From Sinomonas gamaensis (lineage in GTDB: Bacteria; Actinomycetota; Actinomycetes; Actinomycetales; Micrococcaceae): a DNA stretch of 50,030 nt. The stretch covers positions 1 to 50,030 of the forward strand of contig NZ_SSCL01000021.1 in the NCBI RefSeq assembly GCF_005876955.1, written 5' to 3'. Under the pieces are notes generated by a model. It had not been told where the DNA came from. It did not search any database and saw only the letters and a list, made by a program, of their open reading frames with translations. How positions within the stretch are numbered: the stretch's first letter is position 1; the number at the start of each line of letters is the position of its first letter. This document shows, piece by piece, positions 1 through 50,030 of the stretch. A program made the position numbers and the translations under genes.

Positions 1-66
1 GACTCCTACCGCACCCGCCAGCGCCGAGAACTCCTCGCCAAGGAGAACCGCGCATCCAACAGCTAA
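1..66 (+). CDS. istB: C-terminal end of an IS21-type IstB helper ATPase (partial)
   Basis: Only the last 21 codons are in the window, ending DSYRTRQRRELLAKENRASNS and TAA at 64-66. The 'SYR.R.RREL' tail resembles the C-terminus of IstB-type transposition helper proteins, which load the IS21 transposase onto target DNA. The call rests mainly on context: two copies of a GGGGTCAAAATTCAGA repeat follow the stop codon, as expected for the terminal repeats of an IS21-family element. The rest of istB and the istA transposase would lie to the left. Confidence 0.6.
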   Translation, partial: DSYRTRQRRELLAKENRASNS

Positions 67-74
67 GCCTCGCG

Positions 75-127
75 AGGGGTCAAAATTCAGACGTCGCCAG
101 GGGGTCAAAATTCAGAAGTCGTTGACA
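75..127. mobile_element. Right terminal repeats of an IS21-family element
   Basis: Two direct copies of AGGGGTCAAAATTCAGA.GTCG lie at 75-96 and 100-121. The sequence then reads GTTGACA up to about 127, a plausible element end because IS21 elements end in CA. Multiple direct terminal repeats just outside istB are typical of the family. Unrelated sequence, including a truncated minus-strand gene, starts right after. The exact boundary and the target-site duplication cannot be fixed without the left end. Confidence 0.6.
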
Positions 128-276
128 ACCCTGCCTCTCCCCTGGCTCCTGCTGATCAGGTAGCCGTGGATCTCTCCGTGGTGGGTGACGGCGATGATCC
201 GGCATGGCAGCCAGACTCCATCCCAGAGCGCCCCATCTTCAGGGCTGCCGGGACTGTGCTGCGGGGTGCTCTCCAT
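112..276 (-). pseudogene. Small hypothetical gene truncated at its 3' end by the IS21 element
   Basis: A minus-strand frame starts at ATG 274-276 and runs 54 codons to a stop at 112-114 that lies inside the IS terminal repeat. The native-looking part includes DGVWLPCRIIAVTHHGEIHG and then YLIS. The last few residues (about VVNDF) come from IS sequence. The original gene was therefore cut and given a new stop by the insertion. No family was recognised. It lies 42 bp downstream of the minus-strand gene at 319-654 and may have been in its operon. Confidence 0.4.
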
Positions 277-318
277 GGTGCCCGGTGACCATCATTGGGC
301 CCTGGCCCGGTCCGCACC

Positions 319-654
319 TTACCCGGCCGCCGGACGGCGCCAGGCCGCGTAGGCCGTGCGGGTGATGGCCTCCGCCGCGGCCACCACCTCGTCGGCCTCC
401 ATGCCCAACGGGAAGTCGAGCTCGATCTGTTCCGCCTGCACGACCAGCCGAGCGAATTCGGGCAGCCGTGCCCGGTCGAGCTTCACCACGAACGCTGCCG
501 GACTCAGGCCCGAAAGGACGTGGACCACCACGCCGAGGTCACCCCTTGCCGCTCTAATCTGCGCCATTGCAGGATCGCGCACCTCGCGTCGGAAACGCAC
601 CCGCTCCCCCACCGCGAACAGTGCGCCCTCAGCGGCGCGTTGCTCCTGTGCCAT
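319..654 (-). CDS. Hypothetical protein, 111 aa
   Basis: The start at ATG 652-654 is chosen because a strong purine-rich site (GGGGGAGGA on the minus strand) sits 7-8 nt upstream; longer versions of the frame lack this. The N-terminal half has a small beta-rich look (FAVGERVRFRREVRDP, then GDLGVVVHVLS), possibly an SH3-like barrel. The C-terminal half is helical (MEADEVVAAAEAITRTAYAA). There is no signal peptide or membrane segment. It precedes the IS-truncated small gene on the same strand. The family was not recognised and the fold remark is only an impression. Confidence 0.55.
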   Translation of the reverse strand: MAQEQRAAEGALFAVGERVRFRREVRDPAMAQIRAARGDLGVVVHVLSGLSPAAFVVKLDRARLPEFARLVVQAEQIELDFPLGMEADEVVAAAEAITRTAYAAWRRPAAG

Positions 655-1054
655 GCAAAGTCCTCCCCCGACTGTTTCCGCCCCCGAGGCCCTGGCCCCA
701 GGCGGTGCACGAGGGCCCAATTTATCCAGCGTCTTGAGTGGGGGTGGAGGGACTTTGGTCCCGACCGGGCATGACAGTTGCGGTCACACAAGACGACGCG
801 GTGCGTTCTCCGTAGCGGGGGAGGTCGACAGCTAGGCTCGTCCTGCTTGGCCCGTGGCGGGTGTTTCCTGCGTTTGCCACCGGGCACTCAGCCCTGCCCC
901 GGTCCTCTGAGCGGGTGCGGGCTCGCCACTGGGGGTTGGGCCCCGCTACTTGCCCGGCGCCCAGGCGAGCCCGCACCAGTCACATTCTCAGCGCAGCACT
1001 TCCGCGAGTCTCAGGACCAAAGGCTCTTGATCTGGCGGCGGCTCCGGTCTGCGG
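655..1054. other. 400 bp with no supported gene
   Basis: Open frames here overlap each other on both strands, lack ribosome binding sites and give basic, Pro/Arg-rich translations typical of noncoding high-GC DNA. The part next to 654 should hold the promoter of the gene at 319-654. A minus-strand GATAAATT near 717-724 is a possible -10 element, but no clear -35 goes with it. Nothing else was seen. Confidence 0.5.
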
Positions 1055-1465
1055 CTACGGAATCTCGAAATCCATAACCGGGGTGAAGGGGACACCCTTC
1101 TCGGGCTTTCCGAGGTGGCCCCCGCCCAGCCCGAGCGTCACGGTGCCCGGCTCGGGCCGGACGAAGGCCGTCGACCAGCTGCCGAACCGCTCTCCCCCGC
1201 CGCCACTCCCTTGAATCATCCGGGCGAAGGACCCGTCCGACAGCTGCAGGGCTGGACGGTCGTGGATCCCTCGGAGCTGGACGTCAATCAGCGCGATGTT
1301 GACCCGGACGAAGACGTTCCAGATCTCGTAGCTGGGCACGTAGCCGTGCACGATGACGCCCTCGGGGACGGCGACCCGGAACTCGAGCCGCTGCGGCAGA
1401 AGCACCTGCTCGAGCGCCGGCGCGGGCTTGCCCCGCCATTGCCAGCCGCCAAGGATCAAGTTCAT
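1055..1465 (-). CDS. Hypothetical protein translationally coupled to the serine resolvase, 136 aa
   Basis: The ATG at 1463-1465 overlaps the stop of the upstream resolvase gene by four bases (ATGA), so the two are almost certainly co-translated. The protein begins MNLILGGWQWRGKPAPALEQ and contains a beta-rich middle (EGVIVHGYVPSYEIWNVFVR) and a glycine-rich stretch (QGSGGGGERFGSW). It has no signal peptide, membrane helix or recognisable DNA-binding motif. A role as accessory factor or passenger of the resolvase is inferred from coupling alone. The family was not recognised. Confidence 0.55.
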   Translation of the reverse strand: MNLILGGWQWRGKPAPALEQVLLPQRLEFRVAVPEGVIVHGYVPSYEIWNVFVRVNIALIDVQLRGIHDRPALQLSDGSFARMIQGSGGGGERFGSWSTAFVRPEPGTVTLGLGGGHLGKPEKGVPFTPVMDFEIP

Positions 1466-2130
1466 CCGGCGTGTCCTGCCTCTCTGAAGGGCAGGGTCTC
1501 GACGACGGCGTACTTGGAGGCGGCACGGGCTCGCGTCGTTACTCCCCCGCTACGCGCCGCCTCCTGCTCGCGGAGATGGCGGTAGAGGGTGGAGCGGGAC
1601 CAGCCGATCGCCTTGGCGGCCTCCTTCGCAGAGGCGTTCTGGGCGAGCATGCTCTTGGCGATGGCGAGCTTGGCGGCGATCGTCTTCGCGTCCGGGCCCT
1701 TGCGGCCGAACTTAACCCCGCGGGCGCGGGCAGCGGCCATGCCGGCCTTCGTCCGTTCGGAGTTCAGCTGCCGCTCATGCTCCGCCAGGACGGCCATGAA
1801 GTTCAGGATGAGCCGCCCGTTCGGGGTGTCAGGGTCGATCTGCTCGACCAGGGAGCGGAGCTTGACGCCCTTCTCCTGGAGGAGCTCCACGGTGGCGACC
1901 ATGTCGGCGACGCTGCGCCCGAGCCGATCTATCCTCCACACAAGGAGTTCATCCCCTGGCCGCAGATAGTCCAGCAGCTTCGCCATCGCCGGGCGCGCGG
2001 CCGCAGCGGAGGCACCGGTGATCTCGTCGGAGAAGATGTGCTTCTCGTCGACGCCGGCGGCCAGCAGTGCCCGCCGTTGCAGCGCCGCGTCCTGCAATAC
2101 GCTGGAAACTCGGGTGTAGCCGAAGATCAT
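1462..2130 (-). CDS. Serine recombinase of the resolvase/invertase family, 222 aa
   Basis: This is a small serine recombinase of the Tn3 resolvase/Hin invertase type, which cuts both DNA strands through a 5'-phosphoserine and rejoins them. The catalytic N-terminus reads MIFGYTRVSSVLQ with the nucleophile at Ser9. It is followed by the conserved LLVWRIDRLGRSVADM helix region and the arm segment ending LAEHERQLNSERTKAGMAAA. A C-terminal helix-turn-helix (AKAIGWSRSTLYRHLRE, about residues 176-192) should bind the recombination site. The length is slightly above the usual 180-200 aa. It overlaps the next gene by 4 nt. Nested inverted repeats just upstream (2131-2232) may be its own site. Whether it acts as resolvase or invertase cannot be told from sequence alone. 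Confidence 0.85.
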   Translation of the reverse strand: MIFGYTRVSSVLQDAALQRRALLAAGVDEKHIFSDEITGASAAAARPAMAKLLDYLRPGDELLVWRIDRLGRSVADMVATVELLQEKGVKLRSLVEQIDPDTPNGRLILNFMAVLAEHERQLNSERTKAGMAAARARGVKFGRKGPDAKTIAAKLAIAKSMLAQNASAKEAAKAIGWSRSTLYRHLREQEAARSGGVTTRARAASKYAVVETLPFREAGHAG

Positions 2131-2232
2131 GTCCTATTCACCCCTAGGGATTGCGGGATTCTCCGATAGGACGAATTCTGGGACAGTCCACCGATATTTC
2201 ACGTGCACTCCACGAAGTGTCCCAATAGGGGT
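2131..2232. promoter_or_regulatory. Nested inverted repeats upstream of the resolvase (candidate res site or operator)
   Basis: Three inverted repeats lie directly before the resolvase start: GTCCTAT (2131-2137) with ATAGGAC (2166-2172); ACCCCTA (2140-2146) with TAGGGGT (2226-2232); and GGGACA (2180-2185) with TGTCCC (2218-2223). Resolvase genes commonly sit next to their multi-subsite recombination site, which also serves as operator. Spacing does not match the Tn3 res layout exactly, so this is a candidate only. Confidence 0.35.
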
Positions 2233-2302
2233 TCCCCTCTTGGACGGTGTCCGACAGCCACTTCGGACGGCTTTGCGGGGCACCCTGGCGAGGGCAGCTC
2301 GG

Positions 2303-2548
2303 CTACCGTCGCCCGGATTGACCGAGCAACCTCAGCAGGTCAGCGGCCGTTGCCGTCGCCGTCGCTGTCGCCGCCGAACGGTTTGCGTCGGAGACCGCGG
2401 CGAGGATCTCCTCGCGCTTGATCGTCACGTCCCGCGGGGCGTCGATGCCGATGCGGATGCCTGCCTGGCCCTTGTCCTCGAGGACGGTGATGACGATGTC
2501 ATTGCCGATCATGATCTTCTGGCCGGGTTTGCGGGTGAGCACGAGCAT
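2303..2548 (-). CDS. csrA: CsrA translational regulator, 81 aa, intact
   Basis: CsrA binds GGA motifs in mRNA leaders as a homodimer and represses or stabilises target messages; in flagellated Gram-positives it acts on flagellin synthesis. The frame begins [20 protein letters not shown] and carries [19 protein letters not shown], with the RNA-contacting Arg-Glu region near residue 44 preserved. The core of about 55 residues is complete. A C-terminal extension holds an alternating Ala-Thr run (ATATATATAA) and then a short helix. It lies 9 bp downstream of the FlhF-like gene, its usual place at the end of actinobacterial flagellar operons. Unlike the upstream flagellar genes it shows no damage. 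Confidence 0.9.
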
Positions 2549-2557
2549 GGTTCCTCC

Positions 2558-2920
2558 TCAGCCCTGGTCGCCGTCGGGCGTTGTGTCGGCGGCGAGGGAG
2601 TTCAGCACGTCCTCGAACCGGGGCTCCTCCGTGGACAGGTGGACCTGGCCGAGGCCGGGGGCCTGGTCGGCTGCGTCGGCGTCGGCCAGCAGGGCGGCGA
2701 TGCCAAGACGCTCGCTGAGCCCATACCCGGGCTCAGCCGGCTTCGGGGGGTCGGGGGCTTCGACCAGGACCTCGACGTGCTGGCGGCCGAGGAGGCCGCG
2801 CAGCCCCTTGTCGTAGACCCGCTCGGCCTTCACGATCCGGGCGGTGGGCCCGTACTCGCGCAGCGCCTTCGCCCGGGCTTCCTCGAGGGTGGGGGCATCA
2901 AGCTGGAACTGCCGCGGCAC
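2558..2920 (-). CDS. FlhF N-domain-like protein of flagellar operons, 120 aa
   Basis: The N-terminus (FQLDAPTLEEARAKALREYG, then PTARIVKAERV and GLLGRQHVEVLVE) resembles the N-terminal B domain of the flagellar placement GTPase FlhF, but no GTPase domain follows and the protein ends in an acidic tail. As known in actinobacterial flagellar clusters, a short FlhF-like gene lies between flhA and csrA, which is the position here. The start is GTG at 2918-2920, inside the 3' end of the flhA remnant (which ends at 2898), implying translational coupling in the ancestral operon. The frame is intact, but without flhA and other parts it has no apparent flagellum to serve. Confidence 0.6.
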   Translation of the reverse strand: MPRQFQLDAPTLEEARAKALREYGPTARIVKAERVYDKGLRGLLGRQHVEVLVEAPDPPKPAEPGYGLSERLGIAALLADADAADQAPGLGQVHLSTEEPRFEDVLNSLAADTTPDGDQG

Positions 2921-3511
2921 AGCGGACCACCCCGATCGTTTCGATGTTCACTTCGGTCGAGGTGACCTCCGCGTAGGACAGGACCGGGATCCCGGCCGGG
3001 GCGCGGGGACGAGCCGACGGAGGGCGGGGCGCAGCATCGGGGCGCACACCAGCACGGGGCTCTTGCCGGCCTGCTCGGCGGCGGCGACCGCGCGCTGAGG
3101 GAGGCCATCATCCCGTCGAGCTTGGCCTGGTCCATGACCAGCTGGGTGCCGGTCTCGGCAGGCCTGAGGTCCTGGACGAGTGACTGCTCGAGGACCGGGT
3201 CGATGGTGATGACCGTGAGCCGGTCTCCGTCCATGAAGCGGCGCACCAGATCGGGCCCGAGCGCGGCGCGGGCGGCCTCGACAAGGCCCTCCGGGTCGGT
3301 GGAAGCCTTGGCCCGGAGGGTGAGGGCCTCGTATATGCGGGTGAGGTCGTTGATCGGGACCCGCTCGGCGAGCAGGCCCTGCAGGACCCGGTGGATTTCG
3401 GCGAGGGAGAGCTGGGCGGTGGTGAGCTCCTCGACGGCGGCCCGGCTGGTGGCCTTGACGCCTTCGGTGAGGACTCGGACCTCCTCCCGGGAGAGCAGCC
3501 GGGCGTCATCG
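2898..3511 (-). pseudogene. flhA: flhA 3' remnant with two frameshifts, fused to fliM
   Basis: FlhA is the export-gate membrane protein of the flagellar secretion system; only part of its cytoplasmic C-terminal domain remains. Reading across frames gives DDARLLSREEVRVLTEGVKA, then LAEIHRVLQGLLAERVPIND, then RRFMDGDRLTVITIDP, and finally PVLSYAEVTSTEVNIETIG, the recognisable FlhA end. One-base shifts are needed near 3095 and 3005. The transmembrane half is missing. At about 3511 the sequence passes directly into fliM in another reading frame, so this is a deletion junction. Nonfunctional. Confidence 0.75.
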
Positions 3512-4134
3512 GGTTCACGGCCCCGAGCTGGGGCAGGATCGTGTCCGCGGGGATGGCGAGCGTGGCCGGGGCCGGGGTGTCTCCCACGAAAATGGTGAAG
3601 CCGATGACGACCATGAGGTCAGTGGTGGCGGCGGCCTGGGCGAACTGGGAGTTGTACTGGATGCTCTCCACCGCCCTGGTGCCGGTCATGATCCTGGCGA
3701 GGGAGTAGGCGAGGTCTTCGAGGGCGGCGTCCATCGTCTGCTTGATGAGGGCGTGCTCCATGGGGGTGAAATTGCGCTCGATGGGGCCCTTGTCCTGGTG
3801 GCCGCCGCCCATGCGCGCGACCCAGCCGAGGGCCCGCCGCGGTGGGGAATTGGAAGACCATCTTCGCCCCGATGCCCTCGAGGGCGCACAGGACCATGGA
3901 GGTGGTCCCGGGCAGGGAGGAGACGTAGTCGTCGTAGGTTTGCATGATCACCGATTCGACGGTGACGGTGGACTTGACCCGGACTTTGGCGGTGAGCTGG
4001 GTTCCCCATTGGCGGGCGAAGGGCTCGAACCCTACTTCGAGAATGCGGGAGTGCTCGCGGGCGAGGGCGGTGTGGCGGCGGAAGTCGTAGAGCTCGACCG
4101 CCTTCTGGGATGATTCGGGGGCTTTCGTGCTCAC
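3512..4134 (-). pseudogene. fliM: fliM remnant with frameshift and missing C-terminus
   Basis: FliM is the flagellar motor switch protein that receives CheY-P. The start is GTG at 4132-4134 with an AGGGGG site upstream. Recognisable pieces are VELYDFRRHTALAREHSR, FARQWGTQLTAKVRVKSTV and MQTYDDYVSSLPGTTSMVL. After a one-base shift near 3835 it continues with TPMEHALIKQTMDAALEDLA, IQYNSQFAQAAATTDLMVV and ADTILPQLGAVNP. The usual C-terminal SpoA domain is absent because the gene joins flhA at about 3511. fliN, fliO-R, flhB and most of flhA, which normally lie between, are gone. Confidence 0.75.
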
Positions 4135-4227
4135 GGCTGCTGCCCCCTGGAGGCAGGGGTGATCGGTGACCGGTTTGTCATGCCACACCATGTGTGCGGA
4201 CTACCCGAGACCTCTCACCGAAGTCAG

Positions 4228-5534
4228 TCAGGGTTCTAGCAAAACTGGTCCCTCGGGGAAGAGGGTTGGCGGGATCCACAGCTCCCGCGGGAGCCGTACT
4301 ACCTGGGTATCGGCCGGCCAGCTGTTGTTTATCCCATCGATGATGGCAAGGAAGGACCGGCGCTTCTCCATGAACTCCTGAGCTATCTGTGTCGACGACA
4401 GCGTATTGAGTTGGTTGAGCAACTGCATCCACTCCAGGTATTGGATCCCGGGAATGTCTTGCAAGAGCTTCCGAAGGCGTCCAGCGGCTGTGTGGATGAA
4501 GCGGAGGTACTCGATTAGCTCGTCGAGCGGGAGCTTCGGGTAGTCCTCCTCGGGAGTCGTCTCAAACGAACTGCTAGCAAGGTATTTGGAGGCCACAGCC
4601 CGAAGCATCACTCCAACATTGGCATCTTCGTACCAAGGAATCTTGACATCGAAACGCCTTCTGAGCGCAGCCTTGACTTCACTGGCGCCAACCGGGGTTG
4701 ACCTCAACTTTCTATGGAGTTCACGTAGCTGGTGAAGTAAGCGGTTCTGAAGTCCTTGGATTTGAAGAGCTCGGGAAACGAAATCGCCGCTGAACACTTC
4801 TGCGAATTTGGGGCGCATGCCAGAGTCCCATTGACGAAGGTCTTCAATGCCGTCCATCTCAATGTTCCACCTCGCGTCATGGACTGGGCGAGCTTCTGAC
4901 CGCAATCTGCCCAGTACAAGGCGATGAACCGCATGGTGGCCTCAGTCTCGGCTTCGCCTTCAGGATCCTTGTCATCATCCGTCAGTTCAGCGATGGCACA
5001 CGCCACTGCTGGGCAGGAGCGCTGCGAGATTTCATCGGATCTTTTGAGAAGGCGCAGTGCGTACTTGGGCGCCCCGATTGCGAGAGATAGCCTAGCTGCC
5101 ATCAAGGCCGCCACCGAGCCGACATCCTGCTCTCCGTTGGCCGAGTACTTGACGGCATTTTCGAAGTGGACCATGGCCTCGTGGCCGTTGTTAAGCGCGA
5201 GCGACGAGACAGCGGCTATTAGGTGCGGGGTCGCTCGGAATCGGTAGGCCGCTATGCTCGCTTCTGCCTCCTTCAGCGCATCGTCATACCAGAGTTGCGA
5301 GAGGGCGAGAGCGGCGTGTTGGCAGTGTTCTGCTCCGGCAGTCTCCGCAGGCCGCCTAAGGATGTCTGCGATCTCTGATGTCCTTGCACCGAGATCCTCG
5401 ATAGCGTCAACCACCGGCTGCAGATTGACTACGATCTGTTCCTTGTCGTCCTCTTCATTGAGTCGATCGAGGACGTCTAGGCCGACGTCAGTGACGAAGT
5501 CGAAAATCTGAAGAATGGTGTCGAAGTCGAGCAT
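4228..5534 (-). pseudogene. Unrecognised gene of about 435 codons broken by one frameshift
   Basis: Two overlapping minus-strand frames read as one protein. The first starts at ATG 5532-5534 (MLDFDTILQIFDFVTDVGLD) and is convincing to about residue 215 (MRFIALYWADCGQKLAQSM). The second takes over near 4880 (WNIEMDGIEDLRQWDSGM) and runs to 4228, ending PPTLFPEGPVLLEP. One base is missing or re-read at the join. No slippery heptamer was seen there, so damage is likelier than programmed shifting. The protein is helical and soluble, with a TPR-like middle (LWYDDALKEAEASIAAY). Base composition is clearly more A+T-rich than the neighbours, suggesting separate acquisition. It sits between the motB and fliM remnants, where fliL would be expected. 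No family was recognised. Confidence 0.5.
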
Positions 5535-5686
5535 GGCGCACCGCTTCCCGAATCAACCTTGCCGTTAGGGAATTACAGCGCCGAATGGAGTAATAGGCAA
5601 CGCGGAGAGGACTACGACATCGCAGACACTGTTAGTCACCCTCAGGGGCGGGGAGATCCGGGCGTCGTCGGCCGGGCCTCCCCGGT

Positions 5687-5981
5687 CTATTTGCCGGCGG
5701 CTTCGGCCTTGAGCGCCTCGGGGATGAGGGCCCGGACGGCCTCCGGCTGGTCGGAGAGCACCACGACGTCGACACGGCGGTTCTGCTCGTAGTCGGCGGC
5801 GCTGGTGCCGGTGTTCGCAGGCCGGGAGGACCCGTAGCCGGAGGCGCCGATCCGGTTCCCGGGCAGGCCGTCGCTCTCGACCATGTACCTCAGCACCTTC
5901 ACCGACCGCTTGGCGAGAGCTCCCATCCTGAGGGGTAGTTGGTGCCACGTTGGCGGCGTGGCTCTCGATGGAGACCTGCAT
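5687..5981 (-). pseudogene. motB: motB C-terminal remnant (OmpA-like domain) with frameshifts
   Basis: MotB is the stator subunit that anchors the flagellar motor to peptidoglycan through an OmpA-like domain. The intact final frame (up to 5926) reads AKRSVKVLRYMVESDGLPGN, then RIGASGYGSSRP and NRRVDVVVLSDQPEAVRALI, the typical MotB ending. Upstream pieces VSIESHAANV and NYPSGWELS are in other frames, so at least two small shifts are present. The plug and transmembrane N-terminus are missing. It is collinear with fliM, flhA, FlhF-like and csrA on the same strand, matching the canonical flagellar order. Confidence 0.7.
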
Positions 5982-6216
5982 CGCGGACCTCACCGTCGAG
6001 CAGATCGTTGTCGCAACGCTCGAGGGCTTCGCCTAGGCTCAGGGCGCGCCGAACCAGCGCAAGGCGGCAATGAGGCGAACACGGCGGGATCCGTCAGGGC
6101 AGCATGGTCTTCCCCGACTGGCGCAGCCCGAATCCTTGCCCAGGCCTCGCCCCAACCGGGAACAGCTGCAAGAATTCGGTTAGAGCCAAGCCGGCAATTT
6201 GGGAGGCATGATAAAC

Positions 6217-6408
6217 ATGGCTGGGGAGCAGAACGAGGCCCCACTCCTCCCGCGTCGTCCGGCGAGCAGCTATGACCGGCGCGTGCAGGTAGCCGCTGCT
6301 AAGGCTCGGGTGACAATCGACGCGCGGCTAGGTGTCGACACGCCGCAATGGATTCGGGAATTGGCCGAGGAGAAGCCGCAACGGCAGCCGGACGTGCAGA
6401 AACCCTAG
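6217..6408 (+). CDS. Small hypothetical protein, 63 aa
   Basis: A GGGAGG site at 6201-6206 favours the ATG at 6217-6219 (spacing 10) over in-frame ATGs at 6199 and 6208. The protein begins MAGEQNEAPLLPRRP and contains RRVQVAAAKARVTIDARLG followed by TPQWIRELAEEKP. It is charged, soluble and has no recognised domain. It is flanked by the motB remnant (opposite strand) and a lipoprotein gene 333 bp downstream. Confidence 0.4.
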   Translation: MAGEQNEAPLLPRRPASSYDRRVQVAAAKARVTIDARLGVDTPQWIRELAEEKPQRQPDVQKP

Positions 6409-6741
6409 GCGCAGCCTGCCAACTCGCCTTGGCTTAAGGCCGTCCCCGCGGCGCCCAAGGGCCCTGACTGGCAGGCGGAACCCAAATGAGATGGCTACCG
6501 CGGCAGCGCGGTCGTTGAATATGGCCGCGTGCGGATCTGGCGGACCGTCTGATATGCACTCTCGGTGCCGGCGGCGGCACTGTTAGGAGCGCCGCGGTCC
6601 TCGTAATGCATTGCGGCAAAGCAGGGAAAATTGGCGCGCCTGAGGCGTAATAAGGCGTTGGACGTGTACAGATGGAGGTCGACCCTGCGGTGCGACGGAC
6701 CGTCCGGGTCGCACACCTGTTACGCATTCCTAGGGGGAATC
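6409..6741. other. 333 bp upstream of a lipoprotein gene; one dyad seen
   Basis: No convincing gene is present. A perfect inverted repeat, GTGCGAC (6690-6696) and GTCGCAC (6708-6714), surrounds a short inner palindrome (GGACCGTCC) and lies 28 bp before the TTG start at 6742. This could be an operator or a leader hairpin for that gene. No clear -10/-35 pair was identified. Confidence 0.35.
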
Positions 6742-7539
6742 TTGAGCAAGAAGACCTTTGTAGCCGCTGCCCTGCTGGCAGTGGCGCTGTCCGGCTGTTC
6801 CTCAGCCACCCAGACCGGGGGCGGGAGCAGCACTCAGGCGCCGTCCCAGTCCGCAGCCCAGTCGGCGGCGCCGGCCGCAGAGGTGAAGCCCCTGACGATC
6901 GACGATGTCGTCGGCCAGGGCTGGCTGGCCGGGACCGCGAAGCCGCAATTCCCGGCAGGCACGCCCGGGAAGACCGACGTGGTGGCATCTGCGCCGATTG
7001 TCCCCGGCCATGGTGGAACGAGCGTGGCTATCGCGGTCAGGAACAACACCTCGAGCCCCGTCCAGAGCGTCGAGGTGACGGCCGCGGCGAAGGACGCCGG
7101 CGGGAAGATCGTAGCCTCGGGCCGCAGCCAGGTCATGAGCCCGGAGGTGATCCCCGCCGGGGGAATCGCCCTGGGCTACGTCTACTTTGCGCCGAACACG
7201 ACTATTGCCGCCGATTCGAAGCTCTCCTTCACGGTCGCGTCGAAGCCGGTGAGCGGAAAGCCGTACAACCAGGACCTGAAGGTCGACCAGGCCAGCCTCT
7301 CCGGCGAGAACATCGTCGGCCAGGCCACCAACACATCGAAGGCGACCCTCAAGTCCCCATATCCGGTAGTGGTGACCTGCTTCGACGAGAAAGGCGGACT
7401 GCTGGACAGCCAGATGAACTTCGGGAGCCCGGACGCGGACCTCGCGCCCGGCGAGAGCGTCACGTTCCAGACCGGTCTCTACGGCAAGTCCTGCCCATCG
7501 TTCCTAGTGGGCGTCTCGGGGCACATGTCGCTCTCTTAG
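6742..7539 (+). CDS. Secreted lipoprotein with FxLYD-like domains, 265 aa
   Basis: The start is TTG at 6742, supported by AGGGGGAA directly upstream. The signal peptide is SKKTFVAAALLAVALSGC, with the lipobox LSGC giving the lipidated cysteine near residue 19. A Ser/Gln/Ala-rich linker (STQAPSQSAAQSAAPAA) follows. The rest holds two similar beta-sandwich modules with text such as NNTSSPVQSVEVTAAAKDAG and VVVTCFDEKGGLLDSQM, of the kind found in FxLYD-domain proteins. It is likely anchored outside the membrane; substrate or partner unknown. A weak hairpin (about 7567-7591) follows the gene. Confidence 0.7.
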   Translation: MSKKTFVAAALLAVALSGCSSATQTGGGSSTQAPSQSAAQSAAPAAEVKPLTIDDVVGQGWLAGTAKPQFPAGTPGKTDVVASAPIVPGHGGTSVAIAVRNNTSSPVQSVEVTAAAKDAGGKIVASGRSQVMSPEVIPAGGIALGYVYFAPNTTIAADSKLSFTVASKPVSGKPYNQDLKVDQASLSGENIVGQATNTSKATLKSPYPVVVTCFDEKGGLLDSQMNFGSPDADLAPGESVTFQTGLYGKSCPSFLVGVSGHMSLS

Positions 7540-7946
7540 CGGCTGCCGGCACGACCTCGCGGAGGAGGGGCCTCATCCCTGGTGGCCTCTCCTTCGTACT
7601 TTATCTTCAGCCTAAAATCGATAGTTGGCTATCTGTATTTCCGTTTCAGGATTGACCGCTGCTGCAGCACCTGGTCGGACATGGTGATGATGCGAGCGTT
7701 GGCCCTGGAAGCCGCGCTGGGCGACGACCAGGTTCGTGAATTTCTGCCGCAGGTCCACACGTTGGACGTGCGGGAGCGATCGTTAGCTGTCGGGGCTTCA
7801 TGCCTCCTCTATGCGCCCCGCCCTCCCACGGGTGGGGGCTCCGTCATGAACGGCGCTGTTGCGCGCGCCGTCGGGCACCGGCCCGTGGCCGGTGGTACAG
7901 GAGAAGGGACCGGCCGCGCGGCCGGAGAAGAATGGGGAACCACACC
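7540..7946. other. 407 bp between two lipoprotein genes; hairpin at 7876-7894
   Basis: Immediately after the first lipoprotein an imperfect hairpin (GAGGGGCC about 7567-7574 with GGCCTCTC) may act as terminator. Near the second lipoprotein a perfect stem, CACCGGCC (7876-7883) and GGCCGGTG (7887-7894), with a CGT loop lies about 50 bp before the start. The intervening 7600-7680 stretch is richer in A+T. No supported gene was seen. Confidence 0.35.
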
Positions 7947-8507
7947 ATGCGCAAGCGCGCCATAGCGCTGTGGCTGACGCTGCCCGCCCTGCTCGCAGGG
8001 TGCGCCGGCGGCACCGCTGCCGCCCAGCCCACCGTCACCGTCACGCAGACCGTCACCGTGACGGCCACCCCGAGCCCGACGCCCACGCCGACGCCCACGC
8101 CGACCCAGTCGGGGCCGCTGCAGCTCGGCACCGCGTACAAGCTCCCCAATGGCGGGACAGTTACGGTGTTCGAGCACCGCAAGAACGTCGAGCCGCAGGA
8201 CCCGAACCAGGAGGCGATCGACATCCAGGTGTGCGTCCCGGCGGGCGGTTCCGGCGCCAATCCGACGATCAGCGACCGGTTCTGGTCCGTGCGCGATGCC
8301 GCCGGGCACAGCTACGGTGCGGCCAGCACGACGTGGCGGCATCCCGGGGCCACCCCAGGGTTCTGGCCGCCGGAGCAGCAGGTCAAATGGGGCGAATGCT
8401 ACCGGGCGTGGGTAATCATCGAAGGCTCGAAGGACACTCCGATGACGACCGCCCGCTACAACAACGACCAGTCGGGAGTGATCGTCGACTGGGCCCTTCC
8501 TCAGTAG
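7947..8507 (+). CDS. Lipoprotein with Thr-Pro repeat linker, 186 aa
   Basis: The signal peptide is MRKRAIALWLTLPALLAGC, with the lipobox LAGC near residues 16-19. Then comes a TVTVTQTVTVTATPSPTPTP linker that extends the domain away from the membrane. The C-terminal 130 residues form a beta-rich domain starting LQLGTAYKLPNGGTVTVFEH and containing two cysteines (IQVCVPAG and WGECYRAWVI) that could form a disulfide. This pattern occurs in actinobacterial extracellular DUF4352-like lipoproteins, but no specific family is claimed. An in-frame ATG at 7932 is an alternative start; 7947 gives the better signal peptide. Confidence 0.65.
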   Translation: MRKRAIALWLTLPALLAGCAGGTAAAQPTVTVTQTVTVTATPSPTPTPTPTPTQSGPLQLGTAYKLPNGGTVTVFEHRKNVEPQDPNQEAIDIQVCVPAGGSGANPTISDRFWSVRDAAGHSYGAASTTWRHPGATPGFWPPEQQVKWGECYRAWVIIEGSKDTPMTTARYNNDQSGVIVDWALPQ

Positions 8508-8615
8508 CCTTGCTGGCTGAATCAGGGTTGGATCGGCTGCTCAGCTTCGCGCTCACAGAAGGTTCTTCTCGTCGATGATGATTCCCGCGGGAACGCTCAT
8601 GAGAGAACCCCTTGG

Positions 8616-9077
8616 CTATTGGCGCATGCCGCGGGGATTCTCCGGGCCGAGGCTGGTGCGCTTGCCCTTCTCGATAGCCCTCGCAGACGCGAGCGAGGGG
8701 TAGTTCCTCCTTGGGGGGATGCCCTTCTCGGCGAGGTAGTTGTCGAAGACCTCGGGGTTGCGTAAGGCGAACCGGAGGATCCTGTGCTGGTGGCACTGTG
8801 GCGGCCTGCCGAGGTACTCCCAGGCTTGGCGGCCTGCGCGCTTCCGGCGGATCGAAAACGTGCTGAACGCGAAGATGGTCACCAAGAGCAGCACGACAAT
8901 TGCCACCGTACCCAGGATGCTGAACCAGAGTGGCATCGTCCGCGAGAGCATTGCTGCCACAGCAATGCCAAGCACGATTGCCCAGACTATGAAGAAGAGT
9001 CGGATGTACTGGTATGCGCTCTTGAGTGTCCGTGCGGCTTCGCTGCCGATCCGTGGTTCCCAGTCTTCGAAGACCAT
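8616..9077 (-). CDS. Two-helix membrane protein behind the RHS gene, 153 aa; candidate immunity protein
   Basis: The start at ATG 9075-9077 is set by a strong GGAAGGAG site; the first residues are MVFEDWEPRIGSEAARTLKS. Two membrane segments follow close together (IRLFFIVWAIVLGIAVAAML, then LWFSILGTVAIVVLLLVTIF). A basic cytoplasmic tail of about 70 residues comes next (STFSIRRKRAGRQAWEYLG, then LRNPEVFDNYLAEKGI). It starts 20 bp after the stop of the RHS/YD-repeat gene on the same strand. Polymorphic toxins are usually followed at once by their immunity gene, and the RHS C-terminus is hydrophobic, so a membrane immunity protein is a reasonable inference. The sequence itself was not matched to a known immunity family. 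Confidence 0.5.
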   Translation of the reverse strand: MVFEDWEPRIGSEAARTLKSAYQYIRLFFIVWAIVLGIAVAAMLSRTMPLWFSILGTVAIVVLLLVTIFAFSTFSIRRKRAGRQAWEYLGRPPQCHQHRILRFALRNPEVFDNYLAEKGIPPRRNYPSLASARAIEKGKRTSLGPENPRGMRQ

Positions 9078-9097
9078 GGCACTCCTTCCTTCCACTC

Positions 9098-10876
9098 TCA
9101 CGTGAGGTAGTTAACCTTCAGGCAGGAGAGCGCGTCTATGGCGAATCCTGCGGTTCCGAATATGCCGCCGCCGACGTCCCAGCCGGCTCTATTGCCTGCG
9201 GCCACCTCCTTTGGCCCGAATACTGCTTCTCCCCCCGCTTTTGCGACGGATCCGAGCCCTAGGGTCAGGAGGCCGAGGGTGAATCCGGCACAGGCGGATG
9301 TGTCCGTTTCTCCGGGTGACGCGTGGTGCCAGAGACACGCCGCGCCGTCGAGGGCTGTGCTGGCGCCTCCGGCGACCATTGCCACCGTTCCGGCTGTTTC
9401 CGCGATCGCTGCTGCACCAGCAACGCCTGCCGCGCCTAGTTCTGCGACGAGGCCTACGCCGGTCGCCGCGAGAGCAACGGCCCCAATGATGACGCCGACT
9501 GTCGCAACGACTTTCCAGGTGTCGCTTGCCCAGGTGGCCGGGTTCCACCAGTCGTCGAGCCCTGTTGGGTCGGCGCTGTTCAGCGGGTTGTTGCTGGCGT
9601 AGTCGTACATGGCCTTGGTGAGGGCGGCGAGTGGGTCGGTGCTGAGGAATTGGGCGGTTTGGGGGTCGTAGTAGCGAGCGCGGAGGTAGTAGAGGCGAGT
9701 GTCGGTGTCCTGGACCTGGCCGTTCCAGCGCAGGACGGTGTCGGCGGTGCCGGTCTTGGCCGCGAGGTTGCCGTACGCGTCGTATGTGTAGGTTGCCACG
9801 ACTGCCCCGCTGCTGTCTGTGAGGAGCCGCGTCGAGCGGCACTGGTCGTGCTGGTAGTAGAGGGCGCTTCCTGTGGCGTCAAGCTGTTCCACAGGATTGC
9901 CTGCGTCGTAGCCCACGGTCTGGCCATTGCCGTTGGTCTGGGCGGTCAGGCGGCCGAGGGAGTCGTAGGTGCTGGCGGTGGTGCCGGTGGCATCGGCCAT
10001 GGTGGCCTGCTGGTTGTGCGCTGTGTAGGTGTAGCACTCGGCGTGGGTGGTGCCGTCGGAGTAGGTGGTGCCGGTCTTGTTCCCGGCCGGGTCGTATGTG
10101 TTAGTGGCGGTCTTCCCCGCAGGGTTGGTGACACCTGTGAGGTGACCGGCCTTGTCGTAGGCGTATGTGGTGGACCGGTTGATTGGGTCCGTCGACGAGG
10201 TGATCCGGTCCAGCGGGTCGTACGCGTAGGTGGTCGTGTGGCCGTTCGCGTCGGTCGTGCTCGTGGCGTTCCCGTCCACGTCGTACGCCGTCGTGCTGAA
10301 GGTCCCATCGGAGTTGGTGACCTTGGTGGGGTGCCCGTCGGGGTCGTAGGCGGTGGTCGTGGTGTGGCTGTTGGCGTCGGTGACCGTGGTCCGCAGCCCG
10401 GTGGGGTCGTACCCGTAACTCGTGACGTGGCCCAGGGGGTCTGTGACCGCGGTGAGCCTCGAGTCGGCGTCGTAGGCGTACGAGGTGGTGTTCCCGCGCG
10501 GGGTCTTGGAGGTGAGCATCCGCCAGATCGCGTCATACGTGTAGCTAGTCGTGTCCCCGAGCGGGTCCGCAGCCGTGATGCGATCACCGGCGGCGTCATA
10601 GGTGAATTTGCTGGCGCGCCCGTCCGGATCTGTCACTGACGTCACGTCACCGGGGTGAGTGGAGTCACCGTAGCTGTAGGTGGCGATCGCGGTCTGGCTG
10701 GTACCGGTCAGGGGGGTGGACTTGGTGACCGGGTTCCCGGCCTTTGGTAGCCGTAGGTGGTAGTGACGCCGAGCGGGTCGGTGGCCGTGGCGACCTCGTT
10801 GAACGCGTTGTATACCCAGGTACTTGTGCGGTTGTTCGCGTCGGTGCTGCTGGTCTTGTTCCCGTTCTCGTCAGTA
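9098..10876 (-). pseudogene. RHS/YD-repeat protein, 3' portion, with hydrophobic C-terminal region
   Basis: Fourteen or so YD repeats (for example YAYDADSRLTAVTDPLGHVT and YTYDAYGNLAAKTG) lead into the RHS core end: RARYYDPQTAQFLSTDPL and then NNPLNSADPTGLDDWW. After DPTGL, where polymorphic toxins carry their variable tip, come about 140 residues that are strongly hydrophobic and Gly/Ala-rich (TVGVIIGAVALAATGVGLVA) and end SCLKVNYLT. The frame is continuous from 10645 to 9098. Further upstream the repeats go on (DANNRTSTWVYNAFNEVATA), but only after a one-base shift near 10744, and they stop at about 10876. The large N-terminal part and any secretion signal are missing, so as it stands this is a broken gene or a displaced C-terminal cassette. 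Confidence 0.75.
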
Positions 10877-10879
10877 GGC

Positions 10880-11081
10880 CGCCGTAGGGATCCACGGCCC
10901 GGAGGTCCGGCCTATGCCCCCGCTCGTTGCTCTCGGTCTCTTCCGGGTCCCATGCCTGAGCCCCGGCTGGGTAGACATTGGGCGCGACGTAGCGGTCGTC
11001 GTTGAACGGCTGGAACCAGTCGTCGAAGGCCATACTGGCCGCCCCGCTCATCTCCAAAGCCTGCTCCAGCGAATGCTCCAT
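10880..11081 (-). pseudogene. Unrecognised gene fragment between RHS and YqeY remnants
   Basis: A minus-strand frame starts MEHSLEQALEMSGAASMAFD and continues DWFQPFNDDRYVAPNVYPAG before meeting the RHS repeats at about 10876-10890 in a different frame. It has the look of real protein but no family was recognised, and it joins the YqeY fragment directly at its 5' side. It is most simply a leftover from successive deletions. Confidence 0.3.
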
Positions 11082-11084
11082 GGT

Positions 11085-11289
11085 CTCTGGCGGCGGTCTC
11101 ACGGCGCTTGGCCGCCTCCTTCTGAAGGAGGGACGTCAGCTGGGCGTCGTCGAGCTCGACACGGGTCTTGCCGGACTTCTCGCGCGTTTCGATCTCGCCG
11201 AGGACATTGCGGACGGTTTGGAGTTCGAGCTTCGCGCCCACGCGCATGTGCGCGACAACGTCCTGCTGCAGCTGGGCCTTGACGGGCAT
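11085..11289 (-). pseudogene. Truncated YqeY (GatB-like) gene, 5' end
   Basis: The frame starts at ATG 11287-11289 after a GAAGGAAGA site and reads MPVKAQLQQDVVAHMRVGAK, LELQTVRNVLGEIETREKSG and DDAQLTSLLQKEAAKRRETA. This is the N-terminal half of a YqeY/GatB-related domain protein (usual length about 150 aa). The C-terminal half is lost where the frame runs into unrelated sequence at about 11085. YqeY proteins share the tRNA-binding tail domain of GatB; the exact role is unclear. Confidence 0.6.
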
Positions 11290-11416
11290 GGTGGGTCTTC
11301 CTTCGATCAGGGTGCCGCCGCTGATGACGACGCCCCGGTCATGTGTGCGGAGGAAGCGGAGCCCATATGCCCCTATTGATGGCACATGAGCACTAAAAAT
11401 GCGATACCTCTTCCAT

Positions 11417-11998
11417 TCAGCTCGCTGGCGTTTGCGTCAATTCCTGCGAATGCACCTCTCGCGAGGCAACGGACAGCACCTCGTTCAATGTGTTCTCGGC
11501 ACCTTGACTCACAAGTGCTTCAAGTTTCGCTCGGGCATGCTTGACCCGGGCCGCCTCTTCGATGAGCTCCATGAATTCATCGACACCCGAACGATCAGTT
11601 CCACAACATGGGCCCGTAATGGGAAACCGTTCCTCAATGCCGAGGGCAAGGATTACATCTTTCGCGAAAAGGCACTTACTAATGTCCAGCGCAGGAGCGA
11701 GCAGGGCTTCAGTCGTGCTGAGCCCTAACCCAATGAGCAGCAGGGCAGCACTAAACGCGGTCGCGACAAGGTATGGGCCAAAGGTCAGGCTGGCTTGTTC
11801 AGCGCAGTAGTCCCACGCCTGATAGAAGCGCAGACCTCCTTGATTCCAGACGGGGTAGCCGTGGGCCAGGGCTCCACCGCAGATCACCTCCGCACTTCCG
11901 TTGGTCCGCACGATCGGCAGTGCGGCGCCTGTACTGAAGGAGATCACAATGGCAAGGAAGCCGAGAGCGCTAAGGAGTTTCCACGAATACCTGAGCAT
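11417..11998 (-). CDS. Hypothetical membrane protein, 193 aa
   Basis: The start at ATG 11996-11998 has a GAGGAGG site upstream. The first helix (LLSALGFLAIVISFSTGAAL) is followed by an external loop of about 45 residues with two cysteines (EVICGGALA and WDYCAEQ) that could pair. A second helix (PYLVATAFSAALLLIGLGLS) leads into a cytoplasmic helical tail of about 90 residues (EFMELIEEAARVKHARAKLE). Composition is lower in G+C than the chromosomal half. It is divergent from the GT51 gene. No family was recognised. Confidence 0.5.
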   Translation of the reverse strand: MLRYSWKLLSALGFLAIVISFSTGAALPIVRTNGSAEVICGGALAHGYPVWNQGGLRFYQAWDYCAEQASLTFGPYLVATAFSAALLLIGLGLSTTEALLAPALDISKCLFAKDVILALGIEERFPITGPCCGTDRSGVDEFMELIEEAARVKHARAKLEALVSQGAENTLNEVLSVASREVHSQELTQTPAS

Positions 11999-12100
11999 CT
12001 GCGCCTCCTCGAGTGCTGATGTGACCTGATGATAAGACGGCTAGGGGCGAGAAGCTAGCTCTCAATTCTTTTACCAGCCTCAGATTTGGACGGTCAATAT

Positions 12101-12116
12101 GTGACAACACTGTCAC
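12101..12116. promoter_or_regulatory. Perfect dyad between divergent genes (candidate operator)
   Basis: GTGACAacacTGTCAC is a perfect 6+4+6 inverted repeat in the 293 bp between the minus-strand membrane protein (start 11998) and the plus-strand transglycosylase (start 12292). It lies roughly 100 bp and 175 bp from these starts. The size and symmetry suit a dimeric repressor, but no cognate regulator gene is adjacent. The rest of the intergenic stretch is A+T-richer and has no other clear element. Confidence 0.4.
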
Positions 12117-12291
12117 TGGGCTACCGGACCGCCGGCTGAAATGAAGCGACTCCTTTTCAGAATTCAGCAGAGCAAACTGTCATATCGGGAAACCTCTCGA
12201 ACCATTTACTCCGGGTCGGAATCGCTCTACCGTTCACCTCACTCCCAGATACATCGCTGGGAGCGGTTTACCCTTTTCGAGGAGCCCCGCC

Positions 12292-13203
12292 ATGTCCGCT
12301 CTACCCGTCTCGGAAGAACCTCCCCAACGCCCGCCCGCCAAGGTCATTCCCCTGCGCCCGGTGGCGAGGAAACGCTATCGTCTCCACCGCTTCTTCCGTT
12401 TTCTGGTCCGGCTCTTCGTCAGCATGGCTGTCCTCAGCGTCTGCGTGACGATTCCTCTCAACTGGCTCACCCCGTCAACAACGTCGTACATGATCCAGGC
12501 CGGTGCGCCGGTCGTGCAGCAAAACGTGTCCGTCGATCACATCAGCCGGTTCCTCATCGCCGCCACGGTCGCTCACGAAGACGAGCAGCTCGGTACTCGC
12601 TTCGGCGCATTTGACTTCAACGATTTCTTCTCACGCGCCCAGGCCTACGCGACGAACCAGGCCGACCCCAGTGGCTCGACTATCCCCCAGCAACTGGCCA
12701 AGAATCTCTACCTCTGGCCGAGCCAAGACTGGGTCCGTAAGGGTGTCGAAGCGGTGCTGGCCGAGGAGCTGGACTTCGGGCTGCCCAAGAAGCGGATCGT
12801 GGAGCTGTACCTCAATTACGCGCAGTTCGGCCCAAAGCTCTTCGGAGTGTGCGGGGCGACCTGGTACTACTTCAACACGCCACCGTCGGCAGTGACCCAA
12901 TACCAAGCCGCTCAGCTCATGGGAGTCTTGCCAGATCCCGAGAACGTGAGGCGGGCCGCAAACGGCGGCCTCGATCTCAGTTCTGCCGCGGATAAGACGG
13001 CGGTGGATCTCATCAACGGTGCCGCGAACGTGTGGGTGCCGCGCCAGCTTGCCGGTATGGGTGGCTGGCAAATGGCCGTCGCGACGATTGGCATCACCGA
13101 CACGGCGTCGATGCACGCAGACACGCAGAATGCCGCCGACGCCTGCTCGACCATGCCGCAAGCCGTAGCCGACCGGCTGAAGGCCGAGGGCGCTATCAAG
13201 TAG
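12292..13203 (+). CDS. Monofunctional peptidoglycan glycosyltransferase (GT51), 303 aa
   Basis: GT51 enzymes polymerise lipid II into glycan strands at the outer face of the membrane. A cytoplasmic basic N-terminus (RPVARKRYRLHRFFRFLV) precedes one membrane helix (RLFVSMAVLSVCVTIPLNWL). Family motifs follow: AATVAHEDEQLGTRFGAFDF (motif 1 with the catalytic Glu), GSTIPQQLAKNLYL (motif 2), RKGVEAVLAEELDFGLPKKR (motif 3) and IVELYLNYAQFG (motif 4). There is no transpeptidase domain, so it resembles MtgA rather than a class A PBP. A 60-residue C-terminal extension is unrecognised. A location inside mobile DNA is unusual for a cell-wall synthase. Confidence 0.8.
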   Translation: MSALPVSEEPPQRPPAKVIPLRPVARKRYRLHRFFRFLVRLFVSMAVLSVCVTIPLNWLTPSTTSYMIQAGAPVVQQNVSVDHISRFLIAATVAHEDEQLGTRFGAFDFNDFFSRAQAYATNQADPSGSTIPQQLAKNLYLWPSQDWVRKGVEAVLAEELDFGLPKKRIVELYLNYAQFGPKLFGVCGATWYYFNTPPSAVTQYQAAQLMGVLPDPENVRRAANGGLDLSSAADKTAVDLINGAANVWVPRQLAGMGGWQMAVATIGITDTASMHADTQNAADACSTMPQAVADRLKAEGAIK

Positions 13204-13217
13204 CTTCCCCCAAGGAC

Positions 13218-13253
13218 GGAGAGGGTCGTGCAGTAGCGGGTGCGGCCCTCTCC
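13218..13253. terminator. Hairpin between converging genes (candidate bidirectional terminator)
   Basis: GGAGAGGG (13218-13225) pairs perfectly with CCCTCTCC (13246-13253) across a 20 nt loop. It lies 14 bp after the GT51 stop and 10 bp before the end of the converging small gene. There is no U-tract, so termination strength is uncertain. Confidence 0.4.
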
Positions 13254-13263
13254 TTCGGGCCAT

Positions 13264-13470
13264 TTAGCCTTTGAGCTTGTCCCAGTGGTACGTCGCGAGC
13301 GCCTCGTCAATCGTGGAGCAACCGTTGCCGAAGCCGCGCCGCGTCGGATCGCTCTCGACCCAGGCATCAATGGTGTAGCGGTAGTTGCCATCTGTCAGGC
13401 GGTCGTAAATACAGACAGTGATCACTTCACCACGGAGGTAACCGCTGTACTGGCCAATCAGCTTGGCCAC
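13264..13470 (-). CDS. Small hypothetical protein, at least 68 aa
   Basis: The frame reads LIGQYSGYLRGEVITVCIYD, then GNYRYTIDAWVESDPTRRGF and STIDEALATYHWDKLKG. GTG at 13468-13470 is the only usable start found, but GAGGAG lies directly against it, too close to serve. The same frame stays open and protein-like for over 150 bp upstream (SGSIIESITRHSGAEEVAKL), so the real gene may begin further right or may have lost its start. No domain was recognised. Confidence 0.4.
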   Translation of the reverse strand: MAKLIGQYSGYLRGEVITVCIYDRLTDGNYRYTIDAWVESDPTRRGFGNGCSTIDEALATYHWDKLKG

Positions 13471-13896
13471 CTCCTCAGCACCGCTGTGGCGCGTGATGCT
13501 CTCGATGATTGATCCGCTTCCATCTCCCCCGGTGATCCGGACCGCCGACGACCCGCTAGACCCTGACGACTCCTTAGAAGCCGTCCTCCATCTCCAAGTT
13601 GCGTTGACTGCGGCTACGGCCGCCTGGACGCGTTGAGCAGATGGCGAGCGAGGCGCTGGGCTCGCGACCCTCGATTGCCATTGACGGAGCTACCTATTGG
13701 GCAATCAGGGCATCCGGAACGTAACGTGACTCCCCTGCCCCTTGGCACGGGCGTCGGTGAAAGGTCAGATGGGTCCTGTGGCCGTCCTCGCCTTGCGGGC
13801 CCACCCAGCGGAGAGTGGCAGTTCGCGCTCTTGTCGCTAGCTTTGGTCTGCTCCGCTGCACACGGCCGTCACGGGCTAGGACGCATAGAAGCTGGC
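13471..13896. other. 426 bp without a confident gene
   Basis: The minus-strand frame of the small gene at 13264 stays open through much of this stretch (to about 13690) without an ATG, GTG or TTG in frame, which suggests a decayed 5' end. On the plus strand the sequence leading to 13897 is open but lacks coding character. No promoter or repeat was identified. Confidence 0.3.
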
Positions 13897-14061
13897 GTGA
13901 AGCATTCCGATAAAGCTCCAGAGAACCCGCAGTCCCGGCCACTGGGAATAGACGAGTACGTCGAACGGCTCATGGCTTCAGCCCCGCCTCTCACGAATGG
14001 GCAAGCGACGCTCATAGCGAGGTTGTTCTCAGAAGGGATCGGCGAGAAGGAGACGGCATGA
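13897..14061 (+). CDS. Small hypothetical protein near the integrase, 54 aa
   Basis: The coding-like part begins at GTG 13897 (VKHSDKAPENPQSRPLGIDE) and ends with YVERLMASAPPLTNGQATLI and ARLFSEGIGEKETA. The 'APPLT..Q...IARL' pattern occurs in short proteins encoded close to integrases in actinobacterial mobile elements, from my knowledge of such loci; function unknown. The ribosome binding site is weak (AGAAGC), so the start is uncertain. An upstream extension of the frame to 13633 looks noncoding. Confidence 0.45.
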   Translation: MKHSDKAPENPQSRPLGIDEYVERLMASAPPLTNGQATLIARLFSEGIGEKETA

Positions 14062-14412
14062 TCGAGTGCGCAGCCGGTCAGACCTTTGGGCGGTCGTCGT
14101 CGGGGCGAGGAGGGCCTCGTATGCATTTCATGACTGTCGCCGGTGGCCGCGCGCCTTCGCGGACCCTTTGAGGGCTGCGCCCGCGAGGCACGGTCCTGGG
14201 ATTGCTCGACGCAGACCTCGGAGAGGCGCGGCGCACGACACGCCAAGAATGGCGGGAGAAGGCACGGGGATCGTGGACGCCGCCTTGGAGGTCCTCGCCT
14301 ACGACAACCTCTACGCGAGGCGATGACTGCCCAGGTCACCTGCGGGCAACGCCAGCTAGACTCAGGCAGCCCTGGCCTTCAGGCTCGCGGACCGTCTCGC
14401 ATGACGGCCTAG
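14062..14412. other. 350 bp with possible gene debris
   Basis: On the plus strand, about 14185-14326, a frame reading TVLGLLDADLGEARRTTRQE passes after a shift into GTGIVDAALEVLAYDNLYAR and a stop. It looks like the worn end of a gene, but no family was recognised and there is no start. The rest shows nothing clear. Confidence 0.25.
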
Positions 14413-14545
14413 CCTTTCAGGTTCTTTTTCATCACCTTCGCATCCTCGAAGTGGTCGGTATTGACCTGCCCGTCGATCTTCTCGGCCGTGGGACTCGTAC
14501 TCGTAGCCCTGCCTGCCGTCGGCGGTCGCCTTTCCAATGATCTCG
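14413..14545 (-). pseudogene. Possible C-terminal remnant of a small gene
   Basis: The minus strand reads IIGKATADGRQGYEYESHG and, after a one-base shift, EKIDGQVNTDHFEDAKVMKK then NLKG and a stop near 14411. The two halves fit together as one protein end. No start and no known family. It lies 110 bp downstream of the integrase gene on the same strand. Confidence 0.3.
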
Positions 14546-14656
14546 ACTGCTCAGGTCCTGACGATGCGCCGTGAAATCAGTAGGGCAAGGTGGACAACCG
14601 GCACGGCCTGCTATGCATGTCGGGCGGCCTTAGTCAGACCTCCGCGAAGTTCAGCC

Positions 14657-16024
14657 CTATTCGGTGCGCCACTCAATGATGATCGACTGGGGATCGAAGC
14701 GTACGCCTTTCGCACGCGCCGGCATGACCCGCACCTGCACCAGAGAACGAATGATCTCGCGTTGGTCACGGAGCGGGAGATCATCCCACTGAGCCGCGGT
14801 TTCCCCTGGGTTGGGGATCGTTATCCGGCGCGGCGTCCGCAGAGCCCTCAGCTTCTGACGGGCGGCGTCTAGTTTAGCCAGCACCGATTTCTCGACCTGA
14901 GCTAATCCCGCCGGGCTCAACGAGCCGTCAGCTGCCTGCTCATAGAGGCCCGCTAGCCGCGATTCAAGCGCAGCGACCTCACCTGCGGCGCCGCTCACGT
15001 CCGGTGCTGCATGAGCGTGGATAGCTTCCAGCGCGTCGGACTTCGACAGGCGGGCTTTCAAGACGGCGACCACGAGTTCGTCAGTTTTTGGTTGCGAGCG
15101 TGCAACACAGTAGTTTTCGCGACAGATGTAGGTTGGGTATTTCCCACGATTAACCAACCGAACGACATGCTCGTCGCAGACACCGCATCGTGCGATTCCG
15201 GTCAGCAGATGGGCAGGCTCACTGCCGTGAAACTTTCCCCTCTTGGGATCTGAGAGGATCCCTTGAAGAACGTCCCACTTCTCGGGATCTATTAGAGCAG
15301 GCCATGTGGCCTCGCCAATCACCGCACCGCGATAGACGCGCTTGCCGGCATAGGTTGGGGAACGAAGCAAGCGAGCTATCTGCAAGGGGGTCATCGAAGT
15401 GTGACCACGTGCCCGATAGTCCTTGCTGATTGAATAGATTGATTCGCCCGTGATCACGCGGTTTGCAGCTTCAGTGATGAGCGGGCCCCGCTCAGGATCA
15501 GGGACCTGCCGGAGTAAGGAACCAGACGAAGGGTCGTATTCCCTCAGGTATCCGTAGGGCAGCCGGCCATGAGGTTTGCCAGCTTGGGCGAGCCTTCGGA
15601 CCTCGCGTTGGACCCGGTCGGACACCTGGCCCGACTCGCGCTCGGCGACGATCAGATCAAGAGCCGTTGAGAACGCGTCATCTACTCGCGAGAAATCGTA
15701 GAGGCGGCCGCTGTAGCACCATTGGACCCCGGCTTCTCGACACGCGGCTCTCATCCGTATGTATACCGCGAGATCACGCGTTGCTCGAGACGCTTCCCAA
15801 GTTACGATTACATCGAACTGCGTCAGGTCTCCCAGCAGCCGCTCGAACTCTGGCCGCCCCTTCCGGGCGTACCGCGAAGCGGAACGGTCGTTATCGCTGT
15901 AGGTCGAGGTGACGTCCCACCCATTTCGCGCACAGAGCGCGCGGCACTCGGCTTCTTGCGATGTGACGGAGCGCGACTGGCCGGACCTGTCGCGTGAAAC
16001 TCGAGTGTAAATGGCTGCGCGCAC
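14657..16024 (-). CDS. Large serine integrase, 455 aa
   Basis: Large serine recombinases integrate phages and islands between attP and attB by double-strand cleavage and subunit rotation. The catalytic domain starts MRAAIYTRVSRDRSGQSRSV with the nucleophile Ser10, and continues with IVTWEASRATRDLAVYIRM. The recombinase domain (LPYGYLREYDPSSGSL to YAGKRVYRGAVIGEATWPAL) is followed by a zinc ribbon (ARCGVCDEHV with YICRENYCVA) and a coiled-coil arm (GEVAALESRLAGLYEQAADG). The start is GTG 16022-16024. Length is normal and no damage is visible. It lies 23 bp from the broken end of comEC, as expected for an integrase gene flanking its own att site. Confidence 0.9.
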   Translation of the reverse strand: MRAAIYTRVSRDRSGQSRSVTSQEAECRALCARNGWDVTSTYSDNDRSASRYARKGRPEFERLLGDLTQFDVIVTWEASRATRDLAVYIRMRAACREAGVQWCYSGRLYDFSRVDDAFSTALDLIVAERESGQVSDRVQREVRRLAQAGKPHGRLPYGYLREYDPSSGSLLRQVPDPERGPLITEAANRVITGESIYSISKDYRARGHTSMTPLQIARLLRSPTYAGKRVYRGAVIGEATWPALIDPEKWDVLQGILSDPKRGKFHGSEPAHLLTGIARCGVCDEHVVRLVNRGKYPTYICRENYCVARSQPKTDELVVAVLKARLSKSDALEAIHAHAAPDVSGAAGEVAALESRLAGLYEQAADGSLSPAGLAQVEKSVLAKLDAARQKLRALRTPRRITIPNPGETAAQWDDLPLRDQREIIRSLVQVRVMPARAKGVRFDPQSIIIEWRTE

Positions 16025-16031
16025 TCTAATA

Positions 16032-16037
16032 AGTATA
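16032..16037 (-). promoter_or_regulatory. Candidate -10 element for a leaderless integrase transcript
   Basis: TATACT on the minus strand ends 7 nt before the integrase GTG, and no ribosome binding site is present in between. A transcript would start at or next to the GTG. Leaderless mRNAs are common in Actinobacteria. The matching -35 region would fall in or beside the comEC junction, but no good -35 was found. Confidence 0.45.
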
Positions 16038-16046
16038 GGCCAAACA

Positions 16047-17027
16047 TCACTTCGCCCCGCTGACCGCCGTGAGGTGGCTCAGTCCGGCGGCCCGAAGGTC
16101 CGCTTCGAGCTGAGGGTCGAGGACGCTCCGGTCTCCCACGGCGAGGGCGGGAAGCAGGCCGGCGGCATCCGGAGGCAGGCCCGAGGCCTGAGTCCTCAGG
16201 GCTTCGCGCAGGGCGGCTGTCGGATACGACTGCGGCGAACTGCCGGTCCGTTTGGGGGTACCCCTCAGCGAGACGAATCCGGTGCCGTCGGAGCGACCGC
16301 CCTCGACGCGCGCCGGGGCCTCGACAAGGTCCCCTCGGCGAAGACCATTCAGGGCGACTCCCACGACCACGACCCGAGCCGACCCAGTGAATCGCAGGCC
16401 CATGCGGGTGCCGGCAACGAGTCGAGCATCGGCGATGTATCGAGGTGCCGAGGAATACGGTCCACCCGATTGCTGGCGGCGTGGTTCACCGAGCAGTTCC
16501 AACACCACCTGGGCGTCTCCTCCCTCTGCGAGGAGCCGACCCGCCGGGCCAGCTGTGTCGTGCGCGAGCCGTGCCGCACCTGCCCCGAAACCTCCAGCCC
16601 ACGCGAGGGCGGCGACGACGACCGCGAGCTTGACCGCCCTCAGGCGCAACAGCGCCGCGGCGAGCAGGCCGCCCCCAAGAACGCCTCCGGCCCACCCGGC
16701 GACGGACGGAAGGGCCAGGCCCGCTGCCGGCCCGATGACTGCCCAGGCGGCGCCGGCCCAGACGGCGACGGCGACTGGCAGGAGGCGTAGGTCACGCCAG
16801 CCGAGAAAGCTCTCGGCAGAGGCGGATGAGTCCTGGGCGCCCGCCCTCGCCCACTCCCGCACCGCCTGTCCCGCGCGCTCAGCCGCCGTCCGCCAGCGGG
16901 GCACGGGAGTGGATTGCTCGGCTTCCCCGAGCTCCTCCCCCGCCGCTGAACGCCCAGCGCCCAGCGTTGCTGACTCGACATAACGCGCCCAGTTCTCCGA
17001 AGCGGGTTCTCCCATTCGCCGCCTCAC
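16047..17027 (-). pseudogene. comEC: comEC 5' fragment interrupted by the integrated element
   Basis: ComEC forms the inner-membrane channel for DNA uptake. This 326-codon piece holds the N-terminal membrane helices (LRLLPVAVAVWAGAAWAVIG) and the soluble OB-like region (VVVVGVALNGLRRGDLVEAP). It ends in the start of the conserved channel domain, LRAAGLSHLTAVSGAK, then TGA. Normal ComEC continues SGAN-V and several hundred residues more; here the native sequence stops after GCGAA and integrase-linked DNA begins. The gene starts at GTG 17027, overlapping comEA by 4 nt. The 3' half is not in the window. Transformation is presumably abolished unless the element excises. Confidence 0.85.
16048..16070. 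other. Attachment-site junction (att) inside comEC
   Basis: The comEC coding sequence for HLTAVSGA ends here (GTCAGCGGGGCGAA on the minus strand), and sequence belonging to the integrase end begins. The recombination crossover of a large serine integrase should be a dinucleotide within this GC-rich core. The second junction was searched for by eye in positions 1-14,657 and not found, so it lies outside the window. Confidence 0.6.
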
Positions 17028-17830
17028 TTCACGACCACCAGTGGAAGCAGGGACTCGAGCATCTTTGCGCCGACTCCTGGAACGGCATCGAGGTCCTCAG
17101 GCGAGGCGAAGCGACCGTGCTGTTGCCGGTACTCCACGATGCGCTGGGCGAGGACGGGACCGACGCGTGGGAGGCCCGCAAGTTCCTCCGCGCTGGCGCT
17201 GTTCAGGTTGACCTTGCCACGCGATGATGCGGTCCCGCCAGAACTGCTCGCCGGAGCCGAGGGAGACGTCTCGACCGCGTCGCCCGGACGCGGGACGAGG
17301 ACTCTGATGCCGTCCTCGAGCGGCGCCGCCAAATTCAGCCGATGAAGGTCAGCCTCGGGAATCGCACCGCCAGCTGCACCGATGGCGTCATGGATCCTGC
17401 TGCCGTTCGGCAGGCGATAGACCCCGGGCGACACCACGGCACCGGCAACATGAACCACGAGGACGGGACCGCCGTCGCCCGCAGCCCCGCTCGGCTGTCC
17501 GCCGCTGGCCTCTCCCCCGCTGCTCGATGGACGGGGGCCGGGAGCGTCGACCGGCTGGACCTTCGGAGGGGACGAAATGGTGGACCACCACCAGAGGCCG
17601 CTCGCGGCACAGAGAACGCAGACCACAACGGCAGCGACAGCCGAGGAAAGCCCGAAGCGAGGTCGTGAGCGGATGCGCTCGACGCCATCGTCCGCATTTT
17701 CGCCGCCGGGCCCGTCCAAGAGTCCTGCCATCCCTCCCTCGACGGGGCGGCCCTCGCTGCCGAGAACGTCGGTGAAGTGCTCCCAGCGGTGACGGGCCGC
17801 AAGGGATCCTGTGCGCGCTCGTCGTCCCAT
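17024..17830 (-). CDS. comEA: ComEA-type DNA-binding competence protein, 268 aa
   Basis: ComEA captures double-stranded DNA at the cell surface and passes it to ComEC. A cytoplasmic N-terminus of about 60 residues precedes one membrane helix (LSSAVAAVVVCVLCAASGLW). A Pro/Ser/Gly linker, an SLBB domain (VVHVAGAVVSPGVYRLPNG) and a C-terminal double helix-hairpin-helix (KVNLNSASAEELAGLPRVGP, then SPEDLDAVPGVGAKMLESL) follow. It appears intact and its stop overlaps the broken comEC start. An internal ATG at residue 34 is an alternative start. Confidence 0.88.
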   Translation of the reverse strand: MGRRARTGSLAARHRWEHFTDVLGSEGRPVEGGMAGLLDGPGGENADDGVERIRSRPRFGLSSAVAAVVVCVLCAASGLWWWSTISSPPKVQPVDAPGPRPSSSGGEASGGQPSGAAGDGGPVLVVHVAGAVVSPGVYRLPNGSRIHDAIGAAGGAIPEADLHRLNLAAPLEDGIRVLVPRPGDAVETSPSAPASSSGGTASSRGKVNLNSASAEELAGLPRVGPVLAQRIVEYRQQHGRFASPEDLDAVPGVGAKMLESLLPLVVVK

Positions 17831-17878
17831 GCCACCAGCGTCGCAGGAACCATCGGAGAGCCTTGGCCCGCGGACGCG

Positions 17879-18889
17879 CTATGTGGATAGACGGCCGAAA
17901 GGAGCGCCTGTGAGGGGAGAGTCCGAACCGCGGCGGGCTTCGGTGACGACGACTGCCAGGACGCCGACCCCAGTGTGTGCGGCAAGCGAGCCGGGGAGCG
18001 GCGAGACCACCACGTCCGCGTCACCGCCAAGGGCCTCCCCGAGCTGCCCGGCAATGGCATCTGCCTCGCTCCGATTGCCGAAGTAATGGACGGCGAGCCG
18101 GGGCTGCGCTCGGGTCCGCGCGTCGCGAACTGAGAGGTCGACGAGACGTGGAATGGCGCGCGCAGCGGAGCGGATCCGCTCAATGGGGACAATTTGGCCA
18201 TCTCGGATGGCAAGCAAGGGCTTGATCGACAGCATGGTCCCTACCCATGAGGCCGCGGCACCGATCCGCCCACCCCTCCGGAGCTGCTCAAGGCTCGGAA
18301 GGAAGAACCTCACCTCGGCGCCCGCAAGCGCTTCCCTGGCCACCGCCAGGACGGCGTCGGGCGCCTCCCCCGCCCGCGCGGCTGCTGCGGCGGACTGCAC
18401 CGCGAAGCCCTGAGCGAGGCCGGCGGTCCGCGTATCCAGAACATGCACCGGAATCCCGACCTTCTCCGCAGCCAACCGTGCCGCGTCGACTGTTCCGGAG
18501 AGCGCGCCGGACAGATGGATGGAGGCGATCGCCGCGAAGCCGCGGCGCTCGAGGTCTCGGTAGATCCGTTCGAAAACACCGGGCGCCGGGCGGGACGTCT
18601 TGACTGGGCGTCCCGCCGCCAGCGCGATCCCCAATGCCGCTTCTGCCTCCGGGCCGTCGGCGAAGATCTCCTCGCCAGCCAGCACTGACAACGGGACGGT
18701 CTCGAACCAGGGCGCGGCCTCCGCTTCGGCCAGCCAATCGGCAGGCAGCCCCGCCGCGCTGTCTGTGACGACGGCGGTGCGCACCTTCGGCTGCGCCGGC
18801 TGGCGGGACGCGATCCGGAGCCGCCCCCAACGGTCCCAGATGGGACGGCTCCTGGGCCGCCCGGGCGCCGAAGGACCGGTCATGGCCAT
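17879..18889 (-). CDS. DegV family fatty-acid-binding protein, 336 aa
   Basis: DegV proteins (FakB type) bind a fatty acid and present it to the kinase FakA; the partner is not in the window. The domain begins TAVVTDSAAGLPADWLAEA and has VKTSRPAPGVFERIYRDLER (the TSQP-like loop), then IHLSGALSGTVDAARLAAEK and LEQLRRGGRIGAAASWVGTM. These are typical DegV motifs including the Ser/Arg lipid-head contacts. A leader of about 35 residues precedes the domain. ATGs at 18889 and 18883 are both possible; it follows leuS by 5 bp and was probably co-transcribed with it and comEA. Confidence 0.85.
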   Translation of the reverse strand: MAMTGPSAPGRPRSRPIWDRWGRLRIASRQPAQPKVRTAVVTDSAAGLPADWLAEAEAAPWFETVPLSVLAGEEIFADGPEAEAALGIALAAGRPVKTSRPAPGVFERIYRDLERRGFAAIASIHLSGALSGTVDAARLAAEKVGIPVHVLDTRTAGLAQGFAVQSAAAAARAGEAPDAVLAVAREALAGAEVRFFLPSLEQLRRGGRIGAAASWVGTMLSIKPLLAIRDGQIVPIERIRSAARAIPRLVDLSVRDARTRAQPRLAVHYFGNRSEADAIAGQLGEALGGDADVVVSPLPGSLAAHTGVGVLAVVVTEARRGSDSPLTGAPFGRLST

Positions 18890-18894
18890 GCCGC

Positions 18895-21429
18895 TCAGGC
18901 GGGGACGATGTTCACGAGCTTGGGTGCCCGCACGATCACGGTGCGAATGCCCCGCCCGTCGAGGATGCGCTGGACGTTCGGCGAGGCGAGGGCCAGCTCT
19001 CGCAACTCCGCCTCGGCGATGTCCGGCGAGACCTCGAGCCGATCCCTGACCTTGCCCTGGACCTGGACGACCGCCGTGACGGTGTCTTCGACGAGCAGCG
19101 CCGGGTCGTACGCGGGCCACGACGCGTTCGCCACCGACGGCTCGTGTCCGAGTGCGGCCCAGAGGTCCTCGGCCGTGTACGGCGCGACGAGGCTCAGGAT
19201 GATGGCAACGGTCTCCACTGCCTCGCGGACGGCGGGATCGGATCCTCCCGGCCCAGCGTCGATGGCCTTGCGCGTCGCGTTGACGAGCTCCATAGCCTTG
19301 GCCACCACCACGTTGAACTTGTGGGCCTCGACGAGCTCACCGGCCTCGGCGATCGTCCGGTGCGTCACGCTGCGCAAGGCGCGGTCACCTTGCGCGGGGT
19401 CCACACCGGGTTCGCTCGTGACGTCCTGCCCCAGGCGCCAGGCGCGAGCCAGGAACTTCGCGGAGCCCGACGGCGAGACGTCGGCCCAGTCGACGTCGTC
19501 CTCCGGCGGCGACGCAAACACCATCGTGAGGCGCACAGCGTCGACGCCGTACTGATCCAGCTGCTCGCCGAGGTCCACTCCGTTGCCGAGCGACTTGCTC
19601 ATGGCCTTTCCGCCGTTGAGCACCTGCCCCTGGTTCATGAGGGCGGCGAAGGGCTCGTCGAAGTCGACAAGCTCCATGTCCTTGAGGACCTTGGTGAAGA
19701 ACCGGCTGTACAGCAGGTGCAGGATCGCGTGCTCGACTCCACCGACGTATTGAGCGACTGGCATCCAGCGCTTCGCTGCAGCAGTGTCGAAAGGGCCCTC
19801 CGTGTAGTCGGGCGAGAGGTACCGAAGGTAGTACCAGGACGAATCCACGAACGTGTCCATGGTGTCGGTATCACGGCGCGCGGGCCCGCCGCACTGGGGG
19901 CAGGCCACGTTGACCCAGTGCTCTGCCGCGGCGAGCGGTGACGTTCCCTTGGGCGCGAGCTGTTCCCCGCGCAGGTCGTCAGGAAGGCGTACGGGCAGCT
20001 GATCGTCCGGTACAGGCACCTCGCCATCCACCTCGCAGTGGATGATCGGGATCGGCGCTCCCCAGAAGCGCTGGCGTGACAGCAGCCAGTCCCGCAGGCG
20101 GTAGTTGACGGTCCCCTCACCGGTGCCGGCGGCTTCGACGATCTCGATCGCCTTGGCAATACCCTCCGCCTTCGACAGCCCGTCGAGCGGCCCCGAGTTC
20201 ACGATGGTGCCCTCGCCCGCCGTCGCCATCCCCGTCGCGGCCGGATCTTCGTCACCCGTGTCCAGCACCGCACGGACCGGGAGTCCGAAGGCGCGGGCGA
20301 AGTCCAGGTCGCGCTGGTCGTGGGCTGGGACGGCCATGATCGCGCCCGTGCCGTAGTCGGCGAGGACGTAGTCCGCCGCCCACACGGGGAGCTTCTCGCC
20401 GCTGAGCGGATTGACGGCATAACGGCCCAGGAAGACGCCCGTCTTCTCGCGGTCGGTGTTCTGACGCTCGATCTCGGAAAGCGCCTTGACGCGGTCCTGA
20501 TACTCGGCCAGAGCGGCGGCCTGCTCGGGAGCCACCAGCTCGCTCGCGAGGTCGGCGTCGGCAGCGACCACGAAGAAAGTCGCGCCGTACAGCGTGTCCG
20601 GCCGGGTCGTGAAGACGGTGACCTTCTGCTCGGACCTGCTGCCGTCCCCGGTCGCCTCGATGGTGAAGTCCACGTGGGCGCCCTCGGAACGACCGATCCA
20701 GTTGCGCTGCATGGCGAGGACACGCTCGGGCCAGTGGCCTTCGAGCTCCTTCATGTCATCGAGCAGCCGGTCAGCGTACTCGGTGATCTTGAAGTACCAC
20801 TGGTTGAGCGCCTTCTTGGTGACGGGGGTGCCGCAGCGCTCGCACGCGCCGTTCACCACCTGCTCGTTGGCGAGCACCGTCTGGTCCTTGGGGCACCAGT
20901 TGACCGGGTGATTCTTGCGGTAGGCGAGCCCGCGCTCGTAGAAGCGCAGGAACAGCCACTGCGTCCAGCGGTAGTACTCGGGGTCCGAAGTGTGCAGGCG
21001 CCGAGTCCAGTCCAGGCTCAGGCCGTAGCGCTTGAAGGACGCGGCCTGGGTGTCGATGTTCTTGTACGTCCACTCCGCCGGATGGGCGTTGCGCTTGATC
21101 GCCGCGTTCTCAGCGGGAAGGCCGAATGAGTCCCAGCCGATTGGGTGCAGCACGTCGTAGCCCTTGAGCCGCCAGTAGCGCGCCACGACGTCGCCCATGG
21201 CAAACGCCTCGGCGTGGCCCATGTGGAGGTCGCCCGAGGGGTACGGGAACATGTCGAGCACGTAGCGACGCTCGCGGCTTCCGTCGTCCTTCGGCGTGAA
21301 CACGCCGAGTTGATCCCACACCGCAGGCCACTTGGCCTCAATCGCCGCGAAGCTGTAGGCATTCTCTGCCGTGATGGCGGCATCTGCCCCGCTGGCTGTC
21401 GCGTTCCCAGCCGTCTGCTGTTCGCTCAC
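18895..21429 (-). CDS. leuS: Leucyl-tRNA synthetase, 844 aa
   Basis: LeuS charges tRNA-Leu and edits misacylated products. It has the class I motif as [16 protein letters not shown] and the KMSKS loop as [12 protein letters not shown], with a CP1 editing insertion between them. It also has cysteine pairs [19 protein letters not shown] and CPQCGG, and the [17 protein letters not shown] catalytic segment. The start is GTG 21427-21429 with a GGAGAGAAG site; upstream in-frame codons have no coding look. The leader contains two perfect hairpins, the second followed by a U-tract, suggesting attenuation. Confidence 0.95.
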
Positions 21430-21490
21430 CGTGCTTCTCTCCACTGTTCGTCTCGTTCTGGCACCCGTCACCACTCGACTCCTGACACAC

Positions 21491-21534
21491 AAAAGCCCCT
21501 CGCAGGGAGGGGCTGCCGCTCAATCCGAGCGGCT
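21491..21534 (-). terminator. Tandem hairpins with U-tract in the leuS leader (candidate attenuator)
   Basis: On the minus strand GCCGCTC-ggatt-GAGCGGC (21534-21516) is followed at once by AGCCCCTC-cctgc-GAGGGGCT (21515-21495) and TTTTG. Both stems are perfect. The second looks like an intrinsic terminator 62 nt before the leuS start, and no promoter is evident between it and the gene. It may end readthrough from glpK or attenuate leuS. The T-box motif is not present. Confidence 0.5.
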
Positions 21535-21590
21535 ATCGACCCCGGAGGATGCCTTGAATACCGCCAATCCTAGCGCAGGCCCGGTACCCA

Positions 21591-21635
21591 CCTCGTTGCG
21601 CCGTCACACCCTGCGGACGTGACGGCGCAACGAGG
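21591..21635 (-). terminator. Strong hairpin after glpK
   Basis: A perfect 17-bp stem, CCTCGTTGCGCCGTCAC (21591-21607) with its complement at 21619-21635 and an 11-nt loop, starts 12 bp after the glpK stop. It has no U-tract, so it may be a U-less terminator or protect the 3' end of the glp transcript. Confidence 0.6.
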
Positions 21636-21647
21636 GGGGACGTCGCC

Positions 21648-23165
21648 TCAGCGCACGTCGTCGTCCACCCAGTCCATCGACTTCGTGACGGCCTTCTTCC
21701 ACAGGCGCATCTGGCGGTCGCGCTCGGCCTCGTCCATCGTGGGGCTCCAGCGCCGATCCTCGCGCCAATTGGCCGCGAGTTCCCCGAGGTCGCTCCAGAA
21801 CCCGACCGCCAGGCCCGCGGCGTAGGCGGCGCCGAGCGCGGTTGTCTCGATCACCCTGGGCCGGACCACGTCGACTCCCAGGATGTCCGCTTGAAACTGC
21901 ATGAGCGCGTCATTGGCGACCATTCCGCCGTCGACCTTGAGCTCGGTCAGCGGCACACCGGCGTCGGCGTTGACCGCCTCGAGGACCTCGCGCGTCTGGA
22001 AGGCGGTCGCCTCGAGCGCGGCGCGGGCGATATGCCCCTTGTTGGCAAAGCGCGTGAGTCCCACAATCGCTCCCCGTGCGTCCGGGCGCCAATAGGGCGC
22101 GAACAGGCCGGAGAATGCGGGCACCACGTAGACGCCGCCGTTGTCCTTGACCGACCGGGCCAGGTCCTCGACCTCGGGGGCAGTGCGGATCAGGCCCAAG
22201 TTGTCGCGCAGCCACTGGATCAGGGAGCCGGTGACGGCGATCGACCCCTCGAGCGCGTAGTGGGGCTTCGCGTCCCCGAGACGGTACCCCACCGTGGTCA
22301 GCAGGCCGTTCTTGGAGTGGACGATCTCCTCCCCCGTGTTGAAGATGAGGAAGCAGCCCGTGCCGTAGGTGTTCTTGGCCTCGCCGGGCCCGAAGGCTGC
22401 CTGGCCGAAGGTCGCCGCCTGCTGGTCGCCGAGGATCCCGGCGATGGGGACCTCGCGGAGCAGCTGGGACGTATGGACGTGGCCGTAGACCTCCGACGAC
22501 GACCGGATCTCGGGCATCATCGATTCCGGGACTCGGAAGACCTTGAGGATGTCCCGGTCCCACGTCAATGTCTCAAGGTCCATGAAGAGCGTCCGGGAAG
22601 CATTCGTCACGTCGGTGACGTGGATTCCGCCCTCTACCCCGCCCGTCAGATTCCACAGGACCCACGAGTCGGTGTTTCCGAAGAGCAGGTCGCCTGCCTC
22701 CGCCCTGTCGCGTGCGCCCGGGACATGGTCGAGGATCCAGCTGATCTTGGTGCCGGAGAAATAGGTTGCGAGCGGGAGGCCGACCGTGCCCTTGAACCGA
22801 TCTACCCCGCCGTCCGCAGCCAGCTCGTCGACGATCGGCTGCGTGCGGGTGTCCTGCCAGACGATGGCGTTGTACACGGGCTCTCCGGTCGTCCGGTCCC
22901 AGACGACCGCGGTCTCCCGCTGGTTGGTGATGCCGACGGCGGCAATATCGTGGCGCGTCAGGTTCGCCTTCGAGAGGGCTTGCCCGATCGCCTCGCGGGT
23001 GTTGTCCCAGATCTCCTTGGCGTCGTGCTCCACCCAGCCGGCCTGCGGGAAGAGCTGTCGGTGTTCGAGCTGGCCGGTGGACACGATGGAACCCGCGTGG
23101 TCGAAGACGATCGCTCGGGTGCTCGTGGTGCCCTGGTCGATGGCAATGACGTACTTCTCAGACAT
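21648..23165 (-). CDS. glpK: Glycerol kinase, 505 aa
   Basis: GlpK phosphorylates glycerol to sn-glycerol 3-phosphate, the first step of glycerol use in the cytoplasm. It is an FGGY kinase: the phosphate loop [18 protein letters not shown] lies at the N-terminus, [20 protein letters not shown] and [10 protein letters not shown] follow, and the C-terminal FGGY signature region includes [20 protein letters not shown] and [17 protein letters not shown]. Length is normal (about 500 aa). ATG 23163-23165 has a GAAGGAG site and overlaps the glpD stop by 8 nt, so the two are translated together. No glpF transporter gene is adjacent. Confidence 0.96.
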
Positions 23166-24909
23166 TCACGGCTCCTTCGGGTCGGACACACCCGAGCGTA
23201 TCCGCCTGGACCCGGTGAGAGACGGCGAGAGTCCGCAGGGCGTCGTCAACCTCTGCGGACACCCGCTCGCCGTCCCACCCGAGGAGCGGCGCGAGCTCCT
23301 GAGCGATCTCGCTAAGGACGTCGGTGGTGACGAGGCCTCGGAAGGCGAGGGAGGTGCGGCGGATCAGCACGTCGAGGAGGTGCCCGATCTGCTCGTGCTC
23401 GGCCATGTATGCCAGCTCGCGGACGCTGAGCTCGGCGGTGCTCTCGAGTGGCCGGTCATCGCCCTTGCTGAGGAAGGCCATCACGTCCTGCGCTCGCGTG
23501 CCGTAGCGTTCGAGGAGGACTTCTGCGCGAGCTCGGTCCTTCGTGGTCGCGCCGTCACCCGAGGCATGGTAGGCAAGCCACCGTTCCCGCGCCTCGGCGT
23601 CGCTGGGGTAGGCGGCGCCCCCTCCGATGGGAAGCTCCGAGGTGCTGATCCTGCGCTCGCGGCCGAGTTCGGCCAGCACGCGGTCTGCCAGATGCTCCGA
23701 CAGAGCCCGGAAGGTGGTCCACTTCCCGCCGACGAGGCTGAGGACCACGGGACCATTGCCCAGGCGGGCCGAGCGCTCGATCCGATAGTCCCGCGAGACG
23801 AAGCCCGGAGCGGTTGCGTCGTGTCGCGGAAGCGGGCGGACGCCCGAGAAGGTGTAGACAATCTGGTCGCTCGAAACGCTGAGTCCCGGGAAGACGTGCT
23901 GGATCAGGTCGAAGAAGTACGCGATCTCGTGCTCGGTGCACACCGGTTCGAGGTCTTCGCCCGCATCGATGTCGGTGGTGCCCACGAGCACGCGGTCCCC
24001 GATGGGGTAGATGAGGACGATCCGGCCGTCGGTGTGCTCGAAGAAGATCTCGCGCCCACCCGTCGCCGCAAGGAGTTCCGGCGCATCCAGCACGATGTGC
24101 GAGCCCTTCGTGCCGCCCATGTATCGCGTCGCTGCGCCGAGGGCCTCGTTGGTGCGATCCGTCCAGGCGCCGGTGGCATTCACGACGACGTCCGCAGCGA
24201 AGTCGAATTCCTCGCCGGTGAGCTCATCGCGCAGCCGCGCAACGCCGTCGTGCATTCCAACCGCGCTCACGTAGTTCGCCGCCCGCGCGCCGGCACCAGC
24301 CTCGAGCCCGTCGCGCAGCACGTCGAGGGTCAGCCGCTCCGGGTTGTGCACCGAGGCGTCGAAGTAGGTCGCCGTGTATTTGACGTCAGGCCGGAGGCGA
24401 GGCAACTCGCGGAGCGAGCGCTTGCGTCCCACGAAGCGGTGCCGCGGAACGCTGCGGCCCTCGCGGGAGAACGCGTCGTAGAGGGAGAGTCCGAGCTTGA
24501 TGAGGAGTGCGCCGCGCTCTTGGGGCTTCCCCGATCGGTGGGTGAGGAACCGCCGTGGCGCGTTGAGCAGACCGGAGAACGTGCTGAAGACGGGGATGGT
24601 GGTCTGGAGCGGCTTGACGTAGTGGGGTGCGATCCGCAGGAGGCGATTGCGCTCGACGACGGACTCGTGGACCAGCCTGAACTCGCCATTCTCGAGGTAC
24701 CGGATCCCGCCATGGATCATGTGGGAGGACGCCCCGGAGGCTCCTTGGCAGTAGTCTCCGCGCTCGACGAGCGCGACGTCGATTCCCTGCAGCGCGAGAT
24801 CGCGGAACGTCCCTACACCGTTGATTCCTCCGCCGACGATGAGCACTTGTGCGCGGGGGCGCCCGCGCAGGGATTCGACGGTGGGACGGGTCGCAGGGGC
24901 AGCGGGCAC
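23158..24909 (-). CDS. glpD: Glycerol-3-phosphate dehydrogenase (FAD), 583 aa
   Basis: GlpD oxidises glycerol 3-phosphate to dihydroxyacetone phosphate and passes electrons to the quinone pool. The FAD-binding motif is [20 protein letters not shown] near residue 25. Family text continues with [51 protein letters not shown] and [19 protein letters not shown]. The start is GTG 24907-24909, chosen for the AGGAGG site 5 nt away; an upstream ATG at 24942 would place that site inside the gene. It is first in a glpD-glpK operon, divergent from a SorC-type regulator. Confidence 0.95.
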
Positions 24910-24976
24910 GGATTCCTCCTGGAGAAGTCGGGATGGAGCCATTCTGGGAAGGCCTGAGAAGAAAGTTCAAGGCGAG

Positions 24977-24990
24977 TGCACAAACGTGCA
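24977..24990. promoter_or_regulatory. Dyad TGCAC-AAAC-GTGCA, candidate operator of the adjacent regulator
   Basis: This perfect 5+4+5 inverted repeat sits in the short region between divergent glpD (start 24909) and the SorC-type regulator (start near 25003). It is well placed to control both directions. SorC/DeoR-class regulators bind dyads of this general kind. Direct control of glpDK is inference. Confidence 0.5.
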
Positions 24991-25002
24991 AAAATGGGCT
25001 GC

Positions 25003-26028
25003 ATGAGCCTGCCTGCGCCGCTCTCCCCGTCTGCCGAGGACGGAGAATCCGCACAATCTCCCGGTCCTCCCTCCGGTGCGAGGAAGCAGCGCGAGGCCCT
25101 TCTGGCGGCCCAGCTCTACTACCTCCAAGACCTCACGATGGACGCAATCGCCCGCGAGCTCCGAACGTCGCGCTCCACCGTCTCGCGGCTCCTGGCCTTC
25201 GCGCGGGAATCGGGCCTCGTCCAGATCCAGATCTGGAACCCCCTCGAGTCCTCCGCCGAGCTCGAGTCGGCCATCGCAGAACGCTACGGGATCCGCGCTC
25301 ACGTGGTCCCGCACGCCTCGAACCTCAACGAGGCGGAGACCCGGGACCGGGTCGCCATGTATGCGGCCCGAACCCTGACACCGTTGGTGACGTCCAATGC
25401 CGTGATCGGCGTGGCCTGGGGCTCGACCCTCACGTCGATGAGCCGCTACCTGAATCGGAAGGCGACGCACGGGAGCACCGTTGTCCAGCTCAATGGCGCC
25501 GCCAACACCCAGACGATGGGGCTCGGGTACGCGAGCGAGATCATGAGGCGGTTCGCCTCGGCCTACGACGCGGCAGTCGAGGAATTTCCGGTCCCGGCGT
25601 TCTTCGACCGCGCCGAGACAAAGCGGCTGATGTGGCAGGAACGGAGCGTTCGCCGCGTGCTCGACGTCCAGGAGCGCATGTCCGTGGCCGTCTTCGGCGT
25701 GGGGTCCCTCCACTCGGACATCCCGAGCCACGTGTACACGGGCGGTTATCTCGACGCCGGCGATCTCCGGTCTCTCGCCCGCGAAAGGGTCGTAGGCGAC
25801 GTTGCGACCGTCTTCTTCCGCGACGACGGAAGCGGCGACGGGATCGCTCTCAATGACCGGTCCACGGGACCCGAGCACCGGCTGATCCGCTCCGTCGAGC
25901 ACCGCTTCTGCGTCGTCTCGGGCCCGTCGAAGGCCAGGGCGCTCCGAGGAGCACTGAACGCCCGCCTCGTGACAGTACTCATCATCGACGAGTCGACCGC
26001 CCGCTCCCTCTTGGCGCTGGAGGCCTGA
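25003..26028 (+). CDS. SorC-family sugar-binding transcriptional regulator, 341 aa
   Basis: The N-terminal helix-turn-helix reads LQDLTMDAIARELRTSRSTV then SRLLAFARESGLV. It is joined to a SorC-type effector domain (IGVAWGSTLTSMSRYLNRKA, VVQLNGAANTQTMGLGYASE, VAVFGVGSL, ALRGALNARLVTVLIID) that binds phosphorylated sugars or polyols. Divergent placement from glpD-glpK suggests glycerol 3-phosphate or a related metabolite as effector; this is inference. The start is uncertain: ATG 25003 is used, with ATG 24994 and GTG 24976 in frame. The GTG lies at the edge of the dyad, making it less likely. Confidence 0.85.
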   Translation: MSLPAPLSPSAEDGESAQSPGPPSGARKQREALLAAQLYYLQDLTMDAIARELRTSRSTVSRLLAFARESGLVQIQIWNPLESSAELESAIAERYGIRAHVVPHASNLNEAETRDRVAMYAARTLTPLVTSNAVIGVAWGSTLTSMSRYLNRKATHGSTVVQLNGAANTQTMGLGYASEIMRRFASAYDAAVEEFPVPAFFDRAETKRLMWQERSVRRVLDVQERMSVAVFGVGSLHSDIPSHVYTGGYLDAGDLRSLARERVVGDVATVFFRDDGSGDGIALNDRSTGPEHRLIRSVEHRFCVVSGPSKARALRGALNARLVTVLIIDESTARSLLALEA

Positions 26029-26072
26029 GCGCCTGAACGGCAAAGTCGACGCCTGCCGGTAGAGTCGAAACC

Positions 26073-27017
26073 ATGACTTCCAAGGCGGCGACCGCTCCCA
26101 AGGGGTCCGCGGGCCACCCCGAATTCCTCTCGCCCATGCTGGCGCAGCGAGAACGCCGGACCACCGTAGAGGTACTCGGCTCGCAGACTGCGGTCTTCGC
26201 CTACGAGCCCGTCTCAGGCGCCAGAGCGGACGCTCCCACAATCCTCGCGGTGCATGGGTTCCGGGGCACGCATCACGGGCTCCTCCGCATCGTCGACCAG
26301 CTCCCGGAGATCCGCGTGATCATGCCCGATCTGCCCGGTTTCGGGGACTCAGGGCCGCTTGCGGGCCGCCACGACATCGACGGCTACGCCGCGTGGCTGG
26401 GCGAACTTGCCGAGGCCCTGACGCTTCCCAGCGAGACCGTGCTGCTGGGCCATTCCTTCGGCTCGATCGTCGCGGCCAGCTTCTGCGCGGACAACCCCAA
26501 GCGGTTCTCGCGCCTGATCCTCGTCAATCCCATCTCCGCGCCCGCGCTCGAAGGGCCGAAGGGGATGCTCAGCCGACTGGCAGTCGCCTACTACCGAGCA
26601 GGAGCCAGCCTTCCCGAAAGGACCGGATCCGCGCTCCTGCGGCATCCCGCCCTCGTGCGCCTGATGAGCGAAGCGATGGCGAAGACCCGGGACGGGGCAC
26701 TGCGCAGCTTCGTTCACGGCCAGCATGCGGCCTACTTCTCCCGCTTCGCGAACCGGGACCTGCTCCTTGAGGCCTTCAGGGCCTCCGTCTCCCACACCGC
26801 CGCCGAAGCCGGAGACCGCCTCATGCTCCCCGTGCTCCTCGTGGCCGGCGACCGAGACGAAGTTGCGCCCCTGCCCGCTGTCCGCGCCTTCCACGACCGC
26901 CTGCCGGATTCCCGGCTCACGGTGATCCCCGGCGTCGGGCACCTGATCCACTACGAAACCCCGCAGCCGGCTGCGGACGCGATTCGCGCCTTCCTTGCCG
27001 AAGGAGCGGCCGAATGA
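26073..27017 (+). CDS. Alpha/beta-fold hydrolase, 314 aa
   Basis: This is a cytoplasmic alpha/beta hydrolase. An oxyanion-hole loop (LAVHGFRGTHHGLLRIVDQL), a nucleophile elbow (VLLGHSFGSIVAASF, Ser in GHSFG), an acid loop (LVAGDRDEVAPLPAV) and the catalytic His (VIPGVGHLIHYETP) are all present in order. A cap of about 90 residues lies between. The substrate is unknown. Its stop overlaps the start of the glycosyltransferase gene by 4 nt (ATGA), so a related envelope or polysaccharide role is possible but not shown. Confidence 0.85.
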   Translation: MTSKAATAPKGSAGHPEFLSPMLAQRERRTTVEVLGSQTAVFAYEPVSGARADAPTILAVHGFRGTHHGLLRIVDQLPEIRVIMPDLPGFGDSGPLAGRHDIDGYAAWLGELAEALTLPSETVLLGHSFGSIVAASFCADNPKRFSRLILVNPISAPALEGPKGMLSRLAVAYYRAGASLPERTGSALLRHPALVRLMSEAMAKTRDGALRSFVHGQHAAYFSRFANRDLLLEAFRASVSHTAAEAGDRLMLPVLLVAGDRDEVAPLPAVRAFHDRLPDSRLTVIPGVGHLIHYETPQPAADAIRAFLAEGAAE

Positions 27018-28141
27018 GACTCCTCGTCGACGCCCGGTTCACCCGCACCGACCACCACGACGGCATCAGCCGGTACGGGGCAAGCCTCATCGAAGCCGTC
27101 GCATCGCGGACCGAGACGGCCATGCTCATCAACGACGAGCGGCAGCTCGCGCTGCTCCCCGATGTGCCTCACGTCAAGGTGTCCAGCCCGCTCTCCCCCG
27201 CCGAGCTGTTCATCGCGGCCCGCGTCAACGGCCTCGAACCTGATGCCGTCTTCTGCCCCATGCAGACGATGGGAACGTGGGGCCGGCGGTACCCCCTCAT
27301 CCTGACGCTCCACGACCTCATCTACTACGAGCACCCGGAACCGCCGGGCTTCCTGCCCGCACCGGTCCGCGTCCTCTGGCGGCTCTACCACAAGGCCTAC
27401 TGGCCGCAGAGGCTCCTCCTTGACCGAGCCGACGTCGTCGCGACGGTGAGCCATACCACCAAATGGCTCATGGCGGAGAAGAAACTCACAAAGCGGCCCG
27501 TACGCATCGTGGGCAACGCGCCCCAGGGCGATCGCGACGTGCGGGACCCGTTGGCCGAACCGGCACGAAGCCTCATCTACATGGGCTCGTTCATGCCCTA
27601 CAAGAACGTCGAAACCGTCATCGCCGGGATGGCCTCGCTGCCTGAGTACACCCTGCACCTCCTCAGCCGCATCTCCCCTGCCCGACGCAGGGAGCTTGAA
27701 TCCCTGGTTCCCTCGGGGGCGCAGGTCGTCTTCCATGGCGGGGTCAGCGAGGAAGAGTACGAGACGCTGCTGCGGGAGGCCACGGCGCTGGTGAGCCTCT
27801 CGCGGTCCGAGGGCTACGGCTTGCCGCTCGTCGAGGCGATGTCCGTCGGGACGCCGGTCATCGCGAGCGATATCCCGATCTTCAGGGAGGTCGGCGGCGA
27901 CAGCACGCGCTTTGTCGATCCGGACTCCCCCGACGAGTTCGCGGCGGCCGTCCGCGAGCTCGAGCTTCCCGGCAGGTGGGGCGAGGCGTCCCGGGCGGCC
28001 GCGCAGCAGGCAGCCAAGTTCAGCTGGGATCAGTCGGCGCAAGCACTCTTGGAAGCGGCGGAAGAGGCCATCGAGCTGTTCGGCCGGCGCCGCCGCTTCG
28101 GCAAGCGCCGCATCAGATCAGCTCGGTCCCGTCGAGCCTGA
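27014..28141 (+). CDS. Glycosyltransferase family 4 (GT-B), 375 aa
   Basis: This is a retaining GT-B glycosyltransferase. The N-terminal half begins MRLLVDARFTRTDHHDGISR and includes PLILTLHDLIYYEHPEPPGF and RADVVATVSHTTKWLM. The donor-binding half has LIYMGSFMPYKNVETVIAGM, VVFHGGVSEEEYETLLREAT and SLSRSEGYGLPLVEAMSVGT (the E-x7-E motif), then PVIASDIPIFREVGG. The acceptor is unknown. The extreme C-terminus is very basic (RRRRFGKRRIRSARSRRA) and its last 29 nt overlap the 3' end of the converging priA gene. Confidence 0.88.
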   Translation: MRLLVDARFTRTDHHDGISRYGASLIEAVASRTETAMLINDERQLALLPDVPHVKVSSPLSPAELFIAARVNGLEPDAVFCPMQTMGTWGRRYPLILTLHDLIYYEHPEPPGFLPAPVRVLWRLYHKAYWPQRLLLDRADVVATVSHTTKWLMAEKKLTKRPVRIVGNAPQGDRDVRDPLAEPARSLIYMGSFMPYKNVETVIAGMASLPEYTLHLLSRISPARRRELESLVPSGAQVVFHGGVSEEEYETLLREATALVSLSRSEGYGLPLVEAMSVGTPVIASDIPIFREVGGDSTRFVDPDSPDEFAAAVRELELPGRWGEASRAAAQQAAKFSWDQSAQALLEAAEEAIELFGRRRRFGKRRIRSARSRRA

Positions 28142-30227
28142 GCTGCACCGGCTCGGAGCCGCGCCGAGCAGCTTGCGCGATGCGCGCCGCGCGGAGGCCC
28201 CGGGTCACCTCCGGGCCGTCCGCGACCGGGAAGAAGACCAGCAGCCGCCAGGAAGCCTGCGGCGTCACGCCCGAGAGCGGTACGGGGCCGGCGGTGCGCA
28301 CGCCGGGGCGCCCGAGTATGTCTGCGCTGGCCTGTGCGAAGGCTTCCACGGCCGTCCGCGTCCCCGTGGCCGCGGCAACCCGAACTGCGGGCGGTAGGCC
28401 CAGCGACCGCCGGAGACCGAGCTCCCGCGCCGCGAAACCGGACGGATCCCACCGCACGAATGCCGAAACGGCCTCGTGCTCGCTGGCCGTGATGACCACG
28501 CTTCCGCCCTCGGCCGCGGGCCGCACGAGCGCGGCCGCGTTGAGCCATCGCCGGAGCGCTTCCTCGCCGGCCCGCAGGCTCTCGCGGCCCAGCAGGGAGT
28601 CGCCGTCGAGCAGCAGGGCCGCGGCATAGCCCGACGCGACAACGGGCTCGGCCCCGACGGTCGCCACCACGAGCGCGGGCGTGTCCGGCACCTCGGACTT
28701 GACCTGCTCGCGCGACGAGGTCACCACGACCGCCCCGGGGAAGGCCCGGCCCAGCTCCTCCGCGGTTCGCAGCGCACCCACAGCCGTCCTGCGGAACGTC
28801 TGGCCCCCGCAATGCGGGCACGACCAGCTCCCTGCCGGAGTCCCGCACCATCGGCACCCGATGGTCCTTCGCCCGCCGGAAGCGGACTCCGCGAGCGGGC
28901 CCGCACACACAGCGCATCTCGCTGGCTCCCGGCACCGCTCGCAGGCCAGCGAGGGCGCATAGCCGGCCCGGGCCACCTGCACAAGGACCGGCCCTCGCTC
29001 GAGGGCTTCCCTCGCGAGCTGCCACGCGGCGTGCGGCAGCCTGGCGATGCGCGCATAGGGGTCGCGGGCGCTCTCGAAGCTGTCCGACGTGCTCACTGCG
29101 CGAGGCAGTCGGCGCCGGAGCTCGGTCCTCGAGGCGGCGATCCGCTGGAGCCAACCGCTCTCCACCAGCCGCTGGGTCTCCGCCGACACCGCGTGGCCCG
29201 CAAGGAGCAGCGCGGCGCCGTCGAGTTCCGAGCGGAGCAGGCATACCTCCCGCGCGTGGAAATAGGGTGCACGAGGCTCGGCGTGCAGGTCGTCGCCGTC
29301 GTCCCAGCACACCACGAGTCCGAGATTCCGAACTGGAGCAAGGGCGGCCCCGCGCGTTCCGACCGCCACCTTGGCCCTGCCCGAGAGCAGGTCGAGGTAC
29401 GCCCGGTAGCGTTTGGTGGGCCCGTCCTCGGCCGAGAGGCGCACGATGGGCTCGCCGGGCAGGGCTTCGGTGAGGGCCGTGAGGGCACGGTCCAGATCAC
29501 GCCGATCCGGAACGATGACGAGTGCACCGCGGCCGGAACCGTGAACGGTGCGCACGGCCTCGGCGACGAGCACTGGCCAGGCGCTGGGCCCGTAGGCCTC
29601 AACCGCCTCGAGCGAGGCTCGCGGGCTCCGCCCGGCGGCGAGGTGCCGGAGGAAGGCGGGCCCAGGATGCAGGCCGGCCCAAGCGGCGGGATCCTCCGCT
29701 CCCGTCACTTCGTCCACGGGGCCCGCTTCAAGAATCTCTGGGTCGTGCGACTCGGGAGCCGCGAGCTCATCGAGATACTCGGCTTCCACGCGGGCAGCAC
29801 GCGGCGGCACCGCGAACCGCAGGACATCCCCGAGGGCGCCCGCCCAGCGTTCGGCCACGGCGCGTGCTACCCGGACGACGGCGGGCGTGAGCACGACGGC
29901 GGGCGAGATCACCTTTCCGAGCGGCTGCAGGCCGACCCCGGCGTCCGACGACTCGGTTCGCTCGATGATGAACCCGGCGTGCTCCTGACCCGCGACCCGC
30001 ACGCGCACGCGCACCCCAGGCTGCGCCGCTTCCGAGAGATCCTCCGGAACGAGGTAGTCGAACAGTCGGTCAAGCTGCGGGAGCGGCGACTCCACGCACA
30101 CTCGCGCGACCGGAAGCTCTCGCGCGGCCACCGGCGTGCTCCGCGGCAGCTCTGGTTCAGGGAAACCGAGCAGGAGCGACGGCTGGGCGACAGGCTGAGG
30201 GCCAGAATCGGAGCCGCTGGCGCCCAT
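28113..30227 (-). CDS. priA: Primosomal protein PriA, actinobacterial ATPase-degenerate form, 704 aa
   Basis: PriA recognises stalled forks and reloads the replisome. The N-terminal 3'-binding domain (VCVESPLPQLDRLFDYLVPE, then PGVRVRVRVAGQEHAGFIIE) is clear. The helicase part is recognisable by position, but its Walker A (VHGSGRGALVIVPDRRDLDR) and DEAH equivalent (LVVCWDDGDDLHAEPRA) are degraded, as is usual for Actinobacteria. The zinc cluster survives (LACERCREPARCAVCAGPL, CRWCG, CPHCGG). The start is ATG 30225-30227, sharing one base with the metK stop (TGATG). Helicase activity is unlikely. Confidence 0.88.
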   Translation of the reverse strand: MGASGSDSGPQPVAQPSLLLGFPEPELPRSTPVAARELPVARVCVESPLPQLDRLFDYLVPEDLSEAAQPGVRVRVRVAGQEHAGFIIERTESSDAGVGLQPLGKVISPAVVLTPAVVRVARAVAERWAGALGDVLRFAVPPRAARVEAEYLDELAAPESHDPEILEAGPVDEVTGAEDPAAWAGLHPGPAFLRHLAAGRSPRASLEAVEAYGPSAWPVLVAEAVRTVHGSGRGALVIVPDRRDLDRALTALTEALPGEPIVRLSAEDGPTKRYRAYLDLLSGRAKVAVGTRGAALAPVRNLGLVVCWDDGDDLHAEPRAPYFHAREVCLLRSELDGAALLLAGHAVSAETQRLVESGWLQRIAASRTELRRRLPRAVSTSDSFESARDPYARIARLPHAAWQLAREALERGPVLVQVARAGYAPSLACERCREPARCAVCAGPLAESASGGRRTIGCRWCGTPAGSWSCPHCGGQTFRRTAVGALRTAEELGRAFPGAVVVTSSREQVKSEVPDTPALVVATVGAEPVVASGYAAALLLDGDSLLGRESLRAGEEALRRWLNAAALVRPAAEGGSVVITASEHEAVSAFVRWDPSGFAARELGLRRSLGLPPAVRVAAATGTRTAVEAFAQASADILGRPGVRTAGPVPLSGVTPQASWRLLVFFPVADGPEVTRGLRAARIAQAARRGSEPVQLRLDGTELI

Positions 30228-31459
30228 CAGTCGTTGAAGAAGTCCTTGAGATCCTGGACCCGGTCGAGCCGCTCCCAGGTGAAGTCGGGCTCGTCCCGGC
30301 CGAAGTGGCCGTGGGCCGCGGTCTTGGCGTAGATCGGTCGCTTGAGGTCGAGGGTGTCGATGATGGCCCGCGGCCGCAGGTCGAAGATCTCGTTGATCGC
30401 AGCGCTGATGCGGAGGGGGTCCACGCTCTCGGTGCCGAACGTCTCCACGTAGATCCCCACAGGACGCGCTTGGCCGATCGCATAGGCGATCTGGATCTCG
30501 GCCCGCCGCGCGAGACCCGCTGCGACCACGTTCTTGGCCACCCACCGCATGGCGTACGCCGCGGAGCGGTCCACCTTCGACGGGTCCTTGCCCGAGAACG
30601 CCCCGCCGCCGTGGCGCGAGAACCCGCCATACGTGTCGACGATGATCTTGCGCCCGGTCAGCCCCGCGTCCCCGACCGGCCCTCCGATGATGAACGGTCC
30701 GGCGGGATTCAGGATGCTGCGGACATGGGAAGACTCAAGCTGGCTCGCCGCCAGCACCGGCGCGATCACATGGTCCGCGAGGTCCGCCCGCAGCTGCGCG
30801 AGCTGAGTCCCCTCGGCGTGCTGGCTCGAGATCACGACTGTCTCGACGGACACCGGCCGATCGCCGTCGTAGCCCACGGTCACCTGTGTCTTGCCGTCGG
30901 GCCGGAGGTAGGGCAGTTCGCCGCTCTTGCGCACCTCGGTGAGCTTTTCCGAGAGTCGGTGCGCGAGCCAGATGGGCGTCGGCATGTAGGACGGGGTCTC
31001 GTCGCTCGCGTAGCCGAACATGATGCCCTGGTCGCCCGCGCCTTGGCGATCGTATTCGTCCTCGAGCGTCCCCTCGCGGGATTCGAGGGAATTGAAGACG
31101 CCGTCGAAGATGTCCGAGGACTGCTGTCCGATCGAGACGGACACCCCGCAGCGGGCCCCGTCGAAGCCGTTCGCCGACGAATCGTAGCCGATGCCGAGGA
31201 TGGTGTTGCGCACGATCTGCGGGATCTCGACGTACGCGTCCGTGGTCACCTCGCCCGCAACGTGGACAAGCCCCGTGGTCGCCATCGTCTCGACCGCGAC
31301 CTTCGACTCCGGATCGGCAGCCAGGAGCGCGTCAAGAATCGCGTCGCTGATCTGGTCGCAGATCTTGTCCGGATGCCCTTCGGTGACGGACTCAGAGGTG
31401 AAGAGCCGCAGGGCAGTCGTGTCGGCCGGGAGTCCGGCGCCGTGGGGAGCATGGGTCAC
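30227..31459 (-). CDS. metK: S-adenosylmethionine synthetase, 410 aa
   Basis: MetK makes SAM from methionine and ATP in the cytoplasm. All signatures are visible: [53 protein letters not shown] and the phosphate loop [20 protein letters not shown]. The length is normal. The start is GTG 31457-31459, with an AGGAAG some 14 nt upstream. It lies 44 bp after coaBC and is coupled to priA. No SAM riboswitch fits in the short upstream gap. Confidence 0.96.
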
Positions 31460-31503
31460 TGGAATACTCTACTTCCTGCCCGGCAGCTGGCCGGGGCGCG
31501 TGG

Positions 31504-32751
31504 TCACCGAGCGTCAAGCGCGCGGGCGAGACGGAGGACGACGGCGTCAGCCACCTCGTCCTTGCTCCCCGCCACATGCTGTGGCTCGGCACCGTCCTTC
31601 GCGAGGATCGTCACGGAGTTCTCGTCCTGGCCGAACACCCGGTCGGTCCCGACTTCGTTCACGACCAGGAGCTCGCAGCCCTTGCGTTCAAGCTTGGCGC
31701 GGCCGTACTCGAGGACGTCCGCGCCCTCATCGCCAGTCTCGGCCGCGAACCCGACAATGATCTGGTGCCCGCCCTCGCCGTCGCGCTGGCGCACCAGGTC
31801 CACGAGGATGTCCGGATTCCGGACGAGGGCGATCGGCTCGTCGGGGACGTCGTCGCGCTTCTTGATCTTGGACCGCTGAGGCCGGGCTGGACGGAAGTCC
31901 GCCACCGCGGCCGCCATGATGACGCCGTCCGCAGCCGAAGCGCGCTCCACCATCTCACCATGCAGCTCGAGGGCGGACTCCACGGAGACGAGCTCGACCC
32001 CCGCTGGAGGTGGAACCTCGAGATGGGCCGCCACCAGCGTCACGCTTGCGCCGGCGCGAAGTGCCGCCCGCGCGATGGCCACGCCCTGTTTCCCGGACGA
32101 ACGGTTGCCGAGGAAGCGCACCGGATCGATCGCCTCGCGAGTCCCGCCCGCGGAGACGAGGACCCGACGCCCGGCGAGCGGCCCCTCCTCAGGTGCGCGG
32201 CCGGCGTCGTCCATTGTCTTCGAGCCAGCCGCGACCAGGCGCAGCGCCTCCGCGAAGATCTCCTCTGGCTCCGGAAGCCGCCCAGGGCCGCTGTCCTTGC
32301 CGGTGAGGCGCCCCTCCGCAGGGTCCATCACGGCAACGCCACGAGAACGGAGCGTGGCAACGTTCGCCTGGGTGGCAGGGTGGCGCCACATCTCGGTGTG
32401 CATGGCGGGCGCCATGAGCACCGGGCACCTTGCCATGAGGAGCGCGTTGGTGAGGAGGTCATCGGCGTGCCCGCCCGCGGCGCGCGCGAGCAGATCCGCC
32501 GTGGCAGGAGCGACCACAATGAGCTCGGCCTCATGGCCAAGGCGCACGTGGTTGACCGTCTCGACGGCTTCGAACACGCTCGTCCGTACCGGCTTGCCCG
32601 AGAGAGCCTCCCACGTCGCCTTGCCGACGAAAGAGAGCGCAGCCTCGGTGGGGACAGCCGTCACGTCGTGGCCGGCCTCCGTGAAGAGCCGGAGGAGCGA
32701 GGCCGCCTTGTAGGCGGCGATCCCGCCCCCGACACCCAGGACGACGCGCAC
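31504..32751 (-). CDS. coaBC: Bifunctional CoaBC (phosphopantothenoylcysteine synthetase/decarboxylase), 415 aa
   Basis: CoaBC converts 4'-phosphopantothenate and cysteine to 4'-phosphopantetheine in CoA synthesis. The N-terminal FMN decarboxylase half has VVLGVGGGIAAYKAASLLRL, the catalytic-His region VETVNHVRLGHEAELIVVAP and VLMAPAMHTEMWRHPA. The C-terminal synthetase half has VLVSAGGTREAIDPVRFLGN, RSSGKQGVAIARAAL, AAAVADFRPA and the Lys loop KIKK. It lies 13 bp downstream of rpoZ. Full length. Confidence 0.95.
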   Translation of the reverse strand: MRVVLGVGGGIAAYKAASLLRLFTEAGHDVTAVPTEAALSFVGKATWEALSGKPVRTSVFEAVETVNHVRLGHEAELIVVAPATADLLARAAGGHADDLLTNALLMARCPVLMAPAMHTEMWRHPATQANVATLRSRGVAVMDPAEGRLTGKDSGPGRLPEPEEIFAEALRLVAAGSKTMDDAGRAPEEGPLAGRRVLVSAGGTREAIDPVRFLGNRSSGKQGVAIARAALRAGASVTLVAAHLEVPPPAGVELVSVESALELHGEMVERASAADGVIMAAAVADFRPARPQRSKIKKRDDVPDEPIALVRNPDILVDLVRQRDGEGGHQIIVGFAAETGDEGADVLEYGRAKLERKGCELLVVNEVGTDRVFGQDENSVTILAKDGAEPQHVAGSKDEVADAVVLRLARALDAR

Positions 32752-32764
32752 GCGGGGCCGGGCC

Positions 32765-33040
32765 TCAGTCCTGCTGGGTCTCGGACTCGCCCTCGGCGCG
32801 GCGCGCCACCAGAAGGCCGTCGTTGATCTCGCGCAGGGCGATCGACAGAGGCTTCTCGTTGAGCTTCGTGTCCACGAGCGGGCCCACGTATTCGAAGAGG
32901 CCCTCGTGGAGCTGGGCGTAGTAGGCGTTGATCTGGCGGGCGCGCTTGGCCCCGAAGATCACGAGCCCGTACTTCGAGTCCGACTTGGTCAGCAGATCAT
33001 CGATCGGCGGGTTGATGATTCCTTCGGGGTTCGACGTCAC
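32765..33040 (-). CDS. rpoZ: RNA polymerase omega subunit, 91 aa
   Basis: Omega helps fold and assemble the beta' subunit of RNA polymerase. The protein reads [20 protein letters not shown], then [20 protein letters not shown] and [18 protein letters not shown], the form typical of Arthrobacter relatives. GTG 33038-33040 is preferred because GGAGAATGAC lies just before it; the in-frame ATG at 33052 would put that site inside the gene. It sits 39 bp after gmk. Confidence 0.93.
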
Positions 33041-33079
33041 GTCATTCTCCAATGCACTGGCGGTTGGCCGGAACAGCCC

Positions 33080-33670
33080 TCAGCGCGCCGATTGGCGTGC
33101 GTGGGGGGTCAGGCCCATAAGTGAAACAAGCTCGTCTGCCGCGCGCCGGACATCGTCGTTGACGACGGTGTGGTCGAACTCCGGCTCGGCAGCGAGTTCT
33201 ATTTTAGCCGTTTCCAGACGGGCCTGCTGTTCCTCCGGCGATTCCGTGCCGCGGCCCACAAGCCGGCGCACCATTTCCTCCCAGCTGGGGGGCGCGAGGA
33301 AGACGAAGCGGGCGTCCGGCATTGCGGCCTTGACCTGCCGTGCGCCCTGCAGATCGATCTCGAGCAATACGGCCTTGCCCTCCGCGATCGCGCTTTCGAC
33401 CGAGGCACGGAGGGTCCCGTAGCGGTTCTTCCCGTGCACCGCGGCCCATTCGAGGAAGGCTCCTTCTTCGATGAGCCGGTCGAACTCCTCGGCCGACTTG
33501 AAGTAGTAGTGCACGCCCTCCTGCTCGCCCGGACGGGGCGGACGGGTCGTGGCGGAGACGGAGAGCCAGACTTCCGGGTAGGTGTCGCGAATGTACGTCG
33601 AGACCGTCCCCTTTCCGACGGCGGTAGGGCCTGCGAGGACGGTCAATCCCGTGTGCTTTGTGCTCTCCAC
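33080..33670 (-). CDS. gmk: Guanylate kinase, 196 aa
   Basis: Gmk phosphorylates GMP to GDP. The P-loop is [20 protein letters not shown]-binding text follows: [20 protein letters not shown] and [15 protein letters not shown], then [20 protein letters not shown] and [20 protein letters not shown] (lid). The start is GTG 33668-33670 with a GGAGCAAC site. It lies between mihF and rpoZ in the usual actinobacterial order. Confidence 0.95.
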
Positions 33671-33716
33671 GCCTGCCCGTTGCTCCTTCCGGCGGCGCCT
33701 TCGCGCCTGAAAATCA

Positions 33717-34034
33717 TTAGTCCGCTTCGAGAAAATCTATCAGCGCTCGCCGCTGGTGCACGCCGAGCCCGCGCAGGCGCCGACTCGCCGCGATGCCCAG
33801 CTGTTCGAGGATGGCGATAGAACGCACCGGCCCGATCCCGTGGAACGACTCGAGGAGTTCGGTCACCTTGAGCCGTGCGAGCGCCTCGTCCTGCTCGGCC
33901 TGCCGGAACAGCTCGCTGAGGCTCAGCCGGCCTGCCCTGAGCGCCGACTTTGCCTCAGCCCGGCGTGCGCGGGCTGCCGTGGCCTTGGACACTGCCCGGC
34001 TGCGTTCTTCAGAGGTCAGGGGGTTGAGTCCCAT
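33717..34034 (-). CDS. mihF: Mycobacterial-type integration host factor, 105 aa
   Basis: mIHF is a small nucleoid DNA-binding protein of Actinobacteria, unrelated to HU-like IHF, and is also a host factor for phage integration. The protein starts [20 protein letters not shown] (start set by GGGAGGCG upstream). It has the conserved [20 protein letters not shown] and [20 protein letters not shown] helix-two-turn-helix region and ends ALIDFLEAD. Its position between pyrF and gmk is the usual one. Core gene, intact. Confidence 0.92.
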
Positions 34035-34139
34035 GCTCGCCTCCCACAATCGCGTCGCGCGCACCCCCACGCGGATACATGCGAACCTAGCCCGCCGAGC
34101 CGTTGCGTGGCAATGCCCGGAGCCTTGTGGGACCTTGGG

Positions 34140-35004
34140 TCAGGAGAGCTCGGCGAGCGTTCGCTCCGCGCGCTCTCGAAGTCCTGCACGGCTCGGTCCA
34201 CCTGCGAGGATGTCCCGGCTCGAGGTCCCCAGGACGCGGGAATAGGCGTCGCCGAAGGTCGACCGGAGCTGGGCGCCAGAGGCCCCCTGGGCGCCGAGGC
34301 CGGGAGCGAGGATGGGGCCACCCATTGAGGCAAGGTCGAGTCCGAGGCGGCCGACGGCGTCACCCACCGTTGCGCCGACCACGAGCCCCACGCTGCCGAG
34401 GACTTCCTCCGCGTACCTCGCGTTCTCGGCTGCGGCGGCTTCACACACCCCCTTCGCCACGGAATGCGCGCCGCCCGTGTGCTGGACGGAGGCTCCCTCG
34501 GGGTTCGACGTGAGCGCGAGGACGAAGACGCCCCTTCCCGTGACCGCGGCCAAATCCAGGGCCGGCCGCAGCGACTCGAAGCCGAGATAGGGGCTCAGGG
34601 TGACGGCATCCGCCGCGAGCGGGGAGCGGTCACCGAGCCAAGCGTCCGCGTACGCGGCCATGGTCGAGCCGATATCTCCCCGCTTCGCGTCGGCAATGCT
34701 CAGCACGCCGGCCGCAGCCGACGCCGCCAAGACCTCCTCGAGCACCGCGAGCCCGGCCGCGCCGTGCCGCTCGTAGAGCGCCACTTGCGGCTTGAGCGCT
34801 GCGGCGAGATCCGCGACCGCGTCGACGACGGCGAGCGAGAAGCGCCGCACCCCGTCGACGTCGTCCGCGAGTTCCCAGCGCTCCAGAAGCCCGGGGTGGG
34901 GGTCGATGCCCACGCATAGAGGGCCCCGCTCCCCCATCGCCTGCGCGAGCCTCGCACCGAACGGTGCACGACTGAGCGCACGACTCAGCGCGCGGCCCGC
35001 CGCC

Positions 35005-35012
<8 letters not shown>
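34140..35012 (-). CDS. pyrF: Orotidine 5'-phosphate decarboxylase, type 2, 290 aa
   Basis: PyrF makes UMP from OMP, the last step of the pathway encoded here. The catalytic signature [20 protein letters not shown] is complete; substrate-site text includes [33 protein letters not shown] and [15 protein letters not shown]. Length and motif spacing match the long subfamily found in Actinobacteria. GTG 35010-35012 overlaps the carB stop by 8 nt. A short duplicated ALSR-ALSR in the N-terminus comes from a small tandem repeat. Confidence 0.93.
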
Positions 35013-38336
<3,324 letters not shown>

Positions 38337-38337
<1 letters not shown>

Positions 38338-39539
38338 TACTTCGCTTCCTCGCTCTGAGAAGTCTTCTGCTGGTCCAGTTGGCGCTGCTCTTCCATCAGC
38401 TCGATGAACCGGTCGAACAGGTACGCGGCGTCGTGCGGGCCGGCGGCCGCCTCCGGGTGGTATTGGACGGAGAACGCGGGGATGTCAAGGCACGCGAGGC
38501 CCTCGACCACCTGGTCGTTGAGGCTCACGTGGCTCACCTCGACACGCCCATAGCGCGACTCGGGCGCGGGCGTCGGGCCGTCGAGCGGCGCGTCGACCGC
38601 GAAGCCGTGGTTCTGCGACGTGATCTCGACCTTGCCGGTGCGGCGGTCCATGACCGGCTGGTTGATCCCGCGGTGGCCGTAGCGCAGCTTGTAGGTCCCG
38701 AAGCCGAGGGCGCGGCCCAGGATCTGGTTCCCGAAGCAGATTCCGAAGTAGGGAATCTGCTCGTCGAGCACCGAGCGGAGCAGGTTGACCTGAACGTCTG
38801 CGGTGGCCGGGTCGCCGGGGCCGTTGGACATGAAGAACCCGTCGGGATTGACGGCCTTGACGTCCTCGAGCGTCGAGCCGGCGGGCAGGACGTGGACGCG
38901 CACGCCGCGTTCGGCGAAACGGTGCGGCGTCATGGACTTGATCCCGAGATCGATGGCGGCGATGGTGAAGCGGGGTTCCCCCTCCCAGCCATGGTCGGAC
39001 GGCTCCACGACGTAGGCCTCGTCCACGCTCACTTCCTCGGCCAGGCGCGAGCCCTCCATCCCAGCGCTCGCGAGCACTTCGTCGAGGAGCTCCTTGTCGC
39101 TGCGCTCGGCGGCCTGCCCAGAGAAGATGCCGGCGCGCATCGTCCGGTGCTCGCGGAGATGGCGGGTGATCGCCCGGGTGTCAACGCCCTGGATGCCCAC
39201 CACGCCCTGATGGGCGAGCTCGTCGTCGAGGCTGCCCTCGGAACGCCAGTTCGAGGGACGGCGGGCGGGGTCGCGGACCACATACCCGGAGACCCAGATC
39301 CGCCGCGACTCGGGATCCTCGTCGTTGACGCCGGTGTTCCCGATATGCGGGGCCGTCTGGACAACGATCTGGCGCGCGTAAGACGGGTCCGTCAGCGTCT
39401 CCTGGTAGCCCGTCATGCCTGTCGCGAAGACCGCCTCGCCGAGCGTGGTACCCACGGCACCGTAGCTGCGGCCGCGGAACATCCGCCCGTCTTCGAGCAC
39501 CAATACAGCCCTGTTCAGCTTGGCCGCCTGGTTCGTCAT
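38337..39539 (-). CDS. carA: Carbamoyl-phosphate synthase small (glutaminase) subunit, 400 aa
   Basis: CarA hydrolyses glutamine and channels ammonia to CarB. The N-terminal domain has [20 protein letters not shown] and [20 protein letters not shown]. The class I amidotransferase domain has the nucleophile Cys in [20 protein letters not shown] and the His/Glu pair in [23 protein letters not shown] 39539 is used; an in-frame GTG at 39548 is possible. It follows the membrane-protein gene by 12 bp. Confidence 0.95.
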
Positions 39540-39551
39540 CTCACTCACTCT

Positions 39552-40061
39552 TCACTCTTCTTCCTGAGCGCGCCCTGCACTCATGAGGTCTTCGATTGCT
39601 GCCACCAGGGAACTCTTGTCGTCGGGCCGCCGGGTCCGGAAGCCGGTGTCCACGGGCTTCTCCCCCAGACGCCACTCGACTACCACTAGCCCGTCCCGCT
39701 CCACGAACTTTCCGGCCATCCCGCTCTCGAGACGCACCTCCGCGAGGTCCCCCGCTGGGACCCACAGCGGCCCGGAGCCCGCGCGGTCAAACAGGATGCC
39801 GCCGTCGTACACCGCCGCGTCCGCTCGGGTTCGGATACCGAGCCCATGCACGGCGACCCGGTCCAGCCAGTCCCCCGCGGCCGTCGTCGCGACGTACTGG
39901 CCCTCCGCGCGGAAGCGCTCGCGGCCCGGAGCCTCGGGGAACGGCCGCGGCGCGGCGATGTCCGACTGTCGTCGCTTCCGCGCCCGCCAGCCCAGCCAGA
40001 CGAGGAAAACGAGCGCGACGGCGAGGATGACCGAGGTGACCGCCGTCAGCAGGTGGTCCAT
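39552..40061 (-). CDS. Membrane-anchored PH-like protein of the actinobacterial pyr operon, 169 aa
   Basis: One N-terminal membrane helix (LTAVTSVILAVALVFLVWLG) with a stop-transfer RARKRR leads to a cytoplasmic domain of about 120 residues. That domain is beta-rich (YVATTAAGDWLDRVAVHGLG, DAAVYDGGILFDRAGSGPLW, VERDGLVVVEWRLGEKP) and resembles a PH-like barrel. From family knowledge, a gene of this type commonly sits between pyrC and carA in Arthrobacter relatives; its role is unknown. ATG 40059-40061 overlaps the pyrC stop (TGATG), so it is co-translated with pyrimidine genes. Confidence 0.7.
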   Translation of the reverse strand: MDHLLTAVTSVILAVALVFLVWLGWRARKRRQSDIAAPRPFPEAPGRERFRAEGQYVATTAAGDWLDRVAVHGLGIRTRADAAVYDGGILFDRAGSGPLWVPAGDLAEVRLESGMAGKFVERDGLVVVEWRLGEKPVDTGFRTRRPDDKSSLVAAIEDLMSAGRAQEEE

Positions 40062-41410
40062 CAGCGGGTCACCACCGCCGGCTGCGGATACGGCTCGTTG
40101 AGGGCACCGTCGAGCACCGTGGGGTGCCCTCGGAAGAACGTCGCCACGACTCGGCCCGGAAGCTCGCGCCCGGCAAATGGCGAGTTCCGGCCCTTCGTAG
40201 CCTGAACCGACGGATTGACGACCCAGCGTGCGGCGGGGTCGACGAGCACGAGGTTCGCCGGCTCCCCCTCGGCGAGGGGACGGCCCTGATCGCCGGCGCG
40301 CCCGATGTGCGCTGGCACCTCGGACATTGCGCGCGCCACCGCTCGCCAATCCAAGAGGCCGCTCTCGACCATCGTGTGCTGGACCACGGACAGTGCCGTC
40401 TCGAGCCCAGTCATGCCCATGGCAGCCTGGGCCCACTCGCATTCCTTGTGCTCGCTCGGGTGGGGGGCGTGATCGGTGCCGACCACATCGATCGTGCCGT
40501 CGGCAAGGGCGGTCCGCAGCGCCTCGACGTCGTCCTGCGTGCGCAGCGGCGGGTTCACCTTGTACACGGGGTCGTAGCTGCGCACGAGCTCGTCGGTGAG
40601 CCAGAGGTGGTGGGGCGTGACCTCCGCCGTGACGTTGATGCCCCGGGACTTCGCCCACCGGATGATCTCGACCGACCCGGCGGTGGAGACGTGGCACACA
40701 TGGAGGCGCGAGCCCACGTGCTGGGCGAGCAGGACGTCGCGGGCGATGATGCTCTCCTCGGCGACGGCGGGCCACCCCGGAAGGCCAAGAACCGCCGAGA
40801 CGGCGCCCTCGTTCATCTGCGCGCCAGCTGTCAGCCGCGGCTCCTGCGCGTGCTGGGCCACGACGCCGTCGAACGCCTTGACGTACTCGAGGGCGCGGCG
40901 CATGAGCACGGGATCGTGCACGCACATGCCGTCGTCGGAGAACATCCGCACGCGAGCGGCCGAATCTGCCATTGCGCCGATCTCTGCCAGCTGTTCGCCG
41001 GCAAGACCCACCGTCACCGCTCCCACGGGACGCACGTCGACCCAGCCGGCACGGCGACCGAGGCTGTGCACCTGCTCGACGACGCCAGCCGTATCCGCGA
41101 CCGGATTGCTGTTCGCCATGGCATGGACCGCGGTGTAGCCACCGAGTGCCGCCGCCCGTGACCCGGTCTCGACGGTCTCGGCGTCCTCTCGCCCCGGCTC
41201 GCGCAGGTGCGTGTGGACGTCGACGAGGCCAGGCAGGGCCACGAGGCCGTCCGCGTCCACCACCCTGGCGCCAGCTGGGGCGGCGATCGCTCCGACAGCG
41301 GCGATCCGTCCGGCTTCGATGAGGAGGTCTGCGCGCTCACCGCCGTACAGGGCCGCGCCCCGAAGGAGATAGCTGGGGGCAGCCTCAGGGCTGGCGTTCG
41401 AGGCGGTCAT
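40061..41410 (-). CDS. pyrC: Dihydroorotase, 449 aa
   Basis: PyrC cyclises carbamoyl aspartate to dihydroorotate. It is a class I zinc amidohydrolase: metal ligands are in [40 protein letters not shown] and [16 protein letters not shown], and the catalytic Asp is in [18 protein letters not shown]. The substrate loop reads [10 protein letters not shown]. The ATG overlaps the pyrB stop by 4 nt (ATGA). Full length and undamaged. Confidence 0.95.
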
Positions 41411-42378
41411 CGCGTGGACTCCTTTGCAGACATGAGCAGGTAGAGGACGGCCATGCGGACGGACACGCCGTTGGCGACCTGGCGGAGCACCTGGGAACGG
41501 TCCGAGTCGGCCGCCACCGAGGAGATCTCCAGGCCGCGCACCATGGGACCGGGGTGCAGGATGACAGTGTCCTTCAACTCGGGTTCGGAGAAGCGGGCGA
41601 ACCGCTCGTCGCCGAGGCCCCAGAGCCTGGAGTATTCAGCCGTGGACGGGAAGTAGGAGGCGTTCATCCGTTCGGCTTGGACGCGCAGCATCATGACGGC
41701 GTCCGGGGCGTCGGCGAGGGCCTCGTCCAGGTCGTAGCTCACTGCGCACGGCCACTGCTCGACGCCGAACGGCAACAGAGTGGGCGGCGCCACGAGCGTG
41801 ACCCGCGCCCCGAGCGTCGTGAGAAGCCAGACGTTGGAACGGGCAACGCGCGAGTGCAGGATGTCGCCCACGATCACGACGTGGGCGCCGGCCAGATCCG
41901 CGCCTGTCGACGGCGTCCCGGCCACTTTGGAGAGATGCCGGCGGAGCGTGAACGCGTCGAGGAGCGCCTGTGTAGGGTGCTCGTGGGTGCCGTCGCCGGC
42001 ATTGACGACTGCCGCGTTGATCCAGTCGGTCATGGCGAGCCGATGCGGCGCGCCGGCCGCCGAATGGCGGATGACGACGGCGTCAGCACCGATCGCTTCG
42101 AGCGTCTGCGCGGTGTCCTTGAGGGACTCGCCCTTCGAGACGGAGGAGCCCTTCGCGGCGAAGTTGATGACGTCCGCCGAGAGCCGCTTGGCGGCCGCCT
42201 CGAACGAGATGCGCGTTCGCGTCGAGTCCTCGAAGAACAGGTTGACCACGGTCCGGCCGCGGAGTGCGGGGAGCTTGCGAACCTCGCGGTCATTGACCGC
42301 GGCCATCTCCTCGGCGGTGTCGAGGATGCGGATCGCGTCTCCCGGGGTGAGGTCCCTTGTCGAGAGAAGGTGCTTCAC
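41407..42378 (-). CDS. pyrB: Aspartate carbamoyltransferase catalytic subunit, 323 aa
   Basis: PyrB joins carbamoyl phosphate to aspartate, the first committed step to UMP. The carbamoyl-phosphate loop is [40 protein letters not shown] supplies the 80s loop, [20 protein letters not shown] the substrate site, and [14 protein letters not shown] the late loop. No pyrI regulatory subunit is present, as usual for this group. It overlaps pyrR and pyrC by 4 nt each, so the genes form one translationally coupled series. Confidence 0.95.
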
Positions 42379-43031
42379 TGGATCTCCCCCTCGGTCGAGT
42401 CCTCATCGCGGGGCGCCTCGATGGCCACGTGGTCCTCGGTGAATTCCGGGTCGCCGCCTTCACCGTCGATCTCCGTGAGCCGCACGCGGACCTTTTCCGC
42501 TGCGGAGGTCGGCAGGTTCTTGCCCACATGGTCCGCACGGATGGGAAGTTCGCGGTGCCCGCGGTCCACGAGGACGGCAAGGCGGACGATCCGCGGGCGT
42601 CCGAGGTCCACGAGGGCATCGAGAGCTGCACGGATAGTGCGGCCGGAGTAGAGGACGTCATCCACCAGCACCACGACCTTGTTGTCGATTCCCTGGGAGG
42701 GAAGCCTGGTGGGCGACGGGGAGCGAGTGGGCTGGCGGGAGAGATCGTCCCGGAACATCGTGATGTCGAGCTGCCCGACGATCTGCTCGGCCACGACCGT
42801 CGGATCGGCGGCTGCAAGCTTGCGGGCGAGTCGCACGGCGAGGGGATACCCCCGGCGCGGGATGCCGAGAAGCACAATGTCTTCCGGGCCCTTGTTGGCT
42901 TCGAGGATCTCGTGCGCAATGCGCGTCAGGGCGCGGTCGATATCCGCTGCGCTCAGGACAACGCGGCCCGACGGCGCGTGCGCCCGGGCTGCGGTCCGAG
43001 TCGCTTCCCCGTCTGCTTCGGCGGATGCCAT
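42375..43031 (-). CDS. pyrR: PyrR bifunctional regulator/uracil phosphoribosyltransferase, 218 aa
   Basis: PyrR binds pyr mRNA when UMP is high and also has weak uracil phosphoribosyltransferase activity. The PRPP loop is [40 protein letters not shown] and [18 protein letters not shown] are typical. The start at ATG 43029-43031 is supported by GGAAAGGGG. The N-terminus (about 25 residues) and the acidic tail are longer than in Bacillus. It leads the operon, and a PyrR-type RNA site overlaps its own ribosome binding site, which implies autoregulation. Confidence 0.94.
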
Positions 43032-43039
43032 GGCAGACC

Positions 43040-43060
43040 CCTTTCCCCGCCTCACAGGAC
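43040..43060 (-). promoter_or_regulatory. PyrR-binding RNA element overlapping the pyrR ribosome binding site
   Basis: The minus strand reads GTCCTGTGAGGCGG (43060-43047), followed by GGAAAGGGG and the pyrR ATG at 43031. It matches the PyrR binding-loop pattern GUCC-NNN-GAGGC known from Bacillus attenuators. In mycobacteria an element of this kind lies at the translation start and represses translation rather than transcription. The overlap with the ribosome binding site here supports that mode. Confidence 0.65.
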
Positions 43061-43182
43061 GGAATTAAAAGGAAGTGAAGGCTGAACCGCCTTCAAAGCT
43101 ATCACAGCCCGCCGGGGCGCCTCGGCCCCGTGTGGTGCGCGCTACACCGGAAAGGGCTTGCGCGCGCGGATATGTTGGTGCC

Positions 43183-44358
43183 ATGACGAGCAACGCTCCG
43201 TGGCCGCCGCCAGCAAGCCGCCCGGGCCCGCCTCCGAGCGCAGTCTGGAACGTCCCGGTGCAGCCCCCGCATCGGAGCGACACTCCCGGCCTCCGCGCGC
43301 TCCTGCTGTCGGGTGCCGTGCTCGTCCTCGCCGGCCTCGCCCTCGTCGTGCCGTTTCTGCTCTCGTCCACCGGAAGCGGAGGGCTGGCCATCGGCTTCGT
43401 CCTCTCGCTTGTTCCCCTCGCCATCGTCCTCGGCACGGTGGCGATTGTGGACCGGTGGGAGCCGGAGCCGAAGCGCCTCCTGGCCTTCGCGCTCGCGTGG
43501 GGCGCGGTCGTCGCCGTAGCCACCACGACGCTGGCCCAGCCCGTCTTCATGGCGGCTTTCGCCCCGACCGGGGCAGGCCGGGACGCCACGAGGGAGTTCC
43601 TCGCGACCGTCGAGGCGCCGTTCGTCGAGGAGCTCTCCAAGGGAATCGGCCTGCTGGTGCTGTTCCTTGCCGCGCGGAAGTACTTCGATGGCCCCGTGGA
43701 CGGCGTGGTCTACGGCATGACGATCGCCGCGGGCTTCGCGTTTACCGAGAACATCCTCTACTTCGGCAGAGCCTTCGCGGAGAGCCAAGGCTCGCCGGCG
43801 GGCCTCGTGGTGGTCTTCATGCTTCGCGGCATCCTCTCCCCCTTCGCCCACGCGATGTTCACGGGCACTCTCGGGGCGATCGTGGGGTTCGCCGCGCGCC
43901 GATGGAACGCGGGCTCGGGGCTCGTTGCGTTCCTCGTGGGCCTCGTCCCCGCCATGCTGCTCCACCACCTGTGGAACAGTGCAGGGAGCAGCTTCTTCCT
44001 CGTCTACGCCGCCGTCCAGGTTCCGCTGTTCTGCGTGGCGATCGGCGGCGTCTACCTTCTACGGCGTGCTGATGCGCGGCTCACGCATCGACGCCTCTCC
44101 GAATATGCACGCGCGGGCTGGTTCACGGCGCTTGAGGTGGACATGCTCGCAACGCCCAGAGGCCGCAGCGCCGGCCTCCGCTGGGCCGCCTCGCGTGGCC
44201 GGGCCTCCGCCATGCGCCAGTTCATCCGGGTCGCGACAGAGCTTGCGTATACACGGCAGAGAGCGGTGAGCGGGCGCGACCTCGCGGGTTACCTCGTGGC
44301 GGAACAGGAGCTCCTGCGCGAAGCGGGCCGGCTCAGGGACGTTGTCGTCGCTCCCTGA
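43183..44358 (+). CDS. PrsW-family intramembrane metalloprotease, 391 aa
   Basis: This is a multi-pass membrane protease of the PrsW/CAAX-like group; Bacillus PrsW clips an anti-sigma factor. A proline-rich N-terminus (WPPPASRPGPPPSAVW) precedes about eight helices. Active-site motifs are VEAPFVEELSKGIGLLVLFL (EExxK), AAGFAFTENILYFGRAF (FxxxEN) and LSPFAHAMFTGTLGAI (H). A cytoplasmic tail of about 90 residues follows. It is the only plus-strand gene in this block, divergent from pyrR and convergent with nusB. The substrate is unknown. Confidence 0.85.
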   Translation: MTSNAPWPPPASRPGPPPSAVWNVPVQPPHRSDTPGLRALLLSGAVLVLAGLALVVPFLLSSTGSGGLAIGFVLSLVPLAIVLGTVAIVDRWEPEPKRLLAFALAWGAVVAVATTTLAQPVFMAAFAPTGAGRDATREFLATVEAPFVEELSKGIGLLVLFLAARKYFDGPVDGVVYGMTIAAGFAFTENILYFGRAFAESQGSPAGLVVVFMLRGILSPFAHAMFTGTLGAIVGFAARRWNAGSGLVAFLVGLVPAMLLHHLWNSAGSSFFLVYAAVQVPLFCVAIGGVYLLRRADARLTHRRLSEYARAGWFTALEVDMLATPRGRSAGLRWAASRGRASAMRQFIRVATELAYTRQRAVSGRDLAGYLVAEQELLREAGRLRDVVVAP

Positions 44359-44391
44359 GCCGGCCCGCTTACTGGGCGGTGCGATCCGGAT

Positions 44392-44802
44392 TCAGGCCAA
44401 CAGGGTCGGCTTGAGCTCCTGCAGGCGGCCGAGCAGGCCGTTGACGAATCCCGGGGAGTCGTCGGTGGACATGGTGCGGGCGAGGGCGACGGCCTCGCTC
44501 ACCGCGACGCCGTCGGGGACGTCGTCGTTGAAGAGAAGCTCCCACGTGCCGATCCGGAGAATGACCCGGTCGACGGCGGGCATCCGCTCGAGCGTCCACC
44601 CTTGCGCGTAGGTGCGCAGCAGTTCGTCGATCTGGCCCTGCTTGGCGATCACGCCGGACACGATTTCCTCCGTGTACGGGTTGATCTGCTGGTCGGTGCT
44701 CTCCAACCGCCGCTGGATGACCTCGGAAGGCGCGACTGAGCGCTGTTCAGCCTCGAAAAGGATGTCGAGGGCCCGGCTCCGGGCCTTGCCGCGGGCGCTC
44801 AC
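44392..44802 (-). CDS. nusB: Transcription antitermination factor NusB, 136 aa
   Basis: NusB binds boxA RNA with NusE (S10) to promote rRNA antitermination. The protein reads SARGKARSRALDILFEAEQR, NPYTEEIVSGVIAKQGQIDE, PAVDRVILRIGTWELLFNDD and VPDGVAVSEAVALARTMSTD, then SPGFVNGLLGRL. These are the conserved helical segments. GTG 44800-44802 shares a base with the efp stop. Full length. Confidence 0.95.
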   Translation of the reverse strand: MSARGKARSRALDILFEAEQRSVAPSEVIQRRLESTDQQINPYTEEIVSGVIAKQGQIDELLRTYAQGWTLERMPAVDRVILRIGTWELLFNDDVPDGVAVSEAVALARTMSTDDSPGFVNGLLGRLQELKPTLLA

Positions 44803-45365
44803 TAGTCGTTGACACGTCCCAGGTAGCTGCCGTCGCGGGTGTCCACCTTGACCTTGGTGCCCGTCTCGACGAAGAGGGGAACCTGGATCTCATAGCCGGT
44901 CTCGAGGGTGGCAGGCTTGGTGCCAGCGGACGAACGGTCGCCCTGCAGGCCCGGCTCTGTGTAGGTGATCTCGAGGGTCACGCTCGGCGGGAGCTCGATG
45001 TAGAGCGGAGAGCCCTCGTTGAGCGCAATCAGCACTTCCTGGTTCTCGAGCATGAAGTTGGCGGCATCGCCGACGGCCTCGGCGGAGAGGTGGATCTGGT
45101 CGAAGTCCTGCGTGTCCATGAACACGAAGTCCGAGCCGTCCTTGTACAGGTACTGGTAGTCGCGGCGGTCCACGGTGGCGGTGTCGATCTTGGCGCCGGC
45201 GTTGAACGTGCGGTCCACCACCTTGCCCGAGGTGATGTTGCGCATCTTGGTGCGCACGAACGCCCCGCCCTTGCCGGGCTTGACGTGCTGGAATTCGATG
45301 ACGTTCCACAATTGGCCGTCAATCTTCAGCACGGTCCCGTTCTTGATGTCGTTGGTCGTTGCCAC
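44802..45365 (-). CDS. efp: Elongation factor P, 187 aa
   Basis: EF-P relieves ribosome stalling at polyproline sequences. The KOW-like first domain has the tip loop [17 protein letters not shown]. The OB domains follow ([40 protein letters not shown] and the end [14 protein letters not shown]). GTG 45363-45365 has a GAGAGGGATAC site. It is followed at once by nusB, the usual actinobacterial pair. A gap of 83 bp separates it from the TPR-like gene upstream. Confidence 0.96.
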
Positions 45366-45448
45366 GTATCCCTCTCTTGTCTGCTCTTGTCTGCGCGCGT
45401 CGGGCGGTTGTCACGCGGAAATCCAATAGTCCAGTCTACCCGCGTGCG

Positions 45449-47634
<2,186 letters not shown>

Positions 47635-47638
<4 letters not shown>

Positions 47639-48834
47639 CGGATGACCGAATCCATCGCGGATGGGATGTGCTCGAGGAACGCCTCGAGGTTCCTTCGCGT
47701 CTCCTCGACCGAGTCGCCGCCGAACTTCTCGAGCACAGCTTGGGCCAGGACGAGGGCCACCATCGCCTCCGCGACGACCCCTGCGGCCGGGACCGCGCAG
47801 ACGTCGGACCGCTGGTGATGGGCCTTGGCCGCCTCGCCGGTGCTGATGTCGATCGTGCCCAGAGCGCGGGGAACGGTCGCGATGGGCTTCATGGCCGCGC
47901 GAACCCGGAGGACGTCGCCAATGCTCATCCCGCCCTCGATTCCGCCGGCGCGGTTCGTGGAGCGGACGATCTTGCCCGAGTCATCGCGGACGATTTCGTC
48001 ATGGGCCTGCGAGCCGCGGCGCGCCGCGGTCCGGAAACCGTCGCCCACCTCGACACCCTTGATCGCCTGAATGCCCATGAGGGCGCCCGCGAGGCGTGCG
48101 TCCAGCCTGCGGTCCCAGTGCACGTAGCTTCCGAGTCCCGGCGGGAGCCCGTAGGCCAGCACCTCGACAACGCCCCCGAGGGTCTCGCCCTCCTTGTGCG
48201 CGCTGTCGACTTCGCCGACCATGGCAGCGGACGTCTCGGGGTGGAAGCAGCGCAGCGGGTCGGCGTCGAGGAGATCAACGTCGGAAGGGAGCGGGAGCGG
48301 CGCATCCTCGGGGGCCGCAACTCCCGCGATCTGGGTCGTGTGGCTCACCAGCTCGATCCCGAGCTGGCGGAGGAAGTTCGCGGCCACGGTTCCGAGTGCA
48401 ACGCGGGCAGCCGTCTCGCGCGCGGAGGCGCGTTCGAGGACGGGACGCGCTTCGTCGAAGCCGTACTTCTGCATGCCGGTGAAGTCTGCGTGCCCGGGGC
48501 GTGGACGAGTGAGCGGAGCATTCCGTGCAAGGCCGTCCAGCTCGTCCGCCGGAACGGGATCCGCGGCCATGACCTGCTCCCACTTGGGCCATTCCGTGTT
48601 GCCGACCTGAATGGCCACGGGCCCGCCCTGAGTGAGGCCGTGGCGGACACCGCCGATGATCGTGACCTGGTCCTGTTCGAACTTCATGCGCGCGCCGCGG
48701 CCGTAGCCGAGCCGCCGCCGGGCGAGGGCACGCCGAACATCCTCACTGGTCAGCTCGACGCCGGCCGGAAGCCCCTCGACGATTCCCACGAGTGCCGGAC
48801 CATGCGACTCCCCGGCGGTCAACCAACGCAACAT
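47635..48834 (-). CDS. aroC: Chorismate synthase, 399 aa
   Basis: AroC makes chorismate from EPSP with reduced FMN, ending the shikimate pathway. The N-terminus [20 protein letters not shown] is diagnostic and fixes the ATG at 48832-48834. Further family segments are [53 protein letters not shown] and [20 protein letters not shown]. Full length. It follows aroE by 26 bp and is coupled to aroK. Confidence 0.96.
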
Positions 48835-48860
48835 GCCATCCATCCTGCCACGGGGCCCCA

Positions 48861-49748
48861 CTAGCGCGTGCGCTGGGGGAGGCCCACTGAGTTACACATC
48901 ACATCTATGACATCGAGCTGCCGGGCGTCCTGGCGTCCGGTGAAGAGCACGATCTGTTCAACGGCCTGGTAGACGAGCATCTCGAGGCCATGAAGCACGC
49001 TGCCGCCCCGGGCTTCCCACGCGAGCCCGAGCTGAGTGGGCCACGGGTCGTAGGCGACGTCAAGGAGGACTCCCTGCACGCCGTCGTCCGTGCCGACGCC
49101 ACGGGCAGAGAGCTCACCGGCGAGCGTGTCCGCCGCCCTTGGCGGGAGGGTGCTCACCACGACGTCGGCAGCCCGCAAGGCCGCGGCACCGCCGTCGATA
49201 CCCTCGATCCGGACCGCGAGCCCGAGGCGCGCCGCGAGATCCACTGCCTCACCGGTCCGTTCGGGCGAGCGGACGAGGAAGAGCACCGAGTCTGCGCCCA
49301 GGTCGGCGATGGCGGCGACCGCTGCGAGGGCCGTGTTCCCGCTTCCGACGACGACGGGGCGGTGGGCGCGGACGACCCCGGCGTGGCGAAACGCCTCGAC
49401 GATGCCCGCGACGTCCGTGTTGTGCCCCACGAGCCGCAGGTCAGGGCTCGGCCCCGCATGCTCGAAGGTCACGGTGTTGAGCGCACCGAGGGTGAGCGCG
49501 TGGCCCGAAAGTGCGTCGACGTAATGGACGAACGAGGACTTGAGCGGCATCGTGACGGACAGGCCGCACCACCCCCGTTCGGAACGCACTCGAGCCACGA
49601 AGTCGCCCAACTGCTCCGGCACCAGATCGAACGCGCCGTACTCGATGTCCTCCCCCAGCACCGCGTAGGCGGCGGCGTGCAGGGCGGGTGAGCGTGAATG
49701 ACCGATCGGGTGGCCGAGGACGGCAGCCCGACGTCTGGCTGCGGTCAC
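48861..49748 (-). CDS. aroE: Shikimate dehydrogenase, 295 aa
   Basis: AroE reduces 3-dehydroshikimate to shikimate with NADPH. The substrate domain has [20 protein letters not shown], the catalytic Lys in [19 protein letters not shown] and Asp in [17 protein letters not shown]. The nucleotide domain has [23 protein letters not shown] 49746-49748 is chosen because it overlaps the mltG stop by 4 nt; an upstream in-frame start at 49778 adds a basic stretch within mltG. Catalytic residues are complete. Confidence 0.92.
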
Positions 49749-50030
49749 TTGCACTTCCCGGCGTTGGCGTTGCACCACTGCTGGTACTGGGCCACGTACG
49801 TCTGGTGCTCGGCGTAGGTCTTGGCGAACTTCGTCTCCCCCGTGTCCAGGTTCACTGTGACCCAGAACAGGTAGTCGTTCGCCGTGGGGTGCGCCGCGGC
49901 CGCCACGGCCTTCGCCCCCGGCGAGCCGATCGGACCCGGCGGCAGCCCCTGATGCACGTACGTGTTGTACGCGTTGTTCCCATCCTGCTTCTGCGCATCC
50001 GTCAGCTGCACCGTCTTCGTCCCCAGCCCA
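49745..50030 (-). CDS. mltG: Endolytic transglycosylase MltG, C-terminal part (cut by window edge)
   Basis: MltG cleaves nascent glycan strands at the membrane and sets their length. The visible 94 codons include YNTYVHQGLPPGPIGSPGAK, AVAAAAHPTANDYLFWVTVN and DTGETKFAKTYAEHQTYVAQ, the conserved end of the YceG domain. The catalytic Glu lies upstream, outside the window. Location before aroE (with a ruvX-type gene further up) is typical for Actinobacteria. Confidence 0.88.
   Translation of the reverse strand, partial: GLGTKTVQLTDAQKQDGNNAYNTYVHQGLPPGPIGSPGAKAVAAAAHPTANDYLFWVTVNLDTGETKFAKTYAEHQTYVAQYQQWCNANAGKCK

Follow-up and report, generated by a model that had tools for sequence, protein, structure and literature searches.

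Streptococcus pyogenes provides a published case of mobile elements housed within comEC: the prophages phi1207.3 (Tn1207.3) and phi10394.4 lie inside the gene (PMC4260502, PMC4288039). In the published account of the phi1207.3 type, as far as the parts consulted extend, the target dinucleotide is GA, and two adjacent recombinase genes stand at one end of the element, with a third at the other (PMC4260502). At comYC, comM, comFA and comK, related integrases are described as keeping one orthologous position across genera, and it has been argued that insertion into competence genes blocks the curing of elements by transformation (PMC4774983, PMC12637031). The sections consulted also name comEC insertion for pneumococcal transposons (PMC12637031), list a prophage of Variovorax paradoxus VAI-C in a ComEC/Rec2 gene (PMC9658991) and mention a Piscirickettsia comEC with transposable elements (PMC12955456). 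Deletion of comEC is reported to abolish transformation in Micrococcus luteus (PMC4322843).

Here we describe an element that interrupts comEC in Sinomonas gamaensis. Micrococcus luteus belongs to the same family as this host. Like the streptococcal prophages, as they are described in the parts seen, the Sinomonas insert lies in comEC and encodes a serine recombinase. The two differ in that S. pyogenes, a member of the Firmicutes, has the GA dinucleotide and tandem recombinases, whereas the actinobacterial element has a single integrase of 455 amino acids and a predicted crossover at the GG of the glycine codon in a V-S-G motif; neither the GA core nor the tandem serine recombinases of the phi1207.3 type are found at attL in Sinomonas. 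This comparison is with the published description, and does not imply that the streptococcal site coincides with the V-S-G codon. With Variovorax paradoxus VAI-C, as listed, the likeness is that of a prophage within comEC. That prophage has a tyrosine integrase, a different core and a proteobacterial host. The covered parts of the papers on comYC, comM, comFA and comK hold no actinobacterial case, while Sinomonas offers an actinobacterial comEC. Listeria prophages in comK are said to act as a regulated excision switch of a competence gene; a preliminary description of the present DNA had drawn this parallel, and the class of event fits, but the comEC insertions of S. pyogenes are nearer. In the literature that we searched (open-licence papers, mainly titles and the beginnings of abstracts) we found no report of comEC insertion by a serine integrase in Actinobacteria. 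Novelty is in the actinobacterial integrase lineage, the exact site and the breadth of the phenomenon, while comEC insertion and the anti-competence idea were already known; the actinobacterial case is broader and better defined than the published comEC insertions that we found.

Our reading of the locus, to which as a whole we give a probability of roughly 0.88, is that an integrative element entered comEC by recombination between its attP and an attB in the gene, at the GG of the V-S-G codon. The reaction would have been catalysed by the element's own large serine integrase, which belongs with a set of integrases of actinobacterial phages and their derivatives that use this same codon in about ten genera. 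ComEC is thereby truncated, and DNA uptake would be lost.

The interrupted comEC gene of Sinomonas gamaensis

The window, that is, the whole stretch of DNA analysed (50,030 nucleotides), is an entire contig (C14) of a genome assembled in 35 contigs. Its relevant features are as follows.

1..16056, no strand assigned: left part of the insert; its presumed continuation, beyond an assembly gap of unknown size, is positions 1-81542 of contig C12
14657..16024, minus strand: large serine integrase, 455 amino acids, intact, co-directional with comEC
16027..16056, minus strand: right attP arm (element side of attL), an imperfect inverted repeat of the left arm on C12
16047..17027, minus strand: comEC 5' portion, 326 codons, open frame ending ...SHLTAVSGAK-stop
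16051..16062, minus strand: attL core, 12 bp, CAGCGGGGCGAA, also at the comEC 3' junction (C12:81543)
17024..17830, minus strand: comEA-like gene directly upstream of comEC, with SLBB and helix-hairpin-helix domains

The preliminary description had comEC intact as far as HLTAVSGA and followed at once by a large serine integrase, and this is confirmed (17027-16047 and 16024-14657, both on the minus strand, with 22 bp between the comEC stop and the integrase start). The codons for SGA are followed by AAG TGA, in which the TGA is supplied by the right attP arm of the element, and the match of the window's comEC to the Competence domain (PF03772) is confined to profile positions 1-35. A comEA-like homologue adjoins comEC in all nine of the relatives' comEC loci compared. 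A tRNA or tmRNA at the junction was also considered, but the window contains none.

The integrase has the domains expected of a large serine integrase: its Pfam matches to Resolvase (3e-20) and Recombinase (1.4e-7) are both above cut-off, and a zinc ribbon match (3.4e-4) is under the curated one. Ser10 of the motif YTRVS, invariant in a three-sequence alignment (A1), is what we take to be the catalytic serine. No other large serine recombinase gene adjoins it at attL.

The 3' half of comEC and the host flanks

A profile search of the genome with PF03772 returned exactly two matches, the one in the window (1-35) and another at C12:81544-82251 (profile positions 29-267). The second half of comEC had been predicted to lie to the left of the window and to start with NVA; it does exist, but it starts with NFA and lies on another contig. 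A search of both strands found the core CAGCGGGGCGAA at a single place in the window and at a single place in C12:1-100000; the two junctions, attL and attR, which the preliminary description had asked to define, have this 12-bp sequence in common. To the right of the comEC 3' half, and separated from it by about 12 kb of extra genes, contig C12 carries holA (DNA polymerase III delta), rpsT (ribosomal S20) and lepA at 94.6-98.2 kb (Pfam names). A holA homologue is within about 1 kb of comEC in six of nine relatives compared; the distance is 7.5 kb in G010 and 17 kb in G013, and in G007 holA is on another contig. Because the 3' half is followed by holA, rpsT and lepA, as in relatives, this side of C12 is ordinary chromosome. 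The two host flanks of comEC form one reading frame, hence loss of the element would leave the gene open. Gene decay, according to the preliminary description, would be betrayed by the lack of any comEC 3' half near the element, or by the same truncated comEC without integrase in relatives; the half was found at C12:81543, and in all 14 same-genus genomes the comEC match lies in an open frame of 608-959 amino acids, so that none of them is cut at the V-S-G codon.

Crossover codon and symmetry of attP

Twelve genomes with both junctions were aligned in the comEC reading frame. The GG of the glycine codon falls within the common run in 12/12 pairs and makes up the whole contiguous run in four; in one of these four, G408, a longer identical run exists one base further right, and sequence identity alone therefore does not fix its crossover point. 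A thirteenth pair, from G479, agrees with GG. Since the register was located by a script with patterns that contain GG, this agreement is partly by construction, and it is the symmetry of the arms that makes an independent test. When the left arm is compared with the complement of the right arm, 187 of 360 positions match at register 0 over the 12 pairs, against 22-30% at 14 other registers, and none of 5000 letter shuffles reaches 187. Single pairs match at 12 to 20 of 30 arm positions, the Sinomonas pair at 14/30. Inverted repeats centred on GG at register 0 only are the geometry expected of the attP of a serine integrase. Judged from these alignments, crossover probably takes place at the GG that forms the first two bases of the glycine codon in the V-S-G motif of ComEC, which would be positions 16057-16058 in the window.

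comEC insertions in other actinobacteria

A family scan found an integrase match at 1e-30 in 64 of 395 genomes, and among the best 30 loci, checked for an adjoining comEC, the gene was beside the integrase in two, the Sinomonas locus itself and L048 of G374, an Arthrobacter. In G374 comEC is split (PF03772) by an insert of 8.4 kb with an integrase 66% identical to that of the window; in G082 it is also split (PF03772), with an insert of 82.8 kb in which the integrase (51% identical) sits 9.7 kb inside, away from the junction. A one-genome-per-species scan gave 156 integrase relatives, of which 80 were kept and the best 28 (L081-L108) tested with PF03772: comEC was split or present as a 3' piece only in 13 (G405, one of them, is the same strain as G374), unsplit in 14 (among them G414, with a TGA within the matched stretch) and without match in one, a Dietzia. 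The V-S-G codon is cut in 11 of the 13, G419 being seen from the 3' side only. In Williamsia deligens (G417) the integrase first found (L093) abuts another gene, and a second one (L237) is at comEC. Arthrobacter sp. 9V (G406) and Paenarthrobacter LG01 (G407) are cut about seven codons upstream, with the integrase reversed beside the 3' half and the 5' half some 40 kb away; both junctions were read for G406 only.

Within Gordonia, four of 59 genomes tested are split at the V-S-G codon (G413, G415, G479 and G468). In G468 both comEC halves are at contig ends with no element seen, and we left it out of the total. The other Gordonia genomes with an anomaly comprise one frame break (G450), one cut at a contig end and one unsplit comEC accompanied by a second 3' half. 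The search of relatives' comEC loci advocated in the preliminary description has thus yielded homologous integrases in comEC of other genomes, with a split at the V-S-G codon in 13 further actinobacteria (G374, G082, G408, G410, G412, G413, G415, G416, G417, G419, G421, G431 and G479). The total, window genome included, is 14 genomes with an insertion at this codon and two with a shifted cut, spread over about ten genera; except for the Gordonia figure, these counts are lower bounds from targeted searches, not prevalences. Measured inserts besides that of Sinomonas range from 8.4 to 82.8 kb, and genes for phage capsid or tail proteins occur in some of them.

Site-specific integration by a large serine integrase at a conserved comEC codon is supported by the common core, the arm symmetry and the recurrence of the codon in these 13 further genomes. 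The same three lines of evidence lead us to reject simple decay, in which comEC would have broken otherwise and the integrase would be a chance neighbour; comEC can break without insertion, as the frame break of G450 illustrates, and the Sinomonas island is a patchwork, yet a symmetric site used at one codon in many genomes makes decay highly improbable.

As a separate observation, a Micromonospora maritima contig of 18,324 bp (L241) has at its beginning an attP-like junction, in which the left arm, GG and the integrase arm follow one another; towards the other end the same left arm, differing by one base, is joined to comEC as in attR. This contig could represent an excised circle or tandem copies.

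Phage members of the integrase group

Some of the inserts have a phage character. The 46-kb insert of Gordonia sp. ABSL11-1 (G413) matches tail genes of Gordonia phages (for the best record, 70% identity over 29% of an 8-kb piece). The 8.4-kb insert of G374 codes for an excisionase-like protein just downstream of the integrase, a major capsid protein, a tape measure protein and repressor-like proteins, a set that falls short of a complete phage. MT835531, a phage record of metagenomic origin, includes a comEC 3' half, from PF03772 position 29, beside a reversed integrase, and the viral contig L161 has a comEC 5' half (recognized by eye).

Free phages also belong here. Wocket, CarolAnn, Blueberry and KappaFarmDelta, labelled Jujuvirus in their records, are cultured Gordonia phages with a homologous serine integrase, 42-44% identical to that of the window; they differ from the Sinomonas island in being free and temperate. 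CarolAnn and Blueberry are placed in cluster CV in the part of a phage survey that we saw, according to which the attP of serine-integrase Gordonia phages could not be predicted by bioinformatics (PMC5559632). In all four, the GG of AGC[GG] is the best symmetry centre within 110 bp upstream of the integrase (in L247 the stretch ahead of position 6001, and the corresponding stretch of L254-L256), with 12-13 of 20 positions matching and 9 at the second-best centre. Wocket and KappaFarmDelta do not differ in this stretch, and the four phages thus amount to three independent sequences. TinyDot, outside the clade, has no such centre, its best being 10/20 at TG. By this symmetry we predict that comEC is the attB of these Gordonia phages. 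Predictions of attP and attB would then be available for phages that the survey called unpredictable, and the new pairs of integrase and att, aimed at a conserved site, would be usable as integration tools.

Extent and cargo of the Sinomonas insert

The insert consists of C12:1-81542 and window 1-16056, which together come to 97.6 kb; an assembly gap of unknown size between them makes this a minimum. Its junctions being on different contigs, it is not assembled end to end, and there may have been rearrangement within it. The sequence GGGGTCAAAATTCA is present at both contig starts (positions 76 and 101 of the window, 81 of C12), which is consistent with assembly breaks at a repeat.

In C12:1-81.6k, Pfam families among 35 of 93 ORF picks include MFS transporters, an aldehyde dehydrogenase, a lactonase, two IS21-type pairs, SelB, AIRS and 4Fe-4S proteins, a resolvase and sigma factors. 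In window 1-16024, 14 of 23 picks (Pfam and/or PHROGs) yield RHS repeats, a transglycosylase, csrA, a FliM fragment, a small resolvase, the integrase and a sub-threshold OmpA-type fragment. No phage structural gene, conjugation family or excisionase was recognized among these 35/93 picks of C12 (Pfam; three also with PHROGs) and 14/23 of the window. PHROGs gave the window picks weak matches only, the nearest being one to an Rz-like spanin (E 0.0046), and the island pieces hold no homologue, at E 0.1, of the G374 excisionase. The GC content of C12:1-81542 (0.683) is within the chromosomal range (0.673-0.689), and that of window 1-16056 is lower (0.642).

With its IS21 copies, metabolic cargo and flagellar fragments, the Sinomonas island looks old and patchwork. 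A rather probable account is that the region between the comEC halves is an originally integrated phage or island later enlarged by IS-driven accretion, or by rearrangement of chromosomal DNA. The transporters, the dehydrogenase and the two IS21 pairs speak for it, as do the chromosomal GC of the C12 portion next to the lower value of the window, the flagellar fragments in the window, and a selenocysteine/formate-dehydrogenase-type operon with tRNA-Sec that sits elsewhere in relatives; we found nothing decisive against it. Accretion is compatible with the integrase-driven entry that we favour, and is probably true for the Sinomonas host. A plasmid origin was rejected, all 49 plasmid records with an integrase match being less than 60% identical. 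We also rejected a rearranged chromosome in place of an insertion: a DNA search of C12:22-81.5k against 14 same-genus genomes gave scattered matches among those listed, with no common locus at comEC, a rejection that the assembly gap limits.

Three details of the island may be recorded. The operon just mentioned spans C12:22001-29535 (L006:1-7535), with tRNA-Sec at L006:4271-4365, and is found in 7/14 same-genus genomes at 82-90% identity, not at comEC. Window 2303-5926 brings together csrA, the FliM fragment, the sub-threshold OmpA-type fragment (MotB-like by eye) and a frame that by eye resembles FlhF but matches no Pfam family, apparently flagellar gene debris. A 1.3-kb stretch with a resolvase gene is present in both island portions, at window 909-2183 and C12:67799-69072, with 90% identity.

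Integrase phylogeny and choice of target

In a tree of 41 integrases, 14 of those at comEC form one group, whose support of 87/86 is short of the starred level. A second group (100/99) takes in three more, along with Wocket and with L103, whose genome has an unsplit comEC. The comEC label requires three changes on this tree, against a shuffled mean of 13.3, with 0/500 shuffles as low, a contrast to which close relatives contribute. Sister branches abut other genes: an NlpC/P60 gene (L090 by Pfam; L085, L093, L099, L100 and L102 by eye; for L090, L093, L099 and L102 it is the gene upstream of position 10001), an amino-acid permease (L087 by Pfam, L094 by eye) and, for L164 (upstream of position 291), ssb by Pfam. 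Since sister integrases abut ssb and NlpC/P60-like genes, it seems that integrases of this group commonly switch to other conserved genes as targets.

These sister integrases, together with the 14/28 best relatives whose comEC is unsplit, mean that competence as such need not be the selected target. It is quite conceivable, if a little short of an even chance, that comEC is merely a stable, conserved and dispensable attB, the loss of competence being a side effect without benefit to the element; the use of NlpC/P60, permease and ssb genes as neighbours by other branches is in keeping with this. Against it stand the clustering of comEC use in the tree over about ten genera, and the repeated hits on competence genes by unrelated integrases in other phyla, as described in the parts consulted of PMC4774983 and PMC12637031. 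On the published theory, a block to the uptake of DNA would shield the element against curing by transformation. As relatives of the integrase split comEC in other actinobacteria, it is probable that natural DNA uptake is shut down wherever a member of the family has inserted.

One may go further and imagine that a single glycine codon of comEC is a phylum-wide actinobacterial attB for two related integrase lineages, which settled there because a broken channel stops curing by transformation, the damage being reversible in intact phages and transformation therefore intermittently off across Actinobacteria. We regard this extension as doubtful. If the insertions do abolish DNA uptake, they would explain why certain strains cannot be transformed although their actinobacterial groups are transformable, and they would offer a tractable way of testing whether mobile elements disarm transformation in order to escape curing.

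Consequences for DNA uptake

In the integration that we favour, ComEC is cut after 35 of the 270 positions of the Competence domain, and transformation should be abolished, to judge from comEC knock-outs elsewhere. In the comEA-comEC direction the integrase gene now comes next, and it may be transcribed from that operon. An excision event would give back an exact comEC; the Sinomonas island, for its part, looks degraded.

Precise restoration raises the thought of a regulated switch, by analogy with Listeria comK, in which conditional excision would restore comEC and permit DNA uptake. The PF03772-matched stretches of split genomes have no stop, except the 5' matches of Sinomonas and G408, which run past the crossover; open halves, though, are equally expected from recent insertions. 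The excisionase-like gene of G374 would suit a switch, but no excisionase was recognized among the scanned ORFs of the Sinomonas island, and the G374 gene has no homologue in its pieces. The Micromonospora maritima contig, with attP-like junction and attR, would suit excision too, but could be a tandem copy, given its one mismatch. Altogether we find such a switch unlikely. With an island of old and patchwork appearance, in which neither excisionase nor structural gene was recognized among the scanned ORFs, a live switch is less to be expected in Sinomonas than in members of prophage type, for example Gordonia sp. ABSL11-1.

Other disruptions near comEC

Two loci show further disturbance of the region. 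In a Gordonia genome (L250, G471:C72:116501-126500) an unsplit comEC is followed first by a truncated holA and then, after about 2 kb of other DNA, by another comEC 3' half, which has its start at the V-S-G codon and runs on into a complete holA frame; this looks like a past insertion repaired by recombination, with a scar left. In G007, a genome of the same genus as the host (L043, G007:C12:1-5000), a partial second comEC 3' fragment lies beside holA, with a longer comEC on another contig, another disruption of comEC and holA whose start is not at the V-S-G codon.
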